A program made the position numbers and the translations under genes. From Sphingomonadales bacterium (lineage in GTDB: Bacteria > Pseudomonadota > Alphaproteobacteria > Sphingomonadales > Sphingomonadaceae): 33,781 nucleotides of DNA. Position 1 is the stretch's first letter. Every line of letters starts with the position of its first letter. This document shows positions 1 through 33,781 of the stretch, in pieces. The notes under the pieces were generated by a model, which was given only the letters and a program-made list of their open reading frames with translations, made no database searches and was not told the origin of the DNA. The DNA lies in assembly GCA_027485485.1 (NCBI GenBank), contig JAIXQY010000079.1, positions 1 through 33,781 of the forward strand, given 5' to 3'.

Positions 1-644
1 CGGTCTTCCAGCGCGGCCAGCGCGGCATGGATATCGGCCAGGCCGGGGCCAGAGATCACCCGTTCGGCCGAAACCCGGACAAAGCGGCGGCGGAAATGCG
101 CCAGGATCGCGTCTTCCAGACTGTCCACCGGGGAAAAATCGCCGTGGCTGCCTTCGGTGGGCAGCACCTGCCAATCCGCGCCGCCGTTCTTCACCAACAA
201 GCCAACGCCCAGCCCGGTGCCGGGGCCAAGCACGGAGATGGTGCCTCGGTCCGGCAGCGGCTGATCCGGGCCACACAGATGGCGGAACTGATCGGGCCCG
301 CAGGCGCCAACGGCATAGGCCACCGCTTCGAAATCATTGACCAGCACATGGGCATCAAGGCCGAGCTTCTCGTTCACCAGCGCCGGCCGGATCACCCAAG
401 GATTGTTGGTCAGCTTCAGCTCTTCGCCCACCACCGGGGCGGCCACGGCAATGGCGGCGGCGCGCGGCAGGGGCCGGCCCAGATTGGCGCCAAATGCCTC
501 CCACGCCATCTGCAGCGAGGCATGATCGGCACAGCGCAGCACCATCGGTTCATCCAGCGCAATCACATGGCCGGCACCGTCCAGCCGGGCCAGCGCAAAG
601 CGGGCGTGGGTACCACCGATATCGGCTGCAACCAGTTCAGTCAT
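1..644 (-). CDS. glk: Glucokinase, 3' end outside the window (partial)
   Basis: ATP-dependent phosphorylation of glucose to glucose 6-phosphate in the cytoplasm. The reading frame is open to the window edge and gives the N-terminal 214 residues; bacterial Glk proteins are usually about 320-330 residues. Near the N-terminus is the phosphate-binding motif ADIGGTHARFALAR, followed by the LVNDFEAVAYAV segment carrying the conserved Asp of the hexokinase/ASKHA fold, the glycine-rich LGPGTGLGVG loop and a TEGSHGDFSP segment resembling the Glk sugar-binding motif. This is the Glk (PF02685) type rather than the ROK type. The ATG lies inside the 3' end of zwf (8-base overlap), so the two are translationally coupled. 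It is missing from the ORF track because the frame has no stop in the window. In this operon it would phosphorylate glucose released by the upstream glucosidases and supply the substrate of Zwf. Confidence 0.93.
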   Translation of the reverse strand, partial: MTELVAADIGGTHARFALARLDGAGHVIALDEPMVLRCADHASLQMAWEAFGANLGRPLPRAAAIAVAAPVVGEELKLTNNPWVIRPALVNEKLGLDAHVLVNDFEAVAYAVGACGPDQFRHLCGPDQPLPDRGTISVLGPGTGLGVGLLVKNGGADWQVLPTEGSHGDFSPVDSLEDAILAHFRRRFVRVSAERVISGPGLADIHAALAALED

Positions 645-2082
645 GCCAACTCACCCCGTCACGTTCGGTCAAGGCAATGGCCGCCGATGGGCCCCAGGTG
701 CCAGCGGCATAGGGCTTCACCATCATGCCGGTTTCGGCCCAGCCGGCGCGGATCGCATCGATCCAGGTCCATTGCGCCTCCACCTCGTCGCGGCGGACAA
801 ACAGCGTCTGCCGGCCCTCGACCAGATCAAGCAGCAGCCGTTCATAGGCGATGCGGCGGCGCACATCGGCAAAGGCGTTCTTCATGCCGATATCCAGCGG
901 CACGGCGCGCAGCTTCAGCCCGTCGCGATCCAGGCCCGGCACCTTGGCCATCATCTGCAGGCCCACATTCTCATCGGGCTGGATCGAGATGATCAGCTTG
1001 TTGGGCTTCATCGCGGCATCGCCGAACATGCTGTGCGGCACAGGCCGGAACTGCACGATGATCTCGCTCAACCGTTCGGGCAGGCGTTTGCCGGTGCGCA
1101 GATAGAAGGGCACGCCCTTCCAGCGCCAATTGTCGACATGGGCCTTCAAGGCCACGAAGGTTTCGGTGTTGGAGGCCCGGCCCAGTTCCTCGGCATAGGC
1201 CTTCACCGGCTGGCCACCGCTGGAACCTGCGCCATATTGGCCGCGCACGCTGTGGCTTTCCACGTCGCGGGCGGTGATCGGGCGCAGTGATCGCAGCACC
1301 TTCACCTTTTCATCGCGCACGGCGGCTGGGTCCAATCGGGCCGGCGGCTCCATCGCCACCAGCGCCAGCAATTGCAGCATATGGTTCTGCACCATGTCGC
1401 GCAGGGCGCCCATGCCGTCATAATAATCGGCCCGGGATTCCAGGCCCACGGTTTCACCCACGCTGATCTGCACATGATCGATACCGGTGGCGTTCCACAG
1501 CGGTTCGAACAATATGTTGCCAAAGCGCAGCGCGAGCAGATTCTGGACGGTTTCCTTGCCCAGATAATGATCGATGCGGAAAATCTGGCTTTCCGGATAG
1601 GCGCTGGCGACGGCATCGTTGATGGCGCGGCTGCTGGCCAGATCATGGCCCAACGGCTTTTCCAGCGCCAACCGCGCGCCGGCACAGGCGAGGCCGGCGC
1701 CGGCCAGCCCGGCGATGGTGGGGCCGAACAGGCTGGGGGCGGTCGACAGGAAGATCGCCAGCCGGCAGGGATCGCCCACCTCGGCGGCCAGCGCCGAAAA
1801 GCCTTCGGGCTGGTTGGCATCCAGCGGCACATAGGCGAGGCGATCGAGGAAGGTGGCGACCGCCGCGGCCGGGCGGCGTTCGGGTTCGAGAAATTGTTCC
1901 AGCGCCTTGGCCGCCATGTCGCGGAAGGCGGCGGTATCCAGCGCCGAGCGGGCGGTGCCGATGATGCGCAGATCCGGGTGGAGCAGGCCATCGGCCGACA
2001 GGCCGAACAGCGACGGCAGCAGCATGCGGCGCGACAGATCGCCGGTGGCACCGAACAGCAACAGGGAGGTGGCGATGGTCAT
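637..2082 (-). CDS. zwf: Glucose-6-phosphate 1-dehydrogenase
   Basis: Oxidises glucose 6-phosphate to 6-phosphogluconolactone with reduction of NAD(P)+, the entry step of the Entner-Doudoroff and oxidative pentose-phosphate routes. The 481-residue length is normal for the family. The N-terminal Rossmann motif GATGDLSRR (residues 11-19) binds the dinucleotide, EKPLG is at 141-145, and the signature substrate/active-site motif RIDHYLGKE is at 169-177 with the catalytic His. The C-terminal YAAGTWGP is also typical. ATG start; the start overlaps the esterase stop by 4 bases (ATGA) and the stop overlaps the glk start by 8 bases. No 6-phosphogluconolactonase gene lies between zwf and glk; it could be beyond the window edge. 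Its position at the end of a glucan-degradation operon implies that the sugar released is intended for the ED pathway. Confidence 0.97.
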   Translation of the reverse strand: MTIATSLLLFGATGDLSRRMLLPSLFGLSADGLLHPDLRIIGTARSALDTAAFRDMAAKALEQFLEPERRPAAAVATFLDRLAYVPLDANQPEGFSALAAEVGDPCRLAIFLSTAPSLFGPTIAGLAGAGLACAGARLALEKPLGHDLASSRAINDAVASAYPESQIFRIDHYLGKETVQNLLALRFGNILFEPLWNATGIDHVQISVGETVGLESRADYYDGMGALRDMVQNHMLQLLALVAMEPPARLDPAAVRDEKVKVLRSLRPITARDVESHSVRGQYGAGSSGGQPVKAYAEELGRASNTETFVALKAHVDNWRWKGVPFYLRTGKRLPERLSEIIVQFRPVPHSMFGDAAMKPNKLIISIQPDENVGLQMMAKVPGLDRDGLKLRAVPLDIGMKNAFADVRRRIAYERLLLDLVEGRQTLFVRRDEVEAQWTWIDAIRAGWAETGMMVKPYAAGTWGPSAAIALTERDGVSWHD

Positions 2083-3002
2083 GCCTGGCCTTTGAACAGG
2101 AATGTGAACGTTAACGCAAGCCTTGCAGCCCAGCTGGCCTCGTTATGGCCCGTGCCGGGGAACGCCCGCGATACGGCATCCTGCCCCCCTGATCCATTGA
2201 ATGTCCAGCCGGCGGCAAGCAGCGCCTTGTCGGCCACGGCCTGGAACGGGGCATAATGTTGATCCAGCCCCTGATCGCCATGGTCCAGCCACAGGCGGCG
2301 GCCGGCGGGCTGGCCGAGCCGATCGCGAATCCAGCCCGCAATCGCAGCCTGGATCGCCGGCACCTCACCGGCTTGCGGCTCGGGCTGGGGCGCCAGCACG
2401 GGCCAGTGGGTGGACAGGCAGCCGGCCGCACGGAACAGATCGGGCCGCTCCATCAAGGCGTTCAACGAAGCGAGACCGCCCATCGAGGAGCCGGCGATCA
2501 CCGCCTTGCCCGGCGCCACCGGATAGGTCTGGCGCAGCATTGGCAGCACCTGATCGGCCAGCAGGCCCAGATAGGCCGCCGATCGCGACGGGCCACCGCC
2601 GGCCTGGTTGAACCGGGCGGCGAGTGGCCCTGGCAACCGCGCCATCAGATCGGCCGGCACATAATCGCCCCAACGCTGCGCGCCCGTGTTCCACACGCCC
2701 GCCACGATCATCGGCGGCAGCGTGCCGGCGGCCATCCCGGCCATGATGGTTTCGGCCACGCTCCAGGTCACGCCGCCATAGGCCGAGGCCGGCTCAAACA
2801 GATTCTGGCCATCATGCATCAGCAGCAGCGGCAGTGTCTGGCCAGCCGGGGCATCGGGCGGCACCCACACATCAACATGGCGCGGCATCAGGCCGGGCGC
2901 GGTGATGTTCGCATGGCGGGCGAACTGAATCGATTCGCGCGCCAGGGCCGGCGCCGCCGCCAGCGCAGCGCCGCTGGCCAGCAGAGCGCGTCGGCTGATC
3001 AT
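2079..3002 (-). CDS. Exported alpha/beta-hydrolase, enterochelin-esterase-like
   Basis: Predicted serine esterase of the alpha/beta-hydrolase fold, resembling the putative esterase family PF00756 (Fes/esterase D type). The N-terminus ISRRALLASGAALAAAPALA is a signal peptide with a twin-arginine-like start, so export to the periplasm is likely. The nucleophile elbow GSSMGG places the catalytic Ser at residue 173; Asp240/Asp243 and the His in GTGHNE (residue 286) are plausible triad partners. HDGQNLF near residue 73 is common in this family. Length is 307 residues. The start overlaps the GH97 stop by 4 bases and the stop overlaps the zwf start by 4 bases. Esterases of this kind recur in glycan-utilisation operons, where they may remove acyl decorations from sugars, but the substrate cannot be told from sequence. 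The fold call is strong; the role is inference. Confidence 0.85.
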   Translation of the reverse strand: MISRRALLASGAALAAAPALARESIQFARHANITAPGLMPRHVDVWVPPDAPAGQTLPLLLMHDGQNLFEPASAYGGVTWSVAETIMAGMAAGTLPPMIVAGVWNTGAQRWGDYVPADLMARLPGPLAARFNQAGGGPSRSAAYLGLLADQVLPMLRQTYPVAPGKAVIAGSSMGGLASLNALMERPDLFRAAGCLSTHWPVLAPQPEPQAGEVPAIQAAIAGWIRDRLGQPAGRRLWLDHGDQGLDQHYAPFQAVADKALLAAGWTFNGSGGQDAVSRAFPGTGHNEASWAARLALTFTFLFKGQA

Positions 3003-5044
3003 TTGATCGGCTCGAACCGCGCCGCCGCGCCGCCGCCACCGCCGGCCAGATGCAGGGCCAGCCGGTCGGTGCTGGTCACGATGCGGGTTTCCACGGCCAG
3101 ATCATGCGGGTTGGCATCGGCCGCCGGGCCATCGCGCCACAGGGTGAGGCGATAGCGCGTGCCGGGGCTGAGGAAGCTGAGCGGCACGTCTGCATCCACC
3201 GCCGCCTTGCCGCCGGCCGCGCCAAGCCACCAATCCGAACCGCCGCGCCGTTGCCGGGCGGTGACGACATGGCTGCCGGGTTCGCCGGCCAGTGTGATGG
3301 ATTCCTGCCAGTCCACCGGAACGGCGCGAATGAAGTCCATCGCTGCCTTGGGCGACTTGGCATAATTCTCGGGCAGATCGGCGACCATCTGCAGCGGGGA
3401 GTAGATGGTCACATAGAGCGCCAGCTGCTTGGCCAGTGTGGACGGGATCTTCTGGCCGCGGCCCTGCAACGAGACGATGCCGGGTGTATAGTCCATCGGC
3501 CCGGCCAGAAGCCGGGTGAAGGCCAGGGTCGCCTCATGCTCCGGCCCGTTGTTGGGGTTGCCCCAGGCGTTGAACTCCATGCCGCGCGCGCCTTCGCGGC
3601 TTACCCAGTTCGGGAACGTGCGCCTGAGCCCGGTGTCCTTGATCGGTTCATGGGCATTGACGGAGACATGCTGTTTGGCAGCGGCTTCCAGCACCTTCAC
3701 ATGGTGGCGGGCGCTGGCCTGGCCTTCGTGCCATTCATAGGTGATGGCGCGCGGCTGGCCGTTCATGTCGGTGCCGGGCGTTGTCGCTGCAACCTGCAAG
3801 CCGCCGGCATCGGCGACATAGCCGGTCTTCACCATCGTCACGCCGTTCCTGGCATAATAGGCCATGCCGGCATCCAGCTGCGCCTCATAATTGGCGAGAT
3901 TGCCGCTGGTTTCATGGTGGCCGATCAGGCCGATGCCCTTTTTCTTCGCGTGGGCGGCAATCGCCGTCATGTCGAAATCGGGGGTGGGCTGATCGAAACG
4001 GAAATCCCAGCCGTTGGCGAACCAGTCACCATCCCAGCCCTTGTTCCAGCCTTCGATGAGGAGGCCGCACAGGCCATTGGCGGCGGCCCAGTCGATCATC
4101 TTCACCGTGTTGGCGGTGGTGGCGCCATGCTTGGGCCCAGTGGCCCAGCTTTCGGTTTCAAGATGCATGGACCACCAGATGCCGCCATATTTGCACGGCG
4201 TCACCCACGACACGTCGCCCAGCCGGTTGGGCTCATTCAAGTTGAGGATCAGGCTGCTATTGGCCAGCACCGGGGCGTTGTCTCCGATCATCACCACCCG
4301 CCACGGGGTGGCAAAGGGTGCAGCCACCACCACCGCCGGCCCGCTGGCCGATGGGGTGAGCGCGGCGCGGAACACACCATTGCCGGCCGGTTGCAGGTTC
4401 ATGCCGGCATAATCGATCAGCGCGGCTTCATGGATGGATAGCCAGGTGCCGGTGGCGGTGCGCATCGTCATCGGCGTTTGCGCCAGGCCAACTTCGGTGA
4501 TGCCGGTGGCGCGATAGAGATATTCCTCGCGGTTCCATTCCAGCGCCGGAATCCACCAGGCCTTGCCGCCCGCGGCATCGGCAATGCGGAATTCGGTGAG
4601 TTCCGCCACGATGCGCAATGTCTTCAGATTCGGCTGCTCGGGAAACGCATAGCGCAGCGCGATGCCATCGTTGAAGGCGCGGACAACCAGATCGAAGCGG
4701 CGTTTCAGCACGCTGGTTTCAGCGATGTGCAGAACCAGTTCATTGTGCTGATCCCGCACCCGCGCGCGCTCACCCCAGGGTTGGTCCCAGCTGCTGTCGC
4801 GGCTGGCGCGGTCTTCGCCGGTGATGGCCAGCTTGCGGTCAAGCTTGGGGGCATCGGCGAGGATGAAGCCCAGGGGCGAGGCGCTGATCAGCGCCTTGCC
4901 GTCGCGGCTGGCCTGCCAATAAAGCCTGCCATCGCCGTCGCCGGTGATGCGCACTTCGGTGCGGCCATCGGGCGAGCGCAGCACCGGTTCGGCGAGTGCC
5001 GGCCAGGCCAGAAAAGCAAGCAGCAGGGAAAGGATCAGGCGCAT
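2999..5044 (-). CDS. Glycoside hydrolase family 97, SusB-like alpha-glucosidase
   Basis: Predicted periplasmic alpha-glucosidase that removes glucose from maltooligosaccharides. The N-terminus has a Sec signal peptide ending at about ALA-E (residues 18-19). The protein has the GH97 layout: N-terminal beta-sandwich, a (beta/alpha)8 barrel from about residue 280 and a C-terminal beta domain; 681 residues is normal. Three glutamates match the catalytic set of the inverting SusB type: HHE at 378, the Glu of NAHEPI at 466 and the Glu of ARGMEF at 490. The 24-residue spacing of the last two equals that of SusB Glu508/Glu532 as I recall it. Retaining GH97 alpha-galactosidases use an Asp nucleophile instead, so glucosidase activity is favoured. 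The start overlaps the preceding GH13 gene by 10 bases and the stop overlaps the esterase by 4 bases. Confidence 0.93.
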   Translation of the reverse strand: MRLILSLLLAFLAWPALAEPVLRSPDGRTEVRITGDGDGRLYWQASRDGKALISASPLGFILADAPKLDRKLAITGEDRASRDSSWDQPWGERARVRDQHNELVLHIAETSVLKRRFDLVVRAFNDGIALRYAFPEQPNLKTLRIVAELTEFRIADAAGGKAWWIPALEWNREEYLYRATGITEVGLAQTPMTMRTATGTWLSIHEAALIDYAGMNLQPAGNGVFRAALTPSASGPAVVVAAPFATPWRVVMIGDNAPVLANSSLILNLNEPNRLGDVSWVTPCKYGGIWWSMHLETESWATGPKHGATTANTVKMIDWAAANGLCGLLIEGWNKGWDGDWFANGWDFRFDQPTPDFDMTAIAAHAKKKGIGLIGHHETSGNLANYEAQLDAGMAYYARNGVTMVKTGYVADAGGLQVAATTPGTDMNGQPRAITYEWHEGQASARHHVKVLEAAAKQHVSVNAHEPIKDTGLRRTFPNWVSREGARGMEFNAWGNPNNGPEHEATLAFTRLLAGPMDYTPGIVSLQGRGQKIPSTLAKQLALYVTIYSPLQMVADLPENYAKSPKAAMDFIRAVPVDWQESITLAGEPGSHVVTARQRRGGSDWWLGAAGGKAAVDADVPLSFLSPGTRYRLTLWRDGPAADANPHDLAVETRIVTSTDRLALHLAGGGGGAAARFEPIK

Positions 5045-6657
5045 GGTGCGATGAGTCCCGAAAAGGGTGGCAACAGCCTGGCGCTGGCACCGCCGTGGCT
5101 GGCAAGGGGGGTGCCGATGGCCAGATCGACAAAGATTGGTTCGGCGCCCAGGTTGAAGGCGCAGACCAGCCGTTCATGGCCCAGCGCGCGGTGCAGGATG
5201 AGCAGATCGCCCGTGGCCACGGCCACATCGGCACTGCCACGCTTGAGGGCTGGTTGCTGCTGGCGCAGAGCCATCAACATGCGGGTCCACTGCAGCATCG
5301 CCTGGGGATCGGCCTGTTGCCGGTCCACCGCCCGCGCCGCATGATCGGCGCCCAATGGCAGCCAGGGCTTGGCGGTGGAAAAGCCGGCCTGGGGCAGCTC
5401 GGCGGCCCAGGGCATCGGGGTGCGGGCGCCATCACGGCCCAGAGTGAGCGGCCAGTTGGCGATGGCTTCAGGGTCCTGCAGATCGTCATAGCCAATCTCG
5501 GCCTGGGTGAGGCCCAGCTCCTCGCCATAATAGAGGAAGATGTTGCCGCGCAGGGCCACCAGCAGCAGCATGATCAGCCGGGCATAGTCATCATGATCCC
5601 AGGCCCCGTGCCAGCGGCTGGCGGCGCGCGGCGCATCATGGTTGGAAAAGGCCCAACTGGGCCAGCCGGTGCCGGCGGTTTGCGGCCATTCGGCCAGCGC
5701 ATCGGCGACCAGCCGGGGCGTGAGTGCCTCGCCATAGAGGAAGTTGAAGCCATAGGCCGAGTTCAGCCGTTTGCTGCCGGCGGTGAAGGCGTGCATTTCG
5801 GCAATCGCCTCGTCCCCGCCCACTTCGGCCACGGTGAAACGCCCCGGATAGTCTGCCATCACGCTGGCCACCCGTTCCAGAAAGCCCGGAATATCGGGGT
5901 GGGACATGTTGTGGATGCGGCGCTGAAAATCGAACGGGCGGGTGCGCTTGTGGTTGCCGCTGGCCGGCGGATTGTCACGCAGCAGCGGATCATGCATCGA
6001 AAAATTGATCGCATCGATGCGGAAGCCATCGACGCCGCGATCCAGCCAGAAGCGCGCCACATCCAATATGGCATCCTGCACTGCATGGTTGTGCAGATTG
6101 AGATCGGGCTGGGAATTCAGGAAGTTGTGCAGATGATACTGCTGCCGCCGGGCGTCCCAGGTCCAGGCCGGGCCGCCGAACACCGATTGCCAGTTGGATG
6201 GCGGGGTGCCATCCGGCTTGGCATCGGCCCACACATACCAATCCGCCTTGGGGTTGGTGCGGCTCTGCCGGCTTTCCTGAAACCAGGCGTGTTGATCGGA
6301 TGTGTGGCTCCACACCTGATCGATGATCACTTTCAGGCCCAGCGCATGGGCGCGGGCGATCAGCGCATCAAAATCGGCCAGCGTGCCGAAGATCGGATCA
6401 ACGCCGCGATAATCGGCCACGTCATAGCCAAAATCCCGCATCGGCGAGGTGAAGAAGGGCGACAGCCAGATCGCATCGACATTCAGCGAGGCAACATGAT
6501 CCAGCCGCGCCGTGATGCCGGGCAGATCGCCAATGCCATCGCCATTGCTGTCCAGAAAGCTCCGCGGATAGATCTGATAGATGCTGGCCCCCAGCCACCA
6601 CGGCGCCGCGGCGGCGGTTTGGGCTTCGGGCAGGGCTTGGGCGGCATCAGGCATCAT
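5035..6657 (-). CDS. GH13 alpha-glucosidase (oligo-1,6-glucosidase / maltase type)
   Basis: Hydrolyses terminal alpha-glucosidic bonds of maltose and maltodextrins. The N-terminal IYQIYPRSFLDSNGDGIGDL is the hallmark of the oligo-1,6-glucosidase/alpha-glucosidase branch of GH13. Catalytic residues are visible in the conserved regions: the nucleophile Asp215 in GFRIDA, the acid/base Glu278 in VAEVGG and the transition-state stabiliser Asp341 in FSNHDA. The length of 540 residues is normal. No signal peptide is evident, so a cytoplasmic enzyme is likely, in contrast to the secreted amylase and GH97 enzyme beside it. It begins ATGATG, and the first ATG overlaps the amylase stop by 4 bases; its stop overlaps the GH97 start by 10 bases. 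A trehalose- or sucrose-cleaving specificity cannot be excluded from sequence alone. Confidence 0.94.
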   Translation of the reverse strand: MMPDAAQALPEAQTAAAAPWWLGASIYQIYPRSFLDSNGDGIGDLPGITARLDHVASLNVDAIWLSPFFTSPMRDFGYDVADYRGVDPIFGTLADFDALIARAHALGLKVIIDQVWSHTSDQHAWFQESRQSRTNPKADWYVWADAKPDGTPPSNWQSVFGGPAWTWDARRQQYHLHNFLNSQPDLNLHNHAVQDAILDVARFWLDRGVDGFRIDAINFSMHDPLLRDNPPASGNHKRTRPFDFQRRIHNMSHPDIPGFLERVASVMADYPGRFTVAEVGGDEAIAEMHAFTAGSKRLNSAYGFNFLYGEALTPRLVADALAEWPQTAGTGWPSWAFSNHDAPRAASRWHGAWDHDDYARLIMLLLVALRGNIFLYYGEELGLTQAEIGYDDLQDPEAIANWPLTLGRDGARTPMPWAAELPQAGFSTAKPWLPLGADHAARAVDRQQADPQAMLQWTRMLMALRQQQPALKRGSADVAVATGDLLILHRALGHERLVCAFNLGAEPIFVDLAIGTPLASHGGASARLLPPFSGLIAPCA

Positions 6658-8510
6658 CGTGCACCTTCGTCACTGCTGCACACCGCCACCCCCAATGGTG
6701 GCAGGCTGATCGTTACTGTGCCCGGCGCTGCGGCCGTGGCGGGGCAGGCGCCCAGCCGGCTGGTCCAGGCCATGCTGGCCGGATCGACCATCACATTGGC
6801 GGTGAGGGGGGTGTTGGCGGTGTTCATCACCACCAGGGTCTCGCCCGCCCGGCCGGACAGGCGGCGGGAAAGGGCAAACAGGCCCGGCGCATCGCCGGCC
6901 GCGCGCACCAAGGTCTGGCCGTGGCGCAGGCGCGGATCGGCGGCGCGCACCGCCGCCATTTCCTTGATGGCGCGGTAAAACGGGTGTTTGGGATCATAAC
7001 TGTCCACCCCATGCCCGGCGGTGGTCGCGAGGCGCTGCATGGCGCGATACTCGGGCACCTGGCTGGCGAACAGCGGCTGGCGGGCGTTCTGATCATTGCC
7101 AGTGCCGATGAAGCCCTGCTCGTCGCCAGCATAAAGCGTTGGCACACCACGGGAAAGTAGCAGAAGCGCATGGGCCAGCAAGGTGCGCTGCGCCAGTTCG
7201 ACCGTGCCGATCTGCGGGTTGGCGCGGCGCACGAACCAGGCAAAACGGCCGCCATCATGGTTGCTGATGAAGCTGGCGTTGGTGCCGGCGGTGGCCTCCC
7301 CCTGGCGGTAGAGCACATCATCGGCGAACAGCCGCGCCAGCACCGATGTGGGCGCTGCACCGGCGATGGTCTGCATGGCGGCGTTGGTCAGGGCGAAATC
7401 CAGCACATTGTCCATGCCGCTGATGATGCTGTTGCGGGCGAGGCGGCCCACATCGACATCGTCGATCGAAACCTCCCCGAAAATATGGAAATTGGGGATG
7501 CCGGCGGCCTTGGCGCGGGCCTGCATGGCCGGCACAAAGGCTTGCCAGAATTGGGGGTTCACATGCTGGGCGGTGTCGACGCGATAACCATCGATGCCCA
7601 GCCGGTCGATCCAGTCGCCATAAATTTCGATCATGCCGGCCACCACGCGCGGATGTTCGGTGGCCAGATCATCCAGGCTGACGAAATCACCGAACTGGCT
7701 GGATTCATTACGGAAAACGGTTTCGCCGCGGTTGTGGTAATAGATGGGATCGTTCAGCCAGGCCGGGGTTTTGGCGCGTTCCTGCCCGGCGGGGATGAAG
7801 GGCGTGTAGGCAAAATCGGGGCGGGTGAATTTGGCCCAGTTTTCGGTGGTGGCGATGTGGTCGCCGGCGAAACCGGGGTTGATCGGGGCGCCCGAAAGGC
7901 CGCCCTGGCGGCTGTAGGGATAGTCCGCCCGGCTGCGGTAAGCGCATGGTTTGTCAACACATTCCCGATACTGGATCACGTCGGCAGTGTGGTTGGTGAC
8001 GATATCGAGATAGACCTTCATGCCGCGGGCGTGGGCGGCATCGACCAGGCGCTTCAGATCGGCGTTGCTGCCCAGATGGGGATCGACCCTGGTGAAATCG
8101 GTGATCCAATAGCCGTGATAGCCGGCCGATTCCTGGCCTGGCCCACCTTGCACCGGCTTGTTGGCAAACACCGGGGCGAGCCACACGGCGGTGGCACCAA
8201 GCCCCTGGATATAATCGAGTTTCTGGATGATGCCGGCGATGTCGCCGCCGTTGAAAAAGGCCTTGGATGTGGGGTCAAAGCCGGTCTGCAGCCGCCCGCC
8301 AACGATGCCGCCGCGATCATTGGTCGGGTCGCCATTGGCGAACCGGTCGGGCAGCAGGAAATAGATCAGCTCATCCTGCGGCGGGCGGGCGCGAACGGCG
8401 GCCAATGCTGCCGGATCGGGCAGGCTGGTGGCCAAAACCGGGGCTTTGGTGGCCGCATTTGCGGCAATTGCGGCCCCAAACAGCAGCGCGGTGGCCAGCG
8501 TGCGGATCAT
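6654..8510 (-). CDS. Exported GH13 alpha-amylase family protein
   Basis: Predicted endo- or exo-acting alpha-amylase that shortens alpha-glucans outside the cytoplasm. Residues 1-20 (MIRTLATALLFGAAIAANA) form a Sec signal peptide. GH13 regions are complete: DIVTNH (about 169-174), the nucleophile Asp312 in GYRVDTAQH, the acid/base Glu346 in FGEV and Asp419 in FISNHD. The FLLPDRFANGDPTND segment near residue 60 is typical of cyclomaltodextrinase/extracellular amylase-like members. ATLYAGDEQG-type sequence (PTLYAGDEQGF) follows the last conserved region, and a C-terminal beta domain completes the 618 residues. The start overlaps the halogenase-like gene by 4 bases (ATGA) and the stop overlaps the alpha-glucosidase by 4. 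In the operon it would create oligosaccharides for the two glucosidases; exact product pattern is unknown. Confidence 0.94.
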   Translation of the reverse strand: MIRTLATALLFGAAIAANAATKAPVLATSLPDPAALAAVRARPPQDELIYFLLPDRFANGDPTNDRGGIVGGRLQTGFDPTSKAFFNGGDIAGIIQKLDYIQGLGATAVWLAPVFANKPVQGGPGQESAGYHGYWITDFTRVDPHLGSNADLKRLVDAAHARGMKVYLDIVTNHTADVIQYRECVDKPCAYRSRADYPYSRQGGLSGAPINPGFAGDHIATTENWAKFTRPDFAYTPFIPAGQERAKTPAWLNDPIYYHNRGETVFRNESSQFGDFVSLDDLATEHPRVVAGMIEIYGDWIDRLGIDGYRVDTAQHVNPQFWQAFVPAMQARAKAAGIPNFHIFGEVSIDDVDVGRLARNSIISGMDNVLDFALTNAAMQTIAGAAPTSVLARLFADDVLYRQGEATAGTNASFISNHDGGRFAWFVRRANPQIGTVELAQRTLLAHALLLLSRGVPTLYAGDEQGFIGTGNDQNARQPLFASQVPEYRAMQRLATTAGHGVDSYDPKHPFYRAIKEMAAVRAADPRLRHGQTLVRAAGDAPGLFALSRRLSGRAGETLVVMNTANTPLTANVMVDPASMAWTSRLGACPATAAAPGTVTISLPPLGVAVCSSDEGAR

Positions 8511-10021
8511 GATCGTGTCTCCTGTGCGGCGGCATGGTGGGCCAGCCAGTCGCCATGGCCGGGCAGCGCGGCAACGCCGGCCGTGATGGCCCGATCCAGC
8601 AGGCCCATGAACCCGGCCAGATCATCGCGGCCCATGGCGGCGGTGAGCGGATGGGCCGCCAGCGGCGCGCACCCCTGCCCGATCAGCACCTGGGCCCAGG
8701 CCAGTTCGGTGAACAGCTCGTCATGGTCGCGGCGAATGCGGCCGGTGTGGCGGAACAGGTCCATCCGCTCCGCCAGCTCGGGCGGCACGGCCATCGCCTG
8801 CACCTGTTGCCAGAACGGCGTGTCGGCCCGCGCCGTGGCCTTGTAGTGCAGGATGATGAAATCGCGCACCCACTCCATCTCGCGGGCGGCCTGGCGGTTG
8901 GCTTCGGCGGCCAGCACCGGCAGCGTGGCCGCATCGCCGGGCAACAGCGCCAGCAACCGGGCAATGCCGGACTGGATCAGGTGGATAGAGGTGGATTCCA
9001 GCGGCTCCAGAAAGCCCGCCGCCAGCCCCAGCCCGATGCAGTTGCCGATCCACATCTTGTCGCGCCGCCCGGCCTGAAAGCGAAGCGTGCGTGGCTCGGC
9101 CAGCCCCGGGCCGTCCAGATTGGCCAGCAGCGTGGCGGTGGCTTCATCCGCGCTGAGATGGGCCGAGGAAAACACATGGCCATTGCCGATGCGGTGCTGC
9201 AGCGGGATGCGCCATTGCCAGCCGGCGGCGCGGGCGGTGCTGCGGGTATAGGGTGTCAGCACCGCGCCGGCGGCATGGGCGCAGGGCACCGCCACCGCGC
9301 TGTCACACGGCAGCCAGTGCGACCAGTCGTGCCAACCGCTGCCCAGCGTTTCGCCGAGCAACAGGCTGCGGAAGCCGGAGCAATCGACGAACAGATCGCC
9401 GGTGATGCGGCGGCCATCGTCCATGTGCAGGGCCAGGATGGTCTCACCCTGGGTTTCCACCTGCGCAATCCGGCCTTCATGGCGCGTCACGCCGCGCGCT
9501 TCGGCATAGCGGCGCAGATAAGCCGCATAGAGGCCGGCATCGAAATGATAGGCCCACACCAGGGGCGGCAGGGTGTTGTCGCCGCCGAACGGCGCAAAGC
9601 GGCCGGCGCGGGCGGCGCGTTCGTTCAGGCTGTAGTGGCCATAGTCGCCCGCCAAGCCGGCGGCGCGGGCGGCGGTCCACCAATGGTGGAACGGCACCAC
9701 ACTCAAGGCCCGCCCCACCTCACCGAAATTGTGCATGTAACGCTGGCCGGGCTGCCACCAATCGACAAATTCGATGCCGAGTTTCAGCGTTCCTTGCGTG
9801 GCGGAAAGGAAATCCGTCTCATCAATGCCCAGCCCGGCGTTGAACAGGCGGATCTGCGGGATGGTGGCTTCGCCCACCCCCACCGTGCCGATGGCATCGG
9901 ATTCCACCAGCACAATGCGCCAGCCCGGCCCGCAGAAACGGGCCGCCGCGGCCGCCATCATCCAGCCGGAGGTGCCGCCACCGGCGATGACCAGCGTCTG
10001 GATTGGTTGGTCGGGCATCAC
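8507..10021 (-). CDS. Tryptophan-halogenase-like flavoprotein 1
   Basis: Member of the flavin-dependent halogenase family (PF04820), which uses FADH2, O2 and halide to halogenate electron-rich substrates. The FAD motif GGGTSGW is at residues 14-20 and GVGEATIP near 48. The second family signature WxWxIP is present as WQWRIP (268-273). Lys80 in TQGTLK lines up by position with the catalytic Lys79 of PrnA/RebH, and Glu342 in EPLEST with the conserved Glu of that motif, so the protein looks catalytically intact. The frame starts with GTG at 10021; the ATG one codon later is equally possible and no strong ribosome-binding site is visible for either. It is the first gene after the hairpin following the TonB receptor and overlaps the amylase by 4 bases. 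Family members beside TonB receptors are known in Caulobacterales, Sphingomonadales and Xanthomonas; some halogenate indoles in vitro, but the natural substrate here is unknown. Confidence 0.9.
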   Translation of the reverse strand: MMPDQPIQTLVIAGGGTSGWMMAAAAARFCGPGWRIVLVESDAIGTVGVGEATIPQIRLFNAGLGIDETDFLSATQGTLKLGIEFVDWWQPGQRYMHNFGEVGRALSVVPFHHWWTAARAAGLAGDYGHYSLNERAARAGRFAPFGGDNTLPPLVWAYHFDAGLYAAYLRRYAEARGVTRHEGRIAQVETQGETILALHMDDGRRITGDLFVDCSGFRSLLLGETLGSGWHDWSHWLPCDSAVAVPCAHAAGAVLTPYTRSTARAAGWQWRIPLQHRIGNGHVFSSAHLSADEATATLLANLDGPGLAEPRTLRFQAGRRDKMWIGNCIGLGLAAGFLEPLESTSIHLIQSGIARLLALLPGDAATLPVLAAEANRQAAREMEWVRDFIILHYKATARADTPFWQQVQAMAVPPELAERMDLFRHTGRIRRDHDELFTELAWAQVLIGQGCAPLAAHPLTAAMGRDDLAGFMGLLDRAITAGVAALPGHGDWLAHHAAAQETRS

Positions 10022-10035
10022 GGCTTTTGCGCATG

Positions 10036-10075
10036 AAAAAGGCGGCCGGCCAAGGGGGAACCAAGGCCGGCCGCC
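10036..10075 (-). terminator. Intrinsic terminator / attenuator after the TonB receptor gene
   Basis: On the minus strand an 11-bp perfect GC-only stem (GGCGGCCGGCC paired with GGCCGGCCGCC) with a 13-base loop is followed directly by TTTTT. It begins 12 bases after the receptor stop codon and ends 14 bases before the halogenase-like gene. This is the textbook shape of a rho-independent terminator. Since the rest of the operon has no visible promoter in this 66-base gap, partial read-through would set a high receptor to low enzyme ratio. Confidence 0.88.
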
Positions 10076-10087
10076 AGCATCGCGCGA

Positions 10088-12844
10088 TCAATAGCGCCAG
10101 TTGAAGCCAACCAGGAAGCGCCGACCATAATCCTGATAGTCGATGATTTCCTGCGGACGGCCGGGGTTGAAGGTGACGAACGGTTCGTTGGTCAGATTCT
10201 GCGCCTGGGCCAGCAGGGTGAGGCCCTTCAAGGCGCCGCCCTGGATTTCATAACTGATCTGCGTGTCGAGGATCAGCTCGCCATCGGCGCGGCGGCGCTG
10301 GTTGCCGCCGCCAAAGCCGCGCAGCTCGCCCTGGAAGGAGGAGCGGGTGCGCATCGAGGCACGGGCCGAGAAGCCGCCCTTTTCATAATAGCCGGTGAGG
10401 TTGGTCACCCAGCGCGAATAGCCGGGCAGATCATCGGCATCAGCCCCCGGCGCCGGGGCAACCTTGCTCTTGGTCCACGCCGCCGAGCCGTTGATGCCAA
10501 AGCCATCAAGCGCGGTGGTGAAGGTGGAGAAGGGCAACTGGCCCGACAGCTCGGCGCCATAAAGCTGGCCGCCGTCGCCGTTCACCCACTGGGTGACAAA
10601 GCCCTGGCGGGTCCGCGGTTCCGGCACGCCCTGCGGCAGCGGGAAGCCGGCGAAGTTGAACGGCGTCGCCAGCTCATAGATATAGCTCTTCAGATCCTTG
10701 TAGAAACCGGCGAGCGCGATGTAGCCCTTGCCATCGAAATATTTTTCCACCGAAAGATCGATGGCATTGGCGCGCCATGGCCGCAGTTGCGGGTTGCCGC
10801 CGCCGCCACTCCATGGGGTCACACCCTGGGTCTGGCCCAGCGCTGGATCAAAGTTGAAGTTCACCGCCGCGCGCATGTCGTCCATGCGGGGCCGGGCGAT
10901 CTGGCGCGCAACGCCAAGGCGCACCACCACATCATCCGGCATGCGCAGCGACAGGTTGGCCGATGGCAGCACATCGGTGTATTTCGCGCCATCCGTGCGC
11001 AGGGTGGACACCACGCTGGTGCCGTTGCCGGAGGAGACCAGCGCCGTCGAGCTCTGATCAACATTGACCACCTGCACACCGATGTTGCCGGTGAGCTTTG
11101 ACCCGCCGATATCGGCGTTGATCTTGGCCATCACCCAACCGGTGAAGACCTTTTCGCGCACCGTCCAGCCCTTGGTGTTCACATCGGCATTGGGGTTGCG
11201 CACCCGGTTGTAGATGCCGCTGTTGAGCAGGGCGAGCGGATCATAGCTGACCATCGGGCCGAGGCCGAGGAAGCCGAGGTTGGTGGTGCCCAGCCGCGCA
11301 TCGGTGGGGATGGCAACGCTGGTTTGGCCATCGGTGTTGCCGCGCAGGCCCAGGAAGAATTCATCCGGGGTGAGTTCCTTCTCGCGGTTGGTGTAGTTCA
11401 CGCCGGCCTGGATGCCGCTGATCGCGCCGTCCAGCTTGCGTTCCACCTGGGCGCGGAAGGCATAAAGTTCGTCGCTGATCTGGCGATCGTTGAAATAGCC
11501 ATCCTGGCCGCCGCGGATCGGCTGGCCGCCGGGGTTGGCGACATCGCCGCCCCAACCCTGCGGGCTGGTGAGGCGGATCAGGTTGTAATCGCCATAATTC
11601 AGCGTCGGGCGGAAGGTGGCGCCGCGATCGGTCATGGTGAAGCCCAGCGCATCGGTGGCGCCCAGCGGGCCGCGGCCGGTGCCGGAATAGGTTTCCAGCA
11701 CCAGTTCCGAACGGTCGATGCCGGAATAGCTGGCATCGCCGATCACCTGCCAATCATCATTTTCCCACTTGATGTTGAGGCCGCCGGAGTAAAGATCGGC
11801 TTCCTTCTTGTTGAGATCGTTGCGCACCACGCCCTTCACACCATTGAAGGTGCCATTGGTGACCAGGCCGTTCGCGGTCTGGAAGCCGGGGGCGAGCTGG
11901 GCGGCGGACCAGAACAGCGGCAGCTCGATGCCGCGCAGCACCTGATCTTCCTTGAACTTGCTGTAATAGCCGTCGAACGCGATGGTCAGATCTTCGGCGG
12001 GCTTGAATTCCAGCGCGCCGGTGACGCCGGTGCGCTGGAGGCGCACGCTGTCCACATAGGATTTGGAGCCACCGATGACGACGTTGGACGCATTGGCGTT
12101 GGGATAGCCCCAGGCGTTGAAACGTTCGGTCTGGGTGGGGGAATCGATATGGCTGATGCCCAGCAGCACGCCCACCTTGCCATCGGCAAACTGGTCGACA
12201 TAGAGCGCCGAACCGCGCCAGCCAAACTTCTTGGAATCGACGTTCAGCCGGCCATTGTCGGTATATTCATAGCGCGCGCCGACCGAGATGACCTGCTTGC
12301 CATAGGACAGCGGGCGGATGGTCTGCAGATCGACCGTGCCGGACAGGCCCTGCGCCACCAGGCTGGCATCCGGGGTCTTGTAGACCAGCACCTGGTTGAT
12401 GACTTCGGCCGGATATTGATCGAATTCCACCGAGCGGTTGTCACCGTTGGTGACCTGTTCGCGGCCGTTGAGCAGCGTGGACGAGAAATCCGGCGCAAAG
12501 CCGCGGATGGAGATGACCTGGCTGCGGCCGTTGAGGCGCTGCGTGGTCAGGCCGGGCAGGCGGGCGATGGCATCGGCAATCGAGTTGTCGGGCAGGCGGC
12601 CGATGTCTTCGGCGCTCACCGATTCAACGATGCGATCGCTGTTGAGCTTGTTGGACAAGGCCACCTGCAGCGAGCGGCGATAGCCGGTGACCACAAGCTC
12701 CTCGGCCGCCGTGTCGGCTTCGGCGGCGGCGGTTTTTTCCGGCGCAGCGGCGGTTTGCGCCAGCGCCGGCACCGCCAGCAGCGCCAATGCCACGGGGCTG
12801 GCCACACCCGCCAGCAAGGTTGCACGCACAAAATCAATTCGCAT
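10088..12844 (-). CDS. TonB-dependent outer-membrane receptor, maltodextrin-type candidate
   Basis: Energy-coupled outer-membrane channel, here probably for maltooligosaccharides given its neighbours. A signal peptide ends near PALAQ (about residue 30). EELVVTGYR is a TonB-box-like segment, followed by a plug domain (SAEDIGRLPDNSIADAIARL and INGR-like SQVISIRGF) and a long 22-strand-type barrel ending in the aromatic FLVGFNWRY. The plug sequence matches the large Caulobacter/Sphingomonas-type receptors of about 900 residues (TIGR01782 type). Three in-frame starts exist: GTG 12853, ATG 12850 and ATG 12844. I chose 12844 (918 aa) because the GGGGGG run on the minus strand lies 8 bases upstream. 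It is divergent from the LacI gene, with two operator-like palindromes between them. Substrate is inferred from context only. Confidence 0.94.
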   Translation of the reverse strand: MRIDFVRATLLAGVASPVALALLAVPALAQTAAAPEKTAAAEADTAAEELVVTGYRRSLQVALSNKLNSDRIVESVSAEDIGRLPDNSIADAIARLPGLTTQRLNGRSQVISIRGFAPDFSSTLLNGREQVTNGDNRSVEFDQYPAEVINQVLVYKTPDASLVAQGLSGTVDLQTIRPLSYGKQVISVGARYEYTDNGRLNVDSKKFGWRGSALYVDQFADGKVGVLLGISHIDSPTQTERFNAWGYPNANASNVVIGGSKSYVDSVRLQRTGVTGALEFKPAEDLTIAFDGYYSKFKEDQVLRGIELPLFWSAAQLAPGFQTANGLVTNGTFNGVKGVVRNDLNKKEADLYSGGLNIKWENDDWQVIGDASYSGIDRSELVLETYSGTGRGPLGATDALGFTMTDRGATFRPTLNYGDYNLIRLTSPQGWGGDVANPGGQPIRGGQDGYFNDRQISDELYAFRAQVERKLDGAISGIQAGVNYTNREKELTPDEFFLGLRGNTDGQTSVAIPTDARLGTTNLGFLGLGPMVSYDPLALLNSGIYNRVRNPNADVNTKGWTVREKVFTGWVMAKINADIGGSKLTGNIGVQVVNVDQSSTALVSSGNGTSVVSTLRTDGAKYTDVLPSANLSLRMPDDVVVRLGVARQIARPRMDDMRAAVNFNFDPALGQTQGVTPWSGGGGNPQLRPWRANAIDLSVEKYFDGKGYIALAGFYKDLKSYIYELATPFNFAGFPLPQGVPEPRTRQGFVTQWVNGDGGQLYGAELSGQLPFSTFTTALDGFGINGSAAWTKSKVAPAPGADADDLPGYSRWVTNLTGYYEKGGFSARASMRTRSSFQGELRGFGGGNQRRRADGELILDTQISYEIQGGALKGLTLLAQAQNLTNEPFVTFNPGRPQEIIDYQDYGRRFLVGFNWRY

Positions 12845-12967
12845 GTTCATCACCCCCCAAAATCAGCCGCATTGCCCGTTGGCGGGCTGGATCTGACAGA
12901 GCGGCTGTTCAGCGTGATGTTTGTGACTGACAAGCAACAGGCAGCGCAATATGGCCGCATATCCGGA

Positions 12968-12977
12968 CATACGTATT
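12968..12977 (+). promoter_or_regulatory. LacI-type operator O2 (near the receptor transcription start)
   Basis: CATACGTATT is a one-mismatch copy of the perfect palindrome CATACGTATG found 51 bp away, with the central CpG typical of LacI-family operators. It lies just downstream of the predicted receptor promoter, where a bound repressor would block initiation or clearance. The regulator encoded next door is the obvious candidate ligand. Confidence 0.68.
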
Positions 12978-12986
12978 CACGTGGCT

Positions 12987-13015
12987 ATTATGTCACGCTA
13001 AGCCTTGGCCAACAA
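12987..13015 (-). promoter_or_regulatory. Predicted sigma70-type promoter for the TonB receptor operon
   Basis: On the minus strand TTGTTG (-35, 3 of 6 matches) and CATAAT (-10, 5 of 6 matches) are separated by exactly 17 bases. The transcription start would fall near 12980, about 135 bases before the receptor start codon. LacI-like palindromes lie immediately upstream of the -35 and immediately downstream of the start. The opposite strand of the -10 reads TATTAT and could serve the lacI-family gene, giving overlapping divergent promoters. Prediction from consensus only. Confidence 0.5.
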
Positions 13016-13017
13016 AG

Positions 13018-13029
13018 GCATACGTATGC
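13018..13029 (+). promoter_or_regulatory. LacI-type operator O1 (perfect 12-bp palindrome)
   Basis: GCATACGTATGC is a perfect palindrome with a central CpG, the usual form of a LacI-family half-site pair. It abuts the predicted -35 of the receptor promoter and lies about 40 bases before the regulator's own start codon. Centre-to-centre distance to O2 is 51 bp, close to five helical turns, so both sites face the same side of the helix and could be bridged. Autoregulation of the LacI gene is also plausible. Confidence 0.72.
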
Positions 13030-13067
13030 AGCCACAGGGCTGAATTTGGGGAAGGGTGGCCGGGCCA

Positions 13068-14081
13068 ATGGCACGGGTGACCAGTTTCGATATTGCTGCC
13101 TTGGCCGGGGTGTCCCAACCCACGGTGTCGCGCGCGCTGTCGGGCAACCCGGCGGTTTCGGCCGAAACCCGGGCGCGGGTGTTTGCGGCGGCCGAAGCGC
13201 TGAATTACAAGGTGGACAAGAACGCCTCCAACCTGCGGCGGCAGGCGACGCGCACGCTGGCGCTGCTGTTCTTTGAAGACCCGGCGCCGGGCGAGACGCA
13301 GATCAACCCGTTTTTCCTGTCGATGCTGGGCGCCATCACCAAGCGCTGTGCGGTGGCCGGCTATGATCTGCTGATCAGCTTCCAGCAATTGTCCGGCAAC
13401 TGGCATGTGGATTATGAGGATGCGCGCCGGGCCGATGGTCTGATCCTGCTGGGTTATGGCAATTATCTCGAGTATCTGCCGCGCCTGGAACAGCTGGTGC
13501 AGCAGGGCACGCATTTCGTGCGCTGGGGCAGTTTGCGGCCCGGCCAGTTGGGCACCACCATCGGCAGTGACAATCTGGGCGGCGGGCTGGCCGCCACGCG
13601 CCACCTGATCGAGCGCGGGCGGCGGCGGATCGCCTTCATCGGCACCGCCAACGAAGGCGCGCCGGAGTTTCTGGACCGCTGCGAAGGCTGGCGCGCGGCG
13701 CAAGCCGAGGCCGGGCTGGTGGCCGATCCGGCCCTGATGCGCGCCGCCAACAGCAGCGAGGAGGAAGGCTACGCCGCCGCGCGCGATCTGCTGGCCGCCG
13801 GTGCTGCATTTGATGCGATCTTCTGCGTGAGCGATCTGGTGGCCATTGGCGCTATGCGCGCCCTGGCCGAAGCGGGCCGACACGTGCCGGATGATGTGGC
13901 GGTGGTGGGCTTTGACGATCAGCCCGCCGCCAGCCTGACCAGTCCGCCGCTCACCACCGTGGCCCAGGATGCCCGCCATGCCGGCACCGTGCTGGTGGAA
14001 ACATTGCTCGACCGGCTGCGCGGCGAGATTCCCAGCCCGCAGGCGCTGCCGGCGCGGCTGGTGGTGCGGGGATCGAGTTGA
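13068..14081 (+). CDS. LacI-family transcriptional regulator of the glucan locus
   Basis: DNA-binding repressor with a sugar-sensing domain. The N-terminal helix-turn-helix is plain: VTSFDIAALAGVSQPTVSRALSG, then the hinge region KVDKNASNLR. The rest is a periplasmic-binding-protein-like effector domain, with VGFDDQPAASLTSPPLTTV near the C-terminus as in most LacI proteins. The track starts at GTG 13056; I prefer ATG 13068 (337 aa) because GGGGAAGGG lies about 11 bases before it but runs into the GTG, and because MARVTSFDIA is the usual family N-terminus. It is divergent from the TonB receptor and its promoter region holds two LacI-type palindromes, so it most likely controls the receptor operon and itself. 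The inducer is probably maltose or a maltodextrin product, by context only. Confidence 0.94.
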   Translation: MARVTSFDIAALAGVSQPTVSRALSGNPAVSAETRARVFAAAEALNYKVDKNASNLRRQATRTLALLFFEDPAPGETQINPFFLSMLGAITKRCAVAGYDLLISFQQLSGNWHVDYEDARRADGLILLGYGNYLEYLPRLEQLVQQGTHFVRWGSLRPGQLGTTIGSDNLGGGLAATRHLIERGRRRIAFIGTANEGAPEFLDRCEGWRAAQAEAGLVADPALMRAANSSEEEGYAAARDLLAAGAAFDAIFCVSDLVAIGAMRALAEAGRHVPDDVAVVGFDDQPAASLTSPPLTTVAQDARHAGTVLVETLLDRLRGEIPSPQALPARLVVRGSS

Positions 14082-14088
14082 AGCAGAT

Positions 14089-14136
14089 CCTCCCCAAACT
14101 TGTTTGGGGAGGTGGCGCCGAAGGCGACGGAGGGGC
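14089..14136 (+). repeat. Palindromic intergenic repeat, left copy
   Basis: A 48-base unit: a 10-bp hairpin CCTCCCCAAA / TTTGGGGAGG with a 4-base loop, then GGTGGCGCCGAAGGCGACGG and GAGGGGC. It pairs as an inverted repeat with the unit at 14151-14200. Elements of this shape are common between genes in sphingomonads and Caulobacterales. It starts 7 bases after the LacI stop codon. Confidence 0.85.
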
Positions 14137-14150
14137 TGCTTGCTCCACGG

Positions 14151-14200
14151 GCCCCTCTGCCTCGCGTTGCTCGGCACCTCCCCATGCAAGCATGGGGAGG
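14151..14200 (-). repeat. Palindromic intergenic repeat, right (inverted) copy
   Basis: Read on the minus strand this 50-base unit starts with an 11-bp hairpin CCTCCCCATGC / GCATGGGGAGG and then AGGTGCC...GAGGGGC, parallel to the left copy but with a diverged inner part. It ends 2 bases before the stop codon of halogenase-like gene 2. Together with the left copy it separates two convergent genes and could act as a bidirectional terminator, although no U-run follows the hairpins. Confidence 0.85.
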
Positions 14201-14202
14201 AC

Positions 14203-15714
14203 CTAATTTGCCGCGCAGTGGCGGGCGATGAAGGCGGCGTGGGTGGGCATTTCGGCGGCGGCTTCGCGCATCACGCGGGTGAGGCCCGCCAGCAGGCGCG
14301 GCGCGTCCACCTGGGGGGCGCGGGCATCGGCGAGCGGATCATAGGATGAAGCCAGGTTGAACTGGCCGACATGCACGGCGAGCCAGCTTGCGTTGAGGAA
14401 CAGTTCGGGGCCGTCTGACACCAGGCGGCCGGATGAACGGAAATGCGCGATCTTGTGCGCCAGTGTGTCGGGAATGGGCATGGCGGCGCAGTGTTGCCAC
14501 ATCGGCTCGTCGCGGCTGTTCAGATGATAATGGAGGATGAGGAAATCGCGGATCCGCTCCCACTCGGTGGCGGTGACGCGGTTATACTCGTCGCGCACCA
14601 GCGCGTCCATGGCGCGGGTGGGCCACAGCGCCAGCAGCCGCATCAGGCCGGATTGGACGAGGTGGAGCGAGGTGGATTCCAGCGGCTCCATGAAGCCGGC
14701 GGCCAGCCCGATGGCAACGACATTGTGGCTCCAGGCGCTGGCCCGGCGGCCGGTGGTGAATTTCAAAAGGCGCGGATCGGCCAGCGCCGGGCCATCGAGA
14801 TTGGCCAGCAGGATGGCGGCGGCTTCATCTTCGCCCAATAAGGCGCTGGAAAACACATGGCCGTTGCCGATGCGGTGTTGCAGCGGAATGCGCCATTGCC
14901 AGCCGGCGGCATGCGCGGTGGAGCGTGTGTAGGGCGTGAAGCCGGCGTCATCGCTGCCGTTCGCGTGGGCGCAGGGCACGGCGAAGGCGCGGTCACAGGG
15001 CAGCCAGTGGGTCCAATCGACGAACGGGGTGTCCAGGGCTTCGGCGATGAGGAGGCCGCGGAAGCCGGAGCAATCGATCCAGAAGTCCGCCTCGACCTGG
15101 CGGCCATCGGCGAGCGTGATGGCGCTGACATTGCCGGTTTCGCCATTGCGGGCCACGCCGGTGATGCGGCCTTCATGGCGGGTGACGCCTTGTTGTTCCG
15201 CCAATGTGCGCAGGGCGCGGGCATAGAGGCCTGCATCGAAATGATAGGCATAATCGAAGGTGGATTGCACCAGCCGGCGATCCTGCGCTGGCGGGGCGAA
15301 GCGGTTCGAGCGGGCGGCCACCCAGGCCATCGAATAATCGTCCAGCGGCGTGGCATCGCCGGCCAGCCGCTGCCGGTTCCACCAATGGTGCAGGGTCACA
15401 CTGTCAAAATCCGCGCCGTATGTGCCGAACGGGTGGAAATAGCGGTGGCCGGCCTGGCCCCAGCCAACGAATTCGATGCCCAGCTTGAAACTGCCTTGCG
15501 TGGCGCGAACGAAATCGGCTTCGTTCAGGCCGAGCATCTGGTTGAACAGCTTGATCGGCGGGATGGTGGCTTCGCCCACGCCGACGGTGCCGATGTCTTC
15601 GGATTCAACCAGCTGGATGGCGACGCCGTGGGGCAGGTTGCGGGCCAGCGCCGCGGCCGCCATCCAACCAGCGGACCCGCCGCCGACGATGCAGACGGAG
15701 CGGACCGGGTTCAC
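14203..15714 (-). CDS. Tryptophan-halogenase-like flavoprotein 2
   Basis: Second flavin-dependent halogenase family protein (PF04820), clearly homologous to the one at 8507-10021 over the whole length. FAD motif GGGSAGW is at residues 11-17 and GVGEATIPP near 45. WQWRIP occupies 272-277, Lys77 in TQGSFK corresponds to the catalytic Lys, and Glu346 lies in EPLEST; the last two motifs fall at nearly the same numbers as in PrnA. The 503-residue length is normal. It starts with GTG, overlapping the antiporter stop by 4 bases (GTGA), and ends 2 bases from the palindromic repeat. It belongs to the symporter-antiporter operon rather than the glycosidase operon, yet both operons have LacI-like sites upstream. 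Substrate unknown; a non-halogenating flavin monooxygenase role is possible. Confidence 0.9.
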
Positions 15715-16988
15715 GCCTCCACCCCCTCAGGCGTGATGTGCCCGGTGCGCGGCAGCAGATACTTCAACAGCGGCCCGGTCATGATCGTGGTCACCACCGC
15801 CATCACCACCAGCATGGTGAAGACATTCGGCGGAATCACCCCCAGATCGCGGCCGATGTTGAGCACGATCAGCTCCATCAGCGCGCGGGTGTTCATCAGG
15901 CTGCCCAGCACGGCGGATTCCGCCGGGGTATAGCCCGAAAGCCGGGCGGCGCCATAAACGGGAATGATCTTGGCGAGGATGGCAATGGCAAGGATGATCG
16001 CCAGCCACACGAGATCGCCTGCGCCAAGGCCCAGCAGATTGGTGCGCAGGCCCGTGTAAGTGAAGAACACCGGCAGGAAGAACACCAGCACGAAACCGCC
16101 CACCTGGCCCTTCCACGCCGCCACAAAGCCGGTGTGGCGGTGCATGATCAGCCCGCCCAGAAAGCCGCCGAAAATCGCGAATATGCCCAATTTATAGGTA
16201 CAGATCGCCAGCCCGAACACCAGCGCCAGCATGGCCGCCATCAGCGTGGGATCGATGCGGCCGCCCGTGGGCGGAAAGGCCGCCACCAGCCGGCTGGCCA
16301 ACGGCGCCAGCACCAGCCGCGCGATGATCAGCAGCGTGCCGATGCCGGCCAGTTGCAGCGCCAGATCAAGACCGGAAAAACGCGACGCTGCCAGTGCCGA
16401 AATGCTGGCCAGCATCACCCAGCCCGCCACATCATTCACCGCCGCCGCCGCAATCGCCACCACGCCCATTGGTTTGTCGGTCAGCCCGAACTGCGCCAAT
16501 ATGCGGCCCAGGATGGGCAGTGCGGTGATCGCCATCGCGTTGCCGCAGAACAGCGCATAGAGCGTGGGATCAATGCCGGGGGCCAGCGCCTCGGCGCTCA
16601 ACCAGCCAAACGCCAGCCCGGCCAGCAATGGCACCGCCACCGAAGCCCCGGCAATCAGCAGCGCGCCCTTCCGGTGCTGCGGGGTTTGCAGATGGCCGAA
16701 TTCGAACTCGCTGCCGATCTGGAACATCAACAGCGTCAGGCCGATCTGGCTGATGATGGTGATGGCCGGCGCCGGCGTCGCCCCGAACAATTGCACCGAA
16801 AAGCCCGGTGCCAGCGCCCCCAGCAAGGATGGGCCCAGCATCAGCCCGGCGATGATTTCGCCCACGGCGCCGGGCTGCCCCAACCGCCGGGCGACGATGT
16901 TCAGCGCGCGGGCGGCCGTGATCATGATGATCAACTGCACCAGGACGCTGAACAAAAGATCTTCGTTGCTGTGGACGCTGCTTGCCAT
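15711..16988 (-). CDS. Cation:proton antiporter, CPA2 / Na_H_Exchanger family
   Basis: Integral inner-membrane exchanger of monovalent cations for protons (PF00999). The 425 residues contain about 12 hydrophobic segments. Family features include [21 protein letters not shown] near the N-terminus, [16 protein letters not shown] and the AAVNDVAGW segment with an Asn-Asp pair at the ion-binding position. There is no C-terminal TrkA-N or RCK domain, so it resembles short KefB/NapA-like proteins. ATG start 20 bases after the symporter stop; its stop overlaps the halogenase-like gene by 4 bases. Coupling to a sodium:solute symporter gene suggests it expels the sodium that enters with sugar. The ion (Na+ or K+) is not determined by the sequence. 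Confidence 0.9.
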
Positions 16989-17008
16989 GATGGGTGTCTA
17001 TGCGCGCT

Positions 17009-18604
17009 TCAGGCGAAGCGCCAGACGATGACAAATGTCGCAGCCAGCAGCGCAATGGCAAGCACGCGATAATTGGCCCAGATCGGCGTGCCGGCCAGGC
17101 TGGCGGTTTCGGCATCGAAGAAGCTGCGGTTCCACAACAGGCCAGCGGTTTTTTCCGGCGGTGGCGGCGGGGCCGAGAGCGAGCCGACCACCATCGCCAC
17201 CGCCGAGGCTGCCAGCAAGATCGGCGCCACGTGCAGGAAATGGATCTGCACACTGCCGGTCACATTGATGGCGAAGAACAGCCCGATGCCCATCACCAGC
17301 CCGGTGGCGATGGCGGCGCTGGCCCCGCGGGCATTGGCACGTGGCCAGAACAGGCCGAGCAGGAACACCGCGACGATCGGCGGCGCGGTGTAGCTGAGCG
17401 CGCCTTGCAGATATTGCCACACGCTGCCGAAGCGTTCGATCTGCGGGGCCACCACCACCGCCACCAGCAGAAACACCAGAGTGGCCAGCCGGCCGGTGCG
17501 CACCAGCGCCTTGCCCTCCAGATCCGGGTTCCAGTGGCGGGCGAAATCCATGGTGAACAAGGTGGCGGCCGAATTGAAGGTGGAGGCGGTGGCCGACATG
17601 ATGGCGGCCAGGAACCCCGCCACCACCAGGCCCAGCAGGCCGGTGGGCAACAGATCGAACATCAGGGTGGGATAGACGAGATCGGGCGTCTTCAGCGCCG
17701 GATAGAGCAGGATGGCACAAGTGCCGGGCAGCACCATCAGCCACAGGACCGGCAGTTTCAACAGCCCGGCAAACAGGCTGCCCCAACGGCCATGATCGAG
17801 ATTGCGGGCCGACAGCACCCGCTGCACCATGAACTGGTTGGTGCACCAGAAATAGAAACCCAATATGGGCACGCCAGTGATCAGCCCGGTCCATGGCACC
17901 GATGGATCATCCACCGGCCGGATCAGCGAGAGCTTGGCCGCCGGCACCTCGGCGACGATCCGGCTCCAGCCGCCCACCGCGTCGAAGGCGGCGATGGACA
18001 GCACCACGGCGGCGCCCAGCAGGATCACCGCCTGCAAGACTTCAGTATAGAGCACGGCCTTCAGCCCGCCGACGATGGTATAGACCCCGGCCAGCACGGC
18101 CAGCGCCACGATCATCTGCCACAGCGGCACGCCGGGGAAGATGAGGGACAGCATCAGCGCGCCGCCATAGAGCGTCGCCGCCTTGTCCACGAACACGCTG
18201 AGGAAGATGGTGAGCGCCGAGAAATAGGCACGGGTGCCGCGGCTGAAGCGGCGCTCCAGAAACTCCGGCATGGTATAGACCTGCGCGCGGATGATGAACG
18301 GCAGGAAGAAGATGCAGAAGAACACCAGGATGACGCTGGCCATCCACTCATAATTGTAAACCGCGATGCCATTGGCATAGGCCGCGCCAGCGAGCCCGAT
18401 CAACGTGGCCGACGAGATGTTGGACGCCAGCAGCGACAGGCCGATGACGGGCCACGAACTGTCGCGGCTGGCCAGGAAGAAATCGGTGCCGCTCGCCTGT
18501 TTGCGCCCGGCCCACAGGCCAAGACCAATCACCACCAGCGCATAGGCAGCGACCACGGCCCAATCCAGCCCGGCCAACCCGCGCGCAAACACATCACCCG
18601 CCAT
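17009..18604 (-). CDS. Sodium:solute symporter (SSS / SGLT type), probable sugar uptake
   Basis: Inner-membrane Na+-coupled transporter (PF00474), 531 residues with about 14 predicted membrane segments. Residues such as GLAGAAYANGIAVYNYEW, AQVYTMPEFLERRFS and SATASTFNSAATLF are typical of SGLT-like sugar symporters, and TAPPIVAVFLLGLFWPRAN is the conserved late helix. The track extends the frame upstream to 18733, but that part is hydrophilic, Arg/His-rich and reaches past the divergent gene's start. ATG 18604 is preferred because AAAGGGGAT sits about 9 bases before it and MAGDVFARGLAGLDW matches family N-termini. First gene of the operon with the antiporter and halogenase-like gene 2. It would import glucose or a disaccharide released in the periplasm; the real substrate is not shown. 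Confidence 0.92.
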   Translation of the reverse strand: MAGDVFARGLAGLDWAVVAAYALVVIGLGLWAGRKQASGTDFFLASRDSSWPVIGLSLLASNISSATLIGLAGAAYANGIAVYNYEWMASVILVFFCIFFLPFIIRAQVYTMPEFLERRFSRGTRAYFSALTIFLSVFVDKAATLYGGALMLSLIFPGVPLWQMIVALAVLAGVYTIVGGLKAVLYTEVLQAVILLGAAVVLSIAAFDAVGGWSRIVAEVPAAKLSLIRPVDDPSVPWTGLITGVPILGFYFWCTNQFMVQRVLSARNLDHGRWGSLFAGLLKLPVLWLMVLPGTCAILLYPALKTPDLVYPTLMFDLLPTGLLGLVVAGFLAAIMSATASTFNSAATLFTMDFARHWNPDLEGKALVRTGRLATLVFLLVAVVVAPQIERFGSVWQYLQGALSYTAPPIVAVFLLGLFWPRANARGASAAIATGLVMGIGLFFAINVTGSVQIHFLHVAPILLAASAVAMVVGSLSAPPPPPEKTAGLLWNRSFFDAETASLAGTPIWANYRVLAIALLAATFVIVWRFA

Positions 18605-18632
18605 GTTGATCCATCCCCTTTGGTGCGTGGGT

Positions 18633-18660
18633 GCCATGGCCGGCCCGGGCCGGCAATGGC
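18633..18660. repeat. Near-perfect 28-bp palindrome in the symporter leader
   Basis: The 16-bp core GCCGGCCCGGGCCGGC (18639-18654) is a perfect palindrome without loop, and five further pairs extend it on both sides past one mismatch. It lies between the LacI-like site and the symporter ribosome-binding site. It could form a strong RNA hairpin in the 5' leader, a cruciform, or be a protein-binding site. No T-run follows on either strand, so it is not a classic terminator. Confidence 0.7.
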
Positions 18661-18670
18661 GTGCGTGCGC

Positions 18671-18682
18671 GTATTCGTATGC
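18671..18682 (-). promoter_or_regulatory. LacI-like operator O3 upstream of the symporter operon
   Basis: On the minus strand GCATACGAATAC matches the perfect palindrome O1 (GCATACGTATGC) at 10 of 12 positions; the left half GCATACG is identical and the central CpG is kept. It is about 67 bases before the symporter start codon and lies in the shared region with the divergent monooxygenase gene. This suggests the LacI protein also controls symporter, antiporter and halogenase 2. Confidence 0.5.
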
Positions 18683-18727
18683 AAAGCGACAGGTGGCGGA
18701 GCGCCAGCGCCCGCATAAAGTGGCGCC

Positions 18728-20080
18728 ATGCATGCCCTTCCTGTTGCCCTGATCGGCGCCGGCTGTTCCGGCTTCACCACTGCCAAGCGGCTGCGGGATG
18801 AAGGCATCGCCTTTGACTGGTTCGAAGCGTCAGACCGGATTGGCGGCAATTGGGCCTATAACAATCCCAATGGCATGAGCGCCGCCTATCAATCACTGCA
18901 CATCGACACATCGAAATGGCGATTGCAGTTCGAGGAGTTTCTGGTGCCCGCTGACTGGCCGGATTTTCCGCACCACAGCCTGATCAACGCCTATTTCAAC
19001 GATTATGTCGATCATTTCGGGCTGCGCGGCTTGGTGCAGTTCGAAACGCCGGTGACGAAGGTGGCCCGGCGCGGCGACGGTAGCTGGGACGTGACGACCC
19101 GGCATGGCACCAGCCGCTATCGCGCGGTGATCGTGGCCAATGGCCATCACTGGAGCCCCAATCGCCCGATCTGGGAGGGCGCGTTTGATGGGCCGATCAT
19201 CCACGCCCACGAATATCGCACCCCGTTCGAGCCGTTGAACCTGATCGGCAAACGGGTGCTGGTGGTGGGGCTGGGCAACAGCGCGGTGGATATCGCATCG
19301 GAACTGGGCCAGCGCAGCATCACGGCCCGGCTGTTCGTGTCCACCCGGCGCGGCGTGTGGGTGCTGCCCAAATATTTCAACGGCGTGCCGGCCGACAAGC
19401 AGGCGGCGCCGCCCTGGCTGCCGCTGGGGCTGGCGCGCTGGATCGGGCGGCGCAAGGTGAAGAGCCTGGTGGGCAATATGGAGGATTATGGCCTGCCCAC
19501 GCCCGATCACGAGCCCCTGGACGCGCACCCCACCGTGAGCGGCGAGTTTCTGAACCGGCTGGGCAGCGGCGATATCGTGGTGCGGCCCAGCATCGCCCGG
19601 CTGGATGGCGATGGGGTAATCTTCAGCGATGGCCGGCGCGAGGCGGTGGACGCGATCATCACCGCGACGGGGTACAATATCGATTTTCCCTTCCTCGATC
19701 CCGCCGATGCGCCGGTGGTGGACAATCACATCCCGCTGTACAAGCGGATGGTGCAGGCCGATCCGGCGCTGCACGGCCTGTGGTTCATGGGCCTGGCGCA
19801 GACGCTGCCAACGCTGGTCAATCTGGCGGAACAGCAATCAAAGCTGCTGGTGGCCTATCTGAGCGGGCGTTACGCGCTGCCTTCGCCGGGCGAGATGGCG
19901 GGGGTGATCGTGGCCGAGGAGCGGAAATATCAGGGCCATTATTACGCCAGCCGCCGCCACACGATGCAGGTGAATTTCGAACCCTATGTCGCCGATCTGG
20001 CCGCCGAGATCAGGCGGGGGCAGAAGCGGGCACCGCCGCATCAGCCGCTGGCGGCAGCGGCCGACGCCCGAGCAGGATGA
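18728..20080 (+). CDS. Flavin-containing monooxygenase (FMO-like)
   Basis: FAD- and NADPH-dependent monooxygenase that oxidises a soft heteroatom or carbonyl of an unknown substrate. The N-terminal FAD motif GAGCSG is at residues 10-15. FDGPIIHAHEY matches the FMO signature (FxGxxxHxxxY/F), GLGNSAVDIASEL is the NADPH-binding Rossmann loop, and TATGYN near the C-terminal third is the usual linker motif. With 450 residues the length is normal. It is divergent from the symporter operon with a 123-base gap. Its last 71 bases overlap the 3' end of the convergent MATE gene. It shares no obvious pathway with the glycan genes. No strong ribosome-binding site precedes the ATG, but the first Gly-rich motif is placed correctly for this start. 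Confidence 0.9.
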   Translation: MHALPVALIGAGCSGFTTAKRLRDEGIAFDWFEASDRIGGNWAYNNPNGMSAAYQSLHIDTSKWRLQFEEFLVPADWPDFPHHSLINAYFNDYVDHFGLRGLVQFETPVTKVARRGDGSWDVTTRHGTSRYRAVIVANGHHWSPNRPIWEGAFDGPIIHAHEYRTPFEPLNLIGKRVLVVGLGNSAVDIASELGQRSITARLFVSTRRGVWVLPKYFNGVPADKQAAPPWLPLGLARWIGRRKVKSLVGNMEDYGLPTPDHEPLDAHPTVSGEFLNRLGSGDIVVRPSIARLDGDGVIFSDGRREAVDAIITATGYNIDFPFLDPADAPVVDNHIPLYKRMVQADPALHGLWFMGLAQTLPTLVNLAEQQSKLLVAYLSGRYALPSPGEMAGVIVAEERKYQGHYYASRRHTMQVNFEPYVADLAAEIRRGQKRAPPHQPLAAAADARAG

Positions 20081-21404
20081 AGCGGCCCCACAGCAGCACG
20101 GCCGACAGCAGGCTGGCGGCGATGATGGCCCAGATCAGGCCATCGACGCCGCCGCCGGTCTTCACGCCCAACCACCAGGCCAGCGGCATCATCAGCACCA
20201 CATAAGTGAACAAATGGGTGGCGGTGGGCACCACGATATCGGACCTTGCACGCAGCGACTGCGAGGCGACCACCTGCAGGCCATCGGCAACGAAGAACAG
20301 GCTGGAAAGCACCATGGCGCTGGCAATGCCGGCGATCACCACCGGGTCCCGCGAATAGGCCGCCGCGATCAGCTCCGGTTCGAACCACACGCCCAGCGAC
20401 ACCAGCAACAGCAGCGCCGTGGTGACGGCAAAGCCCTGCCCGGCCGATGCCAGCATGGCGCCGCGATCACGCGCGCCATAGGCCCGACCAACCAGCACCG
20501 ATGTGGCGACCGACAGGCCCAGCGGCACCATGAACACCAGCGCGGCGACATTGATCACCACGGCCCAGATCGCCACCGCGGTCACGCTGATCCAGCCGGC
20601 AAACACCGCCATCGCCGAGAAGGACAGGGATTCGATGAAATAGCTCGCCGCTGCGCCATAGCCGACCGTGCGCATGGCGCGGGCCGCCTCGGGATCGCGC
20701 GGTGCCGGCGTGAACACGCCAAATTCGCGCGCCCGGTTCCAGCGCAGGATGACAAACGCCAGCACCACCAGCAGGAACAGGCGGCTGGCAAAGGTGGCCC
20801 AGGCGCTGGCAGCGGCGCCTTCGACGCCCAGCATGTTGCCGCCCGGCACCAGCCACAGATTGACGATCAGATTGACGATGTTGGCCAGCCACATGGCGAT
20901 GGTGCCAGGCAGGGCGCGGCCATGTGCTTCCAGCCAGAACAGCCCGGCATCGGCAATGATGATCGGGATCAGCGACACCGCCTGCACCTGCAGCACCAGG
21001 GTCGCGCCTTCGGCCAGCCCCGGCGCCATCTGGAACGTGACCAGCAGTGGCCCGCCCGCGATTGCCAGAAAGGCGGCAAAACCAACGGCAATCCAGCTGG
21101 CATAGATCATCCCACGGCGCAGGATGGCGCCGGTGTCGGCCGCGCGGCCCTCACCGATGGCCTGGCTGGTCATCACCTGAACGCCGTTCAACAGGCCAAG
21201 CGCGGTGGTGAGCACCACGCCGGTGACCGCCCAGGCCAGCGCATGATAGCCCAGTTCGGCGGTGGAATGGCGGCCCACAATGATCGTATCCACCAGCCCC
21301 ATCGCCATGATGCCCAGGCGCGACGCCACCACCGGTGCCGCCAGCCGGGCGAGCACGCCAAAGCCGGAACCGGCTTCGCGGGAGTGATCGGGGCTTGCCC
21401 CCAT
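20010..21404 (-). CDS. MATE family multidrug/cation efflux protein
   Basis: Inner-membrane antiporter that exports drugs or cationic metabolites using an ion gradient (PF01554, two repeats). About 12 hydrophobic segments are visible in 464 residues. The N-terminal half has PVVASRLGIMAMGLVDTIIVGRHST and the second repeat FIESLSFSAMAVFAGWI, both at the positions expected for MATE repeats; VPLGLSVATSVLVGRAYGA is also typical. The track frame runs on to 21752, but this extension is antisense to the PEP-CTERM gene and lacks MATE character. ATG 21404 (AAAGG about 9 bases upstream) gives a normal length; ATG 21449 is an alternative. Convergent with the monooxygenase, with a 71-base overlap of coding ends. 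Confidence 0.9.
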   Translation of the reverse strand: MGASPDHSREAGSGFGVLARLAAPVVASRLGIMAMGLVDTIIVGRHSTAELGYHALAWAVTGVVLTTALGLLNGVQVMTSQAIGEGRAADTGAILRRGMIYASWIAVGFAAFLAIAGGPLLVTFQMAPGLAEGATLVLQVQAVSLIPIIIADAGLFWLEAHGRALPGTIAMWLANIVNLIVNLWLVPGGNMLGVEGAAASAWATFASRLFLLVVLAFVILRWNRAREFGVFTPAPRDPEAARAMRTVGYGAAASYFIESLSFSAMAVFAGWISVTAVAIWAVVINVAALVFMVPLGLSVATSVLVGRAYGARDRGAMLASAGQGFAVTTALLLLVSLGVWFEPELIAAAYSRDPVVIAGIASAMVLSSLFFVADGLQVVASQSLRARSDIVVPTATHLFTYVVLMMPLAWWLGVKTGGGVDGLIWAIIAASLLSAVLLWGRFILLGRRPLPPAADAAVPASAPA

Positions 21405-21585
21405 GGGTCGGGCCTTTGCGGAAGAGAAGGGCGGGATGGCCGGCCCCATACAGGCGCAGGCGGGATCGGGCAAATCGCGCCCAATCCGGGCCAAAGGCAA
21501 TTGCCATTGACGGGATGCCCTGTGGCTTGGCAAAGAGGCGCAGATCGGCTGCCGGGGGGGCGGCCTTACCCGGGGGGGACAAGAC

Positions 21586-22494
21586 ATGCGTGCATATATA
21601 TTGGCCGCTTTTGCGGTGGCGATGACGGCTGAGGCGTCTGCTGTGGCGACGCCTGTGCCGACGCCAGGCACGACGATCAAGATTGGCGTGACCGGAAACA
21701 GCGCGGATACGTCCATCGTCGATTCGACCACTGGCGGGCCGCAGTCCTTCACCGGAACAACGGGGTCGAGCAGCTATTCCGCCCAAGCCGCAACGGGCGT
21801 CTTGAAGGTCAAGGCGGTCACGACCGGCCCGGTCAACAACAATGTCCCGGATCTGCAGCTGATCAACGGTGCAGGCGTCACGGCCAGTTTCACCGATGTG
21901 ATCACGATTGATGCGCCGGGGATATCGTCGGGCAGCTTTGTTGCATCCATCCTGATTGATGGGGTGTTGTCGTCAGCGGCGGCGGGCGGTGGCGCGGTGG
22001 TTGCGTTCACCAATTCGCAAACCCTGGTGGAGGTTGCCGGCCTGGCTGATCCGGTGTTCAGCTTTTCGGTCAACCAGTCCAACTACAACGGCTTTGTTGG
22101 CGGCACGGCCACGCTGACGCGGGGGCGGAGCGGTCCGCCTTATACCGGGCCGCTCACCGGCCTGTTCACCTTCACCATTCCGTTCGAGAATCTGGTCGGG
22201 CAAACCGTGACGATCACCCAAAGCTGCGGGGTGAACGCCCGCACCTACAAGCCGGGTGACACCTCGAGCGCCGGTTGCGATTATTCCCACACCATCACCT
22301 GGGGCGGCATCAGCCAGGTGCTGGATGCGACCAACACGCCGGTCGCCAGCTTCACCGCCACCGGCAGCGGCGGTACCAATTATGCTCTGCCGATCAGCGC
22401 GGTGCCGGAACCGGCCAGCTGGGCGATGATGCTGGCCGGCTTTGGCCTGATGGGCGCTGCCCTGCGCCGGCAGCGCCGGGTGGCTGCGGCCTGA
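21586..22494 (+). CDS. PEP-CTERM (PEPxxWAMM) exported protein, function unknown
   Basis: Predicted exported surface or matrix-associated protein. The N-terminus (MRAYILAAFAVAMTAEASA) is a signal peptide. The C-terminus carries the complete sorting signal: VPEPASWAMMLAGFGLMGAAL then RRQRR, that is the PEP motif, a hydrophobic segment and a basic tail recognised by exosortase and cut near the PEP motif. The 250-residue middle part is rich in Thr, Ser, Gly and Val with a beta-sandwich look and few charged residues; I do not recognise a specific domain. An exosortase gene is not in the window. It lies 6 bases from the convergent folE. Two Cys residues in the C-terminal half (TQSCGVN and SAGCDY) could form a disulfide. 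Confidence 0.88.
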   Translation: MRAYILAAFAVAMTAEASAVATPVPTPGTTIKIGVTGNSADTSIVDSTTGGPQSFTGTTGSSSYSAQAATGVLKVKAVTTGPVNNNVPDLQLINGAGVTASFTDVITIDAPGISSGSFVASILIDGVLSSAAAGGGAVVAFTNSQTLVEVAGLADPVFSFSVNQSNYNGFVGGTATLTRGRSGPPYTGPLTGLFTFTIPFENLVGQTVTITQSCGVNARTYKPGDTSSAGCDYSHTITWGGISQVLDATNTPVASFTATGSGGTNYALPISAVPEPASWAMMLAGFGLMGAALRRQRRVAAA

Positions 22495-22500
22495 CCGGCC

Positions 22501-23118
22501 TTATTTGCCCATCAGGCGCAGCACTTCGGACCGGCTGCTGGCATCATTGCGGAACACGCCCATCATGCGGCTGGTGGTCATGATCACGCCGGGCGTCATC
22601 ACGCCGCGGGCGGACATGCAGGCGTGAGTCGCCTCGATCACCACGGCAACGCCAACGGGATCGAGATGCTGCTGGATGCAGTCGGCCACTTCGGCGGTGA
22701 GGCGTTCCTGCACCTGCAGGCGGCGGGCATAGCCGTGCAGCACGCGCGCCAGCTTGGAAATACCGACCACGCGGCTGCGCGGCAGATAGGCGATGTGGCC
22801 CTTGCCGATGATGGGGGCCATGTGATGTTCGCAATGTGACTGGAACGGGATGTCGCGCAGGATCACGATCTCGTCATAGCCGCCCACTTCGGCGAAGGTG
22901 CGCGCCAGGTGCAGGCCGGGATCTTCGGCATAGCCCTTGGTATATTCGCGCCAGGCCTTGGCGACGCGCTTGGGCGTGTCGAGCAGGCCTTCGCGCGTGG
23001 GATCATCGCCGGTCCAGCGGATCAGGGTGCGGATCGCGTCTTCGGCTTCGGCCTGCGGGATGGTGACGAAATCGGCCGGGGCCGGAGCGTCCATCGGGGC
23101 ATCATCGTCATAGATCAT
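22501..23118 (-). CDS. folE: GTP cyclohydrolase I
   Basis: Converts GTP to 7,8-dihydroneopterin triphosphate, the first step of tetrahydrofolate (and pterin) synthesis; forms homodecamers with a catalytic zinc. The zinc ligands are visible as Cys96 and His99 in SHCEHHM and Cys167 in THACMSARG. Other conserved parts are [19 protein letters not shown] and GISKLARV. The length of 205 residues is normal. ATG start with GGAG about 9 bases upstream. It stands alone: convergent with the PEP-CTERM gene, and 188 bases downstream of typA on the same strand. That gap holds a 12-bp palindrome CGGCCTAGGCCG (23198-23209) and probably the folE promoter, though I cannot assign the boxes. Confidence 0.97.
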
Positions 23119-23306
23119 GAGGGATCACTCCAGCTTGAGCACGGCGCCAACATGGCTGCCGCCTGGCCCGCTGCGGCCAATTGGGGGACGGGATGCGCGG
23201 CCTAGGCCGAACCACCCCGGCCCGCAATCGCGCCATTGTCGCAGCAGCGACTGCACGTCGCGGCCGGCTGCTTCCAGTGAAATCCCTGTGAGTTGAGCGC
23301 GCAGGC

Positions 23307-25142
23307 TCAGCCGGCGGAGCGGGCGCGGCTGGCGCGTTTGCGCTCGTTGGGATCGAGGTGGATCTTGCGCAGGCGGATGAAGTTGGGCGTCACCTCCACA
23401 AGCTCGTCTTCGTCGATATAGGCGATGGCCTGTTCCAGCGTCAGCTTCTTGGGCGGGCTGAGCACGATGGCATCATCCTTGCCGCTGGCACGGAAGTTGG
23501 TGAGCGCCTTTGATTTCAGCGGGTTGACCTCCAGGTCTTCCTCGCGGGCATTCTCACCGATCACCATGCCCTGATACACCGATTCACCCGGGCCGATCAT
23601 CAGCACGCCGCGCGGCTGCAGATAGCCCAGCGCATAGGTGACGGCCTCGCCGCTTTCGGTGGAGATCAGCACGCCGTTGGCGCGGCCCGAAATCGGGCCC
23701 TTGTGGGGGCCATATTTCTCGAACAGCCGGTTCATGATGCCGGTGCCGCGCGTGTCAGACAGGAACTCGCCATGATAGCCGATCAGGCCGCGCGACGGGG
23801 CGGAGAAGGTGAGGCGCGTCTTGCCGCCGCCGCTGGGGCGCATGTCGGTCATCTCGGCCTTGCGCATGGCCATCTTCTCGACAACCGTGCCCGAATAGGC
23901 TTCGTCCACATCGATCACCACCGTTTCATAGGGCTCGGTGCGCTTGCCGTTCTCGTCCACGCCGAAAATCACGCGCGGGCGGCTGATCGACAGTTCAAAG
24001 CCTTCGCGGCGCATGGTTTCGATGAGCACGCCCAGTTGCAATTCGCCGCGGCCGGCCACTTCGAACGCGTCCTTGGAGGCGCTTTCGGTGATCTTGATGG
24101 CGACATTGCCTTCGGCTTCGCGGTTCAGGCGGTCCGCGATCATGCGGCTGGTCACCTTGCTGCCATCGCGGCCGGCATAGGGCGAATCGTTCACGCTGAA
24201 CGTCATCGACAGGGTTGGCGGATCGATGGGCTGGGCATGCAGCGGTTCCGAAACGCTCACGTCGGCAATCGTGTCGGCCACGGTGGCCTTGGTCAGGCCG
24301 GCCAGCGCGATGATGTCGCCGGCCTTGGCTTCTTCCACCGGCACGCGTTCCAGGCCCTGGAACGCGAAAATCTTCGATGCGCGTCCGGTTTCGGCGATGG
24401 TGCCATCCGGGTTCAGCGCGTGGATCGGCGAGTTGACCTTCAGCGTGCCGGAAATCACCCGGCCGGTGAGGATGCGGCCCACGAACGAATCGCGATCGAG
24501 CAGCGACACCAGCATCTTGAACTCGCCATCGGGGTCGCCAGCCGGTTCCGGCACATGGTCGACGATCTTCTGGAACAAGGGCTTCAGATCGCCCGAACGC
24601 ACATGCTCATCCATGCCGGCATAACCGTTGCGGCCAGAGGCATAGAGGGTGGGAAAATCGAGCTGGTCGTCATTGGCTTCCAGGGTGACGAACAGATCGA
24701 AGACTTCGTTGAGCACTTCATCGGCGCGCGCGTCGGGGCGATCGATCTTGTTGACGACGACAATCGGCCGCAGGCCCAGCGCCAGCGCCTTGCCGCAAAC
24801 AAACTTGGTTTGCGGCATCGGGCCTTCGGCGGCATCAACCAGCAGAATCACGCCATCGACCATCGAGAGGATGCGCTCCACCTCGCCGCCGAAATCGGCG
24901 TGGCCGGGGGTGTCGACGATGTTGATATGAAAGGTTTCGCCTGACGGGCTGGCCCATTCGATGCTGGTGCACTTGGCCAGAATGGTGATCCCGCGTTCCT
25001 TTTCCAGATCGTTGGAATCCATGGCCCTTTCGGCCACCCGCTGGTTCTCGCGGAAGGTGCCGGATTGGCGGAACAATTGATCGACCAGCGTGGTTTTGCC
25101 ATGGTCGACGTGCGCGATGATCGCGATATTGCGGGTGGACAT
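23307..25142 (-). CDS. typA: Ribosome-associated translational GTPase TypA/BipA
   Basis: GTPase of the EF-G type that binds 70S ribosomes and helps ribosome assembly and stress or cold adaptation. The G1 motif [10 protein letters not shown] is at residues 10-19, G2 region ERGITI, G3 DTPGH and G4 NKIDRPDAR follow. The C-terminal parts ([47 protein letters not shown]) are characteristic of TypA rather than LepA or EF-G. With ATG 25142 the protein is 611 residues, the family norm. The track gives a 1196-residue frame to 26897, but its first 585 codons are antisense to the RodZ-like and YbgF-like genes and are not real. Divergent from the RodZ-like gene with a 189-base gap. Confidence 0.97.
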
Positions 25143-25331
25143 GGGGTTTTCCGAAAAGGCGGGGTGAGGCTGCACGCCGGCACCACGCCGGCAGGATCGG
25201 CTGCGCCCATAGGGCAAGGGCGGGCTTTGGGCAAGAATGGCGTGTTGCAGCGCGGCAGGAAATGCTTTCCAACCAGTTGACTCGCTGGCCGCTGCTGGGC
25301 CAAGGCACAGCGAACGCGGGAGGGTCGCCCG

Positions 25332-26333
25332 ATGGATGATGATGCTTTGCACGAAGAAGCACAAGAAGCCTCTGACGAACTGCCGCGGATCCGTCCGTTG
25401 AGCGTTGGTGCCCGGCTGGCCGAAGCGCGGGCCGCCACTGGCCGTGATCTGTCCGATATTGCCCGCGAAACCCGGATACCGCTGCGCCATCTGATGGCGA
25501 TCGAGGCGGATGATCATGGCTCGCTGCCGGCTTTGCCCTATGCGCTGGGGTTCGTGAAAGGCTATGCGCGCAGCATCGGCCTTGATTCCGATGCCTTTGC
25601 CGCCCAGTTCCGCGCGGAAACCAGCCTGACCCCGCATGTGCCAACGCCGCCGCCCAGCCAGCCGGCCGACGAAGCCCGGCTGCCGTCGCGCAACCTGGCG
25701 GTGGGCAGCCTGGTGGTGCTGGCGGCGGTGATCCTGGGACTGAGCCTGTATGGCGCCGGCGTGTTCGATCCGCCGCCACCGCCTGTGGTGGTCGCCGCCC
25801 CCGAACCACCGGCTGTGCAGGTGCCGGCCGCGCCGGTTGAGACCGGAGTGGCGGCCCTTCCCACCGATCCGGCCGCGCCGCCGCCGGCCGCCACAGCGCT
25901 TCCTCCTGCCGCCGTGCCTGCGGCTGCCCCGCCCGCCATACCCACCGCCGGGCCAGTGGTGCTGCTGGCGCGCGAGGACGTGTGGGTGAAAATCTATGAC
26001 GCCGCCACCCGCCGCCGCGCCTTCATGGGCGTGCTCGCGGCCGGACAGCGTTTTGATGTGCCGGCTGGATCGGCGCTGATCCTGCGTGCCGGCAAGGCCG
26101 GGATGATCGAGGTGAGCGTGGCCGGCGTGAAGCTGCCGCCGTTGGGTGGGCCAGTGGCCACCATCGACGGCGTGCTGCTCACCGCCCCGGCGCTGGCGGC
26201 GCGGTTCGATCCCAACGCCCCGCCGCCGCCGCCGCGCCCGCTGCGTCCGCGCCGCACGCCCGTTCAGCCGCCGGTCATCCCGGCCCCGGCAAACCCGGTG
26301 GCGGAGACCCAACCCGCCAATCCCGGAGCCTGA
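25332..26333 (+). CDS. RodZ-like helix-turn-helix membrane protein
   Basis: Probable cell-shape/cytoskeleton-linked protein of the RodZ architecture. Residues about 24-95 form a Cro/CI-like helix-turn-helix of the HTH_25 type (ARLAEARAATGRDLSDIARETRIPLRHLMAIE; YALGFVKGYARSIGLD). One transmembrane helix follows at 121-142. A periplasmic Pro/Ala-rich linker then leads to a C-terminal DUF4115-like beta domain (LLAREDVWVKIYDAATRR...MGVLAAGQRF). In RodZ proteins the cytoplasmic domain contacts MreB. The start ATG has GGGAGGG 8 bases upstream. It is followed after 4 bases by the YbgF/CpoB-like gene, so the two envelope proteins are likely co-transcribed. Low-complexity Pro/Ala content makes the middle variable. 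Confidence 0.87.
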   Translation: MDDDALHEEAQEASDELPRIRPLSVGARLAEARAATGRDLSDIARETRIPLRHLMAIEADDHGSLPALPYALGFVKGYARSIGLDSDAFAAQFRAETSLTPHVPTPPPSQPADEARLPSRNLAVGSLVVLAAVILGLSLYGAGVFDPPPPPVVVAAPEPPAVQVPAAPVETGVAALPTDPAAPPPAATALPPAAVPAAAPPAIPTAGPVVLLAREDVWVKIYDAATRRRAFMGVLAAGQRFDVPAGSALILRAGKAGMIEVSVAGVKLPPLGGPVATIDGVLLTAPALAARFDPNAPPPPPRPLRPRRTPVQPPVIPAPANPVAETQPANPGA

Positions 26334-26337
26334 AACC

Positions 26338-27285
26338 GTGCGTGTTCTGCCTGCCCTGATCCTTCTGGCCCTTGGCCTGCCCGCGCCGTTGGCGGCCCAG
26401 GCGGTTGATGTGGCCAAGCTGGATCGCCGGGTCGGCACGCTGGAATCGGAAATGCGCGCCGTGCAGCGCAAGGTGTTTCCCGGCGCCAACCCGCGCGTGT
26501 TTGCGCCCGAAACCCCGGCAGAGGCCCCGCCCGCCGCCCCGGCACCAGAGGCCAACCCGGCCAGCGCGGTGCTGACCGATCTGACCGGGCGGGTGGAATC
26601 GCTGGAAGCCACGCTCAAGGGCCTGACGGGCCAGATCGAAGCCATCGAATACAAGCTGCGCCAGCTGGAAGATGCGCAACGCCGCATGAAGGGCGATGTG
26701 GAATTCCGCTTGAACGCGCTGGAAAAACCCGCCGAAGCTGCGCCCGACGCAGCCGTGCCGCCGGTTGCCGATGCAGCACCGGTTGCGGGCGCAGTCCCGG
26801 CCAAGCCAGCCACTTCAGCCAAGCCGGCTCCGGCCAAGCCCGTTCCCGCCGGTGCCAATCCCATCGCCGCCAAACCGGTTGCCGGCAAGCCGGCCACCGC
26901 TGATGCGGCCTGGGCACTGGCCTATCCCAAGGTCACGGCCAAGGATTGGCCCGGCGTTGAAGCCGCAATGACGCAATTCGTGGCCGATTGGCCGAAATCG
27001 CCCCGCGCCGCGCAGGCGAAATACTGGCTGGGCCGCAGCTTTGCCGCCCGCAATCAGCAACCGCAGGCGGCCAAGGCGTTTCTTGACGTCTATCAGTCGG
27101 CCCCGCGTTCCACTCCGGCCCCTGATGCCCTGATCGGGCTGGCCGGTGCGCTCAATGCCATGGCCAAGCCCGGCGATGCTTGCCAGGTGCTGGGTGAGCT
27201 GGACAATGTCTATGGCGCCAAGCTGACCGACACGCAGAAGGCCGATGCCGGGCGCCAGCGGGCGCGTGCCAAATGTGCCGCCTGA
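26338..27285 (+). CDS. YbgF/CpoB-like periplasmic TPR protein
   Basis: Periplasmic protein of the type that couples the Tol-Pal system to peptidoglycan synthesis during division. The N-terminus VRVLPALILLALGLPAPLAAQ is a signal peptide beginning with GTG 26338, 4 bases after the preceding stop. A coiled-coil stretch follows (about residues 25-60 and 75-125, with LEATLKGLTGQIEAIEYKLR), then an Ala/Pro/Lys-rich linker. The C-terminal TPR-like domain (about 190-315: WPGVEAAMTQFVADWPKSP, KYWLGRSFAARNQ, Cys in KPGDACQVL) matches the YbgF C-terminal domain. The ORF track start at 26146 lies inside the RodZ-like gene and is not used. Its 3' end overlaps tilS by about 41 bases. The tol-pal genes themselves are not in the window. 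Confidence 0.86.
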   Translation: MRVLPALILLALGLPAPLAAQAVDVAKLDRRVGTLESEMRAVQRKVFPGANPRVFAPETPAEAPPAAPAPEANPASAVLTDLTGRVESLEATLKGLTGQIEAIEYKLRQLEDAQRRMKGDVEFRLNALEKPAEAAPDAAVPPVADAAPVAGAVPAKPATSAKPAPAKPVPAGANPIAAKPVAGKPATADAAWALAYPKVTAKDWPGVEAAMTQFVADWPKSPRAAQAKYWLGRSFAARNQQPQAAKAFLDVYQSAPRSTPAPDALIGLAGALNAMAKPGDACQVLGELDNVYGAKLTDTQKADAGRQRARAKCAA

Positions 27286-28261
27286 TCTGACAGCAACGTT
27301 GGCGGCGGCACTGGGCCGCGCGCCGGTTCCGGACGAACATCTGGCTATTGCGGTTTCCGGCGGGCCTGACAGTCTGGCCCTGCTCACCCTTGCTGCTGCC
27401 GCCTTTCCCGGCCGCATCACCGCTGTCACCGTCGATCATGGCCTGCGTGCCGCCGCTGCGGCCGAAGCGGCGGCCGTTGCGGCCGGCTGCCGGGCGCGCG
27501 GGCTGCCCCATGTGATCCTGCGGCGCGAAGGCCCGCCGTTCACCGCCAATGTGCAGGCCCAGGCCCGCGCCGCGCGCTATGCCCTGTTGGCCGATTGGTG
27601 CCGCCACCATGGCCATGGCCTGTTGCTGACAGCGCATCACGCCGATGATCAGGCCGAAACCCTGTTGATGCGGCTGGCGCGCCGCAGCGGCGGTGATGGC
27701 CTGGCCGGCATCCGCGCGGTACGTGATCTGGGCGGGGTGCTGCTGGTGCGGCCGCTGCTGGGCGCCCGCAAGGCCGAACTGGTTGCGATTGCCATGCAAG
27801 CCGGCTGGCAGGCGGTGGATGATCCCAGCAACCATGATGTGCGCCACGATCGCACCGCCGTGCGCGCGCTGCTGGCCGCCAATCCGGCGCTGGACGTGGC
27901 GGCACTGTCGGCATCGGCGGCGCACCTGGCGGGCGAAACCGAAGCGCTGGCCTGGGCGGCCGATCTGGCCTGGGGCAGCCGGGTGACGTGCGCCGATGGC
28001 GCGCTGCTGATCGATGGCGACGGCCTGCCCGCAGCCCTGTTGCACCGGCTGCTGGCGCGGGCGGTGGCCCAGCTTTCGGGGCGGGTGCCGCGCGGGGCCG
28101 ATGTGGCGCGGCTGGCGCAGCGACTCGGGGACCGGCAGCCCGGCACCCTGGCCGGGGTGCGGGCGAGCCCGCTGCTGCCGGGCCGTGGTGGGCCGGGGAT
28201 TGCGCCACTATGGCGGCTGGATGCCGCGCCAGCGCGGCGGGATGGTCGCAAAAATGGCTGA
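27245..28261 (+). CDS. tilS: tRNA(Ile)-lysidine synthase
   Basis: ATP-dependent enzyme that converts C34 of tRNA(Ile2) CAU anticodon to lysidine, switching decoding from Met to Ile. The PP-loop motif SGGPDS is at residues 38-43, and HHADDQAETLLMRLARRSG is the second signature. The 338 residues lack the longer C-terminal domains of the E. coli enzyme, which is usual in alphaproteobacteria. The start is uncertain: ATG 27245 has AGAAGG only 3 bases upstream and overlaps the YbgF-like gene by 41 bases; GTG 27266 or GTG 27275 would also leave the PP-loop intact. It is followed after 131 bases by ftsH, a conserved neighbour. Confidence 0.93.
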   Translation: MPGASGRVPNVPPDLTATLAAALGRAPVPDEHLAIAVSGGPDSLALLTLAAAAFPGRITAVTVDHGLRAAAAAEAAAVAAGCRARGLPHVILRREGPPFTANVQAQARAARYALLADWCRHHGHGLLLTAHHADDQAETLLMRLARRSGGDGLAGIRAVRDLGGVLLVRPLLGARKAELVAIAMQAGWQAVDDPSNHDVRHDRTAVRALLAANPALDVAALSASAAHLAGETEALAWAADLAWGSRVTCADGALLIDGDGLPAALLHRLLARAVAQLSGRVPRGADVARLAQRLGDRQPGTLAGVRASPLLPGRGGPGIAPLWRLDAAPARRDGRKNG

Positions 28262-28297
28262 ATTGCTGTTTAATGCGAGGCAGAACAGCACAGGCCG

Positions 28298-28325
28298 ATT
28301 GCAACAATGGCAATCGCCCCTATTT
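28298..28325 (+). promoter_or_regulatory. Predicted heat-shock (sigma32-type) promoter of ftsH
   Basis: ATTG and CCTATTT are separated by 17 bases. The alphaproteobacterial RpoH consensus is CTTG-N17/18-CYTATNT, so the -10 part matches 7 of 7 and the -35 part 3 of 4. It is located about 70 bases before the ftsH start in the only sizeable gap upstream. FtsH is a known heat-shock protein in several proteobacteria. Consensus match only. Confidence 0.5.
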
Positions 28326-28392
28326 TGAAGTGTTGAACGGTGGTCCGGTTGTTCATGGCCCACCCACATGTTGCTTGTGACAGGAATCTGCG

Positions 28393-30339
28393 ATGTCTGA
28401 TGGCCCCAACAAACGCCCGCCCAATCCGTGGATGCGCAATCTCGGGCTGTGGGTGGCGATCCTGGTTGGCCTCGCTGTGGTGGTGAACCTGATGCAGGGT
28501 TCGGAAGGCAGTCGCAGCGGTGAGGCGATGGCCTATTCCGACTTCCTGGCCCGCGTGGATGACGGCGCGGTGAAATCGGTGGAGATCAAGGGCGACGAGA
28601 TCATCGGCCGCACCAGCAGCGACGAGGAATTCCGCACCTTCAACCCCGGTGACACGGTGCTGATCGAGCGGTTGCGTCAAAAGGGCGTGCGCTTTGATGC
28701 CAAGCCGGAAGAAAGCCGCTCGATCCTGGCGCAGCTCTTCTTCAACATGCTGCCCTTCATCCTGATGATCGGCATCTGGATCTTCGTGATGCGCCAGATG
28801 CAGAACGGCGCCGGCCGCGGCGCGATGGGCTTTGGCAAATCGCGCGCCAAGCTGCTGGTGCAGAAGGAAGGCCGCGTGACCTTTGACGATGTTGCCGGCA
28901 TCGACGAAGCCCGCGAAGAGCTGCAGGAGATCGTCGATTTCCTGAAGGACCCGTCGCGCTTCTCGCGCCTTGGCGGCAAGATTCCGAAGGGCGCGCTGCT
29001 GGTTGGCCCGCCCGGCACCGGCAAGACGCTGCTGGCCCGCGCCATTGCCGGCGAAGCCAATGTGCCGTTCTTCTCGATTTCGGGTTCCGATTTCGTCGAA
29101 ATGTTTGTCGGCGTTGGCGCCAGCCGCGTGCGCGACATGTTCGAACAGGGCAAGAAAAGCGCGCCGTGCATCATCTTCATCGATGAAATCGACGCTGTCG
29201 GCCGCAGCCGTGGCGCCGGCCTGGGCGGTGGCAATGATGAGCGCGAGCAGACGCTGAACCAGCTGCTGGTGGAGATGGACGGGTTTGATGCCAATGAAGG
29301 CATCATCATCATCGCCGCCACCAACCGCCCCGATGTGCTCGATCCCGCGCTGCTGCGCCCCGGCAGGTTCGACCGGCAGGTGGTGGTGGGCCGCCCCGAT
29401 ATCGAAGGGCGTGAGAAGATCCTTTCGGTCCACATGAAGAAGGTGCCGCTGGCCCCCGATGTGATCGCCCGCACCATCGCGCGCGGCACGCCGGGCTTTG
29501 CCGGGGCCGATCTGGCCAATCTGGTCAACGAGGCGGCGCTGCTGGCAGCCCGGCGCGGCAAGCGGCTGGTTTCGATGCGCGAATTCGAAGACGCCAAGGA
29601 CAAGGTGCTGATGGGCACCGAGCGCAAGACCATGGCGATGACCGAAGACGAGAAGAAGATGACCGCCTATCACGAGGCTGGCCATGCGCTCGTCTCGCTG
29701 CACGAGGCCTCGTCCGATCCGATCCACAAGGCCACCATCATCCCGCGCGGCCGTGCGCTGGGCATGGTGATGCGCCTGCCCGAACGCGATCAATACAGCT
29801 ATCACCGCGACAAGATGTACGCCAACCTGGCCGTGGCCATGGGCGGGCGCGTCGCGGAGGAAGTGATCTTCGGTTATGACAAGGTGAGCTCCGGCGCCTC
29901 GTCCGACATCAGCTATGCCACCGATCTGGCGCGTTCCATGGCCACACAGTGGGGCATGTCGGACAAGCTGGGCCCGCTGAAATATGTCGAGAATCAGGAA
30001 GAGGTGTTCCTGGGCCACAGCGTGACCAAGGCGCAGAACATGTCGGAAGAAACCGCCCGGCTGATCGATTCCGAAGTGCGCACCATCGTCAACGCCGGCT
30101 ATGACCGCGCCCGCCAGGTGCTGAACGATCATATCGATCAGCTGCACGCCATTGCCGGCGCGCTGCTGGAATATGAAACCCTCACCGGAGACGAGATCAA
30201 GACGGTGATGGAAGGCGGCACCATCGATCGTGGCAGCGCCACCACCACGCCGGTGGCCCGCCCGTCGGCTTCGGGCGCCGCCATTCCCAAGGCCGGCCGC
30301 CGCGGCTCGGGCCTGGGCGAGGCGCCGGCTGGCGCGTGA
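28393..30339 (+). CDS. ftsH: ATP-dependent membrane zinc protease FtsH
   Basis: Membrane-anchored hexameric AAA+ protease that degrades misfolded membrane proteins and regulatory proteins. It has two transmembrane helices (about 16-33 and 118-135) with a small periplasmic domain between. The AAA module shows Walker A GPPGTGKT (205-212), Walker [12 protein letters not shown] (about 260-270) and the second region of homology [20 protein letters not shown]. The zinc-binding HEAGH is at 426-430. The 648 residues are normal. A heat-shock-like promoter precedes it. Its TGA stop overlaps the GTG of the VOC protein gene by 4 bases, suggesting co-translation. Confidence 0.98.
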
Positions 30340-30752
30340 AGTGGCTGGCGGTTGCAGCGGCTCTGTTGGCGGCGGTCCCCGTGGCCGCCGCTGACGCGCC
30401 GATGATCGCCTGGTTCGAAATTCCCGTCACCGATCTGGCGCGGGCGGCGCGCTTTTACGAGGCCGTGCTGGGCAAACCGCTCACCCGCGAGACGGTTGAT
30501 GGCTATGCCATGGCGATGTTTGCCGGGCCGGATGGGCCGGAAGGCGCGCTGGTCAAGGGCGATGTCTATGTGCCCGGCAAGGCAGGGCCGATCCTCTATT
30601 TCCGGGTGGCCAATGTTGATGCCGTGCTGGCACGCGCCGTGGCGGCGGGCGGGCGGGTGCTCTATCCGAAGAAGGATATCGGCCCCAATGGCTGGGTGGC
30701 CGAGTTTGAGGACAGCGAGGGCAACCGCATCGCGCTCAGCCAACCGCGCTGA
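30336..30752 (+). CDS. Small exported VOC-superfamily (glyoxalase-like) protein
   Basis: Single vicinal-oxygen-chelate domain protein of 138 residues. The core pattern is clear: [23 protein letters not shown] at the N-terminal beta-alpha unit and a C-terminal [13 protein letters not shown]. The first 19 residues ([20 protein letters not shown]) look like a Sec signal peptide, which is unusual for the family since most VOC proteins are cytoplasmic. It starts with GTG that overlaps the ftsH stop (GTGA). The His/Glu metal ligands of glyoxalase I are not evident apart from the terminal Glu in WVAEFED, so substrate and metal dependence are unknown. Its TGA and the MFS stop form the palindrome TGATCA. 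Confidence 0.85.
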
Positions 30753-32093
30753 TCAGTCCTGATGATGCTCGCCGGGCTCGCGGGCAAGTTCGGGCGTGGT
30801 GAAGGTATAGACCGCCAGTGCCACCAGGGCCGCCGCGCCCAGCCAATAGGGCAGGGTTTGGCCAAGCTGATACAGGCCAATGCCCACAGCCGGCGCAAAG
30901 ATGTAGCAGCTGCCGTTGACCGAGGTGACCGCGCCGGCCACGCCGCCCTGTTCGGCGCGTGAGACCGCAATGCTGGCCCCGGCCGTGAATCCTGGCCGCG
31001 CCAGCCCATATCCCACGCTCATCACCGCAAAGGCCAGCACCAGGCCATAGAGATTGGACGAAAACGCGATTCCGGCGGTGCCGGCAGCAGCGATCAGCGT
31101 GCCCCAGCGCATCAGGGCCGGCGGGGTGAGTCGCAGCTGCGGGATCAGCACCCACTGCGCCAGCAGGGTGGAAAAGGCCCCGGCCATGAAGATCAGCGCG
31201 ATCGAATGCTGCGAATCCATGGCGTCACCGCCCAGCGTGTCGATCACCAGAAAGCCCAGCGCCTGGCCGGTGGCGGCCTGGATGGAGCCGGTGACAAAGC
31301 CGAAGATCATGAACGGCAGGATGCGGCTGTCGCGCACGCTCAGCCGCTTGGGCCGCCCGGCGGCGGCGGCGCTGACATTGGCGCCGGTGGCGGCCCCGGC
31401 CAGATTGGGTTCCGATGATGGCGCGCCGCTGCCGCTTTGCTTGAAGCCCGGCCGGTGGGTGGGATCATCATCGGGCAACACCCGGGCCACCGCGATCATC
31501 ACCAGGGCGGCAAACACGGCAAAGGCAAACATCGGGCCGGAGAGGCCAAAGGGCGCCAGAATGAAGAGCGGCGCCACGGCCGGGCCGATAATGGTGCCCA
31601 GCCCGAAGGCAGACGACAGGCTGGACAAGGCGGCAGTGCGATCCTGTTCATCGGTGCGGCTCGCGACATAGGCCTGGGCTGCCGGATTGGCCGCCGAACC
31701 GAAAATGCCGAACAGGCTGCGCAGCGTGGCAAACAGCGCAAAGGTGGCAATGGGCGCCAGCCAGCCGTTCAGCCCGGCATAAATCGCAATGCCGCAGCCG
31801 GCCATGGAGACCATGAAGCCCAATGATCCCACCAGCATCAGCCGGCGGCGGCCGCGCACATCGCTCTGCCGCGCCCAATAGGGGGCGCTGAACGTCCACA
31901 GCAGTGCCGAAAAGGAAAAGATCACCGCCACCAACATATCGGGCAAGTGGATCACCCGGGCGATGGCGGGCAGCACGGTTTGCAGGGCGGTGTTGCCGGC
32001 GGCCACGGTGAGCAAAGCGGCGAACACCACGGCGAACTCGCGGCGAGGCAGTGATGCACTGGCCAGGCCGGCAAAGGGATTGGGAGTCTGCAC
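30753..32093 (-). CDS. MFS transporter, probable efflux (DHA1-like)
   Basis: Twelve-helix inner-membrane transporter of the major facilitator superfamily, 446 residues. Motif A appears in the loop after helix 2 as ARQSDVRGRRRLMLVG; the central cytoplasmic loop is long (around residues 205-255) and Gly/Ala-rich, as in drug:H+ antiporters of the 12-TM type. It starts with GTG. It is 39 bases downstream of a TetR gene on the same strand, so it is likely the regulated efflux partner. Its stop codon abuts the VOC gene stop with no spacer. Substrate not determinable. Confidence 0.88.
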   Translation of the reverse strand: MQTPNPFAGLASASLPRREFAVVFAALLTVAAGNTALQTVLPAIARVIHLPDMLVAVIFSFSALLWTFSAPYWARQSDVRGRRRLMLVGSLGFMVSMAGCGIAIYAGLNGWLAPIATFALFATLRSLFGIFGSAANPAAQAYVASRTDEQDRTAALSSLSSAFGLGTIIGPAVAPLFILAPFGLSGPMFAFAVFAALVMIAVARVLPDDDPTHRPGFKQSGSGAPSSEPNLAGAATGANVSAAAAGRPKRLSVRDSRILPFMIFGFVTGSIQAATGQALGFLVIDTLGGDAMDSQHSIALIFMAGAFSTLLAQWVLIPQLRLTPPALMRWGTLIAAAGTAGIAFSSNLYGLVLAFAVMSVGYGLARPGFTAGASIAVSRAEQGGVAGAVTSVNGSCYIFAPAVGIGLYQLGQTLPYWLGAAALVALAVYTFTTPELAREPGEHHQD

Positions 32094-32132
32094 TTTGTTC
32101 TAATGGGCCGGCAGCGCGCCGCTGCCAACCCT

Positions 32133-32693
32133 TCAGTTTGTGCCAATCAAGGCCGCCAACCGCTGCACATCGGCAATATAGTCGGCTTCGGGCAGGCCGG
32201 CGTGCTTCAGGCCGCTGGCGGCGTTGGTGAGCATGCGGGCCAGTTCGGCCGCATCGCCCTTGCCGGCCGCGGCCAGCCGGGTGGTGAGCAGATTGGCGAA
32301 ACGGGCGGCACTGGCATGGTGCAGATCCTCGGTCAGGCTGGCGGCCACCGCCAATATCTCGTCGGCATGCGGGCTGGCGCCGCACAGGCGCTGGATCAGC
32401 AGATCCTTGGCCAGGATGGCCGCCGCCAGCCCCTGCACCGGATCGGCGCCGGCCGGCCAGGCCTGTTCCGCCGCCACCGCCGCATCGGCCAGCAGCGCGG
32501 CGGCCACAGCGCGGAACACCGCTTCCTTGCCGGGAAAGAGCAGATAGAGCGCCGGGCGTGACATGCCGGCCGCGTCGGCGATATCGGCCATGGTGCAGCG
32601 GCGATAGCCGTGGCGCGAAAAGGCCGTGATCGCCGCAGTCACCACGCGGACGCGGCGGGCTTCATCGGCGGATATTGACATAACAGACGACAT
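32133..32693 (-). CDS. TetR-family transcriptional repressor
   Basis: DNA-binding regulator of 186 residues. The N-terminal helix-turn-helix is typical: VVTAAITAFSRHGYRRCTMADIADAAGMSRPALYLLFPGKEAVFRAV. The ligand-binding part shows no recognisable subfamily. The start may be 32693 or the in-frame ATG 32681 (MSISADEARR); neither has a good ribosome-binding site, and an operator-like palindrome covers the first. It precedes the MFS gene by 39 bases in the same direction and is divergent from the SDR gene, so it probably represses both. Confidence 0.9.
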   Translation of the reverse strand: MSSVMSISADEARRVRVVTAAITAFSRHGYRRCTMADIADAAGMSRPALYLLFPGKEAVFRAVAAALLADAAVAAEQAWPAGADPVQGLAAAILAKDLLIQRLCGASPHADEILAVAASLTEDLHHASAARFANLLTTRLAAAGKGDAAELARMLTNAASGLKHAGLPEADYIADVQRLAALIGTN

Positions 32694-32699
32694 TTGTCA
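32676..32699. promoter_or_regulatory. Operator-like inverted repeat between tetR and the SDR gene
   Basis: TGACA (32676-32680) and TGTCA (32695-32699) form an inverted repeat with a 14-base spacer, and a nested palindrome GACATTTGTC is at 32689-32698. TetR proteins usually bind 15-25 bp palindromes in the divergent region they share with a target. The location at the 5' end of the TetR frame supports autoregulation and control of the reductase gene. Confidence 0.5.
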
Positions 32700-32744
32700 G
32701 TTTGTATCACGCTCAGTATGGAATCGACAAGCGGGAGAGTGACG

Positions 32745-33764
32745 ATGGCTGCAACGCAAGGCAAGGTGCTGGTCACCGGTGCATCGGGATATATCGCCGG
32801 TTTCATCATCAAGGCGCTGGTGCGGGATGGCTGGCAGGTGCGCGGCACAATCCGCAATCTGTCCCGTGCCGCCGAGGTTCGCGCCACGCTGGGCCTGCCC
32901 GATCTGGAACTGGTTGCCTGCGATCTGATGAGCGATGCCGGCTGGGCCGAGGCGATGGCCGGTATTGAGTTTGTTCAGCACATCGCCTCGCCGATCCCGG
33001 CGGGAGAGCCAAAGGATCCTGACGATCTGATCGTGCCGGCCCGCGAAGGGGCGCTCAGGGCGCTGCGTTTTGCCAAGGCCGCCGATGTGAAGCGCGTGGT
33101 GATGACCAGCAGCATGGCCGCCATCGCCTATGGCCATGGCCAGGGCCGCGCGCCGTTCACGGAAGCCGACTGGTCCAACGTCACTTCGGTGGATGCCTAT
33201 GCCTATATCAAGTCCAAGACGATCGCCGAACGGGCGGCGCGGGATTGGATGGCGGCCAACGGGGTGGGCATGGAATATGTGAGCATCAATCCCGCCGCTG
33301 TGCTCGGCCCGGTGCTGGGGGCGGATTTCTCCACCAGCCTGGAGGTGGTGAAGAAGCTGCTGGATGGCGCGTTGCCCGGCCTGCCCAATCTGGGCTTTGG
33401 CGTGGTCGATGTGCGCGATGTGGCCGATCTGCACGTGCTGGCGATGACCACGCCGGGCCTGGATGGCGAACGCTTCATCGCACAGGGCCGCTTCATCTGG
33501 ATGCGCGAGGTGGCCGAGGTGCTGAAGGCCGGGCTGGGCCCCCAGGCCAAGCGGGTGCCGACGCGCGGTCTGCCGGATTGGCTGTTGAAGCTGCTCGCCA
33601 ATTTCGATGCCACCGTGAAAATGGTGGTGCCCGAACTCGGCCGTCGCCGCGAGGCCAGCGCGGCCCACGCGCTGGAACGCCTGGGCTGGAAGACGCGGGA
33701 CGAAGCGCAAACGATCCTCGATTGCGCCAACAGCCTGATCGAAAAGGGGCTGGTGAAAGCCTGA
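32745..33764 (+). CDS. Extended-SDR NAD(P)-dependent reductase (dihydroflavonol reductase-like)
   Basis: Oxidoreductase of the extended short-chain dehydrogenase type, 339 residues. The nucleotide motif GASGYIAG is at about residues 11-18, MTSSMAAIAYG carries the catalytic Ser region, and YIKSK supplies the Tyr-x-x-x-Lys pair; NPAAVLGPVLG and VDVRDVADLHV are typical of dihydroflavonol/aldehyde reductases (CDC-like 3-beta-HSD/DFR clan). The track start at 32694 lies in the operator region; ATG 32745 with GGGAGAG about 7 bases upstream is preferred. Divergent from TetR/MFS, which suggests a xenobiotic or aldehyde response module. Confidence 0.9.
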   Translation: MAATQGKVLVTGASGYIAGFIIKALVRDGWQVRGTIRNLSRAAEVRATLGLPDLELVACDLMSDAGWAEAMAGIEFVQHIASPIPAGEPKDPDDLIVPAREGALRALRFAKAADVKRVVMTSSMAAIAYGHGQGRAPFTEADWSNVTSVDAYAYIKSKTIAERAARDWMAANGVGMEYVSINPAAVLGPVLGADFSTSLEVVKKLLDGALPGLPNLGFGVVDVRDVADLHVLAMTTPGLDGERFIAQGRFIWMREVAEVLKAGLGPQAKRVPTRGLPDWLLKLLANFDATVKMVVPELGRRREASAAHALERLGWKTRDEAQTILDCANSLIEKGLVKA

Positions 33765-33766
33765 TC

Positions 33767-33781
33767 AGGTCCTCCCCATGC
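33767..33781 (+). repeat. Start of a further palindromic intergenic repeat (cut by window end)
   Basis: AGGTCCTCCCCATGC is identical over 15 bases to the minus strand of 14190-14204, the outer arm and flank of the right repeat copy. It starts 3 bases after the SDR stop codon. Only the first arm is visible, so hairpin formation cannot be checked. Confidence 0.65.

Follow-up and report, generated by a model that had tools for sequence, protein, structure and literature searches.

Why would a locus for alpha-glucan import and breakdown carry two flavin-dependent halogenases? The window (the whole 33,781-nt stretch of Sphingomonadales DNA analyzed here) contains two such genes, hal1 and hal2, with the genes for a TonB receptor and a LacI-family regulator located between them:

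8507..10021, minus strand: hal1, flavin-dependent halogenase (PF04820) of the alpha-glucan-locus type; K80, E342 and WQWRIP intact; Ser345
14203..15714, minus strand: hal2, second flavin-dependent halogenase, in its own clade; catalytic residues as in hal1; nearest solved structure BrvH (6FRL)
10088..12853, minus strand: TonB-dependent receptor, first gene of the hal1 operon (TIGR01782, 584 bits)
13056..14081, plus strand: LacI-family regulator, divergent from the TonB receptor

hal1 and hal2 retain the catalytic residues of flavin-dependent halogenases

Both proteins match PF04820 over the full-length domain (597 bits for hal1 and 606 bits for hal2, cut-off 21). They keep the FAD motif GxGxxG (GGGTSG in hal1, GGGSAG in hal2), the WxWxIP motif (WQWRIP in both), the catalytic lysine (K80 in hal1, about K77 in hal2) and the EPLEST glutamate (E342 in hal1). 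The original prediction of two catalytically intact halogenase-like flavoproteins was confirmed in all of these features and in the ends of both open reading frames. Signal peptides are absent from both proteins.

The motif Fx.Px.Sx.G, with Gly at the halide site, is kept by almost all, but not all, characterized flavin-dependent halogenases. hal1 and hal2 depart from it, with Ser rather than the canonical Gly at position 345, and Ser occupies this site in 98/102 members of the hal1-containing clade. The Gly is also replaced in BrvH and in two X. campestris halogenases, all of which are active (PMC7336383), and for this reason we did not count Ser345 against membership in PF04820.

Among solved structures, both proteins are closest to BrvH, Xcc4156 and 9LUQ, with 459-506 bits for hal1 over nearly its full length and 445-488 bits for hal2, and their alignments to Xcc4156 and BrvH run from one end to the other with no large insertions. 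By homology, these full-length matches of ~500 bits settle the fold and place hal1 and hal2 among BrvH/Xcc4156-type halogenases, for which an open, short-looped active site is predicted by homology only. The enzyme family itself is already known.

The two halogenases lie in separate operons

hal1 is the second gene of an apparent single operon (TonB receptor-hal1-GH13-GH13-GH97-esterase-G6PD-glucokinase), while hal2 is the final gene of an operon that also encodes a symporter and an antiporter-like protein:

6654..8510, minus strand: GH13 alpha-amylase-like protein, apparently with a signal peptide; 4-nt overlap with hal1
5035..6657, minus strand: GH13 alpha-glucosidase-like enzyme
2999..5044, minus strand: GH97 glucosidase
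2079..3002, minus strand: esterase (PF00756)
637..2082, minus strand: glucose-6-phosphate dehydrogenase (G6PD)
3..647, minus strand: glucokinase, continuing beyond the window edge
15711..16988, minus strand: Na+/H+-exchanger-family membrane protein (antiporter-like); 4-nt overlap with hal2
17009..18733, minus strand: SSF sodium:solute symporter, first gene of the hal2 operon

Both halogenases had been placed in operons for glucan breakdown and sugar import. This stands for hal1, whose operon is broader than had been stated, but not for hal2, whose operon (SSF-antiporter-hal2) contains no glucan-breakdown gene. Two other loci, L230 (from another genome of the genus) and the joined G216 locus, also have a hal2-type gene beside a Na+/H+-exchanger-family gene.

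Pairwise identity of hal2 is ~60% within its own group of ten members, 54% with hal1 and ~34% with the operon-end halogenases. These identities overturned a tree grouping of hal2 with the operon-end halogenases (support 0.72), and a simple two-clade A+B pair story was dropped since hal2 proved to be a separate type. hal2-type genes co-occur with hal1-type genes in 9/10 loci, a count skewed by the fact that hal1 was the query that had fetched most of them. When hal2 was used for the search, a second halogenase lay within ~22 kb in at least 6 of the 12 closest matches (window included); among the matches listed, some of the other closest ones were on short contigs and some stood alone.

A putative LacI operator precedes both halogenase operons

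The LacI-type operator core CATACGWAT precedes both the hal1 and the hal2 operon, at three putative sites:

12967..12978, plus strand: putative LacI operator 1, ACATACGTATTC
13018..13029, strand not applicable: putative LacI operator 2, perfect palindrome GCATACGTATGC
18671..18682, minus strand: putative LacI operator 3, GCATACGAATAC, at the 5' end of the SSF-antiporter-hal2 operon

Operator 3 falls within the longest SSF open reading frame, and the true SSF start is thus probably downstream of this site, at ATG codons near 18605-18615. The genome has four occurrences of the extended form of the operator, and the window locus accounts for three. A motif derived from the three window sites and then tested on other loci was found upstream of the receptor in 29/44 alpha-glucan halogenase loci versus 0/36 halogenase-free receptor loci. 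The shared-operator arrangement and the hal1/hal2 layout are repeated in L230, which, together with the common putative operator, strengthens the original claim that the two halogenases are paired at this locus. Judging from these sites, one sugar-sensing LacI repressor appears to govern the induction of hal1 and hal2 and of the starch-import and digestion genes, and the two halogenases are very likely members of a glycan-uptake regulon.

Halogenases of this family adjoin TonB receptors across Proteobacteria

In an order-wide survey of Sphingomonadales, 67 of the 82 halogenase clusters that could be resolved lay no more than 3 kb from a TonB receptor, compared with only 11/425 control points (2.6%) in random regions of the same genomes, and the family adjoins TonB receptors across Sphingomonadales and the wider Proteobacteria. 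Absence of the receptor at some loci was considered but often did not hold, a more divergent receptor lying alongside where the first profile had shown none. Within alpha-glucan loci the position of the halogenase between receptor and amylase is fixed, and most of a 24-member clade (tree support 0.98) has the order receptor, halogenase, amylase. A function tied to glycan uptake had been proposed from the window alone; the receptor linkage across Sphingomonadales and Proteobacteria and the fixed place of hal1 in alpha-glucan loci support it, and the association with glycan loci holds in other genomes.

The halogenases accompany varied glycan enzymes (GH13/97, GH3/16 and GH43). Because the same enzymes occur with different glycans, a role in the uptake machinery fits at least as well as one on a particular aromatic glycoside. 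A tie to the receptor is supported by the receptor tree, on which halogenase status changes 7 times, compared with 29-37 times when shuffled, and by distance matrices uncorrected for shared ancestry, in which the partial r was 0.52 for receptor and halogenase given LacI, and 0.19 for halogenase and LacI given the receptor. Against it, many TIGR01782 receptors in the same genomes function without a halogenase. Co-tracking of receptor and halogenase could come about simply from both following the glycan.

We found no report of a halogenase association with TonB receptors, SapC or glycan loci in the open-access literature. The pairing occurs in many Proteobacteria, and its purpose has seemingly never been tested. 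The claim of an undescribed system holds as to function but not as to the gene association, which is widespread and visible in public annotation.

A hairpin may hold hal1 expression below that of the receptor

The gap between the receptor and hal1 is 66 nt long and is mostly occupied by a hairpin:

10041..10075, minus strand: terminator-like hairpin with a T5 tail, GGCGGCCGGCC...GGCCGGCCGCC TTTTT, between the receptor and hal1

Hairpins occur at the receptor-halogenase position in 36/75 loci versus 2/150 random stretches. Generic promoter and terminator scans performed at chance level, and the 11-bp hairpin was missed because its loop exceeds the length that the terminator scan allows; comparison with Rfam gave no match. 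From its form and position, the hairpin is a probable partial terminator that would hold hal1 expression under the receptor level. This suggests a low hal1 stoichiometry, which fits a substoichiometric, catalytic role.

A protein substrate and its alternatives

In our best explanation, hal1 and hal2 would be working BrvH/Xcc4156-type halogenases that depend on FADH2, and the local LacI repressor would control their induction together with that of the genes for importing and degrading alpha-glucan. Since they lack signal peptides, they would act in the cytoplasm, using reduced FAD from a housekeeping reductase (the genome has two flavin reductases, neither on the window contig nor on C97). Hypohalous acid would form when a FAD hydroperoxide oxidizes halide, and the Lys/Glu pair would steer this acid onto an aromatic group of a macromolecular substrate entering through the open active site. 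The likeliest substrate would be the not yet exported precursor of the TonB receptor, or else a protein that partners the receptor, and the two halogenases could represent two sites or two steps. The sequences themselves show the family, the catalytic residues, the linkage to receptors and the shared operator sequence with its recurrence. We infer regulation by LacI, cytoplasmic location, halogenation in vivo and a protein substrate, and we put forward the whole model (working halogenases, LacI-induced with the alpha-glucan genes, cytoplasmic, with a macromolecular or protein substrate) tentatively.

Sister loci carry a Cupin_8 enzyme whose closest resemblance is to the protein hydroxylases FIH and JMJD5, an observation that supports a protein substrate. 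The genome also has two further halogenases at a second TonB-receptor locus, and SapC and a FIH/JMJD5-like oxygenase are added at a locus of this genome other than the window locus. At the window locus hal2 does not adjoin the receptor, which speaks against the model. A receptor residue as the substrate was rejected: no Trp/Tyr column tracks halogenase presence, and no receptor Trp or Tyr combined near-universal presence alongside a halogenase with absence from receptors that lack one (118 versus 37 receptors). The aromatic content of receptor N-terminal segments differs little with or without a halogenase and gave no lead, and we found no halogenated protein from these bacteria on record. More broadly, sugar-induced protein halogenation (or hypohalite-dependent oxidation) in TonB-importing Proteobacteria, with paired halogenases and, in sister loci, FIH-like hydroxylase/SapC, might mature or tune outer-membrane uptake, a generalization that we regard as speculative and rather improbable.

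Alternatively, the substrate could be a small aromatic molecule (indole-like, phenolic, aryl glycoside or signal) that arrives with the glycan or is made during its use, yielding a signal or an inhibitor of competitors; we consider this possible but doubtful. Related proteins had been said to halogenate indoles in vitro, and this is borne out for BrvH (PMC5945002) and for Xcc4156 (PMC7336383), both of which act on free indole and its derivatives. Induction with glycan uptake would also suit defense of a food source. However, no aglycone-degrading, biosynthetic, secondary-metabolite or dedicated export genes were recognized in the window locus, and no biosynthetic, aglycone-degrading or export genes were among the top families of sampled neighbors at other halogenase loci. 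The glycans moreover vary. The substrates originally suggested (an aromatic glycoside, a signal or a defensive compound) find no support in these data. No tnaA-type tryptophanase was detected in the genome, making free indole unlikely as the natural substrate. PMC5945002 reports low BrvH activity on indole, none on free Trp and loss of activity in K83A, and its authors doubt that indole is natural. Given these reports and the lack of a detected tnaA, indole is disfavored as the natural substrate.

The enzymes could also be flavin monooxygenases or oxidases in vivo, carrying out hydroxylation or a controlled release of peroxide or hypohalite, with halogenation a side reaction seen in vitro. The halide-site Ser of hal1, hal2 and nearly all of the hal1-containing clade fits this questionable reading, as do the oxygenase-like enzymes of sister loci and a weak match of hal2 to the flavin monooxygenase QhpG model (27 bits versus a cut-off of 240). 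Yet Lys, which positions HOX, and Glu are invariant in all relatives that cover those positions, one dead clade excepted, and halogenation explains this invariance most easily; BrvH, with the same Ser, brominates and requires its Lys (PMC5945002).

That dead clade consists of 11 related proteins without one or both catalytic residues, mostly inside tandem arrays. Their retention beside intact halogenases and near receptors suggests that some members may serve without catalysis, and hal1 and hal2 could likewise be mainly structural or regulatory partners (a flavin or sugar sensor, or a receptor chaperone) for which catalysis is secondary. This is unlikely: dead proteins never substitute for active ones, every array examined has intact copies too, hal1 and hal2 are both intact, and the hairpin suggests low stoichiometry. 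Chance neighbors or an annotation artifact, with secondary-metabolism genes near a sugar locus by accident, has only the generic label 'tryptophan halogenase' in its favor and is already refuted by the receptor adjacency in the survey, the widely kept TonB receptor-halogenase-amylase order and the operator common to both promoters, so that its probability is negligible.

Relation to known systems

To our knowledge, BrvH and the Xanthomonas halogenases have been studied as biocatalysts, with no natural substrate known. BrvH (Brevundimonas BAL3, PDB 6FRL) matches hal1 (459 bits) and hal2 (488 bits) over the full length and resembles them in K83, WxWxIP, Ser replacing the halide-site Gly and fold family; its gene cluster also has a second halogenase gene upstream of brvH. 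It differs in having been assayed on small indoles, with no glycan-uptake role proposed in the passages of PMC5945002 consulted, whereas hal1 and hal2 are known from sequence.

The closest solved relatives of hal1 (~500 bits) are Xcc4156 (Xanthomonas campestris, PDB 6Y1W) and PDB 9LUQ, for which we found no paper. Xcc4156 has Asn at the halide-site position where hal1 and hal2 have Ser, and two Xanthomonas loci (L051 and L068) carry a receptor-sized open reading frame directly upstream of the halogenase. The authors of the Xcc4156 study extend a peptide-substrate hypothesis and describe an open, short-looped site (PMC7336383). An analogy with MibH and other peptide halogenases has been proposed in the literature for BrvH and Xcc4156, with a peptide as their substrate, but Xcc4156 is only 26% identical to MibH (PMC7336383), and no precursor-peptide gene was noticed at the window locus.

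The tryptophan halogenases PrnA, RebH, Thal and PyrH have the catalytic Lys/Glu and FAD motifs in common with hal1 and hal2, which, in contrast to the PrnA/RebH type, miss Fx.Px.Sx.G. Xcc4156 is only 32-34% identical to these four enzymes, and both BrvH and Xcc4156 lack their long substrate lid and Trp-backbone site (PMC7336383).

Finally, the Xanthomonas CUT and Caulobacter mal loci resemble the window locus in combining LacI, a TonB receptor, GH13/GH97 and an inner-membrane transporter, but the window locus has two halogenases built in; halogenases are unmentioned in the main text of a 2007 paper on carbohydrate-utilization loci (PMC1790865). Placement in a regulon supplies a testable inducer (maltose/starch), phenotype (glucan growth, receptor function) and substrate (the receptor or proteins that partner it). 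Should that substrate turn out to be a protein, bacterial nutrient uptake would involve a regulated protein modification of a new kind.

Halogenases accompany sugar receptors under probable LacI control

In the window, a TonB receptor gene and a divergent LacI gene are flanked by two PF04820 flavin halogenase genes, hal1 and hal2.

8507-10021 (-), hal1
10088-12853 (-), TonB receptor, TIGR01782 type
13056-14081 (+), LacI regulator
14203-15714 (-), hal2
18671-18682 (-), putative LacI operator at the 5' end of the SSF-antiporter-hal2 operon
18728-20080 (+), FMO-like flavin-binding monooxygenase, divergent from the hal2 operon and near the preceding operator

Of 61 genomes sampled across the order, 30 contained PF04820, but at a stricter threshold only 9 of 120 genomes of the phylum did. 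We fetched 74 regions around PF04820 genes, 25 random 20-kb regions from the same genomes and the 80 GTDB loci nearest hal1, and genes outside annotated records were called by homology guidance. Receptor and GH profiles were seeded mostly from the window, so divergent families are undercounted in the following figures: among the 82 halogenase clusters that could be resolved for the order (the window and contig 97 of its genome included), 67 had a receptor within 3 kb, versus 11 of 425 control points, and the GTDB set, whose loci were chosen for similarity to hal1, gave 77 of 82. This gene neighbourhood may already be familiar to specialists through genome annotation. LacI, SapC and Cupin_8 occurred in 32, 19 and 19 of the 74 halogenase regions, respectively, and in none of 36 regions around halogenase-free TIGR01782 receptors, the halogenase regions being somewhat the longer (10-20 kb versus 7-20 kb). 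Sugar loci also surround the halogenase-free receptors, where the accompanying genes are of the GH43, uronate, phytase and ROK kinds; halogenase loci carry LacI, MFS, glucokinase, GH13, GH16 and GH3. The halogenase thus accompanies a subset of sugar receptors that are mostly of glucose type and probably under LacI control.

Operon structure and putative LacI operators

Only 66 nt separate the receptor from hal1, and the gene row continues with 4-nt overlaps (hal1/GH13, GH13/GH13, GH97/esterase and esterase/G6PD), a slightly longer GH13-GH97 overlap and, at the window's edge, a glucokinase. Because of this spacing, the overlaps and the glucokinase, receptor-hal1-GH13-GH13-GH97-esterase-G6PD-glucokinase reads as one operon for alpha-glucan uptake and conversion of its glucose to 6-phosphogluconate. 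Between receptor and hal1 lies a hairpin with a T5 tail. In the survey, T-tailed hairpins came after the receptor in 36 of the 75 loci where a halogenase is the next gene, after 13 of the 38 receptors that lack one, and in 2 of 150 random stretches, so the operon probably yields more receptor than halogenase. On the other side, hal2 overlaps a preceding antiporter-like gene by 4 nt, which is itself preceded by an SSF symporter. The convergent LacI/hal2 gap (14090-14205) contains inverted repeats, CTCCCCAAACTTGTTTGGGGAG and CTCCCCATGCAAGCATGGGGAG, resembling a REP-type element.

Operator-like sequences occur in the receptor-LacI gap (ACATACGTATTC and the palindrome GCATACGTATGC) and at the start of the SSF-antiporter-hal2 operon (GCATACGAATAC). 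Against an expectation of 0.04 copies of their core, CATACGWAT, the window has four, at three places; the fuller form, RCATACGWATDC, has four sites across the 3.3 Mb genome, the three window sites among them. At the only extended copy outside the window (G000:C45:23931-23942), the window LacI may have another target. The pattern was derived from the window sites themselves, and other loci therefore provide the independent test. There, 29 of 44 alpha-glucan halogenase loci had the motif close to where the receptor begins, compared with 5 of 75 halogenase loci of other kinds and 0 of 36 loci that lack a halogenase, although phylogenetic relatedness inflates these counts, as it does the correlations described below. 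We infer that LacI binds these putative operators.

Two halogenase clades and a catalytically depleted one

The hal1 clade (24 members, support 0.98) mostly occupies the place between receptor and amylase. In the hal2 clade (ten members, support 0.96, ~60% identity within it), most members share a locus with a hal1-like gene, the sample having been drawn with hal1; with hal2 as query, a second halogenase lay within ~22 kb in at least six of the best 12 matches, counting the window. L230, a locus from a genome of the same genus, repeats the whole window layout, with the operator-like motif at both promoters. Many alpha-glucan operons carry at their 3' end a third kind of halogenase, only ~34% identical to hal2.

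Across 231 aligned halogenases, the catalytic Lys and Glu are kept outside one 11-member clade, the sole exception being a gap at Lys in one sequence. Every member of that clade (support 1.0), which excludes hal1 and hal2, lacks Lys (replaced by Ser, Arg or Ala), Glu or both.

Loci of the depleted clade: L026, L059, L071, L088, L090, L114, L132, L135, L136, L137, L145

These genes sit in tandem arrays, nearly all adjoining intact halogenases, and seven arrays combine one apparently dead copy with three intact copies from other clades, which suggests a hetero-oligomer or scaffold role.

A second locus and plasmid-borne modules

Of the four PF04820 genes in the window's genome, the two outside the window belong to a gene row on contig 97 that reads TonB receptor, halogenase, SapC, Cupin_8, halogenase, LacI, MFS, GH3. 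Plasmid records of Sphingobium RAC03 (receptor-SapC-cupin-halogenase-GH16-LacI-MFS-GH3) and Qipengyuania citrea (receptor-halogenase-GH13-GH13-GH97-halogenase) carry the same modules as this genome's loci. Halogenase-receptor-glycan loci were found on plasmids of Sphingomonas, Croceicoccus, Qipengyuania and Sphingobium, and the module therefore probably moves between hosts. Halogenases with 52-55% identity to hal2 are encoded in MT835646 and MT837902, two records from human faeces that are filed as phage but carry no annotation; given their sizes of 23 and 6 kb, bacterial contamination may account for them. Cyanophage relatives are distant (about 30%).

SapC (PF07277), FIH/JMJD5-like Cupin_8 and DUF6445 genes recur between TonB receptor and halogenase, with DUF6445 in this place in Sphingomonas sanguinis, for example.

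L005, 7065-17163, companion genes
L226, 8309-9004, companion-gene interval
L227, 7246-8989, companion-gene interval

Among solved structures, the contig 97 Cupin_8 protein is nearest to FIH and JMJD5, which are protein hydroxylases; a sequence search for solved relatives of SapC and DUF6445 found none.

Candidate substrates and solved relatives

Both hal1 and hal2 retain all catalytic motifs. Their FAD fold starts within about the first dozen residues, leaving no room for a signal peptide, and they would likely work in the cytoplasm. In this family, FADH2, O2 and halide give HOX, which is handed to the Lys. Taken with the probable location in the cytoplasm and the link to receptors, this chemistry makes a protein of the uptake machinery our leading but tentative guess for the substrate. 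Partial distance correlations, in which the halogenase followed the receptor rather than LacI, the recurrent FIH-like companion and the failure to detect a tnaA-type tryptophanase in the window's genome count for a protein substrate; against it, no receptor aromatic residue was found to track halogenase presence. Halogenation of a small molecule and a non-halogenating oxidation both come close behind.

The best solved matches were 9LUQ, Xcc4156 (6Y1W) and BrvH (6FRL) for hal1, and BrvH, 9LUQ and Xcc4156 for hal2. The Xcc4156 site is open, and its authors extended a peptide-substrate hypothesis to it (PMC7336383). BrvH is reported to brominate C3 of indole slowly, to reject tryptophan and to be dead as the K83A variant (PMC5945002). 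In the Fx.Px.Sx.G motif, Ser replaces Gly in both window halogenases, and BrvH is likewise reported to have Ser at this position.
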